Made by a program: the position numbers and the translations under genes | Part shown: piece after piece, positions 1-64,000 of the stretch | Layout: every line of letters starts with the position of its first letter | Position numbering within the stretch: the first letter of the stretch is position 1 | Origin: Daejeonella sp. H1SJ63 | GTDB taxonomy: Bacteria > Bacteroidota > Bacteroidia > Sphingobacteriales > Sphingobacteriaceae | Assembly: GCF_029360775.1 (NCBI RefSeq) | Contig: NZ_JARKMZ010000028.1 | Span: 496,001-560,000, forward strand | Direction of reading: 5' to 3' | DNA: 64,000 nucleotides | The notes under the pieces: generated by a model | What the model saw: the letters and a program-made list of their open reading frames with translations, nothing else | The model's database searches: none | What the model was told of the DNA's origin: nothing

Positions 1-620
1 AGAGAGATGCAAATGGAGTGTTGGTTTATAATAAAGCAACCGGATATGAAGAAAGGGTTGAACAAGATATGGGTGTTGGAAATCCTCCATATTTGATGGG
101 TATAGGTAATAATTTCAGATACAAAGCTTTTTCATTAACAATTGATATAGATTCTAAATTTGGTGCTGTAGGTTACAGTAACCTGATTCAATATGCGACC
201 AGATTTGGCAGTACTCCATTGACTCTTCCGGGAAGAGAGTCGGGTTTAACTGTTAGTGGAGTTGATGTGACTGGTGCACCCTATACAAAGGTATGGTCTG
301 TTGTAGATCTGGATACGTACTATAATAATTTTGGAAGTGCCTATCCTGGTCAGTTTGTTTACAAAACAGATTTTGTTAAGCTTCGCAGAGCCGTCTTTAA
401 ATATAATCTTCCTCCAAATCTTCTGAAATATATAAAGGTTCAGGCGGCTTCCTTAGGTATAACAGGATTGAATCTGGCAACACTTTATCAGGATAAGCGC
501 ATTAAAGAAGCTGGTGTTGATCCTGAAATACAGTCAACCGTAGGTAACGCACAGGGAACCCAGGGAGTTGCCGGACCGAGAACCAGAAATATAGGCTTTA
601 ATCTGAATGTAAGATTCTAA
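1..620 (+). CDS. SusC/RagA-type TonB-dependent outer-membrane transporter, C-terminal fragment
   Basis: This is the 3' end of a gene that begins before the window; the open frame is already running at base 3 (RDANGVLVYNKATGYE). About 200 residues of a C-terminal beta-barrel are visible, ending in the outer-membrane signature NIGFNLNVRF with a terminal Phe. The fragment is very close to the end of the SusC at 53657-57253, sharing for example DSKFGAVGYSNLIQYATRFG and LNLATLYQDKRIK. Its SusD follows after 17 bases, the same gap as in the cassette near 57260. It should import a substrate across the outer membrane using TonB energy. The substrate cannot be read from the fragment. It is truncated by the window edge, not broken. 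Confidence 0.93.
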   Translation, partial: RDANGVLVYNKATGYEERVEQDMGVGNPPYLMGIGNNFRYKAFSLTIDIDSKFGAVGYSNLIQYATRFGSTPLTLPGRESGLTVSGVDVTGAPYTKVWSVVDLDTYYNNFGSAYPGQFVYKTDFVKLRRAVFKYNLPPNLLKYIKVQAASLGITGLNLATLYQDKRIKEAGVDPEIQSTVGNAQGTQGVAGPRTRNIGFNLNVRF

Positions 621-637
621 ACATTAAATCTAAGAAG

Positions 638-2239
638 ATGAAAATATTATCTATAAGAATGATATATGTGTCGATAGCCATTATCATTTTGTTCGCATTC
701 CAGTCTTGTAATGACAAGGAATTAACGGATATGAATAAAAATCCGAATGTAATTGAATATGCTATACCTGCATATACGTTTACAGCTGCCGTACATAATA
801 GTATCCCTGGTCAGAGCTACAGAGCACTTGGCGGAGGATTGCAATATTTCGCTGTTTACAGAGAGGTAAATGGATCAGGAGATAAATTCTATGATTTTGG
901 AGGTACTGCGGGTAGTTTTGATGTTTATAATAATCAGTGGAACAGGCTTCTGCAGCTTAATGAGCAGATACCCGGCCCTGAAAATGTAAACAAAAGGGCT
1001 GCAATTGAGATTTTAAGAATATTAGCTATTCATCAGGTAACTGATGTGATTGGCGACATGCCTTATACCGAGGCCATGAAGGGTTTGGCTAATCTTAAAC
1101 CTAAATATGATACCCAGAAAAGTATCTACACAGCAATGTTAAACGAACTTGATATTGCTCTGAAATCTATGGATTTGACTAAACCAAATGTATTTGGCAA
1201 TGCAGATCCATATTTTAAAGGTGACATAAGCAAGTGGAAAAAATTCGGTTACACACTGATGATGCGTTTAGGAATGCGTTTGTCGGACGTGGAGCCTGCT
1301 ACAGCCAAAACATGGGTTGAAAAAGCAGTTGCCGGAGGTGTTATGAGCGCTAATACTGATATTGCTTATCGTAAATTTGCAAATATTACAGGTCAGACTA
1401 ATCCAAGGGTGGATGGGCTAATTGCCGGTGATTTCGTCACTCCGGGAGGAGATAATGTGTTTGGAGGTAAATGGTCAGCAAAGTTTATCGATCATTTGAA
1501 AAATACGCAGGATCCTCGTTTACCTATTGTATCAGTAGTTTGGGTGCCTTCAGGCAATACCTATGTTGCAGATAATACCGTTGCAAAGCAGCGTGGAATG
1601 ATAAATGGAAGTCTGAATACTAAACCGACAGATTTTGATACCTACTCTGAACCATCATTGCTTTATTTGGATCGTGGTTCACCAATTATTACAATGGGGC
1701 CTGCAGAAGCATATCTTCTTCTGGCAGAAGCAGCATTAAGAGGTTGGAATGTTGGTACAACTGCAAAGGCGGCTTATGAGAATGGTGTTCGTGCTGCAAT
1801 GGCTCAATGGGCATTATGGCCAACTGTGGCCCCTCATTCCGGGGTTATTTCTGCTACTGCAGTAGATACCTATTTAACGAACAATCCATATTTAACAGGC
1901 GGAACATTTGAACAACAGCTTGAGCAGATTTCAACTCAGAAATGGGTATCTATGTTAGGGGATGATTTTGAAATTTTTTCAAATTGGCGCCGTACTAAAT
2001 ATCCTGTATTCAATTACAAAAACTGGAGGCTGCCTAATGGAACTCTTTCTTATTATCCCGGAAACGTAACCGGTGGAAAGATGTGGAGAAGATTCTCAAT
2101 ACCTAATGCAGAGAAGACCTTGAATTCTGTTAACTACTTTGAAGCGATTAAAAGACAAAACTTCACAGAAGACCAGATAGACTTGTTGCAGGGCAGAATG
2201 TGGTGGGACGTTGGTCCGGGAACAGGTCAGGTAAATTGA
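638..2239 (+). CDS. SusD-like (SusD-like_2/RagB type) surface lipoprotein
   Basis: A 533-residue lipoprotein that should cap the upstream SusC and bind substrate at the cell surface. It has a signal peptide ending in the lipobox FQSC (Cys about residue 24), followed by MNKNPN, a hallmark of the SusD-like_2 branch. It carries the TPR-rich helical fold with typical segments such as DVIGDMPYTEAM, WKKFGYTLMMRLGMRLSDV and SNWRRTKYPVFN, and ends in MWWDVGPGTGQ. It lies 17 bases after the SusC stop, and the PLP enzyme starts 28 bases downstream, so one transcript is likely. It is strongly similar along its whole length to 57271-58869, its counterpart in cassette B. The ligand is not predictable. Confidence 0.95.
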   Translation: MKILSIRMIYVSIAIIILFAFQSCNDKELTDMNKNPNVIEYAIPAYTFTAAVHNSIPGQSYRALGGGLQYFAVYREVNGSGDKFYDFGGTAGSFDVYNNQWNRLLQLNEQIPGPENVNKRAAIEILRILAIHQVTDVIGDMPYTEAMKGLANLKPKYDTQKSIYTAMLNELDIALKSMDLTKPNVFGNADPYFKGDISKWKKFGYTLMMRLGMRLSDVEPATAKTWVEKAVAGGVMSANTDIAYRKFANITGQTNPRVDGLIAGDFVTPGGDNVFGGKWSAKFIDHLKNTQDPRLPIVSVVWVPSGNTYVADNTVAKQRGMINGSLNTKPTDFDTYSEPSLLYLDRGSPIITMGPAEAYLLLAEAALRGWNVGTTAKAAYENGVRAAMAQWALWPTVAPHSGVISATAVDTYLTNNPYLTGGTFEQQLEQISTQKWVSMLGDDFEIFSNWRRTKYPVFNYKNWRLPNGTLSYYPGNVTGGKMWRRFSIPNAEKTLNSVNYFEAIKRQNFTEDQIDLLQGRMWWDVGPGTGQVN

Positions 2240-2267
2240 TATAACTTTTTAAATTAATTTTCATACT

Positions 2268-3509
2268 ATGAAACGTAGAGATCTTATTAAATACCTGTCA
2301 GTAGCACCTTTGGCAGGCACTGTGATTGGTTCGGGTGTGCCTTTTCGGGCAGAGGCTGCTACATCAGCTGTAAAACCTAAGCGCGATCTGATTAATGAGC
2401 TGGGAATCAGAAGGTTTATTAATGCTTCCGGGCCATATACAGCGATATCAGCATCCCTGATGCATGATGAAGTGCTGGATGCAATTAACAGTTCTTCCAA
2501 AGGATTTGTAATGTATGGAGAAGTTCAGGACAAGGTAGGGGCAAAAATTGCAGAAATTTGTCATTCTGAAGCTGCTATGGTAACTGCAGGTTGTTCTTCG
2601 GCATTATTATTGGGTACAGCCGCTGCACTTACCGGAATGGATCGCAATAAAGTGGCACAATTGCCCAATGTAGATGATTTTGATAAAAACGAAGTAATAG
2701 TTCAGAAAAGTCATAACTATGGCTATATCCATGTTCTGAATAATACCGGAATTAAGAAGGTGTTAGTTGAAACTTCTGAGGAGCTGGAAAAAGCGATTAG
2801 TAGTAAAACTGCGCTGATGTATTTTTTGAATGATCATACACCTGATGGTAAAATTAAACATCAGGAGTGGCTGGCAGTTGCAAAAAAGAATAATATTCCC
2901 ACAATTATTGATATAGCTGCAGACGTTCCTCCGGTAGAAAACCTTTGGAAGTTCAATGATATGGGCTTTGATATGGTATGCGTGTCGGGAGGAAAGGCAA
3001 TAAGGGGTCCACAAAGTACCGGTATTCTTATGGGAAGAAAGGATCTTATTGCTGCAGCCCGCTTGAGTGCACCTCCGGATAATAAAAATATCGGACGTGG
3101 AATGAAAGTGAATAAGGAAGAGATTTTCGGACTTTATGCGGCTTTGGAAAGATATGTAAACCAGGATCATGATAAGGAGTGGAAGATGTGGGAAAGCCAG
3201 ATTGCTGTGATAGATAATGCTGTGAAAAAAGTTAAAGGAGTTTCAACAGAAGTGGTTATTCCCCCAATTCATAACCGTACACCCAATCTTAGTATTTTTT
3301 GGGATTCGGCCGCAATTAAATTGACTACTAAGCAGATTACAGAAAAGTTGCGTGAGGGTAATCCTTCTATCGAAGTAGGAATTCGCAGTGCTTCTGTTCC
3401 AAGTCAGAGTGGTGCACTCAATATTACAGTATGGATGCTTCAGCCCGGAGAAGAGAAAATTGTTGCTAAACGCATCCAGGAAGAACTTTTTAAGGCATCT
3501 GTCAGCTGA
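2268..3509 (+). CDS. Tat-exported PLP-dependent SelA/DgaE-like lyase (copy 1)
   Basis: A 413-residue fold-type I PLP enzyme of the group that includes D-glucosaminate-6-phosphate ammonia lyase and the SelA relatives. The Schiff-base lysine is K243 in SGGKAIRGPQS, and D215 in PTIIDIAADVPP should pair with the pyridine nitrogen. Residues 1-31 form a clear twin-arginine signal: KRRDLIKYLSVAP, a hydrophobic stretch, then AEA. That predicts export as a folded holoenzyme to the periplasm, which is unusual for this family. The family chemistry (known for DgaE) is alpha,beta-elimination giving an enamine, then a 2-keto acid plus ammonia. The actual substrate is unknown. It sits between SusD and three amidohydrolases in a tight operon. 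A selenocysteine role is unlikely. Confidence 0.88.
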   Translation: MKRRDLIKYLSVAPLAGTVIGSGVPFRAEAATSAVKPKRDLINELGIRRFINASGPYTAISASLMHDEVLDAINSSSKGFVMYGEVQDKVGAKIAEICHSEAAMVTAGCSSALLLGTAAALTGMDRNKVAQLPNVDDFDKNEVIVQKSHNYGYIHVLNNTGIKKVLVETSEELEKAISSKTALMYFLNDHTPDGKIKHQEWLAVAKKNNIPTIIDIAADVPPVENLWKFNDMGFDMVCVSGGKAIRGPQSTGILMGRKDLIAAARLSAPPDNKNIGRGMKVNKEEIFGLYAALERYVNQDHDKEWKMWESQIAVIDNAVKKVKGVSTEVVIPPIHNRTPNLSIFWDSAAIKLTTKQITEKLREGNPSIEVGIRSASVPSQSGALNITVWMLQPGEEKIVAKRIQEELFKASVS

Positions 3510-3546
3510 TTTAGTTATTGTATAGAGCTTACCTGAAACCGAAAAT

Positions 3547-4809
3547 ATGAGAATAATATCCTTAAGTGTAGTTTTCGGGTTCGCTCTGCTTACTTCTGTT
3601 GCTCTGGCACAGCCCCATACCATTCTGATAAAGGGGGGACATGTAATTGATGCAAAAAATAACATCAATGAAGTAATGGATATTGCAATTTACGAAGGTA
3701 AAATTGCAAAGGTTGCAAAGAACATTCAATCTTCTTCGGGAATGCAGATTGTGAATGCAAAGGGACTTTATGTTACTCCCGGCCTGATTGATCTGCATAC
3801 CCATGTTTTTGCGGGTACAGAAAATGGCTCATATAGTAATGGCAGTGCTGCTCTATCTCCCGATGGATTTACTTTTCGCTCCGGTGTAACAACTGTAGTT
3901 GATGCAGGTGGGGCAGGTTGGAAGTCTTTTGACACTTTTAAGAGAAATATCATCGATAAGTCGCAGACCAGGGTATTGTCTTTCCTGAATATTGTTGGAA
4001 TGGGAATGCGCGGGGGGGCTTACGAAATGGATCTTGGTGATATGGATCCCCAAAAAACAGCAGAAAAGGCATTGGCTAATAAGGAATATGTTGTAGGGTT
4101 TAAACATGCTCATTTTCTTAGGGCAGACTGGGTACCTATTCAAAGAATTGTAGAAGCAGGAACTATTGCCAATATGCCTGTTATGATAGACCTGGGCGGT
4201 AATGAATTGCCCGGAGGAAAAGTACTTCTTGATGATCTTTTTTTCAAGCTGCTACGTCCCGGTGATATCTATACTCACACTTTTACTGAAATAGCCAGAA
4301 GAGATCCTGTAGTGGATCCGCAGACCAGGCAATTAAAATCTTATATAATCCCTGCTCAGCAGAAAGGGATTTTGTTTGATGTTGGCTTTGGAGGCTCCAG
4401 CTTTAATTTCAATCAGGCCAGACCGGCTATTAAGGCCGGATTTCTGCCAAATACAATGGGCTCTGATCTTCATATTGGTAGTATGAATGGTGGTATGAAG
4501 GACCAGCTAAATGTACTTTCTGTTTTCCTTTCGATGGGAATGGATATTCAGGGCGTCATAGCACGCAGTACATGGGCTCCTGCAAAGGCCATTAAACGGG
4601 AAGATCTCGGGCATTTGTCGGAAGGGTCTGTTGCGGATATTGCTATTTTAAATTTGCGCGAGGGACAATTTGGGTTTAAAGATGTCGCAAATAACAGGCA
4701 GGAAGGTAAATATAAATTCGAATGCGAAATGACAATAAAGGGAGGAAAGATTGTATATGAATTGAATGCAATTTCTGATCCCATTTTAATTAATTCAAAC
4801 AGTAAATAG
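3547..4809 (+). CDS. Secreted amidohydrolase/deacetylase-family metallohydrolase (COG3964-like), copy 1
   Basis: A 420-residue amidohydrolase-superfamily TIM barrel with a Sec signal peptide (residues 1-22, cleavage about ALA-QP). Metal-site residues visible are H84 and H86 (LHTHVF), K186 (GFKHAH, the usual carboxylated lysine), H244 (DIYTHTF) and D307 (GSDLH). The strand-5 position, where I expect His in COG3964 enzymes, is D215 (VMIDLGG), and the usual DVGHG is DVGFG (F281). Characterised COG3964 members hydrolyse O-acetyl esters of alpha-hydroxy acids or sit beside DgaE-type lyases, so hydrolysis of an acylated carboxylate in the periplasm is a fair guess. It lies 37 bases after the PLP gene and is the first of three paralogues in a row. 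Confidence 0.88.
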   Translation: MRIISLSVVFGFALLTSVALAQPHTILIKGGHVIDAKNNINEVMDIAIYEGKIAKVAKNIQSSSGMQIVNAKGLYVTPGLIDLHTHVFAGTENGSYSNGSAALSPDGFTFRSGVTTVVDAGGAGWKSFDTFKRNIIDKSQTRVLSFLNIVGMGMRGGAYEMDLGDMDPQKTAEKALANKEYVVGFKHAHFLRADWVPIQRIVEAGTIANMPVMIDLGGNELPGGKVLLDDLFFKLLRPGDIYTHTFTEIARRDPVVDPQTRQLKSYIIPAQQKGILFDVGFGGSSFNFNQARPAIKAGFLPNTMGSDLHIGSMNGGMKDQLNVLSVFLSMGMDIQGVIARSTWAPAKAIKREDLGHLSEGSVADIAILNLREGQFGFKDVANNRQEGKYKFECEMTIKGGKIVYELNAISDPILINSNSK

Positions 4810-4893
4810 AATTGAATTCAGGATAATACAGTTTTATTATTTGGCTGTTGAATTCACAAACAAGTTATTTTTTAATTTTTAACAACTAAACCT

Positions 4894-6159
4894 ATGCGAA
4901 AAATTTCAATGTTTTTTCTCTCTGTACTATGTCTCCTGGTTTCTTTTACTCAGGCACAGGTTTCAGCTCCGATTTATAGTATAATCCTCAAGGGGGGGCA
5001 CGTGATTGATGCCAAAAATAATATCAACGAAATCATGGATGTTGCCATACAGGACGGCAAAATAGCAAAGGTAGGAAAGGATATTAATCCTGCTCTTGGA
5101 AAGCAAATTGTCAATGTAAAAGGAATGTATGTCACTCCCGGTCTGATTGATATACATACTCATGTTTTTTATGGTACTGAGCCTAATCATGCATATAGTA
5201 ATGGAAGCAATTCCGTAATGCCCGATGGTTATACTTTTCGTGCAGGAGTTACAACAGTTGTGGATTGTGGCGGGGCCGGCTGGAAGTCATTCCCATTATT
5301 GAAGAAGAATGTAATTGACAGGTCGCAAACAAGGGTTTTGTCATTTCTGAATATTGTTGGCGAAGGTATGAGAGGACGGGATGACTTTGAACAGGATATC
5401 AGTGATATGGATCCTAAAATGGCAGCTAAAACTGCTCTTGAAAATAAAGACTATGTTGTAGGATTTAAGCATGCACATTTTGCTAAGCCCGACTGGACAC
5501 CTATTAGAAAAGTTGTGGAGGCAGGTACCCTTGCTAATATGCCTGTTATCATTGATTTGGGCGGAAGTGAAGTGCCTGGTGGTAAAGTATTACTTGATGA
5601 TTTATTTTTCAAGTTATTACGTCCCGGAGATATCTATACCCACACTTTCACAGATATAGCCAGAAGAGATCAGATAGTAGATCCTGTAACCAAACAGTTA
5701 AAGCCTTATATCTTTCCTGCTCAAAAAAGAGGAATTGTATTTGACGTTGGATTTGGTGCAGCTGCTTTCGACTTCAGTCAGGCTGTTCCGGCCATTAAGG
5801 CCGGATTTTATCCTAATACTATCAGCACAGATCTTCATACCGGCAGCATGAACAGCGCTATGAAAAATATGCTGAATGTCTTATCTACTTTTCTTGCACT
5901 CGGTATGGATGTTCCTGATCTGATTGCCCGTAGTACATGGGCACCTGCCCAGGTTATTAAGCGTGAAGAACTTGGTAATCTGTCTGTAGGTTCAGTGGCT
6001 GATATAGCTGTTTTAGGTATACGTGAAGGTAAATTTAGCTTTAGGGATGTTGCAAATAAGAGACAGGAAGGAACAAAGAGATTCGAGTGTGAAATGACTG
6101 TAAGAGGAGGGAAGATTGTGTACGATTTGAATGCGATAGCCGGGAATGTTGCTAATTAA
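4894..6159 (+). CDS. Secreted amidohydrolase (COG3964-like), copy 2
   Basis: A 421-residue paralogue of the preceding gene with its own Sec signal peptide (residues 1-22, ending TQA-QV). The metal set is H88/H90 (IHTHVF), K192 (GFKHAH), H250 (DIYTH) and the strand-8 Asp in TISTDLH. The strand-5 position is D221 (VIIDLGG) and the glycine loop is DVGFGAAAF, again with Phe where GHG is expected. The substrate loop around EPNHAYSNGSNSV differs from copy 1, suggesting different specificity. It is separated from copy 1 by 84 bases that contain no clear terminator, so cotranscription is likely. It is not a true dihydroorotase: there is no pyrimidine context and it is exported. Confidence 0.88.
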   Translation: MRKISMFFLSVLCLLVSFTQAQVSAPIYSIILKGGHVIDAKNNINEIMDVAIQDGKIAKVGKDINPALGKQIVNVKGMYVTPGLIDIHTHVFYGTEPNHAYSNGSNSVMPDGYTFRAGVTTVVDCGGAGWKSFPLLKKNVIDRSQTRVLSFLNIVGEGMRGRDDFEQDISDMDPKMAAKTALENKDYVVGFKHAHFAKPDWTPIRKVVEAGTLANMPVIIDLGGSEVPGGKVLLDDLFFKLLRPGDIYTHTFTDIARRDQIVDPVTKQLKPYIFPAQKRGIVFDVGFGAAAFDFSQAVPAIKAGFYPNTISTDLHTGSMNSAMKNMLNVLSTFLALGMDVPDLIARSTWAPAQVIKREELGNLSVGSVADIAVLGIREGKFSFRDVANKRQEGTKRFECEMTVRGGKIVYDLNAIAGNVAN

Positions 6160-6217
6160 AGTTAGAACTAAACCGAAATACCTAAACCTCAGATTTTAAT
6201 AATTAAATAATTAAGTT

Positions 6218-7450
6218 ATGAAGAAAATATTTTTCCTGTTTATTTATATAGGAATATTGACAGGATTTGCTCAGGCTCAAACCAGGTATGAGATCCTTAT
6301 CAAAGGCGGACATGTTGTGGATGCCAAGAATAACATTAATGAATTAATGGATGTAGCCATTCAGGATGGTAAGATAGCTGCAGTTGCAAAAGATATTAAT
6401 CCTGATCTGGCTAAACAGGTTGTAGATGCAGGAGGAATGTATGTCTCTCCCGGATTCATTGATTTGCATAGCCATGTTTTTGCCGGAACTCAGCTTAACC
6501 GTGCTTTAAGTAATGGTGATTTATCTGTCGCACCTGATGGGTTCACTTTCAGATCAGGAGTAACCACGGTAGTTGACTGTGGTGATGCCGGATGGAAATC
6601 TTTTCCAACATTTAAAAGAAACATTATCGATAAATCAAAAACAAGGGTATTGACTTTTTTAAATATTGTAGGTGAGGGAATGAGAGGTCGTGCTGATTAT
6701 GAGCAGAATATCAACGATATGGACTCTAAAATGGCAGCAAATACCGCACTTGAATATAAAGAGCATATCGTTGGATTTAAACTGGCACACTTCAATACAT
6801 TTTCTTGGGTTCCGGTTCAGCGTGTTGTAGAAGCCGGCAAACTGGCTAATGTGCCTGTAATTATAGATTTGGGTTATCCTCTTCCACTTGAAGAGCTATT
6901 TTTCAAGTATTTGCGTCCCGGTGATATTTACACCCATGTTTTTACTCAGGCTGCCAGAAGAGAACCTGTTATAGATGCAAAATCAAAGCAATTAAGATCA
7001 TTTATAATTCCCGCTCAAAAGAGAGGAATTTTATTTGATGTTGGCTTTGGTGGGGGTAGTTTCAATTTTAATCAGGCAATACCAGCTATTAAGGCAGGAT
7101 TTATTCCAAATACAATCAGTACTGATCTTCATACCGGCAGTATGAACGCAGGTATGAAAGATCAGATCAATGTAATGTCAACCTTTCTCGCGATGGGCAT
7201 GGATATTCCGGGAGTAATTTCACGCAGTACATGGGCACCCGCAAAGGCTATCAAGCGGGAGGAATTAGGCAATCTTTCGGTTGGTGCAATTGCCGATCTT
7301 GCTGTTGTGTCTGTTCGCTCAGGTAATTTCGGTTTCAGAGATGCTGACGGTAACAGGATTGGAGGTAATCAGAGATTAGAATGTGAAATGACAATCAAGG
7401 ATGGAAAGATAGTTTATGAATTTAACTCAATCACCAGAACAAATCCATGA
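6218..7450 (+). CDS. Secreted amidohydrolase (COG3964-like), copy 3
   Basis: A 410-residue paralogue, the third in the row, with a Sec signal peptide (1-20, GFAQA-QT). Ligands are H84 and H86 (LHSHVF, Ser between the histidines rather than Thr), K188 (GFKLAHF), H240 (DIYTHVF) and D303 (ISTDLH). Strand 5 again carries Asp (D217 in VIIDLGY), and DVGFG (F277) replaces the expected DVGHG. The loop after strand 5 is shorter than in copies 1 and 2 (PLPLEELFF), so the substrate pocket may be more open. It closes the enzyme block of cassette A; a carboxylate symporter starts 130 bases later. Confidence 0.88.
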   Translation: MKKIFFLFIYIGILTGFAQAQTRYEILIKGGHVVDAKNNINELMDVAIQDGKIAAVAKDINPDLAKQVVDAGGMYVSPGFIDLHSHVFAGTQLNRALSNGDLSVAPDGFTFRSGVTTVVDCGDAGWKSFPTFKRNIIDKSKTRVLTFLNIVGEGMRGRADYEQNINDMDSKMAANTALEYKEHIVGFKLAHFNTFSWVPVQRVVEAGKLANVPVIIDLGYPLPLEELFFKYLRPGDIYTHVFTQAARREPVIDAKSKQLRSFIIPAQKRGILFDVGFGGGSFNFNQAIPAIKAGFIPNTISTDLHTGSMNAGMKDQINVMSTFLAMGMDIPGVISRSTWAPAKAIKREELGNLSVGAIADLAVVSVRSGNFGFRDADGNRIGGNQRLECEMTIKDGKIVYEFNSITRTNP

Positions 7451-7580
7451 TATTCTGAATACATCTTGTTTTTCTTTGACTTTGCCGGGTTAATTTATTT
7501 AACTGAATATTTAAATATGAATGTTACCGGTAAATGTCTGAGTTGATATAAATGGCAAACATTAATTCCTTATTTACTTT

Positions 7581-8846
7581 ATGAAACGCGTAGTATCACA
7601 TCTTTCCTTTCAGGTATTGGTTGCCATTGTCATTGGTGTCCTTGTTGGTTTGAACTCTCCCGGTTTTGCTCCAACGGCAAAATTGATTAGTCAAACCTTT
7701 ATAAATATGATAAGCATGCTCATAGCACCAATTGTGTTTTTCACTATTGTGCTTGGGATAGCCCAAATGGGCGACATGAAAAAGGTCGGAAGAGTTGGAG
7801 GAAAAGCGCTCATCTATTTTGAACTGGTAACTACACTAGCCATTATTATTGGATTAATGGTTGCCAATATATTTCAGCCGGGAAAGGGTTTTGATCTTTC
7901 TTCAGTCAGTATTGATGGTTCTAAAGTGAAAACCTACCAGGATAGTGCAAATAACATTAATTGGGGCGAATTTTTATCCCACATTGTTTCCAAGAATATT
8001 TTCGACTCTTTCGCCAGAGGGGATGTCCTTCAGATATTATTTTTTGCAGTACTTTTTGGCTTCGGTTTGAGCAGAATGGGATCTTCGGGAACGGCTCTTA
8101 TCAATACTTTTGAGAAATTGTCGAAAGTGTTTTTTAATATCATGAAAATGGTCATGACCCTTGCTCCCTTCGGTGCGTTTGGAGGGATGGCATACACGAT
8201 AGGAACTTATGGACTCGAAACCCTTTACCCATTAGGGAAACTGATGATTGCGGTATATATAACCATGGCATTATTCATTTTCGGTGTTCTGAATTTGATT
8301 TGCTATTTGTATAAATTCAGCCTGTGGCAGTATCTTAAATTTATCCGTCAGGAAATAGTTATTGTTCTCGGGACATCATCTTCTGAATCTGTACTTCCCA
8401 GTATGATGCTGAAAATGGAAAGGCTGGGCTGTTCAAAATCAGTTGTCGGACTGGTTATTCCCACAGGTTATTCATTCAATCAGGACGGTACATCAATTTA
8501 CCTTTCCATGGCTGTGATTTTTTTATCTCAGGTGTTTAATGTTAATCTTTCTTTGGGGCAGCAGATTACAGTAATTGGGGTTTTAATGATTACTTCCAAA
8601 GGTGTTGCAGGTGTGACAGGTACGGGATTTATTGTACTGGCATCTTCATTAGCGGCTTTAAAGATTCTGCCTGTAGAAAGTATTGCAATTCTGTTAGGTG
8701 TGGATAGATTTATGTCTGAAGCACGGTCTATCACAAATATGATCGGTAACGGAATAGCTGCAATAGTGATAGCCAAAAGTGAAAATGAGTTTGATCAGCA
8801 AGAGTATAATAGAAATATAAAGCCAGAAATGGCTGATTTGCTATAG
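7581..8846 (+). CDS. Dicarboxylate/amino-acid:cation symporter (DctA/GltP family)
   Basis: A 421-residue inner-membrane transporter of the DAACS family with about eight membrane helices. Hallmarks are the serine-rich re-entrant loop GTSSSESVLPSMM and the NxDGT-type substrate/cation motif in TGYSFNQDGTSIY. The SSSESVLP form resembles DctA more than the glutamate carriers, so succinate, fumarate, malate or similar C4 acids driven by H+ or Na+ are the likely cargo. It lies downstream of the secreted amidohydrolases and upstream of a RidA gene. It therefore probably takes up the acid product released in the periplasm by cassette A. The exact substrate is not certain from sequence. Confidence 0.9.
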   Translation: MKRVVSHLSFQVLVAIVIGVLVGLNSPGFAPTAKLISQTFINMISMLIAPIVFFTIVLGIAQMGDMKKVGRVGGKALIYFELVTTLAIIIGLMVANIFQPGKGFDLSSVSIDGSKVKTYQDSANNINWGEFLSHIVSKNIFDSFARGDVLQILFFAVLFGFGLSRMGSSGTALINTFEKLSKVFFNIMKMVMTLAPFGAFGGMAYTIGTYGLETLYPLGKLMIAVYITMALFIFGVLNLICYLYKFSLWQYLKFIRQEIVIVLGTSSSESVLPSMMLKMERLGCSKSVVGLVIPTGYSFNQDGTSIYLSMAVIFLSQVFNVNLSLGQQITVIGVLMITSKGVAGVTGTGFIVLASSLAALKILPVESIAILLGVDRFMSEARSITNMIGNGIAAIVIAKSENEFDQQEYNRNIKPEMADLL

Positions 8847-8969
8847 CAGTTGCCTTGTAGTTTTTGATCCGGTCAGGCTTAGGATTGAAGCTTATGCAAG
8901 TGTTTGAAACAATAGAGGGTATTAACTGTATCCAAACCACTAAATATTAAGATAATAAAATATATAATC

Positions 8970-9443
8970 ATGAATAAATTAACTCCAGACGAAAATTTTG
9001 CTTTAACCGGTTTAAGCCTTCCTCCAACGCCCCAGCCCATTGGTGTTTATATTACATTCCTCACTGTCGGACAAATGCTATATGTTTCTGGTCATGGCCC
9101 GATTCAAAATGATGGAACTTTAACCAAAGGGAAAGTAGGGGTAGACCTGGATATAGATGAGGGTAAGTTAGCTGCTCAGCAAGTGGGACTTAATATACTG
9201 GCAACCATAAAAGCAAACATGGGAACTTTTAATAAGATTAAACGGGTGGTTAAAACGCTGGGCATGGTTAACTGCACTCCTGAGTTTGAAAAGCATCCAT
9301 ATGTTATAAATGGCTGCAGCGAACTCTTTGCAAAGGTTTGGGGAACTGAAAATGGAATTGGAGTACGAAGCGCTGTGGGCTTCATCTCTTTGCCAAACAA
9401 TAAACCTGTTGAGATTGAGGTAATTTTTGAATTAGAGTCATAA
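8970..9443 (+). CDS. RidA-like (YjgF/YER057c/UK114) enamine/imine deaminase, long form
   Basis: A 157-residue protein of the RidA superfamily without a signal peptide, so cytoplasmic. Visible family features are the LYVSGHGP strand, AAQQVGLNILATIKAN helix, GVRSAVGFISLP with the conserved Arg, and the closing PVEIEVIFEL strand. RidA proteins hydrolyse reactive enamine/imine intermediates made by PLP enzymes, which fits the PLP lyase in this cassette, although that lyase appears exported. It is nearly identical in architecture to the 164-residue RidA at 47931-48425, which sits in the second amidohydrolase operon. This pairing suggests a dedicated subfamily linked to these amidohydrolases. Confidence 0.9.
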   Translation: MNKLTPDENFALTGLSLPPTPQPIGVYITFLTVGQMLYVSGHGPIQNDGTLTKGKVGVDLDIDEGKLAAQQVGLNILATIKANMGTFNKIKRVVKTLGMVNCTPEFEKHPYVINGCSELFAKVWGTENGIGVRSAVGFISLPNNKPVEIEVIFELES

Positions 9444-9602
9444 GGACGCACTCAGATTTTACAATTTTTTCTTTACATAAAATCTCTTGATTAAGGATCA
9501 TTTATATATTAAAATCTACCATTCAAAATCTGATATTGTATTATTTTTTTTTGAATTCTTTGTTTAATAAATGAATATTGATATTGTTTGCAAATATATT
9601 TT

Positions 9603-10580
9603 ATGCATCCGGTCAGTAAACATCAACTATTTGGGAAAGCGAAACATCACTATCAGGATGTTAAAGATCTGATAAGATATTGTTCTCTGGATCAGCCTTA
9701 TGATAGAAGTGAGGTAATTTGGCTGTATGGTCAGAAGAGAAAATTAGTTGATTTATTCAGAGCATATAATATTCCTGAAATTTACCATGCCGAGATTGCT
9801 GCCAGCATGGTGTGCAAGAGCTGTGGTAATCATGATTTTGATTTAAACTCCTATGTTGGAACTGAAGAGGAGAAGTATAACCAGATTCATGTTAAACTGG
9901 TTGAAGCTGATAGAAAGTTCAAAAAGAAAATTATAGATCTGCAGGAATACATCAAAGTTTATCCTTCATTGGTATTAGATAATCCTTTGGCGAGAAAAAT
10001 TCAAAAAGAAATTGAGAGTGGCACTTTGCCTAAATGTGATTTGAAAGACTTTGATTGTTTTAGAAGCCGGATCGTAGGAGACGCCAAGGTCTTTAAGAGT
10101 GTTGATCTTGGAGCTCCGGATATTGGGATAGCGAGGATTGGAAGGTATAACCATCCGGGTCAGAGTGTTTTTTATGTATCTGAAAGCAGAGATTGCTCGG
10201 TTGCTGAGATTCTGGATGATTATCATCAGCCGGCTTTAATCTGGATTCAAAAATACCATATTGATGGTTTGTCCAATATTCTGGATCTTAAAATTGATTG
10301 GGGAGGCTATTTGGATTTTGATAGTATCTTATTCACTGCCTTACTTAATAATAATGTTTTGGAAAGAAGAATGTCAAAAGACAATTCAACATGGAAGCCT
10401 GGATATTTGCTGACTAATTTCATAGCAGACTGTGCTAAAAAAGCCAATTATAATGGTATCAGATACAATTCCAGTAAGTTTAAGGACTCCAATATTGTTC
10501 TGTTTGATCCTAAACATAAAGCGATTCAGGCTATTGATAAACCTGATGTTTTTATCCATGATCCAATTCCTCCTTTGTAA
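9603..10580 (+). CDS. RES-domain protein with N-terminal HEPN/RES-associated region
   Basis: About 325 residues from ATG 9603; a TTG at 9588 in the same frame would add five residues, and an upstream TGA blocks further extension. The N-terminal half carries a CKSCG pair that may be half of a zinc site and a Lys-rich helical region. The C-terminal half is a RES domain: FRSRIVGDAKV, FYVSESRDCSVAEIL, NILDLKIDWGG, then NYNGIRYNSSK and NIVLFDP. RES toxins of toxin-antitoxin pairs degrade NAD+, but longer forms with this N-terminal region occur alone. No Xre/DUF2384-type antitoxin gene is visible on either side. It is bordered by noncoding DNA and is probably its own transcription unit, unrelated to the sugar-uptake genes. 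Confidence 0.82.
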   Translation: MHPVSKHQLFGKAKHHYQDVKDLIRYCSLDQPYDRSEVIWLYGQKRKLVDLFRAYNIPEIYHAEIAASMVCKSCGNHDFDLNSYVGTEEEKYNQIHVKLVEADRKFKKKIIDLQEYIKVYPSLVLDNPLARKIQKEIESGTLPKCDLKDFDCFRSRIVGDAKVFKSVDLGAPDIGIARIGRYNHPGQSVFYVSESRDCSVAEILDDYHQPALIWIQKYHIDGLSNILDLKIDWGGYLDFDSILFTALLNNNVLERRMSKDNSTWKPGYLLTNFIADCAKKANYNGIRYNSSKFKDSNIVLFDPKHKAIQAIDKPDVFIHDPIPPL

Positions 10581-10928
10581 CAGAACAATTATAAATTTAG
10601 ATAGTCGTCGATTTAACTCCTGTTTTTACCTGATTCCCCGTAGGGCCTTTTTATATAGGAAGGGTTGGTTTTTTCTGCTTATATAATCCGGGTCTTTTAA
10701 TAATGTAACAATATACTACCTGCGAATATATATCCGGTCAATATTAGCGATTTGGTAGTAAATTAGGATGAGAATACAATTCACAAAACGAAAAATTAAT
10801 ATTAAAGCCTATGAATTAAAAAAATAAAAATGAATTGAACCTGAAGTGTTTGTGGACACTCTAATCAAACATCTAATGCAAATACCCAATGCTTTGGGAA
10901 ATAAGTATTAATTAAACACATCTATCTT
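10581..10928 (+). other. Intergenic region (348 bases) upstream of a SusC gene
   Basis: No convincing gene lies here; the short frame reaching 10686 overlaps the RES gene and has low-complexity coding. A small CCC-CGTA-GGG hairpin followed by CTTTTT at about 10637-10652 could end RES transcription. The rest is AT-rich and probably holds the promoter and 5' leader of the SusC at 10929. I do not see a clear -33 TTTG / -7 TAnnTTTG pair that I would defend. Confidence 0.5.
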
Positions 10929-13900
10929 ATGATTAACATATATCAAAACACAGAATTTGCCCGGCAATTACGGCGCAAGACCTTAATGACCTTAAAGTTT
11001 ATAGCAATATTTATTTTTGCAATAATCTTTCAATTGCATGCAGAGAGCCGCTCTGATGCTAATCATTTTAACAAAACTACCCCTGCTGTAAAGCAGTTTG
11101 TTAATCCGGCTAATGACTCAAAGACTATCATAAAGGGTCAGGTTACTGATTCAAGGGGATTGACTTTACCTGGAGTAAGCGTTAAAGTAAAAGGAAGTAA
11201 TGTTGGTACTTCAACAGACGCACAAGGTAATTATTCGTTTAATTTTCCTGATAACTCAGTCCTGGTATTCAGCTATATTGGATTTGTAAGTCAGGAAATC
11301 GCAGTTAATGGACGTTCAACTATAAATGTTGTTATGGTTGAAGATCTTCAATCATTGAGTGAGGTAGTTGTAACGGCTTTAGGAATAACGAGAGATAAAA
11401 AAGCACTTGCCTATTCTTTAACGGAAGTTAAAGGAGACTCATTTACTCAGGCGAGAGAAAATAATCTTGGAAATGCCTTGTCTGGTAAAATTGCAGGGGT
11501 TAATGCCAGTAGTACAGCTACCGGTCCGAGCGGTTCCAGCCGTGTCGTAATTCGTGGTAATGGATCTTTAAGTGGAGATAACCAGCCGCTTTATGTTGTT
11601 AATGGTGTACCAATTAATAATTCGAATAACGGAACGCCCGGAACATTTGGTGGAAAAGATGGCGGCGACGGATTAATAAGCATAAATCCTGACGATATTG
11701 AATCTTTGTCAGTATTGAAAGGTGGTCCGGCTGCTGCATTATATGGATCAAGGGCTGCAAATGGTGTGATTTTGATCACAACAAAATCAGGTATGGCTCA
11801 AAAAGGATTAGGTATTGATTTCAATTCAACATATACTTTAGAAAATGTTCTTTCTATGCCTGACTGGCAGTATGAATATGGTTCAGGAGACAGAGGGCTT
11901 AAGCCAACTTCTGCAGCTACTGCCAGAGTTATGGGAAGGACTTCATGGGGAGCTAAGTTAGATGGTACACCTGTTATTCAGTTAGATGGTGTATTAAGAC
12001 CATATAGTGCTCAAAAAGACAATAACAAGAATTTCTATAATACAGGTGCAACTTTTTCAAATACAATTGCATTAAATGGAGGAAATGAAAATGCGAATTT
12101 CCGTTTTTCTGTTTCTGATATGAAGAATGATGGTATTATTCCTAATTCAGGGATGGATCGTAATACCTTTAACTTAAGTGCCAATGCAAATCTGTCTAAA
12201 AAGATTGTTTTTGAAGGGAGTGCTCAATATAACATTGAGGTAAATAAAAACCGTACCTCAATTGCAGATTTTACAAGTAATCCCAATGCCTCAGTTGGTG
12301 TAATGGCAACAAGTTTAGATGTCAGAACCCTTAATCCCGGATACGATGCAAATCAGTTCGAAGTAGCCTGGGCTGATGATCCATTTGTTACTAATCCATA
12401 CTTTGCAGTTAATAAAGTAAAGAATGAAGATGAGCGCAGAAGATTTATCGGATCATTTAGTACCCGATATAATATTTCTGATTTTCTTTATGCCAGAGCC
12501 AGAGTTGGTATTGATTATTTTAATACTAATGGCTGGAGCATAGTTCCAACCGGTCAGCTTTATAATAATTTCGGAACTTATAGTACCAGTCGTATAAATG
12601 GTTATGAAACCAATGTTGAAGGGTTGGTAGGCTTCGATAAGACCTTTGGCAAGTTTTCTGTCAATGCTATGGCTGGAGGAAACCAGATGTATACTCAAAA
12701 CCGTTCAGGTGGTTTAACCAGTGGTAACCTGAATGTGCCATTTAATTATTTTATCAGTAATGGTGCAAGTCAGAGTTTTACAGACAATTTTGGCGAATCT
12801 GCTATTAATTCATTGTTTGGATCAGTAGATGTCGGCTTTAATAGCTATTTATATTTAAATATGTCGGCACGTAAGGATTGGTTTTCGACTTTGTCACCTA
12901 AAAGTAATAGCGTACTTTATCCTTCAATCGGACTAAGCTTTGTGTTTTCTGATGCATGGAGTGCCAAGCCAGGCTGGATGGACTATGGTAAGATACGCAC
13001 TTCATGGGCAGAAGTTGGTGGTGGAATGCCCGGACCTTATGGCTTAGATCTTCTTTATTCTGCCGGAGCAATTTCCCATTTGGGTCAGCCATTGATGACT
13101 ATAACAGGAAATACTATTCCAAATCCACTGAAACCATTCACTTCAACTACAGCTGAAGCGGGGATTGAAATCAGGGCATTTAAAAATCGTGTTGGAGCTG
13201 ATTTTACTGTATACCAGAAAACAACAACTAATGATATTGTAAGTGCAACAATTCCAACTACTTCAGGGTTTAGTGCGGTTAGCTTAAATGTTGGTGAAAT
13301 GCGTAACCGTGGTGTTGAATTGTTATTGACAGGGGCTCCATTAAAATCTTCGAAAGGGTTGAACTGGGATGTAAGCTTCAATGTTGCATATAATGAAAAT
13401 ACCGTTGTGAAAATTGCAGATGGTTTGACCAGTCTGACTGGTGGTCAGCCCAGAACACAGAATGCCCGGGTTAATCATTATGAAGGCAAACCTTATGGTA
13501 TGATTGCCGGTTTTAAGATTAAAGAAGATGCAAATGGTAATAAGGTCTTTAATAATGCAAGTGGTTTACCTATTCAAAGCTCTATTATGCCTTTGGGAAG
13601 GGGTGTACCTCCATTAACTTTAGGTCTGACAAATAGTTTCAGATATAAAGCATTTTCTATGGGATTCCTTCTTGATGGTAAATTTGGGGCTAAAATGTAT
13701 ACTTCAACAAATGCTTATGGAACAAGGTTTGGTTTGGATAAACGTACCACAGCCAATGGTGTACGCGAAACAGGGGTAACTGTAACAGGTGTTGATCAAA
13801 ATGGTGCACCATTTACAAGATTGCTTTCCGCACAGGATTACTTCCAGGGTATTGCCTATTCAATAACTGATGAGTTTGTTTATGATGCTGATTTTATAAA

Positions 13901-14132
13901 ACTACGTCAATTGACTTTAGGTTATAACCTGCCGCAAAACCTTCTTGTTAAAACGCCATTCCAGTCAGCAAACCTGTCATTAGTAGCACGTAATCTGTTT
14001 ATGGTTTATAATAAGACACCAAATGTTGATCCTGAATCCAGTTACAGTGTAAGTGGAAGTTCTTACGGACTTGAGAATTTTGGAGTGCCTCCTACAAGAA
14101 GTTTTGGTCTAAACCTTTTGGTTAAATTCTAA
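10929..14132 (+). CDS. SusC/RagA-type TonB-dependent transporter without STN domain
   Basis: A 1067-residue outer-membrane transporter. The N-terminus has a hydrophobic signal (about 18-40, ending HAES), then a carboxypeptidase-regulatory-like domain (about 72-140, IKGQVTDSRGLTLPGVSVKV), the TonB plug (about 145-265, SEVVVTALGITRD... VLKGGPAAALYGSRAANGVI) and a large beta-barrel ending GLNLLVKF. It lacks the STN secretin/TonB signalling domain found in the SusCs at 21238 and 53657, and no sigma/anti-sigma pair precedes it. Its expression is therefore probably not controlled by cell-surface sigma signalling. SusD follows after 40 bases, then a sulfatase and its activating enzyme, suggesting a sulfated substrate. 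Confidence 0.95.
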   Translation: MINIYQNTEFARQLRRKTLMTLKFIAIFIFAIIFQLHAESRSDANHFNKTTPAVKQFVNPANDSKTIIKGQVTDSRGLTLPGVSVKVKGSNVGTSTDAQGNYSFNFPDNSVLVFSYIGFVSQEIAVNGRSTINVVMVEDLQSLSEVVVTALGITRDKKALAYSLTEVKGDSFTQARENNLGNALSGKIAGVNASSTATGPSGSSRVVIRGNGSLSGDNQPLYVVNGVPINNSNNGTPGTFGGKDGGDGLISINPDDIESLSVLKGGPAAALYGSRAANGVILITTKSGMAQKGLGIDFNSTYTLENVLSMPDWQYEYGSGDRGLKPTSAATARVMGRTSWGAKLDGTPVIQLDGVLRPYSAQKDNNKNFYNTGATFSNTIALNGGNENANFRFSVSDMKNDGIIPNSGMDRNTFNLSANANLSKKIVFEGSAQYNIEVNKNRTSIADFTSNPNASVGVMATSLDVRTLNPGYDANQFEVAWADDPFVTNPYFAVNKVKNEDERRRFIGSFSTRYNISDFLYARARVGIDYFNTNGWSIVPTGQLYNNFGTYSTSRINGYETNVEGLVGFDKTFGKFSVNAMAGGNQMYTQNRSGGLTSGNLNVPFNYFISNGASQSFTDNFGESAINSLFGSVDVGFNSYLYLNMSARKDWFSTLSPKSNSVLYPSIGLSFVFSDAWSAKPGWMDYGKIRTSWAEVGGGMPGPYGLDLLYSAGAISHLGQPLMTITGNTIPNPLKPFTSTTAEAGIEIRAFKNRVGADFTVYQKTTTNDIVSATIPTTSGFSAVSLNVGEMRNRGVELLLTGAPLKSSKGLNWDVSFNVAYNENTVVKIADGLTSLTGGQPRTQNARVNHYEGKPYGMIAGFKIKEDANGNKVFNNASGLPIQSSIMPLGRGVPPLTLGLTNSFRYKAFSMGFLLDGKFGAKMYTSTNAYGTRFGLDKRTTANGVRETGVTVTGVDQNGAPFTRLLSAQDYFQGIAYSITDEFVYDADFIKLRQLTLGYNLPQNLLVKTPFQSANLSLVARNLFMVYNKTPNVDPESSYSVSGSSYGLENFGVPPTRSFGLNLLVKF

Positions 14133-14172
14133 TTAACAGATCAGCATTTATAATTATCAAATTGAAATTATC

Positions 14173-15789
14173 ATGATAAACTACATAAAAAAAACATTCA
14201 GCACCAAGCTGATGGCAATTGGAACCCTGGCGGTTCTGATTTTGCCTGCCTGCGATAAGGGGTTTGAAGAAATGAATAAAAATCCTAATGCATTCACTGA
14301 ACCTGTTATCAGCAGTTTATTTTCTGCTACTATAGTCAGACATGCCGGTATTGGTGATGGTAATACATTATATCCTAATTCAAAGCAGGCTGGATCCTTT
14401 GTTCAATATTTCTCATCCTTAAATGCATTTCAATGGACCGGAGTAAAATATTTATATCAGGGTAAAGCCGATTATAACAATGGATTATGGAATACTGCCT
14501 TTAGTACTGAACTAAAGGAAACCCAACAGATTATTAATCTGACCAAGGGTAAGGCTGATATGGTTAATCAGTACAATATTGCCAGAATCTGGAGAGTACA
14601 GATTTTGCATAGGGTAACTGATATGTATGGTGATATGCCTTACTCAGAGGCAGCAGCCGGACTTAATGGTATTTATAAGCCAAAATACGATAAGCAGGCT
14701 GATATCTATGCTGATATGCTAAAAGAACTTGAAGAAGCTGCTAAGGCCCTTGATGCAACCAAGCCATCATATGGTTCTGCTGATTTTGTTTACGGAGGAG
14801 CACCAGTAAAGTGGAAAACATTCGCTTACTCTCTGATGCTGCGTTTAGGTATGCGAATGACAAAAGTAGATCCTGCTAAAGCTGAGATCTGGGTTAAAAA
14901 GGCAATTGCCGGTGGTGTAATGCAGAGTAATTCTGATATTGCTAAACTTTCACATACCTCAGCTTCCGGTACCAATTGGAATTGGAATTCGCGTCAGCTT
15001 CAAACTGCAGAGGGTGTTCCACCTTCAGCACAAGGCAGAGGGTTCTCTAAACTTAATAAGACTTTAATTGATTATTTGCAATCAACAAATGATCCCCGGT
15101 TGCCATTCTACGCAACTTTATGGAGGGGAAATATCAGTATTTCTGAACTACTTGTAAATTCTGATCCTGCAAAACAAAAAGGTCTTCCGGGCAATTATGA
15201 TTATACCACTATTGCTAATTTAATTCCAAACTGGAACGCTGATATGCAAAGAGATTTCTCTGAAGTAAATATCAATACAATTGCACATTTAGAGGCTCCC
15301 ACAACTTTTCAGAGTTATGCTGAAGTTGAGTATCTGTTAGCAGAAGCAGCATTACGTGGTTGGGGATCAGGTACTCCAAAGGAGCATTATGACAAGGGAG
15401 TTACCGCACATATTATGGCTACTTCACTTTATCCTAATGCCAGTCTTGTAATTCCTAATCCGGCAGCTGCAGCAGCAAATTACCTTAATGCAAATGCTTA
15501 CAATTCTAATGCAACTTTTGCAGCACAGATGAGTCAGATCCATACTCAGTTTTGGGTAACAATGTTCGGTCAAATGAATAATATCGAGTCTTATGCTAAT
15601 TGGCGTAGAACTGGTTATCCAGTGTTGATTCCCACAAATTACCCTGGAAATGAAACGGGTGGTGTTATTCAGAGACGTTTGCGTTATCCTGATGCTGAAG
15701 CAGCATTGAATACAGCTAATTATAATGCTGCTATTGCTGTGCAGGGACCAGATTTGTTTTTAACCAGAATCTGGTGGGATAAACTCTGA
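14173..15789 (+). CDS. SusD-like (SusD-like_2 type) surface lipoprotein
   Basis: A 538-residue lipoprotein with a signal peptide and lipobox LPAC (Cys about residue 27), followed by MNKNPNAF. Family segments visible are DMYGDMPYSEAA, WKTFAYSLMLRLGMRMTKVDPAKAE, YLLAEAALRGWGSG and SYANWRRTGYPVLIPTNYPGN, ending in RIWWDKL. It should form the substrate-binding lid over the SusC encoded 40 bases upstream. A strong intrinsic terminator follows at 15818-15852, so the SusC/D pair may be transcribed separately from the sulfatase that follows. The ligand is unknown, though a sulfated glycan or metabolite would fit the neighbours. Confidence 0.95.
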   Translation: MINYIKKTFSTKLMAIGTLAVLILPACDKGFEEMNKNPNAFTEPVISSLFSATIVRHAGIGDGNTLYPNSKQAGSFVQYFSSLNAFQWTGVKYLYQGKADYNNGLWNTAFSTELKETQQIINLTKGKADMVNQYNIARIWRVQILHRVTDMYGDMPYSEAAAGLNGIYKPKYDKQADIYADMLKELEEAAKALDATKPSYGSADFVYGGAPVKWKTFAYSLMLRLGMRMTKVDPAKAEIWVKKAIAGGVMQSNSDIAKLSHTSASGTNWNWNSRQLQTAEGVPPSAQGRGFSKLNKTLIDYLQSTNDPRLPFYATLWRGNISISELLVNSDPAKQKGLPGNYDYTTIANLIPNWNADMQRDFSEVNINTIAHLEAPTTFQSYAEVEYLLAEAALRGWGSGTPKEHYDKGVTAHIMATSLYPNASLVIPNPAAAAANYLNANAYNSNATFAAQMSQIHTQFWVTMFGQMNNIESYANWRRTGYPVLIPTNYPGNETGGVIQRRLRYPDAEAALNTANYNAAIAVQGPDLFLTRIWWDKL

Positions 15790-15817
15790 CATATAGAAAA
15801 ATTATAATTTTCCTATC

Positions 15818-15852
15818 AGGCACTTACTACTAAACCAGTAAGTGCCTTTTTT
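15818..15852 (+). terminator. Intrinsic terminator after SusD
   Basis: Perfect 11-bp stem AGGCACTTACT / AGTAAGTGCCT with an 8-base loop and a run of T from 15847. It separates the SusC/SusD pair from the sulfatase-FGE genes. Confidence 0.9.
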
Positions 15853-16003
15853 GATAATATTGAAATATTAATTGACAATTATTGATCACATGTCTTCATA
15901 ATTATTCTAAATTAGCAATAGTCAAAGCTTAATTATAAATGTTCTAAATTTCATCTGATTGGGATATTTAGTAATGTTTTAATCATTTAGATATAAATAA
16001 TAA

Positions 16004-17590
16004 ATGCAAAAAATAAAATTCAGTTCAGGCATTATATTAAAATCATCAATTTGTTTTTATATGCTGCTTGCCGGTGTAATAACCATGGGTTATTCACAGG
16101 CAAAGTCATCAGGGTCCAAATCAAAACCCAACATAATCTTCCTTGCTATTGACGATCTCAACGATTGGATCAATCCCCTGGAACTGGGAGGTTTACCCGG
16201 ATTGAAAACACCCAATTTCGACAGGTTGAGGAAAATGTCAATGTCCTTTACCAATGCACATATTCCATCTCCTGCCTGTGCTCCTTCCCGTGTGGCGATA
16301 ATGACAGGGGTTAGTCCGGCAAAATCTGGCGTAACAGGCTGGAAACATGCGGATTGGAGAAAGGTTTCTGCTTTAAAAGATGTAGTAACTCTGGAACAAT
16401 TTTTTAAGGCAAAGGGATATGAAACACTTGCTGGTGGTAAAATATATCATACACTTTCGCCACCCAGAGCCATGCTGAACCAATCGGAAGCCAAAGGCTG
16501 GGATTACTATTATCCTAGTTTGAGAATTCCAATTCCCTTTCAGGTCAGGGCACCTGATTCTCTGATTTCTCCGAAAAATTTTAAAGGTATTCAGCCTGAA
16601 TATTTTACCTGGGGGCCAATCAATCAGGGCGATGATTTTATGGCTGACTACCACCTGGTGGAATGGGCAAATTATGAGTTGGGTCGAAAACATGATAAAC
16701 CCTTGTTTTTGGCTTTGGGGCTAACTAAACCTCATGATCCCTGGGAGGTTCCCCGGAAATATTTTGATATGTATCCTTTGCAATCTGTACCCGATCTGGA
16801 GATCAAAGAGCATGATCTTGAGGATGCATTTGTTCATGGCAGAAGATCTCTTCACAAATTTATCACAGATAATAATCAGTTAAAAAAGGTAGTCCAGTCG
16901 TACATGGCAACCATCTCATTCACAGATGCAATGCTGGGTAAATTTCTTGATCATTTTGAAAAAACAGCATATGCCAAAAATACAATTCTGGTAGTATGGT
17001 CAGATCATGGAATGCACATGGGGGAAAAGGAAAACTGGGAGAAATTTACCCTCTGGGAGCGTTCAACTAAAGCTCCAATGTTTATAGTGGCTCCGGGTAT
17101 CAGTAAACCGGGAAGTACAACAAACACTCCTGTCTCTATGATGGATATTTTTCCAACTCTGGTTGACCTGATCGGAGAGCAGGTGCCTGCATATTGTGAT
17201 GGTGAAAGTCTTGTTCCAATGCTTAAAAATCAAAGTTTTGCACATAAACCTGTTCTAACGTCATATGAGATGCAGGAAGAGGGGCGTAAAAATGCAGGTG
17301 ATGCCCATACAATACGAACTAAACGCTATCGTTACATCTATTATCCCTTCATAAACTTTGAAGAGCTTTATGACCATGATCTGGATAAGAATGAATGGAA
17401 TAATATCGCTTACAAACCATCAAGCAAGAGTATCATACAAGAGCATAGAAAACTGATGTCACAGCTTGTTCCGGGTTTACAATGGAATGCTGCCCCGCCT
17501 AAAGGCTATACTGTAAATGCAGATGGGAGCGTTAAAAAGAATGATTATGTAAAAATTGAAGATCTTAAAGAAACTCGCTGGGGATTATAA
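16004..17590 (+). CDS. Exported sulfatase, iduronate-2-sulfatase-like (type I, formylglycine)
   Basis: A 528-residue sulfatase with an N-terminal signal (about 1-33). The modified residue is C92 in the CAPSR motif (PACAPSRVAIMTGV), which must be oxidised to formylglycine. Metal-site residues include D50/D51 in FLAIDDLND and the later VWSDHGMHMGEKENW. The IDDLNDW start and the overall order resemble iduronate-2-sulfatase/choline-sulfatase-type enzymes that remove sulfate esters from glycans or small molecules in the periplasm. The formylglycine-generating enzyme is encoded 46 bases downstream, so activation can occur after export. The substrate is inferred only at family level. Confidence 0.92.
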   Translation: MQKIKFSSGIILKSSICFYMLLAGVITMGYSQAKSSGSKSKPNIIFLAIDDLNDWINPLELGGLPGLKTPNFDRLRKMSMSFTNAHIPSPACAPSRVAIMTGVSPAKSGVTGWKHADWRKVSALKDVVTLEQFFKAKGYETLAGGKIYHTLSPPRAMLNQSEAKGWDYYYPSLRIPIPFQVRAPDSLISPKNFKGIQPEYFTWGPINQGDDFMADYHLVEWANYELGRKHDKPLFLALGLTKPHDPWEVPRKYFDMYPLQSVPDLEIKEHDLEDAFVHGRRSLHKFITDNNQLKKVVQSYMATISFTDAMLGKFLDHFEKTAYAKNTILVVWSDHGMHMGEKENWEKFTLWERSTKAPMFIVAPGISKPGSTTNTPVSMMDIFPTLVDLIGEQVPAYCDGESLVPMLKNQSFAHKPVLTSYEMQEEGRKNAGDAHTIRTKRYRYIYYPFINFEELYDHDLDKNEWNNIAYKPSSKSIIQEHRKLMSQLVPGLQWNAAPPKGYTVNADGSVKKNDYVKIEDLKETRWGL

Positions 17591-17636
17591 TCTTCTGCAT
17601 TCAAATTTTATAAGATAATAAGATAAAGAACAAAGA

Positions 17637-18725
17637 ATGAAGCTCAATAAATATGTTCTCCCTGGTTTAGTTGTGATTTCTCTGATTAGCATTAACTCTT
17701 GCGGTCAAAAGGCAAATTCAGTTTCTGAAACTGAGAAATCTTCTAAAACTGATTACATAAGTATTGATAAGATCGCTTTTAACGGGGATACTTCCAAAGC
17801 CGGGATGGTACCTATTTCTGGCGGTTCTTTTATGATGGGAGCTGATAATGATCAGGCCGATCAGGATGAATATCCTAAACATAAGGTAATTATTGATTCA
17901 TTCTGGATGGATGAACATGAAGTAACGAATGATCAGTTTGCAAAGTTTGTAGAGAGTACAGGATATATAACCACTGCCGAGCGCAAGCCGGATTGGGAAG
18001 AACTGAAAAAGCAGTTGCCTCCTGATACACCTAAACCGGATGAATCATTATTGGTGCCTGCTTCTCTTGTATTTAGTCCCCCTGCCACGAAAGTTGAACT
18101 TAATGATTATTCCCAATGGTGGAGCTGGGTGCCGGGTGCAAACTGGAAGCACCCTGAAGGCCCTGGAAGTGATATTAAAGGAAAAGGTAACTATCCTGTA
18201 GTTCATGTAAGCTGGGACGATGCTATGGCCTATTGTAAATGGGCTGGTAAGAGATTGCCTGCTGAGGCTGAATGGGAGTATGCTTCACGCGGCGGACTGG
18301 TAAATAATATTTATTCGTGGGGCAACGAACATGTAAACAAAGGTAAAGCCAAGGCTAATACATGGGAAGGCAGCTTTCCTGATAATAATACCGCATTTGA
18401 TAAGTTTAAGGGACTTGCTCCGGTAAAGTCATTTTCGCCGAATGCATATAAACTGTATGATATTGCAGGAAATGTCTGGGAATGGTGTGCTGACTGGTAC
18501 AGGAATGATTATTATAAATCAGTAAACAGGCCAGAGGGTATAGTAAATCCTTCCGGACCAACTGATAGCTATGATCCGGATGAACCCTATACTCCGAAAA
18601 GAGTGTCGAGAGGAGGATCTTATATGTGCAATGAATCATATTGCACAGGATACAGAGTGGCAAGACGTATGAAAAGTTCTCCCGATTCAGGCATGAGTAA
18701 CCTGGGTTTCAGATGTGTCAAATGA
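17637..18725 (+). CDS. Formylglycine-generating enzyme (sulfatase maturase), exported lipoprotein
   Basis: A 362-residue SUMF1/FGE-sulfatase domain protein. A signal peptide ends in lipobox INSC (Cys about 22). The domain runs from about 55 (MVPISGGSFMMGADNDQADQDEYP) to the end (SNLGFRCVK). Both active-site cysteines of true FGE are present, C331 and C336 in GGSYMCNESYCTGYR, which matches the human SUMF1 pattern. Many SUMF1-domain lipoproteins lack these cysteines, so this one should be catalytically competent. It would use oxygen and copper to convert the CAPSR Cys of the sulfatase encoded just upstream. It probably acts in the periplasm, possibly anchored to a membrane. Confidence 0.93.
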   Translation: MKLNKYVLPGLVVISLISINSCGQKANSVSETEKSSKTDYISIDKIAFNGDTSKAGMVPISGGSFMMGADNDQADQDEYPKHKVIIDSFWMDEHEVTNDQFAKFVESTGYITTAERKPDWEELKKQLPPDTPKPDESLLVPASLVFSPPATKVELNDYSQWWSWVPGANWKHPEGPGSDIKGKGNYPVVHVSWDDAMAYCKWAGKRLPAEAEWEYASRGGLVNNIYSWGNEHVNKGKAKANTWEGSFPDNNTAFDKFKGLAPVKSFSPNAYKLYDIAGNVWEWCADWYRNDYYKSVNRPEGIVNPSGPTDSYDPDEPYTPKRVSRGGSYMCNESYCTGYRVARRMKSSPDSGMSNLGFRCVK

Positions 18726-18747
18726 GTTATTTACAAGATTTGAATTT

Positions 18748-18954
18748 ATGAATTTGCTATATTTAAGACAGAGGCTTATTGTATTAATCACACTTGTTTT
18801 TACCTTTTATTTAACCTCATGCTCTGAAGGTAATAATAGCAATTTAACCTCATCAAAACCTGCCGGAATATTGAAAGCTAAACAACCTGTGCCTTCATGC
18901 TGTGCAGCTAAACCATCCCGGTTTAAATCAATCAAAAATAAATATCAACATTAG
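18748..18954 (+). CDS. Small Cys-rich lipoprotein next to the FGE
   Basis: A 68-residue ORF starting at ATG 18748; a longer frame from 18715 would overlap the FGE gene and spoil the signal peptide. The N-terminus is a good lipoprotein signal (VLITLVFTFYLTSC, lipobox LTSC). The mature part is about 40 residues, Lys/Ser-rich, with PSCCAAKPSRF near the end. That pair of cysteines followed by PSR loosely recalls the CxPxR motif that FGE recognises, but the spacing is not canonical. It starts 22 bases after the FGE stop and is likely cotranscribed. I do not recognise a family; a metal chaperone or substrate-like peptide for FGE are guesses. Confidence 0.65.
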   Translation: MNLLYLRQRLIVLITLVFTFYLTSCSEGNNSNLTSSKPAGILKAKQPVPSCCAAKPSRFKSIKNKYQH

Positions 18955-19249
18955 GTAATGTTGTAAGTTATTCTTGGTCAGTAGTTTGCAATATTGTTGA
19001 TTTGAAATCTGACATTGATTCCATTCTTCTGAGCACAAAAACGTTTCTTTTTTCTTTTTTTCTGACAAGAATATCTGTGTTTCCCTTTGCTTTATTGCTC
19101 TCTTCACTTTAAAGGTAATTAGATAATAATGTGTTATAAATACACTATGATTGAGCATCTTAAATTTCACCTAAGTGTATTAATTGAACATTTTTTTATT
19201 TAGCAGATTGAATTTTTATTTATTAATTTCAGCTATATTAGTTTTCAAT

Positions 19250-19807
19250 ATGGCCACATATGCAGCATATTCTGATATTGAGTTGCTCGATCTGTTAAGA
19301 TCAGGTGATAAGGCTGCATTTTCTGAAATATATAACAGGTACTGGAAAAAGATATTTACTGTTGCAGCAAATAAAATTGGTCAGTTAGAAGAAGCTGAAG
19401 AGATTGTTCAGGAAATATTTATATCTATGTGGAACAGACGTGAAAGCATCTTTATCACAACCTCTTTGAATGCTTATCTTGCTGTTTCTGTGAAATACAG
19501 AGTTATTAAGGTTCTTGCTAAGCGTAATTTGTATAATAAATTTGCTGATCATAGTCTCAGTATTTTGCCTCAGTCTGATAACTCCACACAGGACTGGCTG
19601 GAATTTGAAGAATTAAAATCACGTCTTGCAGTTCTTGTTACCCAACTTCCCGATAAATGTAGATTAGTTTATAAACTTAGCCGGGAGGAAGGAATGTCGC
19701 AAAAGCAAATCGCAGAGGAGTTTGGTATCTCTGAAAAAACGGTTGAAGCCCATATTGGAAAGGCTCTTAAACATTTAAGAACAGGTTTGGGACAGATATT
19801 TTTATAA
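19250..19807 (+). CDS. ECF sigma factor (FecI-like, RpoE family)
   Basis: A 185-residue ECF sigma from ATG 19250 (MATYAAYSDIELLDLLRSGD). The frame can extend upstream to a TTG at 19184, but that adds a hydrophobic stretch not expected in a sigma factor, so I reject it. Region 2 (AAFSEIYNRYWKKIFTVA... EEAEEIVQEIFISMWNRR) and region 4 (LPDKCRLVYKLSREEGMSQKQIAEEFGISEKTVEAHIGKAL, split here by the reader) are clear. It pairs with the FecR gene 71 bases downstream. In this phylum such pairs respond to a SusC with an STN domain, here the one at 21238. Target promoters probably include this locus. Confidence 0.93.
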   Translation: MATYAAYSDIELLDLLRSGDKAAFSEIYNRYWKKIFTVAANKIGQLEEAEEIVQEIFISMWNRRESIFITTSLNAYLAVSVKYRVIKVLAKRNLYNKFADHSLSILPQSDNSTQDWLEFEELKSRLAVLVTQLPDKCRLVYKLSREEGMSQKQIAEEFGISEKTVEAHIGKALKHLRTGLGQIFL

Positions 19808-19830
19808 TCCTTAATTTTTTTTTTCTCGCT

Positions 19831-19857
19831 GACTAAGGGATAGGGTCTTATTGAAGG
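19831..19857 (+). promoter_or_regulatory. GACTAAGGGATAG element in front of FecR
   Basis: GACTAAGGGATAGGGTCTTA resembles the element at 52226-52255, which also lies between an ECF sigma and its FecR (GACTAGGGGATACCTTATT). It is 33 bases before the FecR start, against 37 there. It may be a promoter or operator element for the anti-sigma gene. No function is demonstrated. Confidence 0.4.
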
Positions 19858-19878
19858 ACTTACTATAAAACCCTATTA

Positions 19879-21126
19879 ATGGAATCTTTACGTTCAGAAG
19901 AAAGATATCAGGAACTGGCAGCTAAATGGCTGAATAATACCATAAGTTCTTCAGAGGCAGAAGAGTTTGCTCAATGGTATAATTCTGCTCAAACTGATGA
20001 AATCAGTTTGCCTGATGACTATGCAGCCAACGAAGATGCCTTAAAATCAAGAATATTTGATGTAATCAATGAGCATATTTCCCCTGTGGAAATGGTGTCA
20101 GGCAATAATTTCCGTAAGTGGTACGCAGCAGCGGCCGTTATAACCGTCCTTTTAGCTGCAGGTCTGTATTTTTATTCAGATAAGCCCAATGTTCAGAATC
20201 TGGTATCAGAACCTGTAAAAGTTGAATCTTTCAAATCTGAAAAGTCCCTGATAATTACCAAAAAATCTGAAAAAAATGTTGACTTGATTACTCAGAGGGA
20301 TATTGAACCCGGAGAGGATAAAGCAATACTGATTTTGGGTGATGGAACGAAGATCATTCTTGATGATGCTCAGAATGGTATACTGGCTAATCAGGGTGGA
20401 AACAGTGTACTAAAAGCTGCAGAAGGAGAACTTATTTATTCATTTACCGAAGAGTTAGTCGCTAAGTCTGCAGATAAATCTGCTGAACAGATTATTTATA
20501 ACACGATTGAAACACCAAAAGGAGGAAAATTTCAGGTCAGACTTCCGGATGGAAGTAAAGTCTGGTTGAATGCTGCTTCATCACTTCGTTTTCCTACAAA
20601 TTTTGCAGCATCTAAAAGACAGGTAGAACTGAAAGGGGAGGCCTACTTTGAGGTGGCACATGACGAATCCAAGTTATTTGAAGTGAATACCCGTAATCAG
20701 ATTGTTCAGGTTCTTGGTACTCATTTCAATATTAATGCATATGCTGATGAACCATCTGTAAACACTACTTTACTTGAAGGCAGTGTCAGAGTTTCTGATG
20801 TACGTACTAATATCTCTCAGTTGCTGAAGCCCGGCGAACAATCGCAGCTAACTGAACGTATTGAAGTAGTCAATGTAAAAAATACAGCCGAAGCAGTTGC
20901 CTGGAAAGAAGGGTATTTCCAATTCAATGAAGCTGATATAGAAACTGTGATGCGGCAAATTGAACGTTGGTACGATGTAACAGTGAGATATGAAGGTGAA
21001 ATTCCTCTTTATCGTTTCGGAGGGGAAATAGAAAGAAGTTTAAGCCTTTTGCAGGTTCTTAAAATATTGGAAAAAACAAAAGTTCATTTTCGTTTAGAGG
21101 GAAGGGAGGTTATAGTTATGCCCTGA
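19879..21126 (+). CDS. FecR-family anti-sigma factor
   Basis: A 415-residue single-pass inner-membrane regulator. The N-terminal cytoplasmic part (1-79) should bind the ECF sigma. One membrane helix is at about 83-103 (KWYAAAAVITVLLAAGLYFY). The periplasmic FecR domain follows with NTIETPKGGKFQVRLPDG, SKVWLNAASSLRFP, GEAYFEVAHD and LGTHFNINAY. The C-terminal part (about 330-415) is the secretin-like/DUF4974 region (ETVMRQIERWYDVTVRYEGE). It would receive a signal from the STN domain of the SusC encoded next and release or degrade to free the sigma. An imperfect hairpin lies between this gene and that SusC. Confidence 0.94.
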   Translation: MESLRSEERYQELAAKWLNNTISSSEAEEFAQWYNSAQTDEISLPDDYAANEDALKSRIFDVINEHISPVEMVSGNNFRKWYAAAAVITVLLAAGLYFYSDKPNVQNLVSEPVKVESFKSEKSLIITKKSEKNVDLITQRDIEPGEDKAILILGDGTKIILDDAQNGILANQGGNSVLKAAEGELIYSFTEELVAKSADKSAEQIIYNTIETPKGGKFQVRLPDGSKVWLNAASSLRFPTNFAASKRQVELKGEAYFEVAHDESKLFEVNTRNQIVQVLGTHFNINAYADEPSVNTTLLEGSVRVSDVRTNISQLLKPGEQSQLTERIEVVNVKNTAEAVAWKEGYFQFNEADIETVMRQIERWYDVTVRYEGEIPLYRFGGEIERSLSLLQVLKILEKTKVHFRLEGREVIVMP

Positions 21127-21148
21127 CCCATACGAAAGAAAAAACAAA

Positions 21149-21172
21149 CCAGAAGCGTTGCAGCGCCTCTGG
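21149..21172 (+). terminator. Imperfect hairpin between FecR and SusC (possible attenuator)
   Basis: CCAGAAGCG / CGCCTCTGG pairs with one A-C mismatch around a 6-base loop, followed by TCAATGTTTTG. It could be a weak terminator that lets SusC expression differ from FecR. The other FecR-SusC gap also has a hairpin (53596-53619). Confidence 0.45.
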
Positions 21173-21237
21173 TCAATGTTTTGAATTAAATAAAACTTGA
21201 CACACAAACCTTATTCATTAACAAAACAAACAAATGT

Positions 21238-24200
21238 ATGAATTCTCTAATTAAAAAGGGGTATTGTATAAGCAATACTCAGGCTGAAGTCTGTCTTTTT
21301 TCAGATTCGCTAAGTGATAGAGAGCAACATCGGATTGCATCCAGATCCGCTAAATTGTCGCTTTACAAACAATTAGGACGTATTATGAGATTGACGTTCA
21401 TTTTAATCATGATTACTTTGATGAATGTCTATTCAAATGGCTATTCACAAAAAGTAACTTTGGTAGGAAAACATGCCCCGCTTGAAGAGTTTTTTTCAAC
21501 GATCAAGCAGCAGACGGGTTATGTGTTCTTTTATGATTTAAATCTGTTAAAAACTGCAAAGCCGGTAACACTTAAAGTTGTTGATACTGAGTTGTCGCAG
21601 GTTCTTGATCTTCTTTTTGAAGACCAGCCTCTTGATTATAGCATTGAGAACAAAACCATTGTAATCAGTGAAAAAATGTCGGTTAAAGAAAGGAAGGCAT
21701 TAAAAAACGCTCCTTTTATGCTGATGGATATCAGAGGAAAAGTAGTTGATTCAAAAGGGGAGTCGCTGCCCGGAGTTAGCGTTAGGGTAAAAGGTACAGC
21801 AGTAGGTACGACTACTGATGTGCAGGGTAACTTCTCTTTGAATGCCCCAGATAACGGAACTCTTATATTTAGCTATATCGGTTACATCGGTCAGGAGGTT
21901 TCAGTAAACGGAAGGACTTCGATAAACATAACCCTTCTTGAAGATTCGCAGGTTCTGGGTGAAGTTGTGGTAACAGCACTTGGTATCGAAAGAGAATCTA
22001 AATCATTGACTTATGCAGCTCAGACAATAAAGGCTGATGCTTTAAATCAGGCTAAAGAAACCAATCTGATAAATTCACTTCAAGGTAAAGTTGCCGGTGT
22101 TACAATTACCAAAAATGCTACAGGACCAGGAAGTTCTTCAAAAGTTTTGCTTCGTGGCAGCAGGTCAATTTTTGGTAATAATCAACCCCTTTATGTGATT
22201 GATGGCGTACCAATGGATAATACCAGCCGTGAGCAGGGTACAGGTGGTACACATGGCGGCCGTGATGGTGGTGATGGTATCGGAATGCTGAACAGCGATG
22301 ATATCGAATCAATGACCATCCTTAAAGGTGCTTCTGCAGCTGCTTTGTATGGTAGCCAGGGGCAAAATGGTGCGATCATTATTACTACCAAAAGGGGTAA
22401 AGCAGGTAAAATTACGGTTGATTATACTGGAAATACTACCATCGACAGACCGTTTATTTTGCCGGATGTTCAGTCTGACTATGGACAGGGAGCCGGAGGA
22501 GTATTTAATGCAAATTCTGAAACCAGCTGGGGGCCAAAAATTACCGGACAGACCATTACTTTATGGAATGGCAAGCAAATGTCTATGCAGGGACAGCCCG
22601 ATCGCATTAAAGATTTTTATCGTGATGGGTCAAGCTTAACCAACACCATTGGAATCAGCGGTGGCGGTGAGAAAATGCAAACCTATTTCTCTTATGGAAA
22701 TAATCAGGCTAACGGTATTCTACGTAATCATACATTAGACCGCCATAATTTTGATTTTAAGATCGGCAATACTATTTCAGATAAACTTTCATTCTTTTCA
22801 AAACTAAGCTATATTGTTGAAGATGTTGATAATAAGCCATTTACAGGTGAAAGGAATGATGCAACAGGTAGTATTTATCACGCTCCTGCATCTATTCCAC
22901 TTAGTGAAATGCAGAATTTCGAATATACTGATGCTTTAGGGAATCTTAGACAGAGTTATTGGAATCCGGGCTCAATATACCTGTCAAATCCTTATTGGAA
23001 AATGAACAGACAGTTGTTCTTTGAGCAAAAGCGCCGTCTTATTGGCCTGGTATCAGCAAAATATAAGTTTAACAGCTGGTTAGATTTTCAGGTTCGCGGA
23101 AGCTTAGACAGAACAGATGAGAATACTGAAGAGAAGATGTATAATGATTCGTACGAACTTTCCGGAAACGGCAGCGTCTATAATCTTTTTGCAGGAAACA
23201 GAAGAGCCACAAACCTTGATGCATTATTGTCTTTCAGAAGAGACATTGCCAAAAATTTTAATTTGACAGGATATTTGGGAGGATCCATTCAGGAAACTAA
23301 ATATGAATCAGTGGGTACCATTGCCAACGGACTGAATAAACTTGACTTTTTCTTCATGTCTAATGCAAAAAATCCAAGAACAACCAATGTGATTGGCAGA
23401 ACCCCTCAGGTTCAATCTTTGTATGCAACAACCACATTATCCTACAAAGATTACTTATACCTTGATTTAACTGCCAGAAATGACTGGTCATCTGCACTGC
23501 CTAAAGAAAATCAATCATATTTCTATCCTTCTGTTGGTTTGACTGCTATTGTAACTGATATGATTGACCTGCCTTCATGGGTTTCATATGGTAAAGCGAG
23601 AGTAACTCTGGCAAATGCCGGTTACGGTGGTCAACAATATTTAACCGATAACTATTTTTCAGTTGGTGCCGGCGGAACAATTAATACTCCAGGCACCCGA
23701 TCATTGGGTAATTACAAACCGGAACTTACTTCTTCATTTGAAGCTGGTTTAGACTGGAGGTTCTTTACCAACCGGCTTGGTTTGGATATTACCTATTATA
23801 GAAGTGAGACAAAAAATCAGCTGATTTCCTTAGCAGTTCCTAATGCTACGCTCTTTAGTGCTCAGTATATCAATGCCGGATTGATTCGGAATAGTGGTGT
23901 TGAATTTATGCTGAATGGCACACCGGTCAGAAAAAAGAACTTTTCGTGGGATATGATGTTCAATTTTTCTAAAAACGTAAATAAAGTTGTTGAATTATCG
24001 CCAAGACTGAAAACTGCAGTTTTGGGGGATGACAGACAGGTTCTTGAAACGGTTGAAGAGGGTAAGAGCTATGGTACTATGTATATGGCAGAATGGAAAA
24101 AGGATGCGCAGGGCAGAAGAATTGTAAATGCGAATGGTGTGCCTGTAGTTACAGCCAAAACAGCTTATGCAGGAAATTATAATCCCAACTATATGCTGGG

Positions 24201-24705
24201 CGTAAGCAATTCTTTTACTTTCAAAGATCTTTCACTTAGTTTCCTGCTTGATTACAGAAATGGCGGTACAGTGGTAGCAGGTACTTTAGCTGCAATGGAT
24301 GCCAGCGGTAACTCTAAATCTTCTCTTTGGGGCAGAGATGGTGGGATTGTATTAGATGCCTATACCGATGCAGGTGTGAAAAATACAAAATCTATTACTG
24401 CTGAAACTTACTGGCAATCATTAGGTAACAGAACTCCTGTTAAAGATTTCTATGCTTTTTCTGCGACAAATCTTAGACTCAGAGAGGTTGTTTTGGGTTA
24501 TAAAATACCTAATCAGCTTGTTAGAAAAACCGGATTTATTCAGAATGCGAGATTATCTCTGGTAGGAAGAAATCTGTTCTTCCTGAAGAAATATGCTCCT
24601 TATGATCCTGAAATTGCAACGGCTATGACCAATAGAGGTGGTATGGAATATTCTTCCTTGCCAACCACCCGAAACATTGGTCTGAGTCTGAATGCATCTT
24701 TCTAA
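21238..24705 (+). CDS. SusC/RagA-type TonB-dependent transducer with STN domain
   Basis: A 1155-residue outer-membrane transporter. Residues 1-49 precede the apparent signal peptide (MRLTFILIMITLMNVYSNGYSQ). Next comes an STN signalling domain (about 72-125, LEEFFSTIKQQTGYVFFYD), a carboxypeptidase-like repeat (about 164-245), the TonB plug (SGEVVVTALGIERES-like start to TILKGASAAALYGSQGQNGA) and the barrel ending IGLSLNASF. The STN domain should contact the periplasmic part of FecR, linking substrate arrival to the ECF sigma. SusD follows after 62 bases, then the two DUF59-type proteins, so their substrate is probably what this transporter imports. Confidence 0.95.
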   Translation: MNSLIKKGYCISNTQAEVCLFSDSLSDREQHRIASRSAKLSLYKQLGRIMRLTFILIMITLMNVYSNGYSQKVTLVGKHAPLEEFFSTIKQQTGYVFFYDLNLLKTAKPVTLKVVDTELSQVLDLLFEDQPLDYSIENKTIVISEKMSVKERKALKNAPFMLMDIRGKVVDSKGESLPGVSVRVKGTAVGTTTDVQGNFSLNAPDNGTLIFSYIGYIGQEVSVNGRTSINITLLEDSQVLGEVVVTALGIERESKSLTYAAQTIKADALNQAKETNLINSLQGKVAGVTITKNATGPGSSSKVLLRGSRSIFGNNQPLYVIDGVPMDNTSREQGTGGTHGGRDGGDGIGMLNSDDIESMTILKGASAAALYGSQGQNGAIIITTKRGKAGKITVDYTGNTTIDRPFILPDVQSDYGQGAGGVFNANSETSWGPKITGQTITLWNGKQMSMQGQPDRIKDFYRDGSSLTNTIGISGGGEKMQTYFSYGNNQANGILRNHTLDRHNFDFKIGNTISDKLSFFSKLSYIVEDVDNKPFTGERNDATGSIYHAPASIPLSEMQNFEYTDALGNLRQSYWNPGSIYLSNPYWKMNRQLFFEQKRRLIGLVSAKYKFNSWLDFQVRGSLDRTDENTEEKMYNDSYELSGNGSVYNLFAGNRRATNLDALLSFRRDIAKNFNLTGYLGGSIQETKYESVGTIANGLNKLDFFFMSNAKNPRTTNVIGRTPQVQSLYATTTLSYKDYLYLDLTARNDWSSALPKENQSYFYPSVGLTAIVTDMIDLPSWVSYGKARVTLANAGYGGQQYLTDNYFSVGAGGTINTPGTRSLGNYKPELTSSFEAGLDWRFFTNRLGLDITYYRSETKNQLISLAVPNATLFSAQYINAGLIRNSGVEFMLNGTPVRKKNFSWDMMFNFSKNVNKVVELSPRLKTAVLGDDRQVLETVEEGKSYGTMYMAEWKKDAQGRRIVNANGVPVVTAKTAYAGNYNPNYMLGVSNSFTFKDLSLSFLLDYRNGGTVVAGTLAAMDASGNSKSSLWGRDGGIVLDAYTDAGVKNTKSITAETYWQSLGNRTPVKDFYAFSATNLRLREVVLGYKIPNQLVRKTGFIQNARLSLVGRNLFFLKKYAPYDPEIATAMTNRGGMEYSSLPTTRNIGLSLNASF

Positions 24706-24767
24706 ATGCAAAGATAGTTGCAATATCAAAACGTGTAAATATTAGTATTAATATTAAACTAAATACA

Positions 24768-26330
24768 ATGAAATCTCAAAAATCATTATATAGAAAATGG
24801 GCCAGCAGGGTGATGCTTTTAATAGCTCCCATGCTTATACTGACTGCCTGTACCAAAAATTTCGAGGAAATAAATACCAATCCCTCCGGATTAAAGGAGC
24901 TGACTGCGCCAGACTTGCGCAGTCTATTCCCGGGAGCTTTGGTTACCGGATTAGGAGCTAGTTATAACGAAACTACTATGCTTTTATTTGCCGGGGTATA
25001 TTCACAGCATTTTGCAGGTACCAATCCTGCTCAGGAATCGCATCGTTATGTAATTGTACAAAGATGGATGGATATCTGGCCAGGTACCTATGTGAGTACA
25101 ATGCCTAAACTTGTTAATATCATTGAAGCTACCAAGGGTGGAAAAGAACCCTCAATGAATGCAGTGGCCAGAATGTGGAAAGTATATGCTTTTATGCGTT
25201 TGACAGACTATTTTGGTCCGATTCCTTATTCTAAAATTGGAAAAGATACTACAGTTGTGAATTATGACGATCAAAAGAGTATCTATTTTGATTTCTTTAA
25301 AGAACTCGACGAAGCCACAAATGATCTGAAAAACAATTTGGCAAAACCTTCATTTGCAACGAAAGATCTGATCTATAACGGAGATAATGCCAAATGGCTT
25401 AAGTTCGGAAATACCCTTCGTTTACGTTTAGCATTGCGCATTTCTGATGTTGAGCCGGCTAAAGCAAAATTAGAAGCTGAAAAGGCATTTGCAGGAGGTG
25501 TTATGACTGAAGTTGCTGACGGAGCTTTTTTCAAAACTTCGGCTGATTTTCCACATGGACTGAACAATTTCATGGGTAGGAACGGTTCAAGGATGAGTAC
25601 TTCAATGGAGAGCTTACTGGTGGGATACAATGATCCGAGATTACCAAAATTATGGAGCCCTGCTTTGAGTGACGGTAAATTTCACGGTGTAAGAAATGGT
25701 ATGTCTGTGGCTCAGCAGAATATGCCTCAAAATAGTATTAACAGTAACTCAGCTGTTGGTCCTAAATATCAGCCTGTTAATATGAATACTACCCCCCAGG
25801 CAGTAATGTACGCTTCTGAAGCTTATTTCCTTAGGGCAGAGGGTGCTTTAAATGGATGGAATATGGGAGGAACTGCTCAATCTTTATATGAAAAGGGCAT
25901 TGAGACCTCTATGCGCGAACATGAAGTTACAGATGCAGCTGCTATTGCTAATTACATTAACGGAACCAGCTTGCCTATTGCACCTGATAATGCATTTCCA
26001 ACACCAGCCTTAACAGATATTCCGGTAAAATTTGCATCTGATCCTGAAAAGCAGCGTGAACAGATCGGTACCCAGAAATGGATTGCACTTTTCCCTGAAT
26101 CTCATGAAGCATGGGCTAGTATCAGAAGATCTGGTTATCCTAAGTTCTACCCTTTGTTGAACTCTCAAAACCCGGATATTGCTCCTGATATGATGATCAG
26201 GAGAATATCATTTCTTGACAGGGAGATTATCGCAAACGGTGTTGCTGTAAAGGCAGCAGTTCCATTATTGGGAGGTGGACCGGATAATGTGGCTACACGT
26301 TTGTGGTGGGATAAATCCAAATCAAAATAA
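24768..26330 (+). CDS. SusD-like (SusD-like_2 type) surface lipoprotein
   Basis: A 520-residue lipoprotein; signal with lipobox LTAC (Cys about 28), then NFEEINTNPSG. Family landmarks include LTDYFGPIPYSKIG, WLKFGNTLRLRLALRISDVEPAKAK, YFLRAEGALNGWNMGGTAQ and WASIRRSGYPKFYP, ending RLWWDKSKSK. It should act as the surface substrate-binding partner of the SusC at 21238. Hairpins lie at about 26333-26346 and 26382-26407 in the following 210-base gap, which may reduce read-through into the downstream enzymes. It is more divergent from the cassette A/B SusDs than those are from each other. Confidence 0.95.
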   Translation: MKSQKSLYRKWASRVMLLIAPMLILTACTKNFEEINTNPSGLKELTAPDLRSLFPGALVTGLGASYNETTMLLFAGVYSQHFAGTNPAQESHRYVIVQRWMDIWPGTYVSTMPKLVNIIEATKGGKEPSMNAVARMWKVYAFMRLTDYFGPIPYSKIGKDTTVVNYDDQKSIYFDFFKELDEATNDLKNNLAKPSFATKDLIYNGDNAKWLKFGNTLRLRLALRISDVEPAKAKLEAEKAFAGGVMTEVADGAFFKTSADFPHGLNNFMGRNGSRMSTSMESLLVGYNDPRLPKLWSPALSDGKFHGVRNGMSVAQQNMPQNSINSNSAVGPKYQPVNMNTTPQAVMYASEAYFLRAEGALNGWNMGGTAQSLYEKGIETSMREHEVTDAAAIANYINGTSLPIAPDNAFPTPALTDIPVKFASDPEKQREQIGTQKWIALFPESHEAWASIRRSGYPKFYPLLNSQNPDIAPDMMIRRISFLDREIIANGVAVKAAVPLLGGGPDNVATRLWWDKSKSK

Positions 26331-26381
26331 GCACCTGAAATCAGGTTTGCTTAATATTCTTTAAACATCATCATCATAAAT

Positions 26382-26407
26382 GGCATATCTGCGAAAGCAG
26401 GTATGCC
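26382..26407 (+). terminator. GNRA-capped hairpin after SusD
   Basis: GGCATATCTGC-GAAA-GCAGGTATGCC forms an 11-bp stem with one G-U pair and a GAAA tetraloop. No T-run follows, so it may stabilise a 3' end or act as a processing site more than as an intrinsic terminator. Confidence 0.5.
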
Positions 26408-26540
26408 CTGATTCAGAGCCAAACTTAATGATGTGTCATTGATAAAAAGTAACACCTGGATGGCTTCTGAACTTTAGCTTATGTTGATACATCTCAATTT
26501 TACATTTTCTTTTTGCCTTTAATCCAATAATATTGATTCT

Positions 26541-28574
26541 ATGTTAAACCAAAATGAAACTCTTCCTGCAACCTTGAATTCTGACTATGCCGGATCTAAA
26601 AGAAATCCTGCGTCCTTAAGCCTCTCAGATAATCAAAACGAAGCCTACAGCGCTTCTTTAAATGTTCAACTGAAACGAAGAAAATTTTTGGGTATGGGTT
26701 TGTTAGGTGTGGCAGGAATGGCTTTACCCCTGACTTCTAAAAGTGCAGAAAATAGCTCTGTTGAGGATTTTGTAAATCATATCATTACTACAGAAACGGA
26801 TCTTTTCCGGAAACACTCTGATAGTTTTGAAGAAAAAATAAAAATGATTCAGCAGGCCTGGGCTGAAAAAGATTACAGATTAGTCAGGTCGTTAACAGAA
26901 TCAATCAGAAATACCGGAATTCAGGCTCAGAATGAATATGAAGATCCGGGGAAACCACTCCTGAATGGCAATCAGTTCGGAACTGTTGCAACACTTCCTG
27001 CGCTCTGGAGAGCATGGGCCAAAGGCTGGAAATATTATAAACTTGTTGGAGTTGAAGAAAGTGAAGGAGTCCCAAGGCAATCAGAACCTATGGAAGTTCT
27101 ATTGGGATTTCGATCAGATCAGGTTACCTCACTTGCCCGTGAAATTCGTGTTGCTGAGGTTAATAATGGTGTGCTCAGAGAGGTTACCTCTCAGGTGTAT
27201 GGAGTTCTGAGAAGAGGATCTGAAAGATTATGCAGGGTGATGTTTCTTGCTGATAATAAAGGGGGTGAGAAGCGTCAGTATCTTGTGTTTTATGGTAATC
27301 CCGATGCTGAACTGCCTGAGTATATCACAGACCTGGAAGTTCGAGGCGAAGGCTATGATCTTGAAATTGAAAATCAGCATTTTATTGCTTACCTGTCTAA
27401 ACAAACCGGTCAGTTGGAAAGAATGCTGATCAAAAGAGAGCACGGCGTTGAATTATATGCAGGTGGGCCGGGACACGGAGAAACTCCATGCATTGATTGG
27501 GCTCATGATTATGTGGCAGAAGATAATTTCATGAAGGTCAGGATTCAATATTGGGGAGAATGCCGCGATTATGAAATTATAAAAGGCCCGATCTGCACAA
27601 TCGTCAGGCGGTGGGGATTTCCGCATTCGGCCCTGCATCCCGTCTATAATCCTTCACGTTTAAATATTGATATTGAATATCGTTTTTATTCCGGACTTCC
27701 TTATTTCCATAAATTCGGTAAGATGAAAGCAATAAAGCAATTTGTTGCAACAGCACTCCGTGATGATGAGTGGGTATTTACCGGGCAGCCATTTACTGGT
27801 AGTTTATGGATGGGGGCCGATGAAAAATTGAAGTTCGGTGAAATTGATGAAGCGAATAAAAATAATGTCGAAGCATTCGGATACTATAACAAAGACTCAA
27901 AGGATTCTTTTGTGGGTCTTTATCTAAAGCACTATGCTGAGTTAATTCCAAATTTTCTTGATTCAGGTCATTCTTTGCTTTATTATAACTGGCACGGTAC
28001 TACATGGTCACGTTATCCGCTTGTACGAAACCAGATTGTACCTGTTGGGGCGGTGTTGCATCAGAAAAATGCCTATGTAACTATTGCATTTACAGAGAAG
28101 GATGGTCCAGGGAAAATTGAGGCTCTCAGAAAAGAGCTATTGAGTCCTATGCTAAGTATGGAGGCCTCTTTGAATTCTTCTTCGGCCAAGGAATCTCATG
28201 GTGTTTTAGCGAAGAAAGGAGAGGCAGGAGATAGTACGATTCCGAAAGCAGTTCTATGGGAAGCTTTGAAAAATTGTATCGATCAGCAGATGTATATTTC
28301 GAATGTGAATCTTGTTGAACTAGGATACATTTATAATCTTTCTGTTCAGGATGGAGTGGTTAAAGTGCTGATGACTATGCCACATAAAGGACGTCCACTT
28401 TCAAGCTTCTTTATCTGGGGATCAAGTGTCGTACATCGTACCGTTTCGAAAACAATTAACGGTGCATTATCAGAAATTCCGGGTGTCCGAAAGGTAGTGG
28501 TAGAACAAACCTGGTATCCTCAGTGGAACTCTAATTTGATGACAGATGAATGCCGTAAGAAGCTGGGTATCTGA
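26541..28574 (+). CDS. Tat-exported protein with C-terminal DUF59/MIP18-like domain (copy 1)
   Basis: A 677-residue protein of unknown function. A twin-arginine signal begins at R46-R47 (KRRKFLGMGLLGVAGMAL) after an unusual 45-residue leader. The body (about 90-540) looks like a beta-rich enzyme domain rich in conserved aromatic and charged motifs (QYLVFYGNPDAELP, GGPGHGETP, DWAHDYV, IVRRWGFPHS, EYRFYSGLPYFHKFG, WHGTTWSRYPL). The C-terminal about 115 residues resemble DUF59/MIP18 (LVELGYIYNLSVQDG, IPGVRKVVVEQTWYPQW). The family's reactive Cys is missing: the loop reads MPHKGRP. The Tat signal implies a folded or cofactor-bearing periplasmic enzyme, perhaps acting on imported polymer. It is a tandem paralogue of the next gene. 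Confidence 0.75.
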   Translation: MLNQNETLPATLNSDYAGSKRNPASLSLSDNQNEAYSASLNVQLKRRKFLGMGLLGVAGMALPLTSKSAENSSVEDFVNHIITTETDLFRKHSDSFEEKIKMIQQAWAEKDYRLVRSLTESIRNTGIQAQNEYEDPGKPLLNGNQFGTVATLPALWRAWAKGWKYYKLVGVEESEGVPRQSEPMEVLLGFRSDQVTSLAREIRVAEVNNGVLREVTSQVYGVLRRGSERLCRVMFLADNKGGEKRQYLVFYGNPDAELPEYITDLEVRGEGYDLEIENQHFIAYLSKQTGQLERMLIKREHGVELYAGGPGHGETPCIDWAHDYVAEDNFMKVRIQYWGECRDYEIIKGPICTIVRRWGFPHSALHPVYNPSRLNIDIEYRFYSGLPYFHKFGKMKAIKQFVATALRDDEWVFTGQPFTGSLWMGADEKLKFGEIDEANKNNVEAFGYYNKDSKDSFVGLYLKHYAELIPNFLDSGHSLLYYNWHGTTWSRYPLVRNQIVPVGAVLHQKNAYVTIAFTEKDGPGKIEALRKELLSPMLSMEASLNSSSAKESHGVLAKKGEAGDSTIPKAVLWEALKNCIDQQMYISNVNLVELGYIYNLSVQDGVVKVLMTMPHKGRPLSSFFIWGSSVVHRTVSKTINGALSEIPGVRKVVVEQTWYPQWNSNLMTDECRKKLGI

Positions 28575-28629
28575 AAATTGATTCTTATTTTCAACAAACC
28601 TGACCTTTAAAAAACACTTATCTTAAAAA

Positions 28630-30672
28630 ATGAAAAAGATTAATCTAAACCAAACTGAGCTTAATGCAACTGATGAATCTTCAGATTTGGCTGCATTTGA
28701 TGTTAAAAGCATAAAAAGTCTGCTTCATGAAGAGAGTAATTCTCTTGTATCAGATCCTATGAGAAGAAGGAAATTTCTTGGAATGGGTCTTCTTGGATTT
28801 GCAGGACTCACGCTTCCATCTACTTCGCGTTCCGAAGGACAAAATTCGATTGAAAGTTTCGTCAATAATGTCATTGTTTCTCCTGCCGATAAAACAACCA
28901 GTCAGACCGATAGTGTAGAGGAGAAAATTCAATTACTTCAGGAGGCATTGGCTAAGAAAGATTACAGAATAGCCAGAGCAATAACTAATTCTATAAGAAT
29001 ATCTGAAATTCAGGCACAGGCTGAAGAAGAGAATTTTGGAACTCCCCATGTTGGAGCAAATCAATTTGGGACGGTAGATTCACTTCCTGCTGTTTGGAAA
29101 ACATGGGCAAATGGATGGAAGTATTATAAGGTGATCAGTATTGAAGAGAAAATTGGTATTCAGCGTAAAGCAGAACCTGTTGAAGTTCTACTAGGCTTTC
29201 AGTCATCTCAGACAGCCTCCCTGGCACGTGAAATACGCGTTGCTGAGATCAAAGACGGTATACTTACCGAGGTAATCTCACAGGTATTTTCTGAGGTTCG
29301 CAGAGGAACTGAAAAAATATGCAAACTATTATTTCTGGCTGATAACCAGGGTAAGGAAAAACGACAGTATCTTGTTTTTTACGGGAACCCGGATGCGGAA
29401 TTGCCTAACTATCAATCAGACTTGAAAGTTACTGGTGAGGGATATGGTCTTGATATCGAGAATGAGTATTTCACTGCTATTTTATCAAAGCAAACCGGTC
29501 AGCTGGCCCGTATGATTTTAAAGCGTGAGCATGGACTTGAGATCTATTCGGGTGGACAGGGACATGGCGAACCGGCCGGAATAGATTGGGCTCATGATTA
29601 TGTGTCTGACGAAGGTATCCAGAAAATGAGAATTTCACTCTGGGATGAATGTCCTGATTTTGAGGTTGTAAAAGGGCCAATCTGCACTATCATTCGTCGC
29701 TGGGGTTTCCCTTATTCTCCGGTTCATCCATTGTTTTCGCCGGCAAGAATGATTATGGACATTGAATATCGTTTTTATGCAGGCTTGCCATATTTCCACA
29801 AATTTGGTCATATGACTGCAGTTAAACAGTTCTCTCCTGCAGCTTTAAGGGATGATGAATGGGTAATCACCGGTCAGTCGTTTACTGATATGATCTGGAT
29901 GGGACCCGATGAAAAACTGAAGGCAGGACCGGTTCCGGCAGATTTAAGTGAAAAGCTCTGGGGAATTGGATTTTTTAATAAAGATACTAAAGATTCATTC
30001 TTTGGATTTTTTCTTGAACATCATGCCGAAGGACTTGGAGAGGAGTTAGTGCATAATGGAAGCCCTAATTTGCATTATCAGTGGCACGGTCAGATCTGGA
30101 GCCGATATCCGGTTCCAAAGACGATAAAAACGATTCCCAAGGGAGCTGTTCTTCATCAGAAAAATGCGTATGTGACTATTCCATTTACCCTGAAAGATGA
30201 TACTGCAAGGCTGGAAAACCTCCGTCAGGAACTTTTAAATCCCTTATCCCGGTTGGGTTCCGAATTGGCTAAAGGGATTATTGCCAAAGAGAGCCCCCGC
30301 CGTCTGGCCCGGGTTTCTGAAGCTAAGGATAGCCCGATTTCTAAAGCATTGTTATGGGAAGCATTGGGATTGGTAAAAGATCCGCAATTGTACAAAGCTG
30401 ATATCAGCATTGTTGACTTGGGATTAGTTTACGATGTTGCTGTGCGGGGTAGTGTTGTTAAAGTTACGCTTGCAATGCCGCACAGAGGTCGTCCGCTGGG
30501 AGCATATTTTACACATAGCTCAAATGTTGTTCATGCTACGGTTTCAAAGACAATGATGGAAGCATTGTATGCTGTTCCGGGAGTTAAAAAAGTTATTATG
30601 GAGCAAACCTGGTATCCACTATGGAATGTTAATTTCCTGACCGATACCGGCCGTAAAAAGCTTGGACTTTAA
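28630..30672 (+). CDS. Tat-exported protein with C-terminal DUF59/MIP18-like domain (copy 2)
   Basis: A 680-residue paralogue of the preceding gene, 55 bases downstream. The twin-arginine motif is at residues 45-47 (MRRRKFLGMGLLGFAGL), again after a leader of about 44 residues; M44 is an alternative start, but the equal leader length in both copies supports the long form. The body repeats the same landmarks (FYGNPDAELP, GGQGHGEPAG, DWAHDYV, IIRRWGFPYS, EYRFYAGLPYFHKFGH, WHGQIWSRYP). The DUF59-like end (VDLGLVYDVAVRG, VPGVKKVIMEQTWYPLW) again lacks the cysteine (MPHRGRP). It is followed by a terminator-like hairpin at 30696. Function is unknown; a lyase or hydrolase acting on a sugar-acid polymer is conceivable. 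Confidence 0.75.
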   Translation: MKKINLNQTELNATDESSDLAAFDVKSIKSLLHEESNSLVSDPMRRRKFLGMGLLGFAGLTLPSTSRSEGQNSIESFVNNVIVSPADKTTSQTDSVEEKIQLLQEALAKKDYRIARAITNSIRISEIQAQAEEENFGTPHVGANQFGTVDSLPAVWKTWANGWKYYKVISIEEKIGIQRKAEPVEVLLGFQSSQTASLAREIRVAEIKDGILTEVISQVFSEVRRGTEKICKLLFLADNQGKEKRQYLVFYGNPDAELPNYQSDLKVTGEGYGLDIENEYFTAILSKQTGQLARMILKREHGLEIYSGGQGHGEPAGIDWAHDYVSDEGIQKMRISLWDECPDFEVVKGPICTIIRRWGFPYSPVHPLFSPARMIMDIEYRFYAGLPYFHKFGHMTAVKQFSPAALRDDEWVITGQSFTDMIWMGPDEKLKAGPVPADLSEKLWGIGFFNKDTKDSFFGFFLEHHAEGLGEELVHNGSPNLHYQWHGQIWSRYPVPKTIKTIPKGAVLHQKNAYVTIPFTLKDDTARLENLRQELLNPLSRLGSELAKGIIAKESPRRLARVSEAKDSPISKALLWEALGLVKDPQLYKADISIVDLGLVYDVAVRGSVVKVTLAMPHRGRPLGAYFTHSSNVVHATVSKTMMEALYAVPGVKKVIMEQTWYPLWNVNFLTDTGRKKLGL

Positions 30673-30695
30673 TTTGAATATTAACCTGTATAATT

Positions 30696-30724
30696 AGCCA
30701 GCCCCTGGTGGGCGGCTCTTTTTT
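30696..30724 (+). terminator. Intrinsic terminator after the DUF59 pair
   Basis: AGCCAGCCC / GGGCGGCT pairs with one bulged A around CTGGT and is followed by CTTTTTT. It lies between the DUF59-type gene and the MFS transporter. Confidence 0.75.
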
Positions 30725-30796
30725 AATTTAAGACCAACATTTTCTGCCAATTAAATTATCACCGACTTTTTAATTAAATCATCAAAAACTGTAAAC

Positions 30797-32104
30797 ATGC
30801 CTGGCCGAAAGATAAAAAATTACCGCTGGATCATTTTAACCTTACTGGTTTCGGCTACAACACTCAATTATCTCGACAGACAAATACTCGGGCTCTTAAA
30901 ACCTACTCTCGAACTTGAATTTTCGTGGTCTGAGACTGATTTTGCTTTTCTCGTAATGGCATTTACAGGAGCTTATGCTCTGGGATTGATCTCATGGGGT
31001 TGGTTTATCGATCGCATCGGGACAAAGCCAGGATACATTATTTCTGTGGCATCATGGAGTATTATGGGTATGATGCATGCTGTGGCACGTTCAGTTCCCG
31101 GGTTCGGACTGGCAAGGATTGGATTGGGGTTGACAGAATCGGGTAATGTACCGGCCGGAATGAAAACTATTGCAGAATGGTTTCCACGTAAAGAAAGGGC
31201 ATTGGCAACGGGTTTATTTAATGCCGGAACAAGTGTCGGAATTATTCTGGCGCTAATCATTGTACCATGGATTTTGAGCTATTATGGATGGCATGAAGTT
31301 TTTATCATCACAGGTTCATTAGGTTTTTTATGGCTCCTGATCTGGATTTATGTCTACGATGTTCCGTCTAAGCATAAACGATTAAGTGAAGAGGAATATA
31401 ATTATATTCATGAAGGGCAGAAATTGGACTATGACACAGAGGAGGAAGTGGCTAAAATAAAATGGATCAAGCTATTTACTTATCCTCAGACATGGGCATT
31501 TATTACCGGTAAGATTTTACTCGACCCGATTTACTGGTTCTTTATGTTCTGGCTGCCATCCTATTTTGCATCTACATTTAAGCTAAATATGTCAAATTTA
31601 AGTCCTGAGCTAATGATAATATATACGATGACCATTGCCGGAAGTGTTGGAGGGGGCTATTTTTCTTCATGGCTAATTCAAAGGGGTTGGCCAACATTAA
31701 AAGCAAGAAAAACAGCACTTTTAATTTTTGCAATACTGGAATTAACTGTACTTTCAGCTCAGTATGCTACAAATGCCTGGATGGTGGTTGGAATATTAAG
31801 CTTTACCCTTGCCATTCATCAGGCGTGGAGCACTAATATTTTTACCCTGGTAGTTGATTTATTCCCTAAACAGGCAGTAAGTTCTGTTACCGGAATCGGA
31901 GCTATGTCGGGTGCGGTAGGAGGTATGTTGTTCCCTTTATTTGTTGGATATATACTGGATAGTTATAAAGCAGCAGGAAATTTGATTGGCGGATATAATT
32001 TATTGTTTATAATTTGTGGTCTTACATACCTTACGGCATGGTTGATCATACATTTACTGACAAGAAGGTCAAATACTGTACCTCTCGAAGAATTAGCTGA
32101 TTAA
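30797..32104 (+). CDS. MFS transporter, hexuronate/sugar-acid (ACS, ExuT-like) family
   Basis: A 435-residue inner-membrane carrier with twelve predicted helices. The start NYRWIILTLLVSATTLNYLDRQILGLL and the loop GWFIDRIGTKPGY, then ARIGLGLTESGNVPAGMKTIAEWFPRKERA (read as adjacent short pieces), are typical of the anion:cation symporter branch that carries hexuronates, glucarate and other sugar acids. This suggests that the product of the DUF59-type enzymes is an acidic sugar or small organic anion. It heads a group with SDR, RidA and creatininase-type genes. The specific anion cannot be assigned. Confidence 0.9.
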   Translation: MPGRKIKNYRWIILTLLVSATTLNYLDRQILGLLKPTLELEFSWSETDFAFLVMAFTGAYALGLISWGWFIDRIGTKPGYIISVASWSIMGMMHAVARSVPGFGLARIGLGLTESGNVPAGMKTIAEWFPRKERALATGLFNAGTSVGIILALIIVPWILSYYGWHEVFIITGSLGFLWLLIWIYVYDVPSKHKRLSEEEYNYIHEGQKLDYDTEEEVAKIKWIKLFTYPQTWAFITGKILLDPIYWFFMFWLPSYFASTFKLNMSNLSPELMIIYTMTIAGSVGGGYFSSWLIQRGWPTLKARKTALLIFAILELTVLSAQYATNAWMVVGILSFTLAIHQAWSTNIFTLVVDLFPKQAVSSVTGIGAMSGAVGGMLFPLFVGYILDSYKAAGNLIGGYNLLFIICGLTYLTAWLIIHLLTRRSNTVPLEELAD

Positions 32105-32144
32105 GAGAAATTTAGAATTAATACACGAATAACTTTATGAAACC

Positions 32145-32218
32145 ATCATGATTTTGCCAAAACCCGCAGGGGTATGATTATTAAATCATGATCGCCCTGC
32201 CTGCGGCAAGCAGGCAGG
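32145..32218. repeat. Composite palindromic element between MFS and SDR
   Basis: Two nested inverted repeats: ATCATGATTT (32145-32154) with AAATCATGAT (32183-32192), and CCTGCCTGC (32196-32204) with GCAGGCAGG (32210-32218) around GGCAA. The second resembles REP-type extragenic palindromes. It sits inside the gap of an apparent operon and may be a small mobile or structural element. Confidence 0.6.
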
Positions 32219-32251
32219 TTCATCGACTTTAAAAAACAAAAAAATAAACTG

Positions 32252-32998
32252 ATGAAAATTGAATTTAAAGAACAAGTGGGGATTATTACCGGTGCCGCTT
32301 CAGGGCTGGGACTTGCAATAGCAGTTAAATTATCAGCTAAAGGTGTTAAACTTGCCCTGCTCGATAAAGATAAAACAGGGCTGGAAAAGGCAAAGACTTT
32401 AATAGCTGGCGAATGTGAAATATTTCCATTGGATATCACCAGTGAGCATGAAGTAGCTTCCGCAATTGAGCAGGTTGGTAAGCAATATGGCCGCATTGAT
32501 ATTTTGGTGAATTGTGCAGGTGTAGCTGGCAAAACCAATATTTTGAGTCATGAAGTCGATGCTGATAATATGAAATTTGTATTTGATGTGAATTTTATGG
32601 GTTCCTTCTATACTTCCAAATATGTACTTCCTGTAATGTTAAAAAATAATTATGGCCGTATACTTCACATAGCTTCAATATCCGGAAAAGAAGGGAATGC
32701 CGGAATGCTGGCATATTCAGCCTCTAAGTCTGCTGTAATTGGAATGACTAAAGTTCAGGGTAAGGAGTATGCTGAAAAAGGAATTACAGTGAATGCATTG
32801 GCTCCGGCAGTTATCAGAACAGCTATGGTTGAAGCACTTCCGGTAGAACAGGTTAAATACATGACTGACAAGATACCTATGAAACGATGCGGAACCCTCG
32901 AAGAGGCTGCTGATACTGCAGCCTTTATTGTAAGTCCGGAAGCAAGTTTTTCAACAGCATTTACATTCGACCTGTCAGGCGGAAGGGCTACTTATTAA
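32252..32998 (+). CDS. SDR-family NAD(P)-dependent oxidoreductase
   Basis: A 248-residue classical short-chain dehydrogenase. The nucleotide-binding loop is TGAASGLG (about 12-19), the NAG-type motif is NCAG, and the catalytic Ser-Tyr-Lys set is visible as IASISG and YSASK. After the active site comes VNALAPAVIRTAM and the C-terminal FDLSGGRATY. It probably oxidises or reduces a hydroxyl/keto acid in the cytoplasm after uptake by the MFS carrier upstream. RidA begins 21 bases downstream, indicating one transcript. Cofactor preference is uncertain, though the Asp in LALLDKDK at the end of strand 2 favours NAD. Confidence 0.92.
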   Translation: MKIEFKEQVGIITGAASGLGLAIAVKLSAKGVKLALLDKDKTGLEKAKTLIAGECEIFPLDITSEHEVASAIEQVGKQYGRIDILVNCAGVAGKTNILSHEVDADNMKFVFDVNFMGSFYTSKYVLPVMLKNNYGRILHIASISGKEGNAGMLAYSASKSAVIGMTKVQGKEYAEKGITVNALAPAVIRTAMVEALPVEQVKYMTDKIPMKRCGTLEEAADTAAFIVSPEASFSTAFTFDLSGGRATY

Positions 32999-33019
32999 TA
33001 ATCAAATAAGGAAACAAGA

Positions 33020-33415
33020 ATGGCAAGGAGACAAATTTTTCATCCTGAACAAAAAGACAAGGATTTTGTAATTGGTGCATATTCAGATGCAATTGAGGTT
33101 GACGGTACAGTTTATTTAAGTGGTCAGGGACCAGTTGATTTTGCAACCGGAACTTTTGTAAGGGGAACTATTGAAGAAGAAACACTTCAAACACTGCACA
33201 ATATAAAATGCCTTATCGAAGCCGCAGGCGGTACATTGGATGATATCGTTAAATGTTCTGTTCACCTTGCAGATATTAAAGACTGGGACAGATATAATAA
33301 AGTTTATTCAGAGTTTTTTACCGGAGTTCGTCCTGCCCGAATTACAGTTCAATCGGGATTGGGGTTTGGTATCAAAATTGAACTTGATGCAATTGCAGTA
33401 CTTCAGAAAAAATAA
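33020..33415 (+). CDS. RidA-family enamine/imine deaminase (short form)
   Basis: A 131-residue cytoplasmic RidA protein of standard length. Key features are VYLSGQGPVD, the helix QTLHNIKCLIEAAGG, DIVKCSVHLADIKDW, and RPARITVQSGLG with the Arg that binds the substrate carboxylate, followed by KIELDAIAVL carrying the acidic residue. It hydrolyses imines or enamines arising from amino-acid or amino-sugar metabolism. It differs from the longer 157/164-residue RidA pair elsewhere in the window. It lies between the SDR and the creatininase gene, with 21 and 72 bases of spacing. Confidence 0.93.
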   Translation: MARRQIFHPEQKDKDFVIGAYSDAIEVDGTVYLSGQGPVDFATGTFVRGTIEEETLQTLHNIKCLIEAAGGTLDDIVKCSVHLADIKDWDRYNKVYSEFFTGVRPARITVQSGLGFGIKIELDAIAVLQKK

Positions 33416-33424
33416 TAAAAGCCT

Positions 33425-33459
33425 ACCGGATATTCGGGAATAGAATCTGAATATCCGGT
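33425..33459 (+). terminator. Hairpin between RidA and creatininase gene
   Basis: Perfect 11-bp stem ACCGGATATTC / GAATATCCGGT with a 13-base loop. No strong T-run follows, so it may be an intra-operon structure and not a full terminator. Confidence 0.5.
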
Positions 33460-33487
33460 TAAATTATCAACCGCATTAAATAAAGAC

Positions 33488-34264
33488 ATGTTCTGGGATC
33501 AACTTTCATCAAAGCAAATTCAGGCACTGGATAAGAATATCCCGGTCTTGCTTAATATCGCAGCAGTTGAGCAGCATGGAGCACATTTACCTGTGGCTAC
33601 CGATCGTATGATCGGGGAGTATTTTTCAGGTTTGCTGAATAAAGAACTGGAAGATAAGGTTTTGATCCTTCCAATTGCTGCCATAGGTTGTTCTGACCAT
33701 CATATGGGATTTAGTGGTACTTTGAGTTTGAGTCACAATACTTTTGCTGCACTTGTAAAAGATATTATTCAGTCTGTTTTGCACCATGGATTTTACAATA
33801 TTATTTTATTGAATAGTCATGGCGGGAATCAGGGTATAATGCAGGTAATAGTAGAGCAGCTTGGTTTTGCAAATCCTAATGCACATATTGTTGGAGCAAC
33901 CTGGTGGACAATTGCTAAAGAAGAACTTTTGAAAATTACAGAAACCGGCTTTGGTGGTACCGGACATGCCTGTGAGTTTGAAACCTCTCTGATGAAAGTA
34001 ATCGCACCTCAATTGATTCACGATGACCTGATACAAATGGGAGCAAATGTTTCTGCTTTTCCGCAATCAGATGGGGATATGCTGTTTGGAAGTAAAGTTT
34101 CATTTTATCGTACCATGAAAGAAATGACTCCAAATGGCGTTTTCGGGAACCCTGTTCAGTCTTCTGCAGAAAAAGGTATCCTAATAGGTAAGGCAGTGAT
34201 AAAGGCCTTAAAACAGCTCGTATTGGATATGTATCATCTGAGCGACAGACAGTATATTAAATAG
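33488..34264 (+). CDS. Creatininase-family amidohydrolase
   Basis: A 258-residue member of the creatininase fold. Metal ligands are visible as E and H in VEQHGAHLP, D in ATDRM, H in NSHGGN and E in HACEFETS. The family includes creatinine amidohydrolase, MftE and 3-dehydro-scyllo-inosose hydrolase, all opening or cutting amide or C-C bonds with two divalent metals. Creatinine is an unlikely substrate in this sugar-acid context; ring opening or hydrolysis of a keto-sugar or lactam is more plausible. No signal peptide, so it acts in the cytoplasm. It is the last gene of the plus-strand block. Confidence 0.9.
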   Translation: MFWDQLSSKQIQALDKNIPVLLNIAAVEQHGAHLPVATDRMIGEYFSGLLNKELEDKVLILPIAAIGCSDHHMGFSGTLSLSHNTFAALVKDIIQSVLHHGFYNIILLNSHGGNQGIMQVIVEQLGFANPNAHIVGATWWTIAKEELLKITETGFGGTGHACEFETSLMKVIAPQLIHDDLIQMGANVSAFPQSDGDMLFGSKVSFYRTMKEMTPNGVFGNPVQSSAEKGILIGKAVIKALKQLVLDMYHLSDRQYIK

Positions 34265-34410
34265 GATTCATCTGTCTATTATTAATATTTTCGTTTGCCA
34301 GATGGAACCTTTGATGTTTGAAATAATCATTGCCCTGTGTGCTTAATGATTATTTTAAACATATCGGATTGATTTAACATCATTAAACTGAGGCCTTAAA
34401 TCATTTTTTA

Positions 34411-34451
34411 TGACAAGTCCTAAAATAGTCAACCTATTTTAGGACTTGTCA
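34411..34451. terminator. Long perfect hairpin between convergent genes
   Basis: An 18-bp perfect stem (34411-34428 with 34434-34451) and a 5-base loop TCAAC, placed between the converging creatininase and membrane-fusion genes. It has no good T-run on either strand. It could still terminate both or protect 3' ends. Confidence 0.65.
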
Positions 34452-34465
34452 AATAAGAAATATTT

Positions 34466-35599
34466 TTATTCCTCTGATTTATTTTTCAATGTCATAAGGA
34501 GTGTATATGCACCCTTAATTACTATTTCACGATTTGTAAATTTTTCGCTGTTTGTAATCTCGATAAACTTATTTTCTTTTACACCTGTTCCGACCTGAAG
34601 CATTTCAAATTCTTTATCAGATTTTTTAACAAACACATAATCTTTCCCTTCAAAATTAACAATTGCTTCTTCTGCAATTGCAAGTGTATTATGGCTCATG
34701 AGCTCGATCTCAGCATTCATATACATCCCAGGTTTTAAACTTTTATCCGGGTTCTCGAAATGACAATGAACCTCAGCTATTCTTTCAGGTGAAAGATCAT
34801 TGCTGATCAGACTGATTTCTCCGCTATATTTCTTCTCCTCATTGCTATTGGAATACGCGATAAGTTTTTGTCCAATAGACAGTTTATTCAAATCTTTTTC
34901 AAAAACCTTAAGATTTAAATGTATGGTTGATGGATCAATGATCTCAAACAAAACATCTGTAGGACTTACATACTTACCTATATTAACGTTTACCTTAGAA
35001 ACAAAACCATTGATAGGAGATTGAATAGAAACTGTTCTTGTGATGTTGCTTTCAGAAACTGAATTTGGATTAATGTTTATCATTTTAAGTTTCTGTTCAA
35101 GAGAACTAAGCATAATCTTAAGGGTATTATACTCCATTTGAGTTTGCTGATATACTTTATCACTGCTTGCTTTACTTGCATTTAGCTCTTTCTGACGATC
35201 AAGTTCTGATTTGCTGTAAGCAAGCTTTGATTTAGTGGTCAGATAATCTTCCTGCATTTGAATGTATTGCTGATCCTCGATCATAGCAATTGTCTCATTC
35301 TTTCTGATTGGCATACCGGGCAGTAATTTGGTCGATTTAAGATAACCACCCATAGGAATACTTACCGATACAATGTTTTGGGGTGGAACGTCGATACTTC
35401 CATTGACTTTTATAACTGATGAAATAGCTTTTTGCTCAAGTTTTGAAACACTGATTTCAGTTGACTTTAATTGCGTATCACTCAGGGTAACGATACTTTC
35501 GGTTTCCTGAGCGGGGGCTTCTGCAGTTACTTCAGTGCTGTTTTTACTACCACAAGATGTGATTATAAACAGGCTTAGTATGATGAATATATTTTTCAT
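34466..35599 (-). CDS. RND efflux periplasmic adaptor (membrane fusion protein, CusB/CzcB-like)
   Basis: A 377-residue lipoprotein (lipobox ITSC, Cys about 16). The order is beta-barrel start, lipoyl half (VSIPMGGYLKSTKLLPGMPI), alpha-helical hairpin (about 110-170, QMQEDYLTTKSKLAYSKSE), second lipoyl half (SPINGFVSKVNVNIGKYV) and membrane-proximal barrel. It joins the RND pump to the outer-membrane channel. The gene lies 85 bases downstream of the pump on the same strand. No metal-binding His/Met cluster of the classic CusB type is evident, so the exported ion is not specified by this subunit. Confidence 0.92.
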   Translation of the reverse strand: MKNIFIILSLFIITSCGSKNSTEVTAEAPAQETESIVTLSDTQLKSTEISVSKLEQKAISSVIKVNGSIDVPPQNIVSVSIPMGGYLKSTKLLPGMPIRKNETIAMIEDQQYIQMQEDYLTTKSKLAYSKSELDRQKELNASKASSDKVYQQTQMEYNTLKIMLSSLEQKLKMININPNSVSESNITRTVSIQSPINGFVSKVNVNIGKYVSPTDVLFEIIDPSTIHLNLKVFEKDLNKLSIGQKLIAYSNSNEEKKYSGEISLISNDLSPERIAEVHCHFENPDKSLKPGMYMNAEIELMSHNTLAIAEEAIVNFEGKDYVFVKKSDKEFEMLQVGTGVKENKFIEITNSEKFTNREIVIKGAYTLLMTLKNKSEE

Positions 35600-35684
35600 T
35601 ATTATTTAATTTGATTTTTAGCGGCTATGATGCCTGCATATGCTTATGCAGGTTTCATTTTCTTTTATTTGATATTGGTCAGAA

Positions 35685-38600
35685 TTATTTTTTAGAACTC
35701 AGGAAATTTAAATTGATAATGCTTTCATTCAGATTTTTGATCAGATCAAGATAATTACTTTGTATGATCACTGCCTGATTGTTAAGTAATACCCAGTCGA
35801 GATAATTGATCTCGCCGTTGATGAATTGTTTGTTTGCAGTTTCACGGATGAGTTTCGATTCGGTTAATGAGTTTTTTTCAAAATAATCAGCTGATTGTGA
35901 ATAGTTTTCAAACTGCGACATAGATGCGGTATATTGAGTCTCAAGATTTAAAACCTGATTCTGATAGGCATTTTCTGCAATTGACTCTGATAGTTTTGAT
36001 GCATTAACCCTTGCCTTTTGTGCACCTGTAAACAGTGGTATTCCAATCCCAAAACTGGCAGCACCAAATCTTTTGTCTGACGAATAGTAAATGTTATCGG
36101 CACCGGTTCCTTTAATACTCGTATTAAAATAGCCTAAACTTAAATCTGGAAGCATTTTTGATTTCTCTAAACGGGTATTTGCTGCAGCAATTTCTTTTTG
36201 TTGAACTGAAATCCTCGACAGGGGATGCTCTGTAATCACTGCAGATTTATCGGGCTGCATTAATTCCATCTTCTTCTTCTCTGAATAGGGCTCTATATCA
36301 CTTGTAGTATTAAGAAGAAGTCTGAATTGCAATTTTGCCAGTTTGATTTCTTCCTGTAAAGCTTTTAATTGTAAATAGATCGCACTTTTTTGGGTTTGAG
36401 CGGTTGCTTTTTCCAGGGTGTTGCTTTCTCCCGCTTTAAACCGGATCAGAGCCTTATTCAGGAATTCTGTATAAATACTGTCAGTTTCAGTTAACAGCTT
36501 TTCCTTTTCCCTTAAGATTAGTATGGCGCTGAATATCTGAGAAACAGCTTTTTTAATTTCTGCTTCTTTTAGTGAAACACTTAAAACAGCCGACTTATAT
36601 TCCTCATTCAGAAGTTTTTTCTGATTTGAGTAAACGGTTGGAAAGCTGAATGCCTGACTTATACCGAACCGGCTGTCGTTGTAGTTACTGTTGATCTGAC
36701 CATATTCTGTACTTAAACTTGCATGCGGAATGTTTGCCGATGATCGTATAAGTGCCTGCTGATAATCTGATCTGAGTTTTTCATTTTTTATACTAAGATT
36801 ATTCTTTAAAGCTGTGTCGATAGCAGCCTCAAGACTGATGCCATCCTGTGCATGAGCATTTACAGAACCCGCAAAAAACAGGGCCAGGATGATTGATGTT
36901 GTCTTTACAGGGATCTTTATTTTAACTGTGCTTTCAAAAATTATGTACAGAATAGGTAAAACAAACAAAGTCAGTAAAGTAGCAATCATAAGCCCTCCGA
37001 TCACAACAGTTGCCAGTGGTTTCTGAACTTCTGCACCTGCACCATTACTCAGCGCCATAGGAAGGAAGCCTAATGATGCCACAAAAGCAGTCATCATTAC
37101 CGGTCTTAAACGAACTTTTGTACCCATAATCACAATTCTGTTCAGATCTTTCATTCCTGATTCTTTTAAGCGGTTGAATTCTGCGATCAATACGATGCCG
37201 TTCAGTACGGCAACACCAAACAAAGCAATAAAACCAACTCCGGCACTGATACTGAAAGGCATTCCTCTGAGTGCCAGCAAATAAATGCCTCCAATTGCCG
37301 ACAATGGAATAGCAGTATAGATCAGCAAACCATGTTTTATTGAATTAAATGCAAAGAACAGCAGAATAAATATCAGTAGTAATGAAACCGGAACCGCGAT
37401 CATCAGTCTTTGTTTAGCAGCATTCAGATTCTCGAATGCACCTCCATAGGTGATATAATAACCTGTCGGTAATTTAACTTTTTGTTCAACCTTTGTCTGT
37501 AATTCATTAACAATACTCTGAACATCACGTCCCCTGACGTTGAAACCAACTACAATCCTGCGTTTGGCATCTTCACGCTGAATCTGATTTGGTCCATTCT
37601 TAATATCCACGCCGGCCAGTTGGTATAGTGGTACTGAGGTACCCTGAGGAGTAGGTATCAGAAGGTTTTTAACATCCTCAAGATCTTTTCTTTGATCCAT
37701 ATCCAGTCTTACTGCCAGGTCAAAACGCTTTTCCCCCTCAAATACCAGTCCTGAACTCTGGCCTGCAAATGCTGTATTGATTACTCTGTTTATATCAGCT
37801 ATGTTTAAATTGTATTGAGCAATAGCAGCCCGGTTATAGCTAATTACAATCTGAGGCATACCTGTTACAGGTTCAACAAACAAATCCTGACTTCCCTGCA
37901 CTCCATTAACTATATGGCCAAGCTTATCTGCATAAAGTGCAAGCGTATCAAGATCTTCTCCGAAGATTTTTAAAACCACATCCTGCCTTGCACCTGTCAT
38001 CAGTTCATTAAAACGCATTTGAACCGGGAACTGAAAACCAGTGGTAATGCCGGGTACAGCCTCTAAAGCCTTACCCATTTTTTCTGCCAGTTCATTAAAG
38101 TTTGATGCAGAAGTCCATTCTTCTTTATCCTTGAGTATTACCATCAGGTCACTTGCTTCCATCGGCATAGGGTCTGTTGGGACCTCACCGCTTCCGATTT
38201 TGGTAACAACTTTCTCTACTTCCGGGAATTTAGTTTTCAGGATATGTGCAGCTTTTGTGGTGCTTTCGATGGTTGTGTTAAGATTACTTCCGGTTAATAC
38301 CCGCGTATCAATTGCAAAGTCGCCCTCTTCCAATGCCGGAATAAATTCACCACCCATATTGGAAAGGATAATAATAGCTGCTATAAACATACTTACCACT
38401 GTGCCAATTACTAGTTTTGGGAAACGTAATATTTTTGTCAGGGCATGCTGATAAAAATATTCAACCTTATACATGATCCTGTCTGAAAAATTAGGTTCAT
38501 GATGAATCTTTTTACTCAGAAACCAGGAACTCATCATTGGAATATAGGTGAGAGATAATACAAAAGCACCCAGTAAAGCGAAGGCAACCGTTTGAGCCAT

Positions 38601-40037
38601 TGGCTTAAACATTTTACCTTCTATACCCTGCAGAGTGAAAATAGGCAGGTACACAATCAGAATGATGATTTGGCCAAATACAGCACTATTCATCATTTTA
38701 CTTGCTGATTTTTTTACCTCACCATCCATTTCAGTTTGAGAAAGTTTGTTAATTGTTCCAAACTTCTTGCTGTGCGAAAGCTGATGCATCACCGCTTCCA
38801 CAATAATAACCGCCCCGTCTACAATTAATCCAAAGTCGAGAGCACCTAAACTCATCAGGTTACCGCTTACTTTGAATGTATTCATCAGGATGATTGCAAA
38901 AAGCATGGCCAGCGGGATAACAGATGCAACGAGCAAGCCAGCTCTGAAATTTCCAAGAAATAATACCAGAATGAATACAACAATCAGAGCACCTTCCAGT
39001 AAGTTCTTTTCAACGGTATGAATGGCATTATTGACCATTTTTGTACGGTCGAGAAAAGGCTCAATAACAACACCCTCCGGAAGTGTTTTTTGAATCAACT
39101 CAATTCTGTTTTTAACATTTTTGATCACGGCACTGCTGTTGGCATCTTTGAGCATCATAACTACAGCTCCTGATACTTCTCCCTTGTCATTAAATGTCAT
39201 AGCTCCATATCTGGTAGCATGACCTATATTGATTTTTGCAACATCCCTAATGAATATCGGGGTGCCGCCTTCACTGTTTCGGATATTGATCCCTTCAATG
39301 TCTTCTATTTTACCAATCAGACCTTCAGTTCTTACAAACAAAACTGTTGGACCCTTTTCGATGTAGGCTCCACCTGTATTCTGGTTGTTTCTTTCCAGAG
39401 CATCAAAAACATCATTAATTGTAATATTGTATGATTTGAGCTTGTTGGGGTTAACAGCAATTTCAAACTGCTTTAATTTTCCGCCAAAACTGCTGACCTC
39501 TGCCACACCTTCAACACCTAAAAGCTGTCTGCGGACTATCCAATCCTGAATTGTTCTTAGTTCTGTGGCGTCATATTTGGTTTCATATCCTTCTTTGGGC
39601 CTTACTACGTACTGGTATATCTCACCAAGTCCGGTAGAAATCGGGCCTAATTCAGGTGTTCCAATACCGGCAGGAATTTCAGTCTGGACTTTTTGAAGTC
39701 GTTCAGCAACCTGCTGTCTGGCCCAGTATACATCAATATCATCATCGAAAACAATGGTTACCAGGGAAAGTCCAAAACGGGAAAAACTTCTTATTTCTTT
39801 TAATCCCTTAATATTACTGTTTGCCTGTTCGATGGGGAAGGTAACCAGTCTTTCAATATCAGTTGCTCCAAATGATGGGGCTACTGTAATTACCTGTACC
39901 TGATTATTGGTAATATCAGGAACAGCATCTATAGGTAATTTTGTGGCTTCGTATGATCCGTATAAAATCAAACCAATAACGAAAAGGCCAACAATGAGTT
40001 TATTCTTTACAGAAAACTCTATAATTGCATTGAGCAT
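35685..40037 (-). CDS. Heavy-metal RND pump (CzcA/CusA) fused to a TolC-type outer-membrane factor
   Basis: A 1450-residue fusion. Residues 1 to about 1035 are an HME-type RND permease: KLPIDAVPDITNNQVQV, the TM4 acidic motif DFGLIVDGAVIIVEAV, and the second-half helices. The DFGxxVDGAV form suggests divalent cations (Co, Zn, Cd, Ni) more than copper. Then a hydrophobic segment ending NAHAQ (about 1045-1060) looks like a retained signal peptide, followed by a TolC-like channel domain (about 1062-1450, SLEAAIDTALKNNLSIKNE onward). Signal peptidase cutting at AHA-Q could free the channel. Such fusions are known in Bacteroidota. It is transcribed ahead of the adaptor gene. Confidence 0.93.
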   Translation of the reverse strand: MLNAIIEFSVKNKLIVGLFVIGLILYGSYEATKLPIDAVPDITNNQVQVITVAPSFGATDIERLVTFPIEQANSNIKGLKEIRSFSRFGLSLVTIVFDDDIDVYWARQQVAERLQKVQTEIPAGIGTPELGPISTGLGEIYQYVVRPKEGYETKYDATELRTIQDWIVRRQLLGVEGVAEVSSFGGKLKQFEIAVNPNKLKSYNITINDVFDALERNNQNTGGAYIEKGPTVLFVRTEGLIGKIEDIEGINIRNSEGGTPIFIRDVAKINIGHATRYGAMTFNDKGEVSGAVVMMLKDANSSAVIKNVKNRIELIQKTLPEGVVIEPFLDRTKMVNNAIHTVEKNLLEGALIVVFILVLFLGNFRAGLLVASVIPLAMLFAIILMNTFKVSGNLMSLGALDFGLIVDGAVIIVEAVMHQLSHSKKFGTINKLSQTEMDGEVKKSASKMMNSAVFGQIIILIVYLPIFTLQGIEGKMFKPMAQTVAFALLGAFVLSLTYIPMMSSWFLSKKIHHEPNFSDRIMYKVEYFYQHALTKILRFPKLVIGTVVSMFIAAIIILSNMGGEFIPALEEGDFAIDTRVLTGSNLNTTIESTTKAAHILKTKFPEVEKVVTKIGSGEVPTDPMPMEASDLMVILKDKEEWTSASNFNELAEKMGKALEAVPGITTGFQFPVQMRFNELMTGARQDVVLKIFGEDLDTLALYADKLGHIVNGVQGSQDLFVEPVTGMPQIVISYNRAAIAQYNLNIADINRVINTAFAGQSSGLVFEGEKRFDLAVRLDMDQRKDLEDVKNLLIPTPQGTSVPLYQLAGVDIKNGPNQIQREDAKRRIVVGFNVRGRDVQSIVNELQTKVEQKVKLPTGYYITYGGAFENLNAAKQRLMIAVPVSLLLIFILLFFAFNSIKHGLLIYTAIPLSAIGGIYLLALRGMPFSISAGVGFIALFGVAVLNGIVLIAEFNRLKESGMKDLNRIVIMGTKVRLRPVMMTAFVASLGFLPMALSNGAGAEVQKPLATVVIGGLMIATLLTLFVLPILYIIFESTVKIKIPVKTTSIILALFFAGSVNAHAQDGISLEAAIDTALKNNLSIKNEKLRSDYQQALIRSSANIPHASLSTEYGQINSNYNDSRFGISQAFSFPTVYSNQKKLLNEEYKSAVLSVSLKEAEIKKAVSQIFSAILILREKEKLLTETDSIYTEFLNKALIRFKAGESNTLEKATAQTQKSAIYLQLKALQEEIKLAKLQFRLLLNTTSDIEPYSEKKKMELMQPDKSAVITEHPLSRISVQQKEIAAANTRLEKSKMLPDLSLGYFNTSIKGTGADNIYYSSDKRFGAASFGIGIPLFTGAQKARVNASKLSESIAENAYQNQVLNLETQYTASMSQFENYSQSADYFEKNSLTESKLIRETANKQFINGEINYLDWVLLNNQAVIIQSNYLDLIKNLNESIINLNFLSSKK

Positions 40038-40125
40038 AAGTCTCTATTTAACATTTATCTTAAAAAGTATACAATAAGTAAGCAAAGCTTTTAAGGTTTG
40101 CTTAATATGAAATATCCGATAATTG

Positions 40126-40560
40126 TTAACAGAATCTTGGAGGTTGCCAGATGTTAGAAAGGTAGGCTGATTTAAAGAATATCTTATACTGAGCTTTGAA
40201 AGTATTTATTTCACTTTCAAATGGTTTAGCAACTTTGTAGGAATAAAGGGTTGGTGCAAATGTCGGGCTTAGAATATTTACACATCCATCATGGGATTTG
40301 AAAGGTAAGCGCATATCCTTATCATAATCGCCATAACGTATATTATTGTTTGAATAATGAATTTTAAGAAATGTCCATAACGTTGTGCCTTCATTTAACC
40401 GCTTATGTTCAGCAAAATGCTCAATAAGCAGAGGAAGCTTTAATATCTGATATAATTCTGTGGTAGAAATCAGAAAAGCTGAGAGCAGAAGTATGGAAAT
40501 TGCCTTTTTCAATAAACAAAGATACAATTTATTGTAATGAGAAAGTGTGACAAATATCAC
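40126..40560 (-). CDS. Small hypothetical protein associated with metal-efflux genes
   Basis: A 144-residue protein with one N-terminal hydrophobic segment (about 17-35) and a His/Asp-bearing soluble part: LIEHFAEHKRLN, a block around DYDKDMRLPFKSHDGC. Similar small proteins with an EHxxEH and LPFK pattern commonly precede RND metal pumps in Bacteroidota, and this one ends 88 bases before the pump start. It may be a periplasmic or membrane metal-handling factor. The start is uncertain; the hydrophobic segment could be a signal peptide if translation begins nearer to it. No catalytic motif is visible. Confidence 0.7.
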   Translation of the reverse strand: MIFVTLSHYNKLYLCLLKKAISILLLSAFLISTTELYQILKLPLLIEHFAEHKRLNEGTTLWTFLKIHYSNNNIRYGDYDKDMRLPFKSHDGCVNILSPTFAPTLYSYKVAKPFESEINTFKAQYKIFFKSAYLSNIWQPPRFC

Positions 40561-40571
40561 TCATTTTACAA

Positions 40572-41243
40572 TTAGGGCTGATCTGGTTTCCCTTTGATGT
40601 TAAGATCCTTTATCCTGTTTCGGATTTTGGTCATGAATTCATCGCCAGGATCATTTTTACTTGTCAGGTAATTGGGGTCAGTTTCTTTCCATAGTGGATG
40701 ACCAATAAATGATTTGTATTCATGATGTCCGATAACATACTCAATATCGTATTTGCTTTTGAGATAACGGATTAATGCCTCATTAGCATCAAGCTGCTTT
40801 TTGGTAAGCGGTGCATTCGTTCCCCCCACATTTTCAACACCAATGGCACAATAATTAAGTCCGATCACATGTCGTGCAAATGTCGTTTCAGGTAATTGTC
40901 TGAATATTACTCCATCGCGATCGACCAGAAACTGTGCCGAAACATTTAAGCTGCTTGCACCTGCAAGTCCCTTTCTGGCACCGGGAAGCAGGGTGGGGTT
41001 CATAGCATCAAAAGATTTTTCAAGTGATGGAATAGCGGTCCAGTGAAGTACAATTATTTTGGGAACAATAGTAGCAGAATCCTTAATAATGCCATGTCTG
41101 GCTTTTAAGTATTCAACCGAAAGTCTTTCCCTTTCTTTGTCAAAAATCACCGGTTTGTTAAATGTTCTGAATGTTTGCGCACCGGCACATCCGGATAGGG
41201 TCAAAACCCCAAGTATGCAGATTAGTTTAATCACGATTTTCAT
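40572..41243 (-). CDS. N-acetylmuramoyl-L-alanine amidase (AmpD-like), lipoprotein
   Basis: About 223 residues from ATG 41243; a TTG at 41267 would add eight residues ahead of the signal peptide and is less likely. Signal peptide with lipobox LSGC. The amidase_2 fold is shown by KIIVLHWTAIPS (zinc His), SAQFLVDRDGVIFRQLPE, ARHVIGLNYCAIGVENVGG, VIGHHEYKSF and the late TDPNYLTSKNDPGDEF. It would cleave the muramic acid-L-Ala bond of peptidoglycan fragments in the periplasm, probably for cell-wall recycling. It is 11 bases upstream of the small metal-associated gene but probably functionally separate. Confidence 0.88.
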   Translation of the reverse strand: MKIVIKLICILGVLTLSGCAGAQTFRTFNKPVIFDKERERLSVEYLKARHGIIKDSATIVPKIIVLHWTAIPSLEKSFDAMNPTLLPGARKGLAGASSLNVSAQFLVDRDGVIFRQLPETTFARHVIGLNYCAIGVENVGGTNAPLTKKQLDANEALIRYLKSKYDIEYVIGHHEYKSFIGHPLWKETDPNYLTSKNDPGDEFMTKIRNRIKDLNIKGKPDQP

Positions 41244-41369
41244 CTTAGAAATTATATAGATTCTCAATTTTTTAAATGTAATTGTTATCTCTTAAAATCA
41301 GCAACATTTTTATACATTAGATTTTTACCTCAATTCTGTTGAGGATAATAAGTAATATATAGTTTAATC

Positions 41370-42596
41370 ATGGAAACAATTCTAAGTGATACAGGAATTA
41401 CAAATAAAGACAAAGCCAATTCTGTCAGGATCGAATCAATTGATATTCTGAGAGCAATTACCATGTTGCTTATGATATTTGTGAACGATTTTTGGTCACT
41501 CAAAAATATACCAGATGGTCTCAGGCATGTTGCAAGGGGCGTTGACGGCATAGGCCTTTCTGATGTAATCTTTCCTGCTTTCCTGTTTATCGTTGGTCTT
41601 TCCTTACCATACGCAATAAAGAACAGACGACAGAAGGGTGATACAAATTCTGATCTTTTCAAACATATTCTCCTTAGAACGGTCGCTTTAATTACAATGG
41701 GTGTATTTCTTGTTAATGGAGAAAGTATAAACCCTGAGGCAAGCGGAATAAAAAACTGGGTATGGGGACCATTATCTTGTCTTTGTTTTATTCTGATATG
41801 GAATTCATACTCAAAGAATATCAATAAATACCTTGTAAATACTCTCAGAATCGCTGGAGTTTTAATTCTGGTCTTTCTTGCATTTATCTATCGTGGCGGA
41901 GAATCCGGTGAAGTGCGTTTTGAAACTCACTGGTGGGGTATCCTTGGACTTATCGGCTGGTCATATTTTGTCAGTGGAATAATCACAGTATATTCAAAGA
42001 ACAATTTTTATGTCTTACTTGCTGCATGGCTGTTGTTTTGTGTGCTCAGCATGGTAAATAAGGCTGGATTAATATCAGATTGGTCAGTTTTAAAGATAAT
42101 TCCTGGTCCGGTGAAGGGCGGAACCCTTATCGGGCTTACCATGGGAGGGGTGCTTTCATCTATGATTTTTCAATATTATACGGAAAGAGATCAAAAGCAA
42201 AAGTTAACGATAGTATTTCTTGTGCTTTCTGTCTTGCTGATATTCCTGTCCGTTATAACAAGACCATATTGGGGATTGGCTAAACTCGGAGCTACACCTG
42301 CATGGTTGTTTCTTTGCAGTGCAATTACATTGCTTGCCTTTCTCTTTATTTATTGGCTTGCTGATGTTGGAAAGAAATCGAACTGGTTTAATCTGATCAA
42401 ACCAGCCGGAACAGATACATTACTATGCTATCTGATACCTTATTTTATATATGGGGCATACAGGTTAACCGGTTTTCAGTTTCCTGAATATCTTCTTGAA
42501 GGTGGAATAGGCCTTGTAAAATCATTTGTTTATGCTATGATATGTGTTTTTATTGCCGGAGCATTGAACAGATCAGGAATAAGACTTAAAATTTAA
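41370..42596 (+). CDS. DUF5009/HGSNAT-like multi-pass membrane acyltransferase-related protein
   Basis: A 408-residue membrane protein with about ten helices. The opening RIESIDILRAITMLLMIFVND and the GLSDVIFPAFLFIVGLSLPYA segment are typical of the DUF5009/heparan-alpha-glucosaminide N-acetyltransferase-like family (related to acyltransferase-3/YeiB folds). Eukaryotic HGSNAT acetylates terminal glucosamine across a membrane; bacterial members are mostly uncharacterised. It is divergent to the amidase gene (126 bases between starts). A terminator-like hairpin follows at 42670, so it is likely monocistronic. A link to amino-sugar acylation in this region is attractive but only inferred. Confidence 0.8.
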   Translation: METILSDTGITNKDKANSVRIESIDILRAITMLLMIFVNDFWSLKNIPDGLRHVARGVDGIGLSDVIFPAFLFIVGLSLPYAIKNRRQKGDTNSDLFKHILLRTVALITMGVFLVNGESINPEASGIKNWVWGPLSCLCFILIWNSYSKNINKYLVNTLRIAGVLILVFLAFIYRGGESGEVRFETHWWGILGLIGWSYFVSGIITVYSKNNFYVLLAAWLLFCVLSMVNKAGLISDWSVLKIIPGPVKGGTLIGLTMGGVLSSMIFQYYTERDQKQKLTIVFLVLSVLLIFLSVITRPYWGLAKLGATPAWLFLCSAITLLAFLFIYWLADVGKKSNWFNLIKPAGTDTLLCYLIPYFIYGAYRLTGFQFPEYLLEGGIGLVKSFVYAMICVFIAGALNRSGIRLKI

Positions 42597-42669
42597 ATAA
42601 ATAAGATTTTTGTTCTAAATTTTTAAGCTTTTGTGTGATTTTCGTAACGATTTCATATTAGTTTTAAAA

Positions 42670-42705
42670 GAATAATCACAATTGTGTAATTATTCATTTT
42701 TTTTT
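42670..42705 (+). terminator. Terminator-like dyad after DUF5009 gene
   Basis: GAATAAT...ATTATTC arms flank the perfect palindrome CACAATTGTG, with a 2-base asymmetry, and nine T follow at 42697-42705. It is probably an intrinsic terminator for 41370-42596. The CACAATTGTG core could alternatively be an operator. Confidence 0.55.
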
Positions 42706-42836
42706 CCTAGAATTATGAACTGATAATTTCTTGCTTTGATCAGACTGATTTTCCTGTCCGAATAACAGCTGATTATCTATTGAACTTATTGATACAGAAC
42801 CTGTAAAACCAAAATAAATTAAATACTGCAACAATT

Positions 42837-43136
42837 ATGGATAGTGCAAAAACACATGAAATTCTTCAAAGCCCCGCATTTAAAAAGCTGGTTAAAACAA
42901 GATGGAACACATCACTCATCTTTACTTTTTTAATGCTGTTTGTTTACATCGGCTTTTTGCTGATTATAGCTTATAATAAAGACCTTCTTAAAATACCAAT
43001 GGGCGATTCATTAAACCTGGCTATTGTTGTAGGTTTAGGTATCATTCTGTTTTCATGGATTATCACCGGAGCTTATGTTTACTGGGCGAATAATTACTAT
43101 GATTCTGCTGTAAACGAAATCAAAAAAGAATTTTAA
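42837..43136 (+). CDS. DUF485 small membrane protein (YjcH-like)
   Basis: A 99-residue protein with two membrane helices (about 25-47 and 61-84). The pattern ILQSPAFKKLVKTRWNTSLIF is the standard DUF485 start. In many bacteria this small protein is encoded directly before the acetate symporter ActP, as here with 22 bases between. Its role is thought to be accessory to the symporter. Confidence 0.92.
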   Translation: MDSAKTHEILQSPAFKKLVKTRWNTSLIFTFLMLFVYIGFLLIIAYNKDLLKIPMGDSLNLAIVVGLGIILFSWIITGAYVYWANNYYDSAVNEIKKEF

Positions 43137-43158
43137 TATCAATCATCTATAAAGAATT

Positions 43159-44739
43159 ATGTCCTTCAATTTACTATTACAGGCTAATCCCACGGGACCT
43201 GCATCTACACTGGGTACCGCTAATCCGGTATCAATAGCTATATTTTTCTTATTTGTTGCTGTGACCTTATATATTACCTATTGGGCAGCTAAAAAAACAA
43301 AGACCGGCTCAGAATTTTATGCCGCAGGCCGTAATATTTCAGGATTCCAAAACGGGCTTGCACTTGCTGGTGATTACATGAGTGCTGCCTCATTCCTGGG
43401 TATTGCCGGGATGGTGGCAACTAAGGGTTATGACGGATTGATCTATTCAATTGGTTTCCTTGTAGGATGGCCATTGATTATGTTCCTTGTAGCAGAACCA
43501 TTGAGGAACCTTGGTAAATACACTTTTGCGGATGTTGTTGCATATCGTTTGAAGCAAAGACCTATTCGTATTGCTTCTTCGGTAGGATCACTGCTGACTA
43601 TTTCATTCTATCTGATTGCTCAGATGGTAGGAGCAGGGGGATTGATCAAAACTCTTTTTGGGTTGAATTATGAAGTTGCTGTTTTTGTTGTGGGGATTGT
43701 AATGACACTATATGTTCTTTTCGGGGGGATGCTTGCTACAACCTGGGTACAAATCATTAAAGCAGTACTTTTACTTTCCGGAGCTACAATACTGGTATTG
43801 CTGGCCATGTCAAAATTCAATTTTAATCCGGCTGTTTTATTCGAGTCAGTTTCAAGTCAGTACGGTTCTGATATGCTTGCTCCCGGTGGATTTATTACTA
43901 ATCCGCTTGATGCATTATCACTTGGTCTGGCATTGATGCTTGGTACTGCCGGACTTCCGCATATTTTAATGCGTTTCTTTACAGTTCCTGATGATAAAGC
44001 TGCCAGAAAATCAGTATTTGTGGCTACCGGCTTTATTGGATATTTCTACATTCTGACTTTCTTTATCGGATTCTCTGCATTAGCATTGGTGGGTAAGGAC
44101 TCGATTATGGCTATAGATAAAGGAGGTAACATGGCTGCATTGTTATTAGCTGAGAATACAGGTGGAAGTGCATTTCTTGGATTTATTGCTTCCGTTGCTT
44201 TTGCTACAATCCTTGCAGTTGTTGCAGGTTTAACTCTTTCAGGAGCTTCAAGTATTTCGCATGACCTGTATGTAAATGTTGTGAAACATGGTGTTTCTGA
44301 TGAAAAAGGCGAAATGAAGGTGGCAAAGAGAGCTACCATTTTCCTTGGAATACTTGCTGTTATCCTTGGCTTGATTTTTAAAGGACAGAATGTTGCATTC
44401 ATGGTAGGTCTGGCATTCTCAATCGCAGCCAGTGCAAACTTCCCTGCATTGCTTATGTCTATACTCTGGAAAGGATTTACCACTCGCGGTGCAGTTTGGT
44501 GTATGGTAACAGGAGCTTCCTTATCTCTTATTTTAATTGTGATCAGTCCGACAATATGGGTAGATATTCTTGGCAATAGTGAAGCTATATTTCCTTTGAA
44601 GAACCCAACTATCGTTTCAATGACATCTGCATTCATTGTGGGAGTTATTGTTTCATTAGTAAAACCGGAACCTGATGCAGTTGAGAAGTTTGAAAGCGAG
44701 AAACTCCGAACATATTTAGGAGTAGGATCAGAAAAATAA
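43159..44739 (+). CDS. actP: Cation/acetate symporter, ActP-like (SSS family)
   Basis: A 526-residue sodium:solute symporter with about thirteen helices. [23 protein letters not shown] and [19 protein letters not shown] are hallmarks of ActP and its glycolate/pyruvate relatives. DUF485 precedes it and a PLP lyase gene follows after a terminator. It would bring acetate or a related short monocarboxylate into the cytoplasm, matching an acetyl group freed by the secreted amidohydrolases. The specific acid may instead be pyruvate or glycolate. Confidence 0.9.
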
Positions 44740-44747
44740 TAATCCAT

Positions 44748-44782
44748 GTCTGATCAGCGTAAAGCTGGTCAGACTTTTTTTT
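44748..44782 (+). terminator. Intrinsic terminator after actP
   Basis: GTCTGATCAGC-GTAAA-GCTGGTCAGAC, an 11-bp stem with one G-U pair, followed by a run of T up to 44782. It lies just before the PLP enzyme gene, so that gene may rely on read-through or on its own start. Confidence 0.88.
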
Positions 44783-44803
44783 AATACAATAAATTTTCAT
44801 AAT

Positions 44804-46024
44804 ATGAAACGCAGAGACCTTCTTAAAGGTTTAACAGTTCTTCCTTTAGCCGGAGGAATATTGTCAGAAAGTGCAACAGGTGCAGAACTGTCGGGCGGAG
44901 CATCAGTTGTATCAGCAGCAGCAAAAAGAGACCTGTTTAAAGAACTTGGTATCCGTACATTCATTAATGCCAGGGCAACGCTTACATTCATGACTGGTTC
45001 ATTGATGCAGGATGAAGTGCTTGATGCAATAAATAACTCATCCAGAAGATATTGTATGCTCGATGAACTTCAGGATAAGGTAGGTGCGAAAATTGCTGAA
45101 TTATGTCATGCTGAGGCAGCTACGGTAACTTCTGGTGCGTTTTCTGCTATAATGCTCGGAACTGCCGGAGTGCTTTCTGGAAATGATCCAAAGAAAGCTG
45201 CTATGATTCCGCATCTTGCGGGTAGTGGTATGAAAACTGAAGTAATCATGCAGAAAGGGCATAATATAGGTTATTATCAGGCAATGCAGAACTGTGGAGT
45301 AACCATGGTATGGATTGAAACACGCGAAGAGCTTGAGCAGGCTATAAGTGATAAAACTGCAATGATGGCTTTTATGAACTGCAATACCAATTCCGGAAAA
45401 ATTAAACATCAGGAATGGCTGGAGGTTGCTAAGAAACATAATATTCCTACATTGATTGATATCGCAGCTGATGTGCCTCCTATTGAAAACCTTTGGAAAT
45501 TTAATGAAATGGGTTTTGACCTTGTATGTTTGTCAGGCGGTAAAGCGATCCGTGGCCCTCAGAGTTCTGGTGTTTTAATGGGTAAGAAGGACTTGATCGC
45601 GGCAGCCCGTATCAGCGCTTCTCCAAGAGCAAGTACGATTGGAAGAGGTCACAAAGTAAACAAAGAAGAGATACTTGGTTTATATGTTGCTATTGATCGA
45701 TTTATCCGTAAAGGTGAAGAAGAATGGAATTATTGGTTAAAGCAGATTGCACATATTGAGAATGCAGTTAAAAATATTAAAGGGGTAAAAACACGGGTGT
45801 TTGTTCCTGAGATTGCAAATGCTACACCTAATCTGGAAATTTCATGGGATCCGGCTATTCTTCCTCTTACAGGTGAGCAGGTTCAGAATGGGCTGCGTAA
45901 TGGAGATCCCGGGATTGAATTGAATTTCGGTAAAAACAATATTTCGCTTGTTACCTTTATTATGGTTCCGGGAGAAGAAAAGATCGTTGCAACAAGAATC
46001 AGAGAAGAGTTAACTAAGGTTTAA
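44804..46024 (+). CDS. Tat-exported PLP-dependent SelA/DgaE-like lyase (copy 2)
   Basis: A 406-residue paralogue of 2268-3509 and 59003-60223. Twin-arginine signal KRRDLLKGLTVLPLAGG, then a Ser/Ala-rich spacer to KRDLFKELG at about 41. The Schiff-base Lys is K247 in SGGKAIRGPQSS; the Asp partner is in TLIDIAADVPP. The residue pattern of the active-site loop differs from the other two copies (INARATLTFMTG versus INASGPYTAIS and INAAGTYTTMT), and CMLDELQDKVG replaces VMYGEVQDKVG. A distinct substrate is therefore likely. It is downstream of actP and converges with the amidohydrolase/lactate-permease operon. Two terminators follow. Confidence 0.87.
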   Translation: MKRRDLLKGLTVLPLAGGILSESATGAELSGGASVVSAAAKRDLFKELGIRTFINARATLTFMTGSLMQDEVLDAINNSSRRYCMLDELQDKVGAKIAELCHAEAATVTSGAFSAIMLGTAGVLSGNDPKKAAMIPHLAGSGMKTEVIMQKGHNIGYYQAMQNCGVTMVWIETREELEQAISDKTAMMAFMNCNTNSGKIKHQEWLEVAKKHNIPTLIDIAADVPPIENLWKFNEMGFDLVCLSGGKAIRGPQSSGVLMGKKDLIAAARISASPRASTIGRGHKVNKEEILGLYVAIDRFIRKGEEEWNYWLKQIAHIENAVKNIKGVKTRVFVPEIANATPNLEISWDPAILPLTGEQVQNGLRNGDPGIELNFGKNNISLVTFIMVPGEEKIVATRIREELTKV

Positions 46025-46045
46025 TCCTCTTTCACTGATTTACAT

Positions 46046-46083
46046 AAAAAAGGAGAGTGTTTTTTGAGACACTCTCCTTTTTT
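46046..46083. terminator. Bidirectional intrinsic terminator
   Basis: A-run then GGAGAGTGT, 8-base loop, ACACTCTCC then T-run. The A/T tails allow action on both strands. It ends the PLP gene transcript. Confidence 0.92.
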
Positions 46084-46184
46084 ATGTAATAATTATTAGG
46101 CTTCGGAAGAGTTTAGCTGCTGTTTTTTAGTTATGGGCATTTAATCAGGTACGAATTCCGTATTTCAGGAAGTGTGCAGAAAAT

Positions 46185-46220
46185 AAAAAGGGGCAGTGCA
46201 AAATGCACTGCCCCTTTTTT
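46185..46220. terminator. Bidirectional terminator after the lactate permease gene
   Basis: AAAAAGGGGCAGTGCA, loop AAA, TGCACTGCCCCTTTTT. It lies just past the stop of the minus-strand permease (46228). With the hairpin at 46046 it fully insulates the two converging operons. Confidence 0.92.
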
Positions 46221-46227
46221 ATGGATT

Positions 46228-47895
46228 TCAATGCACCACCATATTAGAAAATGGTATCACATATGCCTGCAGGAATACAAACAATCCTACCAAAGCCGCT
46301 AATGCTATACTATGAAAGAAGACGTACCTTAAAATTTGTCCCTCATGGCCATACCAGTTTGTTGCTGTACTGGCAACAACGATACTCTGAGCATCCACCA
46401 TCTTGCCCATCACACCTCCGGCACTGTTAGCTGCAGCCATTAAAACAGGGCTAACTCCGGTTTGTTTGGCAGTAATAGTCTGCAAACTCCCAAACAACAC
46501 ATTAGATGCAGTGTCAGATCCGGTTAATGCAACACCAAGCCATCCCAGCATAGTGCCGAAGAAAGGATATAAAACTCCCGTCTTAGCCAGGGCAAGCCCT
46601 AATGTGGCATCTGCTCCCGAATATTTCGTGACATATCCTAAAGCCAGCATGGCTGCAATGGTGATAAGCGAAAATCTGACTCTCCATAAAGTCTGTAAAT
46701 AAACCTTGAGCATTTCTACTATAGAATAGCCTATGGCAAATCCAGCTATTACGGCAGCCAGTAGTATTCCGGTACCTGTAGCTGATATCCAGTTAAGTTT
46801 AAATATTGCCTCCTCAGTTTTTGCCGGTTTGTCGGCTGTTGGTATTGGTGCAATAGGAGGGGAGCGTTTAACCAGATTATGTAAATAGCTTACCTCATAT
46901 TCAGGAGCAGAAATTGAATTAAGCGATTTCTTTACAGTTGGAACACCCCAGGCAAAAATAAACAGGGTCAGAATTACCCATGGAGTCCATGCTCTGATGA
47001 TGTCTTTATTTGAAACAGAAGTAGGGTCAGCTTCCAGTTTAACCGTGTCTTCAGCTTGTGGGAGCTCCCATATAGTTTTAGGCTGCCAGAATTTAAGAAG
47101 TACAATTATCGAAATGATGGACGCAATGGAGGCAAAAATATCTACCAGCCATGGACCATGATAATTAGCAACCAAAAATTGTGTTATTGCAAATGATAAT
47201 CCGGCTGTAAATGCAGCAGGCCATACGGCAATCATTCCTCTGAAGCCAGCCATTGCCCAGATTACCCAAAATGGGACAATAAATGAGAATAATGGGAGTT
47301 GTCTGCCAACCATTGCAGATAACTTTAACAGATCGATGTCTGTAACAGCTGCAAGAGCAATAATTGGTGTTCCTAAAGCCCCGAAAGCCACCGGAGCTGT
47401 ATTTGCGATCAGTGATAAACCACATGCCGCCAGAGGTCTGAATCCTAACTGAATAAGGATTGCAGCAGTAATAGCCACAGGGGTACCAAAACCTGCAGCT
47501 CCTTCAAAAAATGCACCAAATGCAAATGCAATCAGAATGACCTGAATCCTTGGATCGGGAGCTATGGTAGAAAGGTGCATTCTTATGAGGGTAAACAATC
47601 CTTTGTTTACTGTAAGCTGATAAAGGAATATCAGGTTTAAGACAATCCATCCAATCGGAAACAATCCGTATGCACCTCCATAAACTGTGGTAGCAGCTAC
47701 TGCCGGAACAGGCATGTTAAATGCATAAAGGGCAACTAAAATAGCTACAGCCAGGCCAAGCACTGCAGCGAGATGTATCCTTATGTGAAATATTGCTATT
47801 GAACCAAGAAGTACAATAATAGGAAGTGCTGCAAGCACAGTAGAGATTATGGCATTATTAAAGGGGTCGTAGTTTTGTGCCCAGATTTGTTCCAT
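46228..47895 (-). CDS. lldP: L-lactate permease (LctP/LldP family)
   Basis: A 555-residue inner-membrane carrier with about thirteen helices. Typical features are the start region SIAIFHIRIHLAAVLGLAVA, GFGTPVAITAAILIQLGFRP, ALGTPIIALAAVT, and the late GSDTASNVLFGSLQTITA. It transports lactate or glycolate with protons. It is the last gene of a minus-strand operon that begins with the secreted amidohydrolase at 51257, so its cargo is probably a 2-hydroxy acid released in the periplasm. The gap to RidA upstream is 35 bases. Confidence 0.93.
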   Translation of the reverse strand: MEQIWAQNYDPFNNAIISTVLAALPIIVLLGSIAIFHIRIHLAAVLGLAVAILVALYAFNMPVPAVAATTVYGGAYGLFPIGWIVLNLIFLYQLTVNKGLFTLIRMHLSTIAPDPRIQVILIAFAFGAFFEGAAGFGTPVAITAAILIQLGFRPLAACGLSLIANTAPVAFGALGTPIIALAAVTDIDLLKLSAMVGRQLPLFSFIVPFWVIWAMAGFRGMIAVWPAAFTAGLSFAITQFLVANYHGPWLVDIFASIASIISIIVLLKFWQPKTIWELPQAEDTVKLEADPTSVSNKDIIRAWTPWVILTLFIFAWGVPTVKKSLNSISAPEYEVSYLHNLVKRSPPIAPIPTADKPAKTEEAIFKLNWISATGTGILLAAVIAGFAIGYSIVEMLKVYLQTLWRVRFSLITIAAMLALGYVTKYSGADATLGLALAKTGVLYPFFGTMLGWLGVALTGSDTASNVLFGSLQTITAKQTGVSPVLMAAANSAGGVMGKMVDAQSIVVASTATNWYGHEGQILRYVFFHSIALAALVGLFVFLQAYVIPFSNMVVH

Positions 47896-47930
47896 TGGGT
47901 TAAGATTTAGTTTAGCGTATCAGTTTTTGA

Positions 47931-48425
47931 TTATTTGAACGGATCCTTAGGTGAATTGTGAAGTTCAAAGAGTGCTTCAATCTCAACAGGGATATTATCG
48001 GGCAAAGAGTTGAAGCCAATTGCGCTTCTTACACCAATTCCGTTTTCTTCACCCCAGATTTTGGCAAATAACTCACTGCAACCGTTAATTACATTCGGAT
48101 GTCTCTCAAAATCATCTGTGCAATTAACCATCCCAAGGACTTTAATCACTCTTTTTACCTTGTTTAAACTTCCAAAATTTGTTTTGATAGTGGAGAGCAT
48201 TGCCAAAGCAACCTGCTGTGCCGCCAATTTACCTTGTTCGATGTCAAAATCCTGTCCTACACGACCCTTGATTAAGGATTTGTCATTTTTTACCGGTCCG
48301 TGTCCGGACAGGTAAAGATATTTGCCATCTACAATATATGGTTTGTAAACTCCTATAGGTTTGGGAGCAGGAGGTAAACTTAAACCTGTTTTTTCAAAAT
48401 TCTGGTCAGGTGTATTTTCTTGCAT
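47931..48425 (-). CDS. RidA-like enamine/imine deaminase, long form (copy 2)
   Basis: A 164-residue cytoplasmic RidA-superfamily protein, closely similar to 8970-9443 (shared FEKTGLSLPPAPKPIGVY-type start, LYLSGHGPV, KVLGMVNCTDDFERHP, NGIGVRSAIGF with the conserved Arg, and PVEIEALFEL). It lies between the beta-propeller gene and lactate permease in the amidohydrolase operon. The repeated association of this RidA subtype with COG3964-like amidohydrolases in two separate places supports a shared pathway. It has no export signal. Confidence 0.9.
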   Translation of the reverse strand: MQENTPDQNFEKTGLSLPPAPKPIGVYKPYIVDGKYLYLSGHGPVKNDKSLIKGRVGQDFDIEQGKLAAQQVALAMLSTIKTNFGSLNKVKRVIKVLGMVNCTDDFERHPNVINGCSELFAKIWGEENGIGVRSAIGFNSLPDNIPVEIEALFELHNSPKDPFK

Positions 48426-48492
48426 TCTATAAATTTAATTGTTGTATTTAAGGATAGAATATATTTTAATTAATTTCTCTTTATAGTTCTGA

Positions 48493-49926
48493 TTATCTTG
48501 GAATAGTAATCTTCCAGATTCTGCCACCATCCGAGTTGGCTGTTCCATGCTCAAGCACATAGATTTTATTTTCAATCAATAATGCATCTACCGGGGCATT
48601 GAAATTATTTACGATAGTAGTGGTTTTTACATAAAAATTATCTGCAGCAGCATTGTATGACATATCCAGATGCAGCAGATCCTTTCCGCTTTTTCTCAAT
48701 AAATTAGTTCCCGGGCGATCTGATCCGCCACCATATCTGAAAACAAACCCATCACCTTTAAATTCATTGCTCAGTGCATTTTTCGTATCAAATACCAGCC
48801 CAAGTGGTACGCTGTGTGCATTAAATGTACTTACAGTTTTTCCTGTAATATCCCCGTCAACAATTTTTCCTGAAGCAATATCCCTGTATTCATTAGCGTC
48901 AGGGCCAAGATTTTGTACTCCCGGAGAAAACTTAACTCCCTTTGGGATCTTTGGGAAATCAGGATCATTTCTGAAATATTTCACTACATAAGCATGTGCT
49001 CCCGGACTTATGAAGGCATCTTTGGTATGATCAGGTGTCCATGGTGAAAACTGCTGAGGGTTTTCAATCTCTGCCATTTGCCAGGGGAATCCATAATGGT
49101 GTCCTTGTCTGATCCAGAACATCCCCTCAGACTGATCATAATCTCCGGAATTTACAACCCCAAATAAATTACCCTTGCCATCGAAAGTCATGTCATAAGC
49201 ATTTCTGATGCCTTCGGCATAAAGATAACCATCAGCTTTAAGTTTAGCCCCGTCTGTTGTAAGCAGCAGGTCTTTCGTATTAGCAGGAAATCTGAAGACA
49301 TTTGCTGTTAATGCATTATCACGAGCATTGGGATATGCACCATTATTGTCCTGCACTTCACCATGATCGGTTCGGGCACCGGAGTTAACATAAATGTACT
49401 GTTTATCCGGACTCACAACCAGAGCATTCCAGCCGTGGTCAAATGTCGTAGCATTGGTGCCGTATTCAACGGTATTGAAAACTTCGGTTAAGACAGGCTT
49501 TGATTTTGATAAATCGTATTTAATCATTCTGCCTTTTGTGCCTTTACCATCATTTGCACTAATATTCCCACAGAGATACAGGGTGTTGTTTAAGAAGGCA
49601 GCTCCCTGAAGCCGGGTAATTCCATGATCTTCGGCGCTGAACATCAGATGCTCTGCTGCCCCGGGTGTGTCAAAATCTGAAATTCTGAACACATTCCCGT
49701 CAAATGTGGAATACCAGAATTCACCTGTTTTTGGATTTTTTAATAACCTCACTCCAAGTTTACCAATATCCATAACTTTTTCCACCTTAATATCCGGGCG
49801 TAATGGCACAGGAGTTTTAACCGGAGGGTTTTGCGTTCTGCTTTGCTGGGCATTTACAAATAAGGAGTAAGAAAAAAACAGGGCGAATAACCCTGTTTTT
49901 TTCAATGTGCATCTTATGTTGCGCAT
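48493..49926 (-). CDS. Secreted beta-propeller, PQQ-sugar/sorbosone-dehydrogenase-like
   Basis: A 477-residue protein with a Sec signal peptide (1-26, FVNAQQ). The mature part reads as a six-bladed propeller of the glucose/sorbosone dehydrogenase type: KNPKTGEFWYSTFDGNVFRI, GITRLQGAAFLNNTLYLCGN, VNSGARTDHGE, YAEGIRNAYDMTFDGKGNLF, HHYGFPWQ and YVLEHGTANSDGGRIWKI. Such enzymes oxidise sugars or hydroxy acids using PQQ, but many members of this group are only binding proteins. It sits 26 bases after the amidohydrolase gene in the same operon. The key PQQ ligands cannot be confirmed by eye. Confidence 0.75.
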   Translation of the reverse strand: MRNIRCTLKKTGLFALFFSYSLFVNAQQSRTQNPPVKTPVPLRPDIKVEKVMDIGKLGVRLLKNPKTGEFWYSTFDGNVFRISDFDTPGAAEHLMFSAEDHGITRLQGAAFLNNTLYLCGNISANDGKGTKGRMIKYDLSKSKPVLTEVFNTVEYGTNATTFDHGWNALVVSPDKQYIYVNSGARTDHGEVQDNNGAYPNARDNALTANVFRFPANTKDLLLTTDGAKLKADGYLYAEGIRNAYDMTFDGKGNLFGVVNSGDYDQSEGMFWIRQGHHYGFPWQMAEIENPQQFSPWTPDHTKDAFISPGAHAYVVKYFRNDPDFPKIPKGVKFSPGVQNLGPDANEYRDIASGKIVDGDITGKTVSTFNAHSVPLGLVFDTKNALSNEFKGDGFVFRYGGGSDRPGTNLLRKSGKDLLHLDMSYNAAADNFYVKTTTIVNNFNAPVDALLIENKIYVLEHGTANSDGGRIWKITIPR

Positions 49927-49952
49927 ATAATATTATAGTTTATTAGTCTCTT

Positions 49953-51257
49953 TTAAGGTCTTTGAGCTGGTCTTTGTCTCTGAGGATTTGGCAGAATATT
50001 TGGTTCAGCAATTCCATTCAGGTTATACACAATTCTACCGGCTCTGATGGTCATTTCAGTCTCAAGCCTTTGTTTTCCGGGAATTTTTCCATCTCTGGCA
50101 TAAAAACCAAAGTTTCCGTTTCTTACGGTAAATATAGCAACATCCGCCTCAGATCCAACTGAAAGATTACCTAATTCTGGTCTTTTGATTTCTTGTGCAG
50201 GATTCCAGGTACTTGCCTTAATTACACTCTGAAGATCCATGCCCATAGCCATAAATAATGACATAATATTAGGCATATTTTTCATCGCATTGTTCATACT
50301 TCCTGTATGAAGATCGGTACTGATTGAGTTAGGATAAAAACCGCTTTTTACTGCAGGAGTTCCCTGATTGAAAAGGAAACTTGAACCACCGAAACCAACG
50401 TCAAATATAACTCCTCTTTTTTGTGCTTTGATAACATAAGGTTTAACCTTGTTGGTAGTTACATCAACAATTGATTCACGACCATTTGGACTGGTGCTTC
50501 CGTTTCCACCGAATGCATGAGTATAAATATCGCCGGGGCGGAATTTTACATTAAACAGAGAGTCGAGTGGTAAATATGGACTGGCACCACCAAAGTCAAC
50601 CATCACCGGCAAATTAGCCAGTTTTCCTGCTTCAAGCAGACGGTCAGTTGGTACCCAGGTACGCCCGTTAAAATGTGCGAGCTTAAAACCTACGATATCA
50701 TTAGGATATTTTTTTGCCATTTCAGCAGCTTTCTGAGAATCCATTTCATTGATATCATTCTCATATTTTCCACCTGCCATTCCCTGACCAACAATATTTA
50801 ACATGGCAAGAACACGGGTTTGTGAACCTTCTATGGTTTGTTTTTTATAAAGTTCGAATGTTTTCCAACCCGGACTTCCTGCATCTACTACAGTTGTAAC
50901 ACCGGCAGGGAAGGTAAACCCGTCTGCAGGTAAACTTGAAGGAGCATTCATGTAAGCCGATCCATCATGGCCCCAGAAGAAATGAACGTGCAAATCAACC
51001 AGACCCGGAGTAACATACATCCCTTTTGCATTAACAACCTGTGCACCCTGTGCAGCGTCTATGTTTTTGGCTACCATGGCTACTTTACCATCCTTTATGG
51101 CCACATCCATCATTGTATTGATGTTGTTTTTAGGATCAATAACATGACCACCCTTAATAACGATACTGTAAGGTTTGTCAGATTGATTCTGCTGAGCCTG
51201 CAAACCAGTCCAAAGGATGGTTAACAAGGCCATGACGAAAAAACGTTTGTGCTTCAT
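49953..51257 (-). CDS. Secreted amidohydrolase (COG3964-like), copy 4
   Basis: A 434-residue paralogue with a Sec signal peptide (1-22, GLQAQQ). Ligands are H90 and H92 (LHVHFF), K192 (GFKLAHF), H247 (DIYTHAF) and the Asp in ISTDLH. D221 again occupies the strand-5 position (VMVDFGG), with DVGFG in the glycine loop. It has a longer loop (GNGSTSPNGRESI) and a Pro/Gln-rich tail (PNPQRQRPAQRP). It is the most divergent of the seven copies and heads an operon of propeller, RidA and lactate permease. The start is divergent from the cassette B sigma gene, 261 bases away. Confidence 0.88.
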   Translation of the reverse strand: MKHKRFFVMALLTILWTGLQAQQNQSDKPYSIVIKGGHVIDPKNNINTMMDVAIKDGKVAMVAKNIDAAQGAQVVNAKGMYVTPGLVDLHVHFFWGHDGSAYMNAPSSLPADGFTFPAGVTTVVDAGSPGWKTFELYKKQTIEGSQTRVLAMLNIVGQGMAGGKYENDINEMDSQKAAEMAKKYPNDIVGFKLAHFNGRTWVPTDRLLEAGKLANLPVMVDFGGASPYLPLDSLFNVKFRPGDIYTHAFGGNGSTSPNGRESIVDVTTNKVKPYVIKAQKRGVIFDVGFGGSSFLFNQGTPAVKSGFYPNSISTDLHTGSMNNAMKNMPNIMSLFMAMGMDLQSVIKASTWNPAQEIKRPELGNLSVGSEADVAIFTVRNGNFGFYARDGKIPGKQRLETEMTIRAGRIVYNLNGIAEPNILPNPQRQRPAQRP

Positions 51258-51337
51258 TTTACTCTGTTTTTGTTTTATTTTAAAAAAGTTACAATTGTTT
51301 TAAGATAAGTCAATGTAGTGTTTAAATCTTAAATATG

Positions 51338-51366
51338 AGAGTAAAAAAGAGCTTGTATCCCCTAGT
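51338..51366 (-). promoter_or_regulatory. Shared spaced motif upstream of the copy 4 amidohydrolase operon
   Basis: Read on the minus strand: ACTAGGGGATAC, seven bases, TTTTTACTCT. The same two blocks with the same seven-base spacing occur on the plus strand at 52227-52255 before FecR. It lies 80 bases before the amidohydrolase start and may be a common promoter or regulator site. Confidence 0.5.
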
Positions 51367-51518
51367 GTTAATAAATATTTATATTAATTTTCTTCAGACT
51401 TAATTTATTCCTTTACAATTTATTTATATTTAAATATTGAATTGAACTTTGAGATTACGTAACAGATTAGTGTACATATTTGATTTTTGAATTTATAAGT
51501 ATAATTTGGCGGTTATAA

Positions 51519-52064
51519 ATGGGTGAACAGTTAAAAATAGAGGATGTAGATTTGATGGACCGAATGAGGTCAGGAGATGATATTGCCCTTAAGCTTATTT
51601 ATAATAAATATTGGAATCATTTATTTAACTCCGCATATAATATATTAAGGGATCAGCAGGCCTGTGAAGATATAATTCAGGATGTATTCGTTAATTTATG
51701 GAATAAGCGTGAGCTTATTGAAATTAAAGTTTCTTTAAAATCATATCTTTTTGCTTCAACCCGTTACGAAGTATACCGTCAGGTGCGCTTAGGAAATGTT
51801 CGTGAAGACATTTTTGACCATGTTCATGAGCGTATGGCTACAGCTACCGAATATGGTAATATTGAACACCGGGAATTGCTTTCACAGATTAATTCAATTG
51901 TTGACAATCTTTCAGCTAAATGTAAAGAGGTTTACAAATTAAGCCGTGAAGAACAACTTTCTCATAAAGAAATTGCGTCACAACTCGATATTTCAACTAA
52001 AACTGTTGAGAATCATTTGAATAAAGCTTTGAGACAACTAAGAACTTCTCTTGGTTTATTCTGA
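51519..52064 (+). CDS. ECF sigma factor (FecI-like)
   Basis: A 181-residue ECF sigma. Region 2 is KLIYNKYWNHLFNSAYNILRD and EDIIQDVFVNLWNKREL; region 4 is DNLSAKCKEVYKLSREEQLS and KEIASQLDISTKTVENHLNKALRQLR (as consecutive short pieces). It is about as long as expected and starts with ATG. FecR follows after 212 bases, then an STN-bearing SusC, the classic cell-surface signalling trio. It probably drives cassette B and perhaps the divergent amidohydrolase operon, given the shared motif at 51338 and 52227. Confidence 0.94.
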   Translation: MGEQLKIEDVDLMDRMRSGDDIALKLIYNKYWNHLFNSAYNILRDQQACEDIIQDVFVNLWNKRELIEIKVSLKSYLFASTRYEVYRQVRLGNVREDIFDHVHERMATATEYGNIEHRELLSQINSIVDNLSAKCKEVYKLSREEQLSHKEIASQLDISTKTVENHLNKALRQLRTSLGLF

Positions 52065-52225
52065 TTGTACTTTTAATCCCGCATTAAAAAAGCTCTGTTT
52101 TTATTAATTTAAGTTAATTTTATTTTCCTTTACGATATAAAAATTGTAACTTGAAAGTAATTAAGCCTTTGTTGTAAGCATAAATCTATGTTAATTAGCC
52201 GTCTTCGCTAAATTATTTTACCTCC

Positions 52226-52255
52226 GACTAGGGGATACCTTATTATTTTTACTCT
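52226..52255 (+). promoter_or_regulatory. Shared spaced motif in front of FecR (cassette B)
   Basis: ACTAGGGGATAC (52227-52238), seven bases, TTTTTACTCT (52246-52255), ending 21 bases before the FecR start. It matches 51338-51366 in inverted orientation and resembles 19831-19857. It is a candidate ECF-sigma promoter or leader element. Confidence 0.5.
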
Positions 52256-52276
52256 TCATTATAAAATCAGAACATT

Positions 52277-53467
52277 TTGGAAAAAAAAGACTTTCATAAA
52301 TTACTGGATAAGTATATGTCTGGACAGGCCTCGCTGGAAGAAGAACAGCGGTTGCTGAACTTTTATGGAAGTTTTACAGAAACTTCAGATAAGAATGATT
52401 TGGCGGAGAATGATCAGCTTGCTGACAGAATATTTGACAAAATCAGCGAACAGATTAGTCCTTCTGATGATTCATCCCCATCATTTTATTCCTATTATCT
52501 TAAGTCATTTGCTGTTGCTGCAATGATTTTAATGGCCATTTCCACCAGTCTTTATTTTTATACAAACAGAGAGATCATCGAATCCCCGGCCGGGCAATTT
52601 GTAGAGATAAGTACAAAAAATGATATCCTTCCCGGAAACAATAAAGCAATTTTAACACTTGCAGATGGTTCCAGAATTAGTCTTGATGATGCCGAAAGCG
52701 GTTTGTTGGCAAGCCAGGGAAATATTGCGATTACTAAAACTCATAATGGAGAGATTGTTTATGAGAAGAATCAATCCGACAAAAAGAAGAATGCACTTTT
52801 TCAGTCTGTTATAAACACTATTCAAACTCCTAAAGGGGGTAAATATCAGGTTCGCTTACCTGATGGAAGTAAGGTTTGGTTAAATTCTGCATCGACCCTG
52901 AGTTATCCTACTGCATTTACAGGTAAAGAGCGTATTGTGAAGTTAAAAGGCGAGGCCTATTTTGAAATCGCACCGAATAAGTCAGTACCTTTTCGTGTAG
53001 AAAGCGATGATCAGATTGTTGAGGTGCTTGGGACACATTTTAATGTAAACTCTTACGATGATGAAGATTTTACTAAAACTACTCTGATTGAAGGTAGTGT
53101 TAAAGTTATTCTAAATACTAAATCTAATATTTCCGGTAAAACCAAACTGCTTAAACCTGGAGAGCAATCGTTTATCAATTCATCAAAGTCTGATATCCGG
53201 ATAGAAAATGCAGACACAGAAAAAGCGATCGCCTGGAAAAATGGATATTTTAAGTTTAAAAATACTCCTATTCAGGAAATTATGCGGGAAGTGGAAAGAT
53301 GGTATGATGTAGAGCTGATCTATGAAGGTAATATGCCTACCGATGAGTTCACTGGTTTTGTATCTAATGATGTTAATATTTCAGCGGTATTAAAGATTTT
53401 GGAGCAGAGCGGGGGAGTAAAGTTTACAGTAAAAGGTAAAAAATTGAAAGTGAAATCAATTCAATAA
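52277..53467 (+). CDS. FecR-family anti-sigma factor (cassette B)
   Basis: A 396-residue single-pass regulator with a TTG start; the next in-frame ATG would remove the first helix of the sigma-binding part. Membrane helix at about 74-95 (YLKSFAVAAMILMAISTSLY). The periplasmic FecR domain has NTIQTPKGGKYQVRLPDG, SKVWLNSASTLSYP, GEAYFEIAPN and LGTHFNVNSY, and the C-terminal region has EIMREVERWYDVELIYEG. It should gate the ECF sigma at 51519 in answer to the STN domain of the SusC at 53657. A 189-base gap with a weak hairpin precedes that SusC. Confidence 0.94.
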   Translation: MEKKDFHKLLDKYMSGQASLEEEQRLLNFYGSFTETSDKNDLAENDQLADRIFDKISEQISPSDDSSPSFYSYYLKSFAVAAMILMAISTSLYFYTNREIIESPAGQFVEISTKNDILPGNNKAILTLADGSRISLDDAESGLLASQGNIAITKTHNGEIVYEKNQSDKKKNALFQSVINTIQTPKGGKYQVRLPDGSKVWLNSASTLSYPTAFTGKERIVKLKGEAYFEIAPNKSVPFRVESDDQIVEVLGTHFNVNSYDDEDFTKTTLIEGSVKVILNTKSNISGKTKLLKPGEQSFINSSKSDIRIENADTEKAIAWKNGYFKFKNTPIQEIMREVERWYDVELIYEGNMPTDEFTGFVSNDVNISAVLKILEQSGGVKFTVKGKKLKVKSIQ

Positions 53468-53595
53468 ATACAAATTTAAATAACAATCTATGGTAAAAAC
53501 CGACAGTAGCTAAATTTTTCTTCAAAGGTTTGTTTGGATATCACCCTTGCGGATTGCACCACGAATGGTGAATATTCAGGTTAACCTCAATACAG

Positions 53596-53619
53596 AATTC
53601 CCTTAAAACAGGAATTTTT
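53596..53619 (+). terminator. Weak hairpin with T-run between FecR and SusC
   Basis: AATTCC / GGAATT around a 9-base loop, followed by TTT. A possible attenuator in the SusC leader; weak on its own. Confidence 0.35.
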
Positions 53620-53656
53620 AATTATCAACCAAAATAAATTTTAAAAATGTAAAAGT

Positions 53657-56600
53657 ATGGAAAATGTTTTACTAAGTGATTGCAGTCAAACCTGCATGAA
53701 CAGTTTTAGGAATATTCCTAAAAAGAGACTTTCGGCAACGGCAATAGTCTCTAAACAAATGTTACGAATTATGAAGCTAAGTACCATTTTTATTCTGGTA
53801 GCTTTTATGCAGGTAAGCGCTAAAGGTTATTCGCAAAATGTTACCTTGAATGAAACTAATTCTAACCTTGATAAAGTTTTCACAGAAATCAGAAAACAAA
53901 CAGGTTATGATTTCCTTTATAATACAAGACTGTTAAAGAATACAGTTCCTGTAACTGTAAAAGCTAAAAATTCTTCCTTGGAGAATGTGCTTGATCAGGT
54001 TTTCAAAAACCAGCCGCTAACGTATACCATCACTGAGAATACGATTATTCTTAAGAGAAAAGATGAGCGTTCAACTGAGCAGGCTAATCAACTGTCACTT
54101 GTTTCAGGTGCTCGTGAAGCTAATGCTTTGAATTCTGCAAAAGGTGTAGTTTCAAAATACAGCATTGAGCAGAAAAGAGTTGACATCCGTGGTAAAGTTA
54201 TTGATGCAGCAGGTGAGGCTTTAATTGGTGTAAGTGTTCGCGTAAAAGGTACTGAAACCGGTGCTTCTACAGATGTTAACGGTAATTTCGTTCTTAGTGC
54301 TCCTGATAACGCAATTCTTGTTGTTACTTACATTGGTTATGTAACTCAGGAAGTTGCTGTTAACGGCCGTGCAAATATCAGCATTACTATGGTTGAAGAC
54401 CGTCAGACTCTGAGTGAGGTTGTAGTTACAGCGTTTGGTGTTACCAAAGCAAAAAGAGGTTTGGGTTATGCAGTACAGGAAGTAAGAGGTGATGTATTCA
54501 CTGAGGCACGTCAGAATAACGTGGCTAACTCACTTACAGGTAAGATTGCCGGTGTTGATGCAACACAGGCTAACTCAGGTGTTGGTGGTTCCAGCCGTGT
54601 AATCATTCGTGGTAATACTTCCCTGAATGGTAATCAGCAGCCGCTTTATGTTGTTGATGGTATGCCGATCAATAATGGTAACCGTGGCCCGGCTACAAGT
54701 TCAGGCGGTTTGAACGTTGACCGTGGTGATGGTATTTCAAGTATGAACCCTGATGATATCGCTACAATCTCTGTATTGAAAGGTGGTGCTGCTGCTGCTC
54801 TTTACGGAAGTCAGGCTGCGAATGGTGTAATTTTGATTACTACCAAGAAAGGTTCTGCTCAGAAAGGTGTAGGTATCGAAGTTACTTCTGATGCAAACTT
54901 TGGTTCAGCTTCAGTTTTCCCTAAATTCCAGTATGAATACGGACAGGGTAATGATGGTGTAAAGCCGGCTGATGCTGCTAAGGCATTAAGTTCAGGCCGT
55001 CTTTCTTATGGTGCAAAAATGGACGGTTCTATGGTAATGCAGTTTGATGGGGTTATGCGTCCTTATTCTCCATTCAATGTTAAAGACAATATCAAAAATT
55101 TCTACAATACCAGCCAGAATATTACTAATACAGTAGCATTCAATGCCGGAACTGAGAAATTCAGAATGAGATTTTCTGCAAGTGATCTGCGTGCAAAAGA
55201 TCAGCAGCCAAACTCTGATTACAAGAGAAAAACAGCTAACTTAAATGTTATTGGTAAAATGGGTAAGAATGATTTCTTAACTGTTGAATCAAGCGTTCAG
55301 TACAATCTGGTTGAAGGTAAAAACAGACCAAACGTTGGTTATGCTGAGATCAATGCTGCATGGCCTGTATATCTGGCTGCAAACGTAGTTGATGTTCGTA
55401 ATATGCGTGGTACTGATCCATCAAGACCTGGTATCAATGTTGCTACCGGAAGAGAGCTTGAGTGGAATCCGGTACCTGCTGCGGTAAACCCTTACTATGC
55501 TGCATATCAGTTAGGTAACGAGGATGATCGTCAGCGTTTAATCGGACGTGCAAGTGTTCAGGCTAATATCTTACCTAACTTATTTGTTAAAGGTACGGTT
55601 GCAAGAGATTTCAATTATTATACTGAATCTTTCTACGTTCCTAACACAAATGCATTCACTCCGCTTGGTTACTTCCAGTCTGGTGTTGAGCAAACTGACA
55701 AAACTAACTTCCAGGGAACAATCAACTATAACGAAAGATTCCTGAAAGATAAAATAGGATTAAATATCCTTGCAGGTGCTCAGAGTGAGAGAGATGCAAA
55801 CAGAAGCAATACTGCTAATGGTTCACAGTGGGTAGTTCCTAATTTCTACAGTATTTCTAACCTTGTTAACAGAGATCTGGTTAACTACAGAAATGCAACT
55901 TTAGATGGAACTGCTTCAGGAGGTACAAACTCTGTTTTTGGAGAGGCTAATATCGACTATAACAATCTCCTTTATTTAACTGTTACTGGAAGACAGGACT
56001 GGTTCTCAGTGTTGAACCCTGGTTTTAACTCGATCTTCTATCCTTCAGTAGGTGCTAGTTTTATCCTTTCTGAAGTGGTTAAAATGCCTAAGTTCATTGA
56101 TTATGCAAAATTGCGTTCTTCATGGGCTGAGGTTGGTAGTGCAACTGTAAATGCTGGTAGTATCAACCAGACCTATGCTGTAAGTACTGTTAACGCATAT
56201 GGCTTACCTACTTTAAGTAATCCAAATACACTGAATAACCCTAACATTCGTCCTGTAACTGTAGCAACAGTTGAAGGTGGTTTTGAGGTTCAGATGTTAG
56301 ACAGCCGTATCGGATTAGATGTGAACTACTATTCAAGAAGAACCAGAAATGATATTCTTTCTCCTCCGATTTCAGGTGCAACCGGTTATGCTGCAGGAAG
56401 AAGAAACCTTGGTCTTGTAACCAACAAAGGCTGGGAGATCAGCTTAACTGGTACTCCGATTAAGAAAGATGACTTCTCATGGGATGTAAACTATAACTTC
56501 GGTTACAATCAAAGTAAGATCGTTGAACTTGCTGAAGGTATCGATGTGTTAACTTTAGGTTCTGGTATTGGTGGTCCTTCAATGATCAATGCTGTAGGCT

Positions 56601-57253
56601 TACCTTACTCAACTGTTCGTGCTTACGTAATGAGAAGAGATGCTAATGGAACGTTGGTTTACAATAAAGCTACCGGTTACGAAGACAGAGTACTGGCTGA
56701 TATAGGTGTGGGTAATCCTCCGTATCTGATGGGACTTGGTAACAATTTCCGTTACAAGCGCTTCAGCTTAACAGTTGATATCGACTCTAAATTCGGAGCT
56801 GTGGGTTACAGTAACCTTATTCAGTATGCTACCCGTTTTGGTCACACTGTTCAAACCTTGCCTGGTAGAGATGCTGGCTTAACTGTTTCTGGTGTTGATC
56901 AGACAGGTGCTCCATATACTAAGGTATGGTCTGTTGTGGATCTGGATACCTATTACAATAACTATGGTAATGCTTATGCAGGTCAGTGGGTTTATAAAAC
57001 AGATTTTATAAAATTGCGTCGTGCAGTATTGAAGTATAACCTGCCTGTAAGTGCTCTTAAATTCATGAGAGTTCAGGGAGCTTCTATCGGTATTACAGGT
57101 TTAAATCTTGCAACCCTTTACCAGGATAAGAGAATTAAAGATGCTGGTATCGATCCTGAAATGCAGGAAACCGTAGGTAATGCTCAGGGAAGTCAGGGTG
57201 TTTCAATGCCAAGAACCAGAAATATCGGCTTTAACCTGAATTTAAGATTCTAA
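53657..57253 (+). CDS. SusC/RagA-type TonB-dependent transducer with STN domain (cassette B)
   Basis: A 1198-residue outer-membrane transporter. A 38-residue leader precedes the likely signal peptide (MKLSTIFILVAFMQVSAKGYSQ). Then an STN domain (about 65-135, LDKVFTEIRKQTGYDFLYN), carboxypeptidase-like repeat (about 175-258), plug (SEVVVTAFGVTKAKRG to SVLKGGAAAALYGSQAANG) and barrel ending IGFNLNLRF. The last 200 residues closely match the fragment at 1-620, so the two SusCs are duplicates. Codons here lean to CGT, GGT, AAC and CTG, as in highly expressed genes. SusD follows after 17 bases. Confidence 0.95.
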   Translation: MENVLLSDCSQTCMNSFRNIPKKRLSATAIVSKQMLRIMKLSTIFILVAFMQVSAKGYSQNVTLNETNSNLDKVFTEIRKQTGYDFLYNTRLLKNTVPVTVKAKNSSLENVLDQVFKNQPLTYTITENTIILKRKDERSTEQANQLSLVSGAREANALNSAKGVVSKYSIEQKRVDIRGKVIDAAGEALIGVSVRVKGTETGASTDVNGNFVLSAPDNAILVVTYIGYVTQEVAVNGRANISITMVEDRQTLSEVVVTAFGVTKAKRGLGYAVQEVRGDVFTEARQNNVANSLTGKIAGVDATQANSGVGGSSRVIIRGNTSLNGNQQPLYVVDGMPINNGNRGPATSSGGLNVDRGDGISSMNPDDIATISVLKGGAAAALYGSQAANGVILITTKKGSAQKGVGIEVTSDANFGSASVFPKFQYEYGQGNDGVKPADAAKALSSGRLSYGAKMDGSMVMQFDGVMRPYSPFNVKDNIKNFYNTSQNITNTVAFNAGTEKFRMRFSASDLRAKDQQPNSDYKRKTANLNVIGKMGKNDFLTVESSVQYNLVEGKNRPNVGYAEINAAWPVYLAANVVDVRNMRGTDPSRPGINVATGRELEWNPVPAAVNPYYAAYQLGNEDDRQRLIGRASVQANILPNLFVKGTVARDFNYYTESFYVPNTNAFTPLGYFQSGVEQTDKTNFQGTINYNERFLKDKIGLNILAGAQSERDANRSNTANGSQWVVPNFYSISNLVNRDLVNYRNATLDGTASGGTNSVFGEANIDYNNLLYLTVTGRQDWFSVLNPGFNSIFYPSVGASFILSEVVKMPKFIDYAKLRSSWAEVGSATVNAGSINQTYAVSTVNAYGLPTLSNPNTLNNPNIRPVTVATVEGGFEVQMLDSRIGLDVNYYSRRTRNDILSPPISGATGYAAGRRNLGLVTNKGWEISLTGTPIKKDDFSWDVNYNFGYNQSKIVELAEGIDVLTLGSGIGGPSMINAVGLPYSTVRAYVMRRDANGTLVYNKATGYEDRVLADIGVGNPPYLMGLGNNFRYKRFSLTVDIDSKFGAVGYSNLIQYATRFGHTVQTLPGRDAGLTVSGVDQTGAPYTKVWSVVDLDTYYNNYGNAYAGQWVYKTDFIKLRRAVLKYNLPVSALKFMRVQGASIGITGLNLATLYQDKRIKDAGIDPEMQETVGNAQGSQGVSMPRTRNIGFNLNLRF

Positions 57254-57270
57254 TAATTAAATCTAAGAAC

Positions 57271-58869
57271 ATGAAAAAGACATTCTTTAAATTGATATAT
57301 GCGGCCGGAGCTGTTCTTGTGGTTTCAACCATGCCATCGTGTAATACCGAGAAGCTGACCGACCTGAACAAGAATCCTGATGCTATTGAATATGTAATTC
57401 CGGAATACTCTTTCACCGCTGCTGTATTAGGAAGCGGACCGGGTGAGAATTACAGAGCTTTAGGACAGGGCTTGCAGTATTTTTCTTCATACAAGGAAGT
57501 TCCTGCAACCGGTGATAAATTTTATAACTTCAACGGAACTGCAGGTAACTTTAATGTTTACACCGGTCAGTGGAATCGTTTATTGCAATTAGCAAAACAA
57601 ATTCCGGGTGCGGAAAATGTTAACAAACGTGCTGCTGTTGAGATTCTCAGAATCCTGGCCTTCCATCAGCAAACAGACCTGATGGGTGATATGCCATATA
57701 CAGAAGCAATGAAAGGCCTTGATGTATTAAAGCCAAAGTATGATACTCAGAAAAGTATCTATACTGCAATGCTGACAGAGCTTGAAACTGCTTTGAAATC
57801 TATGGATGCAACCAAGCCAAATGTATTTGGCAATGCTGATCCTTACTTTAAGGGTGATATTGCTAAATGGAAAAAGTTCGGATATACCCTGATGCTGCGT
57901 TTAGGTATGCGTCTGTCTGATGTTGAGCCAGCTACTGCTAAATCATGGGTTGAGAAAGCTGTTGCCGGTGGTGTAATGACTGCAAACTCTGATATTGCTT
58001 ATCTGAAATATGCAAACGTAACAGGCCAGATGAACCCACGTGTTAATACCTATATTGCTGGTGACTTTACAAGTCCGGGTGGTGATAACGTAGAGGGCAG
58101 CAAATGGTCTGGTAAATTCATCGATCATTTGAAAAACACAAACGATCCGCGTTTACCGGTAATTTCTGTAGTTTGGGTACCATCAGGCGGTTCTTATACC
58201 GCTAACAATACTCCTTCTGTCCAGCGTGGTATGATCAATGGTAGTATCAATACCAAACCAACGGACTTTGATACTTATTCAGAACCTTCATTACTTTACA
58301 TTGACAGAGGTTCACCAATCATTACAATGGGCCCTGCTGAAGCTTATTTAATTATTGCAGAAGCAGCAGCCAGAGGATGGAGTGTTGGAACCACTGCTCA
58401 GGCAGCATACGAAAATGGTGTTCGTGCAGCTATGGCTCAGTGGGCATTATGGCCAAGCGTTGCCCCTCATTCAGGAGTAATTACTACTGCTCAGGTTGAT
58501 GCATATATTGCTGCTAATCCTTATCCGGCTGCCGGAACATTTGCTCAGCAGCTCGAAGCTATCTCTACTCAGAAATGGGTTTCTTTACTGGGTGATGATT
58601 ACGAAGTTTATTCTAACTGGCGCCGTACCAAATATCCTGTTTTCAATTATGCAAACTGGACAGTTGGCGGCAATAAGGTTTCTTATCCTGGTAACGTAAC
58701 TGCAGGTAAAATGTGGAGAAGATTCTCTCTGCCAATTGCTGAGCGTAATGTGAATCCCGATAATTATTTTGAAGCCATCAAGAGACAAAACTACTCTGAA
58801 GAGCAGGTTGATCTTTTACAAGGCAGAATGTGGTGGGATGTTGGTCCTGGCACAGGTCAAAGTAACTAA
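57271..58869 (+). CDS. SusD-like (SusD-like_2 type) surface lipoprotein (cassette B)
   Basis: A 532-residue lipoprotein: signal with lipobox PSC (Cys about 24), then NTEKLTDLNKNPDA. It matches 638-2239 over nearly the whole length, for example GLQYFxxYxEVxxxGDKFY, VFGNADPYFKGDI, PTDFDTYSEPSLLY and the end MWWDVGPGTGQ. It should cover the SusC encoded 17 bases upstream. Unlike cassette A, a 14-bp hairpin (58933-58965) separates it from the PLP gene, which may keep SusC/D expression above that of the enzymes. Confidence 0.95.
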   Translation: MKKTFFKLIYAAGAVLVVSTMPSCNTEKLTDLNKNPDAIEYVIPEYSFTAAVLGSGPGENYRALGQGLQYFSSYKEVPATGDKFYNFNGTAGNFNVYTGQWNRLLQLAKQIPGAENVNKRAAVEILRILAFHQQTDLMGDMPYTEAMKGLDVLKPKYDTQKSIYTAMLTELETALKSMDATKPNVFGNADPYFKGDIAKWKKFGYTLMLRLGMRLSDVEPATAKSWVEKAVAGGVMTANSDIAYLKYANVTGQMNPRVNTYIAGDFTSPGGDNVEGSKWSGKFIDHLKNTNDPRLPVISVVWVPSGGSYTANNTPSVQRGMINGSINTKPTDFDTYSEPSLLYIDRGSPIITMGPAEAYLIIAEAAARGWSVGTTAQAAYENGVRAAMAQWALWPSVAPHSGVITTAQVDAYIAANPYPAAGTFAQQLEAISTQKWVSLLGDDYEVYSNWRRTKYPVFNYANWTVGGNKVSYPGNVTAGKMWRRFSLPIAERNVNPDNYFEAIKRQNYSEEQVDLLQGRMWWDVGPGTGQSN

Positions 58870-58932
58870 TATGTTATAAAGCTTTTATAAAGTGTAATAG
58901 CTTTAAAGCATTCATTATATTAGCTTTATATT

Positions 58933-58965
58933 CAATAAGAGGAGATTATATATCTCCTCTTATTG
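58933..58965 (+). terminator. Hairpin between SusD and PLP gene (cassette B)
   Basis: Perfect 14-bp stem CAATAAGAGGAGAT / ATCTCCTCTTATTG with loop TATAT and a short TTTAA tail. It is absent from the equivalent 28-base junction of cassette A. It is likely a partial terminator. Confidence 0.65.
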
Positions 58966-59002
58966 TTTAAAATCAAAAAAAAAATCAATCAAACCCAATA
59001 CT

Positions 59003-60223
59003 ATGAAACGTAGAGAATTAATTAAATACCTTTCTGTAGCTCCTGTTGCCGGTGCAGCTATTGGAACAGGTGTTCCTCTTGAGTCAATTGCGTCTACTGT
59101 AGGTACTGCAGCAAAGCGTGATGTGATTAAAGAACTTGGACTAAGAGTGTTTATTAATGCAGCAGGAACTTATACAACAATGACTGCATCATTAATGCAT
59201 CATGAAGTTGTGGATACCATTGAAGCAGCTTCTAAACATTTTGTCATGATCAATGAAGTTCAGGATAAAGTGGGAGCAAAGATCGCAGAAATGTGTCACG
59301 CTGAATCTGCTATGGTTACAGCAGGTTGCTGGTCTGCCCTTGTTTTAGGAACCGCAGGTGTTTTAACCCGTATGGACAGAAAGAAAGTTTCACTTTTACC
59401 TGATCTTTCAACATTCGAAAAAACTGAAGTTATCGTTCAGAAAGCACATAACGTAGGTTATGTTCATGCACTGACCAATACCGGTATGAAGGTTGTTGAG
59501 GTTGAAACTGCAGAAGAAATGGAAAGAGCGATCACAAACAGGACTGCCATGATGTGGTTTCTGAATTCAAGTGGTCCGATGGGTAAGATCAAACATGAGG
59601 AGTTTGTTGCGATAGGTAAAAAGCATAATGTGCCAACAATGATCGATATGGCAGCTGACGTGCCGCCGGTTGAGAACTTATGGAAATATAATGACCTTGG
59701 CTTTGATCTGGTTTGTGTATCAGGTGGTAAAGCAATTTGCGGTCCGCAGAGTGCCGGTATTTTGATGGGTAAAAAAGATCTGATTGCAGCTGCCCGTTTG
59801 AATGCACCTCCTAATGGTGGTAATATCGGACGTGGTATGAAAGTAAACAAGGAAGAGATCCTTGGAATGTATGTAGCTTTAGATAAGTATATCCATACAG
59901 ATCATGATGCCGAGTGGAAAATGTGGGAAGCCAGAGTTGCAAATATTGTCAATTCAGTTCAGAAAGTTGCAGGTGCTAATGCTGAGGTATTTGTTCCTCC
60001 GGTAGCAAATCATACTCCTGCGATTAAAATAACATGGGATTCTTCGAAGATCAAACTTACTCCAAGAGAATTTTTGAAAGAGCTTCAGGATGGTAGTCCT
60101 TCAATTGAGGTTATGACCAGCCAGGATGCTATTAATATTACCGTGTTTATGCTTAAACCAGGTGAAGACAAAATTGTTGCTAAAAGGGTACAGGAAGTAC
60201 TTGCCAAGGCAGCATTAAGTTAA
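59003..60223 (+). CDS. Tat-exported PLP-dependent SelA/DgaE-like lyase (copy 3)
   Basis: A 406-residue paralogue, closest to 2268-3509. Twin-arginine signal KRRELIKYLSVAPVAGA. The Schiff-base Lys is K243, but the following segment is GGKAICGPQS, with Cys in place of the Arg found in the other two copies; that Arg lies near the phosphate or substrate carboxylate site in this loop, so specificity or activity may differ. The Asp partner is in TMIDMAADVPP. It lies between SusD and three amidohydrolases, as in cassette A. A terminator at 60245 separates it from the first of these. Confidence 0.87.
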   Translation: MKRRELIKYLSVAPVAGAAIGTGVPLESIASTVGTAAKRDVIKELGLRVFINAAGTYTTMTASLMHHEVVDTIEAASKHFVMINEVQDKVGAKIAEMCHAESAMVTAGCWSALVLGTAGVLTRMDRKKVSLLPDLSTFEKTEVIVQKAHNVGYVHALTNTGMKVVEVETAEEMERAITNRTAMMWFLNSSGPMGKIKHEEFVAIGKKHNVPTMIDMAADVPPVENLWKYNDLGFDLVCVSGGKAICGPQSAGILMGKKDLIAAARLNAPPNGGNIGRGMKVNKEEILGMYVALDKYIHTDHDAEWKMWEARVANIVNSVQKVAGANAEVFVPPVANHTPAIKITWDSSKIKLTPREFLKELQDGSPSIEVMTSQDAINITVFMLKPGEDKIVAKRVQEVLAKAALS

Positions 60224-60244
60224 TTCGCCCAATCTAATATTTAA

Positions 60245-60285
60245 CAGAATCAGGTTATTCTTACGAATGGCCTGATTCTGTTTTT
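60245..60285 (+). terminator. Intrinsic terminator between PLP and amidohydrolase genes
   Basis: CAGAATCAGG / CCTGATTCTG with an inner ATTC/GAAT pair and five T at 60281-60285. It has no counterpart in cassette A and probably lowers expression of the amidohydrolases relative to the PLP enzyme. Confidence 0.85.
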
Positions 60286-60309
60286 ATCATTATAATTCAG
60301 AATTGCCAT

Positions 60310-61563
60310 ATGAGAAGAATATCCATTTTGCTTCTTTCCGGATTAATTATGCTTGCAGGTGTTGTTCAGGCACAAACCAAGACATATAGTATCCTTATCA
60401 AAGGGGGGCATGTAATTGATGCCAAAAATAATATAAACGAATTAATGGACGTGGCTATCCATGACGGCAAAATTGCCGCTATTGCCAAAAATATTGATCC
60501 TGCACTTGCTGCCCAGATTGTGGAAGCAAAAGGGATGTACGTAACTCCTGGTTTAATTGACTTGCATGCTCACGTATTCGCAGGTACAGATGACCGTGGA
60601 CTTAGCGGCGGATTTTCTGCTCTTGCTCCGGATCCTTATACCTTCCGTTCCGGTGTAACCACAGTAGTTGATTGTGGAGGTGCCGGCTGGCAATCATTTG
60701 ACCGATTTAAGAAAAATATTATCGATCGTTCAAGAACAAGAGTTTTGTCTTTTCTTAATATTGTTGGTGATGGTATGAGAGGCGACCCTTATGAGCAGGA
60801 TATCAATGATATGGATGCTAAAAAAACTGCAGAAAAGGCTTTAGCTAATAAGGATATTGTAGTTGGATTTAAACTTGCTCACTTCGCAGCTGCAAGCTGG
60901 ATTCCGGTTGAGCGGGTGGTTGAAGCGGGTAAAATAGCTAATATGCCTGTTATTATTGATTTCGGTGGTGATGATACCCATGCACCATTATCTATTGAGA
61001 AATTATTCACTCAGTATCTGCGTCCGGGTGATATTTATACTCACGTTTATACAGAGTTGAGCAGAAGAGATCCTGTTGTTGATCTCAAAACAAGACAACT
61101 GAGGCCATTTTTAATTCCTGCTCAAAAAAGAGGAATTATTTTTGATGTCGGTTTCGGTGGCGGAAGCTTCAATTTCAATCAGGCTATCCCTGCAATTAAA
61201 GCAGGATTTTTGCCAAATACAATGGGAACAGATCTTCATACCGGAAGTATGAACGGTGCAATGAAAGATCAGCTGAATGTACTTTCTATTTTCCTTTCGA
61301 TGGGAATGGATATTCCTTCTGTTATTTCGAGAAGCACCTGGGCTCCGGCACAGGCAATCAAGCGTCCTGAGTTAGGTCATTTATCAGTTGGTGCAGGAGC
61401 AGATGTTGCGATTTTAAGTGTGCGTAATGGGAATTTCGCTTTCAAAGATATTTCCGGTAACAGAAATGAAGGAAAACAAAGGTTCGAATGTGAAATGACT
61501 ATCCGTAATGGAAGAATTGTTTATGATCTGAATGCCATAGCTGGTAATATATCAAAAAACTAA
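60310..61563 (+). CDS. Secreted amidohydrolase (COG3964-like), copy 5
   Basis: A 417-residue paralogue with a Sec signal peptide (1-22, VVQAQT). Ligands are H86 and H88 (LHAHVF), K188 (GFKLAHF), H245 (DIYTHVY) and the Asp in MGTDLH. The strand-5 residue is D217 (VIIDFGG) and DVGFG is again present. GDDTHAPLSIEK after strand 5 supplies a His that could compensate as a ligand, which is unique to this copy. It is the first of three in cassette B and the positional match of copy 1. Confidence 0.88.
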   Translation: MRRISILLLSGLIMLAGVVQAQTKTYSILIKGGHVIDAKNNINELMDVAIHDGKIAAIAKNIDPALAAQIVEAKGMYVTPGLIDLHAHVFAGTDDRGLSGGFSALAPDPYTFRSGVTTVVDCGGAGWQSFDRFKKNIIDRSRTRVLSFLNIVGDGMRGDPYEQDINDMDAKKTAEKALANKDIVVGFKLAHFAAASWIPVERVVEAGKIANMPVIIDFGGDDTHAPLSIEKLFTQYLRPGDIYTHVYTELSRRDPVVDLKTRQLRPFLIPAQKRGIIFDVGFGGGSFNFNQAIPAIKAGFLPNTMGTDLHTGSMNGAMKDQLNVLSIFLSMGMDIPSVISRSTWAPAQAIKRPELGHLSVGAGADVAILSVRNGNFAFKDISGNRNEGKQRFECEMTIRNGRIVYDLNAIAGNISKN

Positions 61564-61681
61564 TAATTTGTTAGTTTGATTGGCTATTGAGACAGTATGG
61601 GTACTAAAGTATTTAATAGAATACTATAATTTATTAATACCCATTGGACTCTAATTTTTAATGATATTAAGAAATAAAACA

Positions 61682-62917
61682 ATGAGAAGAATCTCGATAA
61701 TAGTGATTGCCCTGCTTTTTATGGCAAGCTATACAAATGCTCAGGGTAAAATATATAATACCCTGATTAAGGGTGGCCGGGTAATCGATGCAAAAAACAA
61801 TATTAATGCTTTGCTTGATGTAGCCATTAAAGACGGGAAGATTGCTAAAGTTGCCCAGAATATAGATCCTGCACAGGCAGAGCAGACCGTGAATGCAAAG
61901 GGTATGTATGTTACTCCCGGTCTGATAGATATTCATGCACATGTATTCTGGGGAACTCAGCCTGACAGCTACCTGAGTAACGGTGATGTTGGTGTTACTG
62001 CCGATGGATTCAGCTTCCGTTCAGGTGTGACTACTCTGGTAGACTGTGGTGGAGCCGGATACAAGTCTTTCGATACTTTTAAGAAAAATATCATCGATAA
62101 ATCAAAAACCAGAGTTCTTTCCTTCCTGAATATTGTTGGTGAAGGTATGCGTGGCGGTGATTATGAGCAGGATATCAGTGATATGGACTACAGGCTGGCT
62201 GCCAAAGCTGCATTGGATAATAAAGAACATGTTGTAGGGTTTAAACTAGCACATTTTACAAATCCTGACTGGACTCCTGTTCGGCGTATTGTGGAAGCAG
62301 GAAAATTAGCCAATATGCCGGTTGTTATTGATTTTGGTGGTGGTAAACTACCAATTGAAGATCTGTTCTTCAAGTATTTAAGACCAGGAGATATTTATAC
62401 TCATGTGTTTACAGAGCTTGAAAGGAGAGATCCGATTGTAGATCTTCAGTCTCGTCAATTGAGATCTTTTGTAATTCCTGCTCAAAAAAGAGGAATTATC
62501 TTCGACGTTGGTTTTGGTGGTGGAAGTTTCAATTTCAATCAGGCTATTCCTGCAATTAAAGCAGGTTTCTTACCTGATCTGATGGGAACCGATCTTCATA
62601 CAGGCAGTATGAACGGAGCCATGAAAGATCAGTTAAATGTTCTTTCTATTCATCTGGCTATGGGAATGGATATCCCAGGAGTTATTGAGCGCAGTACCTG
62701 GCGTCCGGCGCAGGCTATTAAACGTACAGAATTAGGCCATCTTTCTGAAGGAGCTATAGCAGATATCGCAATTCTAAGTGTTCGTAATGGTAAATTTGGT
62801 TTCAGAGATATTGCAGGAAACCGTCATGAAGGAACTCAGAAGCTGGAATGCGAAATGACTTTGAAAGACGGACGAATAATGTATGATCTGAATGCAATAG
62901 CTTCAGCTAAAAAATAA
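61682..62917 (+). CDS. Secreted amidohydrolase (COG3964-like), copy 6
   Basis: A 411-residue paralogue. I place the start at ATG 61682 (MRRISIIVIALLFM), not 61661, because copy 5 begins the same way and the earlier ATG adds a charged leader before the Sec signal (ending TNA-QG). Ligands are H85 and H87 (IHAHVF), K188 (GFKLAHF), H241 (DIYTHVF) and the Asp in MGTDLH; strand 5 has D217 (VVIDFGG). DVGFGGG is retained. The 118-base gap to copy 5 shows no strong terminator. The next paralogue starts 33 bases after its stop. Confidence 0.88.
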   Translation: MRRISIIVIALLFMASYTNAQGKIYNTLIKGGRVIDAKNNINALLDVAIKDGKIAKVAQNIDPAQAEQTVNAKGMYVTPGLIDIHAHVFWGTQPDSYLSNGDVGVTADGFSFRSGVTTLVDCGGAGYKSFDTFKKNIIDKSKTRVLSFLNIVGEGMRGGDYEQDISDMDYRLAAKAALDNKEHVVGFKLAHFTNPDWTPVRRIVEAGKLANMPVVIDFGGGKLPIEDLFFKYLRPGDIYTHVFTELERRDPIVDLQSRQLRSFVIPAQKRGIIFDVGFGGGSFNFNQAIPAIKAGFLPDLMGTDLHTGSMNGAMKDQLNVLSIHLAMGMDIPGVIERSTWRPAQAIKRTELGHLSEGAIADIAILSVRNGKFGFRDIAGNRHEGTQKLECEMTLKDGRIMYDLNAIASAKK

Positions 62918-62950
62918 TTCATATTTGCTCATGATCAAATATACCCACCC

Positions 62951-64000
62951 ATGCTGAAAAACAGTTTGATACTTCTTTTGTTATTGTTTGCTTCAGGAAG
63001 CCGCCTTTTAGCTCAAGGCCAGAATAGTAAACAAAAAATTTATGGTATTGTTATCAAGGGTGGTCATGTTATTGATTCTAAAAGCAATCTTAATGAATTA
63101 ATGGATATCGCAATACAGACTGCCCCTGCAAATCGTCAGGGGCAGTCTGCTTTAGAACCAAGAATAGTCCTTATTGCCAAAAATATTGATACGGCATTAG
63201 CCATTCAGGTAGTAGATGCCAGGGGGATGTATGTTACTCCCGGTTTGATTGATATTCATACGCATGTTTTTTATGGGCCTTCTAAAAATGATTATTTAAG
63301 TAATGGCTCTATTTCTGTTGTGCCCGATAATTATACTTTCAGAACCGGTGTAACTACGGTAGTAGATGCCGGTGGGGCAGGATGGAAGTCATTTCAGACT
63401 TTCAAAAAAAATATTATTGACATATCGGCAACTCGTGTATTATCGATGTTGAATATTGTAGGAGAGGGTATGCGTGGAGGTGCTTTTGAGCAAAACATGG
63501 ATGATATGGATGCTGATAAAACTGCTGCAGCAGCACTTGAAAACAAGGAATATGTTGTTGGATTTAAACTTGCTCATTTTGGAAAAGCAGACTGGACACC
63601 GGTTGAACGTTTAACCAAGGCAGGCAGAATGGCAGATATGCCTGTGATGGTTGATTTCGGCAGTGGTAATCAATCATTGGAAGAATTGTTTTTTAAATAC
63701 CTGCGTCCCGGAGATATTTATACTCATTCGTATTGTTACGTTCCCGGGGTAAGAGAGCCGATCATAAATACTGAAACGCATGAAGTGAAGCCCTTTGTTC
63801 GTAAGGCACAGCAAAACGGATTAATTTTTGATGTGGGTTTTGGAAGTGGCAGTTTTGATTACAGAACAGCAATTCCGGCGATTAAAGCAGGATTTTATCC
63901 TAATACCCTGGGGACTGATCTGCATGCTTCAAGTATAAACGGTGCCATGAAAGATCAGATGAATGTATTTTCTGTATTCCTGAACCTGGGAATGGATATT
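62951..64000 (+). CDS. Secreted amidohydrolase (COG3964-like), copy 7, with in-frame palindromic insertion; runs off the window
   Basis: An open frame of 350 codons from ATG 62951 to the window end with no stop, so the gene is 3'-truncated by the edge. Sec signal peptide (1-22, LLAQGQ). H103 and H105 (IHTHVF), the GFKLAHF Lys, DIYTHSY His and LGTDLH Asp are present; strand 5 is VMVDFGS and the loop is DVGFGSG. Residues about 57-70 (TAPANRQGQSALEP) are an insertion of about 12 codons not found in any paralogue, coded by a perfect 13-bp palindrome. The insert falls in the N-terminal beta-sandwich, away from the barrel. Confidence 0.88.
   Translation, partial: MLKNSLILLLLLFASGSRLLAQGQNSKQKIYGIVIKGGHVIDSKSNLNELMDIAIQTAPANRQGQSALEPRIVLIAKNIDTALAIQVVDARGMYVTPGLIDIHTHVFYGPSKNDYLSNGSISVVPDNYTFRTGVTTVVDAGGAGWKSFQTFKKNIIDISATRVLSMLNIVGEGMRGGAFEQNMDDMDADKTAAAALENKEYVVGFKLAHFGKADWTPVERLTKAGRMADMPVMVDFGSGNQSLEELFFKYLRPGDIYTHSYCYVPGVREPIINTETHEVKPFVRKAQQNGLIFDVGFGSGSFDYRTAIPAIKAGFYPNTLGTDLHASSINGAMKDQMNVFSVFLNLGMDI
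63116..63149. repeat. Palindromic element inserted in frame in amidohydrolase copy 7
   Basis: CAGACTGCCCCTG (63116-63128), loop CAAATCGT, CAGGGGCAGTCTG (63137-63149): a perfect 13-bp inverted repeat in coding sequence. It keeps the frame and accounts for the extra residues compared with six paralogues. It recalls palindromic elements that insert into genes, but no second copy with full length is in this window. Confidence 0.8.

Follow-up and report, generated by a model that had tools for sequence, protein, structure and literature searches.

Tandem Tat-exported proteins of Daejeonella joining a predicted beta-supersandwich body to a DUF59 domain that lacks its signature cysteine

Within the window, a stretch of 64,000 nucleotides from Daejeonella sp. 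H1SJ63, the sequences of two adjacent genes place them in a SusCD-type locus as tandem paralogues, both belonging to a family of Tat-exported proteins seen in Daejeonella. The proteins bring known folds together in a new combination, restricted to this genus among the genomes sampled, with a rewritten DUF59 site. DUF59 is a known domain of cytoplasmic Fe-S maturation, and the fusion of an exported, Cys-less DUF59 to a sugar-enzyme fold suggests that the DUF59 fold can serve another role. The features of the two proteins were as follows.

26541..28574, + strand: Tat protein 1, 677 aa, with signal, body and Cys-less DUF59 (ORF list, Pfam, alignment)
26673..26747, + strand: twin-arginine signal KRRKFLGMGLLG of protein 1 (RRxFLG invariant in 22/22; TatC in genome)
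26946..28181, + strand: body of protein 1, beta-supersandwich predicted from its homology with the copy that was modelled
28209..28571, + strand: DUF59 domain of protein 1 (PF01883)
28377..28397, + strand: MPHKGRP loop in place of the Cys loop, protein 1 (sequence, alignment)
28630..30672, + strand: Tat protein 2, 680 aa, paralogue of protein 1 (ORF list, Pfam, alignment)
28759..28839, + strand: twin-arginine signal MRRRKFLGMGLLG of protein 2 (RRxFLG invariant in 22/22; TatC in genome)
29035..30279, + strand: body of protein 2, beta-supersandwich in the structure model (pLDDT 79.8, pTM 0.82)
30307..30669, + strand: DUF59 domain of protein 2 (PF01883)
30475..30495, + strand: MPHRGRP loop in place of the Cys loop, protein 2 (sequence, alignment)

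The 677-aa and 680-aa proteins were 54-56% identical and shared a single layout: some 45 residues extending the N-terminus, then the twin-arginine signal (RRKFLGMGLLG...), a brief helical segment at about 90-135, the body at 136-550 (about 415 residues) and the C-terminal domain at 560-680. The Tat system exports folded proteins, often cofactor-holding ones. As the first-pass annotation had proposed, both proteins were revealed to carry a Tat export signal: the motif RRxFLG, conserved without exception in the alignment of the 22 family members, preceded a hydrophobic stretch, and the Tat machinery was present in the genome, where TatC was encoded (E 1e-62). The genome is 3.65 Mb in size.

The C-terminal domain of both window proteins matched the Pfam model PF01883 (FeS_assembly_P) with 25.0 and 24.0 bits against a gathering score of 23.5. 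The same model was matched by all 22 family members at E 0.01 or better, and among PDB sequences the solved DUF59 protein TM0487 (1uwd) was matched at E 1e-6 to 4e-9, while the best NCBIfam match, PaaD, lay far below cut-off (45-49 bits versus 180). The published DUF59 signature, whose Cys is reactive, reads DPE-X26-31-T-X2/3-C (PMC9045647). This signature was not retained in the family: Asp was kept in 22/22 members, Pro in 11/22 and Glu in 1/22, and neither Thr nor Cys in any (0/22 each). In the alignment with 41 ordinary Bacteroidota DUF59 sequences, the Cys position was occupied by Arg in 22/22 members, the signature Thr was replaced by Pro in 22/22 and the Glu by Gln in 21/22, whereas the ordinary sequences retained D, P, E and C in 41/41, the Thr position being filled by T in 33 and by S in 8. 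No conserved cysteine was present in the DUF59 domain of the 22-member alignment. In place of the Cys loop stood MPH(R/K)GRP, invariant over 22 sequences with identity to the query down to 48% and followed by about 11 or more extra residues, and the landmarks LGxxY and terminal P-x-W were retained. The earlier description of a C-terminal DUF59-like domain without the Cys, with MPH(K/R)GRP in both copies and with its fold landmarks kept, was thus confirmed in each of these respects.

Given that the Cys of SufT is required for partner binding (PMC9045647) and is present in each SufT homologue studied (PMC4982691), ordinary Fe-S work by the exported DUF59 domain appeared unlikely, and the Tat signal likewise argued against cytoplasmic Fe-S maturation. 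Two other DUF59 genes, with frames of 361 and 111 aa, were identified elsewhere in the genome, implying that the exported domains are extras. As far as its residues tell, the exported DUF59 is a relative by descent and not a functional SufT/CIA2-type member. Four DUF59 matches on plasmids (Rhizobium, Natribaculum, Ensifer and Paraburkholderia) were examined and were all ordinary and Cys-bearing; a literature search did not find DUF59 and twin-arginine export together.

Searches of Pfam, NCBIfam and PDB sequences returned nothing for the body, and even at E 10 the 22 bodies matched no Pfam model except, weakly, RuvA_N. The motifs quoted in the first-pass annotation (YGNPDAELP, DWAHDYV and EYRFY.GLPYFHKFG) were real and conserved in the family, and the residues H312, E314, D319, D323, Y324, H366, D408, D409 and E410 were invariant in its loops. 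The secondary structure comprised short helices at 96-132 and was mostly beta at 160-545. Modelled alone by AlphaFold with 22 sequences, the body reached a mean pLDDT of 79.8 and a pTM of 0.82, against a mean pLDDT of 67.7 for the whole protein; pLDDT fell below 50 at model residues 174-206 (protein residues 309-341), where the invariant HGE..IDW..DY motif lies. Foldseek with the body model gave matches at E about 3e-7, Foldseek and VIA-align matched this model to the beta portions of PL26 and GH38 as well as to LacZ domain 5, and a structure search with the whole 680-residue model yielded matches mostly to the body. Furthermore, a body profile including one distant relative weakly matched the YidC periplasmic domain (E 0.0016 and 0.008, from two genomes of one genus); this domain (P1) is a supersandwich, in agreement with the body model.

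The model therefore supports, for the body, a beta fold in two parts, the last of which is a supersandwich of galactose-mutarotase type resembling that of PL26/GH38. Structure prediction and Foldseek, which had been suggested as a means of finding a lyase or mutarotase fold, did return such a supersandwich with the PL26 lyase among the matches, so that the body previously called unknown still fits no sequence family but has been placed by its predicted fold. Shared fold alone is no demonstration of function. The best-matched folds (PL26 N-terminal part, GH38 C-terminal part, LacZ domain 5 and YidC P1) are mostly non-catalytic modules, and since the matched parts are accessory domains, the body itself could be non-catalytic. 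The proposal of a new type of carbohydrate-active enzyme accordingly holds for the modelled carbohydrate-enzyme-type fold but is weakened by the nature of these matches.

The full architecture was detected in 10 of the 20 Daejeonella genomes sampled, in up to six copies per genome and with some copies cut by contig ends, a recurrence that lifts the pattern far beyond chance. Among about 200 genomes of the family and 395 of the phylum no further genus showed it, nor did any plasmid; coverage outside Bacteroidota comprised plasmids and one scan of genome contigs. As for the body, tblastn against plasmids gave a meaningless Nonomuraea hit (E 9) as the sole match, and viral contigs gave none. The pairing of the exported supersandwich body with the altered DUF59 has so far been found only in Daejeonella, within the genomes sampled. 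The single exception for the body outside this genus was a 396-aa lipoprotein in a genome of another Bacteroidota family (G353; E 3.7e-5), which has neither a Tat signal nor DUF59, indicating that body and DUF59 are separable. Two other profile matches, to a ceramidase-like protein (G870) and a Tol-type amidohydrolase (G466), were judged to be due to chance. The tree consisted of two main clades with supports of 100/100 and 92/94, each containing one window protein, which implies that the clade split predates the species sampled.

The genes flanking the tandem pair were as follows.

16004..17590, + strand: secreted sulfatase of type I, CAPSR motif present; upstream position conserved in G104, G109 and G092 (sequence, synteny)
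17637..18725, + strand: formylglycine-generating-enzyme-like lipoprotein (SUMF1/GldK type), also in L009 (synteny)
19184..21126, + strand: FecI-type sigma factor and FecR-type anti-sigma factor (sequence, synteny)
21238..26330, + strand: SusC and SusD pair (sequence, synteny)
30797..32104, + strand: MFS carrier, best NCBIfam match the D-galactonate transporter family TIGR00893, below cut-off (NCBIfam)
32252..32998, + strand: SDR oxidoreductase
33020..33415, + strand: RidA/YjgF-family protein
33488..34264, + strand: creatininase-family amidohydrolase

In the window and in G104, G109 and G092, the order was sulfatase, FGE-like lipoprotein, FecI, FecR, SusC, SusD and two to five Tat proteins, with the MFS, SDR and creatininase-family genes downstream. 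In G119 the sulfatase was absent beside the copies and a PQQ dehydrogenase replaced the MFS gene in one locus, and divergent copies adjoined PQQ dehydrogenases, a class-V aminotransferase or an M19 dipeptidase. No recognised GH or PL gene was present in the locus. The context of SusC/D and a sugar-acid carrier, from which a carbohydrate role had originally been suggested, was upheld by the SusCD pair and by a carrier of organic-acid type, and the upstream sulfatase extends the acidic-glycan idea without proving it.

The reading that we tentatively prefer, with slightly less than even confidence, is that these proteins process an acidic or sulfated glycan outside the cytoplasm, their DUF59 having been re-used for a non-Fe-S binding or pairing role; the catalysis, the substrate and the role of the basic loop are what we infer. 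For oligosaccharides that SusCD imports, the body would serve as the lyase, hydrolase or epimerase, working on that acidic or sulfated glycan either periplasmically or on the cell surface; its putative site would be lined by the invariant loop residues HGE..IDW..DY, H366 and RDDEW. DUF59 would no longer participate in Fe-S maturation and would have been retained as a binding module, its pocket turned basic (His618, Arg/Lys619 and Arg621) and so presumably suited to a carboxylate or sulfate group, or to subunit pairing, while the MFS carrier would import the freed sugar acid for the SDR and creatininase-family enzymes. This glycan-processing reading draws on the architecture and its invariance, the signature loss, the Tat signal with TatC, the PL26/GH38-like body fold, the weak YidC match, the body-only lipoprotein relative, the sulfatase and FGE-like protein upstream, the conserved SusCD, MFS, SDR and creatininase order, and the separate ordinary-length DUF59 genes. 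Against it stand the accessory nature of the matched domains, the failure of the PL26 profile comparison to match (with thin alignments), the low pLDDT of the likely site loop 309-341, the lack of a GH/PL gene in the locus, the sulfatase-free G119, and the PQQ dehydrogenases, aminotransferase, dipeptidase and RidA, which speak for alcohols or amines.

A role in binding alone competes seriously with this reading, though on balance it is somewhat unlikely: the proteins would be non-catalytic exported glycan-binding or scaffold proteins, whose supersandwich and DUF59 hold oligosaccharides or partner enzymes, for example SusC/SusD or the sulfatase, in the periplasm. The accessory character of the best fold matches (PL26, GH38, LacZ and YidC P1) is consistent with such a role, as is the body's lack of a recognised catalytic site, and two to six diverging copies per genome would suit binding proteins with different ligands; however, the loops gather many acidic, His and aromatic residues that stay invariant across members of only 48% identity, as they would in an enzyme, and glycan binding is already supplied by SusD. 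We regard as unlikely the proposal that the Fe-S domain was taken over by an exported glycan enzyme in which an Arg/His pocket grips the acidic or sulfated sugar and the supersandwich is catalytic, founding a new family. Decidedly improbable is a non-sugar substrate (alcohol, amine, aromatic or peptide-like), with the sugar-type fold incidental and the locus allied with amidohydrolase, RidA, PLP-enzyme and PQQ-dehydrogenase loci; the RidA and creatininase-family genes of the window locus, the PQQ alcohol dehydrogenase, class-V aminotransferase and M19 dipeptidase genes beside divergent copies, and PaaD as the top NCBIfam hit for the C-terminal domain would all accord with it, but the sulfatase, SusCD and organic-acid MFS of the main locus and the low score of the PaaD match do not. 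A further alternative, in which DUF59 still serves cofactor assembly but outside the cytoplasm, as a periplasmic chaperone for Fe-S or metal joined to the client protein, would fit the PF01883 membership and the folded, often cofactor-bearing cargo of Tat, but is highly improbable in view of the loss of the whole signature apart from Asp584 and, in part, Pro585, the domain's lack of a conserved cysteine of the kind that SufT needs for partner binding, and the lack of an Fe-S partner nearby.

The family offers a natural test of DUF59 pocket function outside the Fe-S role. Should the body prove catalytic, a carbohydrate-enzyme family would be added from a genus whose glycan diet has been little studied.

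Compared with known carbohydrate enzymes, the body model displayed the beta fold of the N-terminal part of PL26, aligning to residues 22-509 of the exo-rhamnogalacturonan lyase PcRGLX (5xqg; Z 16.8, 340 residues, 4.7 A), and Sphingobacteriaceae PL26-like proteins bear a twin-Arg signal, as the family does. The two differ in that identity was 8-9% with no match at the sequence level: PF19501, the Pfam model of the first domain of PcRGLX, had no match in the genome that holds the window, and profile-profile comparison of the body with four PL26 proteins gave none (probability 0.2, both alignments being thin). The full PL26 architecture was also lacking, as the part beyond residue 509, a helical barrel, has no counterpart in the family, whose proteins end with DUF59 instead. 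The C-terminal part of GH38 alpha-mannosidases (2wyi, 6b9p and 6lz1) shared the beta fold along the whole body (Z 15-17.5, about 283-331 residues) at 6-12% identity, but neither the catalytic N-terminal alpha/beta barrel with its metal site nor a GH38 Pfam match was found in the 680 residues. The full-length model further matched the supersandwich of the GH174 endo-1,3-fucanase (8jd7 and 9k1g; Z 16.2, 260 residues, 4.0 A) at 8-10% identity; this enzyme acts on a sulfated glycan, and D119, E120 and E218 of Fun174A are its suspected acids (PMC11943901). With the DUF59 proteins SufT, CIA2/MIP18 and PaaD, finally, the family shares a C-terminal 120 residues that match the Pfam model and retain LGxxY and P-x-W, and it differs from them by its export signal, its fused 415-residue body and its replaced Cys, Thr and Glu.

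Beyond the tandem Tat-DUF59 proteins (twin-arginine signal, body with a predicted mutarotase-type fold and Cys-less C-terminal DUF59), the following features of the window and of comparison loci in other genomes (L-numbers) were considered.

Window 638-9443, 46228-51257 and 59003-62917: loci with SusD or SusCD
Window 35685-40037, minus strand: 1450-residue ORF, from sequence
L070:9629-12916: FG-GAP/UnbV_ASPIC protein of 1095 aa; two PQQ dehydrogenases with cytochrome c
L091:8751-9941: body-only lipoprotein relative, different Bacteroidota family

The SusD or SusCD loci, which encode SelA/class-V PLP enzymes, amidohydrolases and one RidA-family protein together with symporters (SDF, lactate permease), look like systems to import and degrade acylated amino acids or related amines. 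Judging from its sequence, the 1450-residue ORF seems to be a CusA-type RND efflux pump fused to a TolC-like outer-membrane factor; an ORF of equal length was conserved in L001 and L002.

In L070, a divergent Tat-DUF59 protein adjoins the FG-GAP/UnbV_ASPIC protein and also the two PQQ dehydrogenases. Upstream of the body-only lipoprotein lie a weakly DHDPS-like gene, an Nramp transporter and a 339-aa gene with no Pfam match. Because twin-arginine signals (SRRDFVK...) were also present on the Sphingobacteriaceae proteins resembling exo-rhamnogalacturonan lyases of family PL26 (L083-L086), export of glycan enzymes via Tat is not unusual in Sphingobacteriaceae.

Follow-up and report, generated by a model that had tools for sequence, protein, structure and literature searches.

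A candidate ECF sigma factor promoter shared by a FecR–SusCD cassette and a divergent amidohydrolase–lactate permease operon in Daejeonella sp. H1SJ63

Within a 64,000-nucleotide stretch of the Daejeonella sp. H1SJ63 genome (contig NZ_JARKMZ010000028.1, positions 496,001 to 560,000; hereafter the window), a short bipartite sequence, ACTAGGGGATAC-N7-TTTTTACTCT, occurs in inverted orientations on either side of an ECF sigma factor gene, raising the question of what this pair does and whether it joins the two operons that it faces. The preliminary description gave two copies with identical blocks and spacing, facing a FecR gene and an amidohydrolase (copy 4), and a pattern search finds both exactly, at 52227–52255 on the plus strand and 51338–51366 on the minus strand, 0.9 kb apart and each directed away from the sigma gene, which we refer to as sigma-B. 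FecR starts with a TTG codon at 52277 and the amidohydrolase with an ATG at 51257; the first copy (box 1) is 50 nt upstream of FecR, and the second (box 2) is upstream of an amidohydrolase–propeller–Rid–LctP operon. These are also the only two exact copies in the whole 3.65 Mb genome (56 contigs), and at up to three mismatches the full motif has no further match in the window or in the genome, and none in 100 dinucleotide shuffles of the window. A relaxed, shorter pattern (TAGGGGNTA-N9-TTTTACTC) has two exact matches in the genome, one with one mismatch, two with two and 23 with three, against 74 matches at up to three mismatches for its reversed version; we therefore take the first three sites as signal and the others as noise, and claim no further regulon members. 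Random scatter of the motif, a concern raised at the outset, is thus not what the genome contains: there are two exact sites, a third at one mismatch, and a remainder at chance level.

Sigma-B (51519–52064, plus strand) is an ECF sigma factor with regions 2 and 4 only (Sigma70_r2 and Sigma70_r4_2) and belongs to the Bacteroidetes expansion family, scoring 139.4 bits with TIGR02985 against a cut-off of 126.4; its closest named relatives are in Daejeonella (Sphingobacteriaceae). There is no box upstream of its own start, the two copies being the only box matches in the window. It adjoins a FecR-family anti-sigma/sigma regulator (52277–53467, plus strand; FecR PF04773 and FecR_C PF16344 above their cut-offs), which is followed on the same strand by a SusC-like TonB-dependent transporter (53657–57253; Plug, CarbopepD_reg_2, and the STN signalling domain PF07660 at residues 84–135), its SusD-like lipoprotein partner (57271–58869; SusD-like families), a SelA/DgaE-like PLP enzyme (59003–60223; SelA, with a TIGR01437 match below cut-off) and two PRK09237-family amidohydrolases (60310–61563 and 61661–62917; NF006689 above cut-off for both). 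We refer to this group as cassette B. On the minus strand, box 2 is followed by amidohydrolase copy 4 (49953–51257; NF006689 above cut-off), a 477-aa propeller-like protein (48493–49926) with a weak glucose/sorbosone dehydrogenase match (PF07995, below cut-off) and conserved gene order, a Rid-family protein (47931–48425; PF14588 and PF01042 above cut-off) and an LctP-family lactate permease (46228–47895; PF02652, with TIGR00795 above cut-off). Near-perfect intergenic inverted repeats at 34415–34447 and 46185–46219 are possibly transcription terminators.

The amidohydrolase family is strikingly expanded for a 3.65 Mb genome, with 21 matches to a window amidohydrolase at E<=1e-120; copies in the window include 3547–4809, 4894–6159, 6218–7450, 49953–51257, 60310–61563 and 61661–62917, and several relatives have 16–20 copies. 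The theme of amidohydrolases, PLP enzyme, Rid proteins and LctP permease would fit a pathway that takes up and degrades an acylated amino- or hydroxy-acid, and this substrate remains a guess, since a literature search on the amidohydrolase family found no relevant report.

A search of 399 family genomes for sigma-B orthologues (E<=1e-58) identified 36 genomes. With FecR starts estimated by alignment to the FecR of the window, and with a scanning pattern (T[AG]GGGG, 15–18 nt, ACTC-like) that was composed after most sites were known, the box (TAGGGGATA ... TTTTACTC) is present upstream of FecR in 36/36 of these loci, at a distance of 45–63 nt and in 35 of them at 45–51 nt; the background of the pattern is 16 matches in 2.17 Mb (both strands), or 0.0007 per 90 nt. 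From GGGG to ACTC the spacing is 16 nt in 34 loci, and the remaining two have one extra base (17 nt). These are two conserved blocks 16–17 nt apart, a spacing like that of ECF promoters, in fixed orientation and just upstream of the target gene, as in an ECF-type promoter. In Daejeonella lutea (G001, L053) FecR is 29 kb from the sigma gene and the box is still upstream of FecR. Similarly, in loci of Mucilaginibacter and Pedobacter (g15, the genus that contains Mucilaginibacter phenanthrenivorans, and g14, which contains Pedobacter foliorum) sigma and FecR are up to several kb apart, often with genes between them, and the box stays with FecR; where SusC is matched in these loci it has only 27–31% identity to the SusC of the window. 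Across 18 longer non-Daejeonella loci (289,518 nt) there are 18 matches at up to three mismatches, 17 of them upstream of FecR and one elsewhere, and the eighteenth FecR (L262) has a box with one extra spacer base. Within Daejeonella, 7/9 orthologous loci (L047, L049–L052, L054, L055) have the box on both sides at up to six mismatches, the other two being a locus that ends before FecR (L048) and one in which sigma has no FecR next to it (L053); 67 loci of other sigmas (1.09 Mb), taken as a control, give no matches at up to five mismatches and four at six. The H1SJ63 genome has 11 other FecR genes, none with a sigma-B box. A degenerate pattern at up to one mismatch has 17 matches in 20 Daejeonella genomes, all assigned by their coordinates: 7 at FecR, 3 at the divergent operon and 7 at an SGL/RidA operon considered below.

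Presence of the box also follows that of the sigma gene, as for an ECF-type promoter, with the third site as the exception. Outside Daejeonella the box is found at up to one mismatch in 22/25 sigma-B-positive genomes versus 0/25 sigma-B-negative genomes, and a looser pattern recovers it in the three positives that lack such a match. By coordinates, 22 of the 24 matches in these positives are at FecR and two are elsewhere. The corresponding Fisher value (2.6e-11) is valid only if the genomes are independent and overstates the difference, because they are not independent and the negatives, picked by handle number, are unmatched by genus (4/25 belong to g15, compared with 23/25 positives). Within Daejeonella, 10/11 sigma-B-positive and 2/9 sigma-B-negative genomes have a match.

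The anatomy of the box was derived from 52 sites compiled by hand from the matches; absent sites are uncounted, so that invariance of a column means invariance among matching sites. Column counts give TAGGGGATA, a 13 nt AT-biased spacer and (T)ACTC(T/A), with GGGG and both C residues of ACTC invariant in 52/52 sites. In box 1 the putative -35 element TAGGGGATA is at 52229–52237 and the putative -10 element ACTCT at 52251–52255. The stretch before the -10 is T-rich, and an AA conserved about 9–10 nt after it is likely the transcription start. The predicted starts, near 52263 and near 51330, would give leaders of 14 nt before FecR and 73 nt before the amidohydrolase. Classical ECF promoters have AAC at -35 and CGT(C) at -10, which differ from the TAGGGGATA and ACTC seen here; as ECF groups differ in both elements, the mismatch weakens only the case for a classical ECF promoter.

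We propose, with a probability of roughly 0.87, that the two motifs are -35/-10 promoters of the sigma factor encoded between them and that they drive both operons. The suggestion in the preliminary description that cassette B and the lactate-permease operon are linked through an ECF-sigma promoter is supported by the boxes before 36/36 FecR genes, the 22/25 versus 0/25 co-occurrence, and the divergent site, present in 10/10 sigma-B-positive Daejeonella with the gene and altered in 2/2 negatives. The signal would pass from SusC through FecR and sigma-B to both operons, by analogy with the Fec system and with Bacteroides SusCD systems as described in the available parts of two reports (PMC3878776, PMC11501099). 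Substrate binding at the STN-bearing SusC would relieve the hold of FecR on sigma-B, which with RNA polymerase would read TAGGGGATA, 13 nt and ACTC(T/A), firing outward both ways. The rightward transcript would carry FecR, SusC, SusD, the PLP enzyme and two amidohydrolases, the leftward one the amidohydrolase, propeller, Rid and LctP genes, and an SGL-lactonase/RidA operon located elsewhere would likewise be switched on from a third site in H1SJ63 and some of its relatives. As FecR but not sigma is behind a box, activation would make more of the partner of sigma-B and could thereby form a homeostatic loop. Since the matching outward signals look like sigma-B promoters, one surface sensor would switch on the uptake system together with the neighbouring breakdown genes. 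Control may involve more than the box, because in the Bacteroides thetaiotaomicron PUL24 system transcription persisted at a basal level when the sigma was deleted and another regulator is also active, according to the available part of that report (PMC11501099).

Among other explanations, the one that survives best, and which we consider unlikely, accepts box 1 as the sigma-B promoter but denies sigma-B any use of box 2 or of the third site, which would be either promoters of another sigma or relics. The divergent sites are weaker and more variable, several having ACACT in place of ACTCT and a T-tract that is shortened or lost; against this, box 2 is exact in the H1SJ63 genome and its fate in relatives follows that of sigma-B. 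The amidohydrolase has orthologues in 12/20 Daejeonella genomes (76–89% identity, apart from the genome's own at 100%), and TAGGGG-N17-AC[TA]C lies 78–146 nt upstream of it in 10/10 sigma-B-positive genomes with the gene, whereas both sigma-B-negative genomes that keep it (G004, G017) have an altered hexamer, TAGAGG or TAGAGT. In G017 the 16 kb stretch with the divergent operon (L190) contains no detectable sigma-B, and the FecR by that operon is a remnant (residues 285–393, with 5 in-frame stops). In G012 the divergent box is retained even though the gene behind it is of the RidA family, in place of the amidohydrolase. The sigma-B-positive and -negative Daejeonella amount to a few natural tests, and these favour use of the divergent box by sigma-B. 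The FecR remnant of G017, at about 11389–11691 of L190, has an intact amidohydrolase operon on one side and SusC on the other, and with sigma-B gone it is a natural regulator loss.

The third site (G000:C21:583581, outside the window) is a one-mismatch box 45 nt upstream of an SGL-lactonase-like gene, which is followed by a RidA-family gene. The lactonase has orthologues in 14/20 Daejeonella genomes, two of which (G003, G019) are unreadable near contig ends, and the box is present in 7 of the 12 readable ones: 5/9 with sigma-B and 2/3 without. The third site is thus a truly conserved sequence, but co-occurrence does not support dependence on sigma-B, and the persistence of the box in two genomes that lack a close sigma-B is a point for this explanation. 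These two genomes, G004 and G017 (L146, L147), keep the third-operon box although close sigma-B was not found there.

A second explanation, to which we give little credence, has a DNA-binding regulator distinct from sigma-B occupying the box. Outside Daejeonella, CCCC follows the -35 in many of the sites at FecR (g15 examples are L260:2520 and L266:12750), giving GGGGATACCCC, and this GGGG-ATA-CCCC arrangement in Mucilaginibacter resembles a short palindrome. Only the GGGG half is invariant, however (each G in 52/52 sites), and the four columns facing it carry 0.43–0.58 bits or less, the first 0.20. The conserved partner of GGGG is instead the ACTC 16 nt on, at near-fixed spacing and in constant orientation to the gene; presence of the box follows the sigma gene, and for sigma-A, a second sigma of the window, a parallel box stands in the equivalent position. 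These features argue against such a regulator.

A chance repeat or a leftover of duplication or inversion is suggested by nothing beyond the inverted pair itself, 0.9 kb apart, and can be dismissed, given the absence of matches in the shuffles, the retention of the box across genera, and flanks of which only 15/60 bases upstream and 18/60 downstream are alike, no more than for AT-rich sequence, against 23/29 in the core, so that the pair is not the remnant of a longer duplicated segment. A duplication origin is ruled out by this flank comparison.

The preliminary description also noted a related sequence at 19831, at a similar distance before the other FecR of the window. The distance is indeed similar, the ACTA of the 12-mer GACTAAGGGATAG that begins at 19831 being 47 nt upstream of the FecR start at 19879, compared with 50 nt at the other FecR, but the sequence looks less like a shared site than like the own box of sigma-A (19184–19807, plus strand; TIGR02985 above cut-off, 41% identity to sigma-B). 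The putative sigma-A promoter, GACTAAGGGAT-N14-GGACTTACTATAA, spans 19831–19868 on the plus strand. Alone, GACTAAGGGATAG is not significant in the window (3 found versus 2.88 expected at up to two mismatches), and its significance arises only because it is conserved in orthologous loci. In relatives the sigma-A box takes the form ACTAAGGGAT ... GGACTTGTAT (ACTAAGGGAT, about 14 nt, then GGACTT), and ACTAAGGGAT is upstream of FecR in 10/10 loci where sigma-A adjoins its FecR, a count drawn from 19 loci of which the other 9 are other sigmas or arrangements. No second sigma-A site was found in the window at up to two mismatches. One shared site for both cassettes was rejected, as the sigma-A -35 (CTAAGGG) and -10 differ from those of sigma-B and are conserved in its own orthologues; the most fitting reading of 19831 is therefore an element of the same type whose specificity is different. 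By eye, further sigma/FecR groups have their own boxes upstream of FecR, such as ACTAGTCCT ... AGGTGTAT and GTGTGTT ... GACTCTAT. Own two-block boxes before FecR were likewise noted by eye in L196 and L042–L044, in L199, L201 and L202, and in L203 and L206, for example GACTAGTCCT...GGTGTAT.

Bacteroidetes hold dozens of ECF sigma/anti-sigma pairs with promoters that are mostly unknown; in B. thetaiotaomicron there are 50 ECF sigmas, according to the available part of one report (PMC12596196). Here the comparison of FecR-upstream sequences yielded a sharp candidate promoter for one clade of sigmas and different ones for further clades, and the stretch before FecR may more widely reveal the promoter of each sigma. 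We lean, by a small margin, towards a general form of this proposal: that each FecR-regulated ECF sigma of these Bacteroidetes has its own readable promoter upstream of its FecR, so that the pre-FecR stretch would decode specificity without start data and yield an orthogonal promoter set per genome, and that in Daejeonella catabolic operons (the divergent amidohydrolase–LctP operon and the SGL/RidA operon) captured the sigma-B promoter, the regulon growing from a one-target ancestor. The last element follows from the predominance of the FecR site outside Daejeonella (22/24 box matches in 25 genomes). If confirmed, sigma specificities and regulons would be computable from genomes, a single signal would govern the uptake system along with two catabolic operons, and orthogonal promoter parts would become available.

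In its general scheme the system is familiar, and we regard it as a putative new regulon within a known kind of system, with a promoter code read from DNA sequence alone. A literature search on ECF, FecR, SusC and promoters, mostly at the level of listings, found no report of the sigma-B box. In the ferric citrate system of Escherichia coli, FecI–FecR–FecA, fecI and fecR form one operon that is not known to be driven by FecI. Both systems have an ECF sigma, a FecR-family regulator and a TonB-dependent transporter with an N-terminal signalling domain, which in each is sigma-driven (here by prediction); they differ in that here FecR, but not the sigma, is behind a sigma-B box, and in that a SusCD pair and amidohydrolases take the place of an iron system. 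Closer at hand, Bacteroides SusCD loci (PMC3878776, PMC11501099) likewise bring together sigma, anti-sigma and SusC/SusD, with the sigma released on substrate transport (here by prediction); the available parts of these reports give no box, whereas one is proposed here by comparison alone, and the second, divergent operon that sigma-B appears to drive is a further difference. The first of these reports, in its available part, holds that ECF promoter prediction needs mapped transcription starts (PMC3878776). An ECF sigma acting beyond its own sigma/anti-sigma cassette has a parallel in SigW-1/PUL59 of B. thetaiotaomicron, which, in the part of the report available, is an ECF251 sigma with a motif reported as non-significant and TGTT near the -10, a family and a sequence different from those described here (PMC12596196). 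Finally, SM6 of Flavobacterium psychrophilum is an ECF-type promoter class in the same phylum, inferred from mapped starts, and one SM6 promoter stands before an ECF sigma/anti-sigma pair; as far as the available text describes them, SM6 promoters carry a CGT box in the -10 position and drive T9SS genes, whereas the sigma-B box combines a -10 of ACTC with a -35 of TAGGGGATA (PMC9723704).
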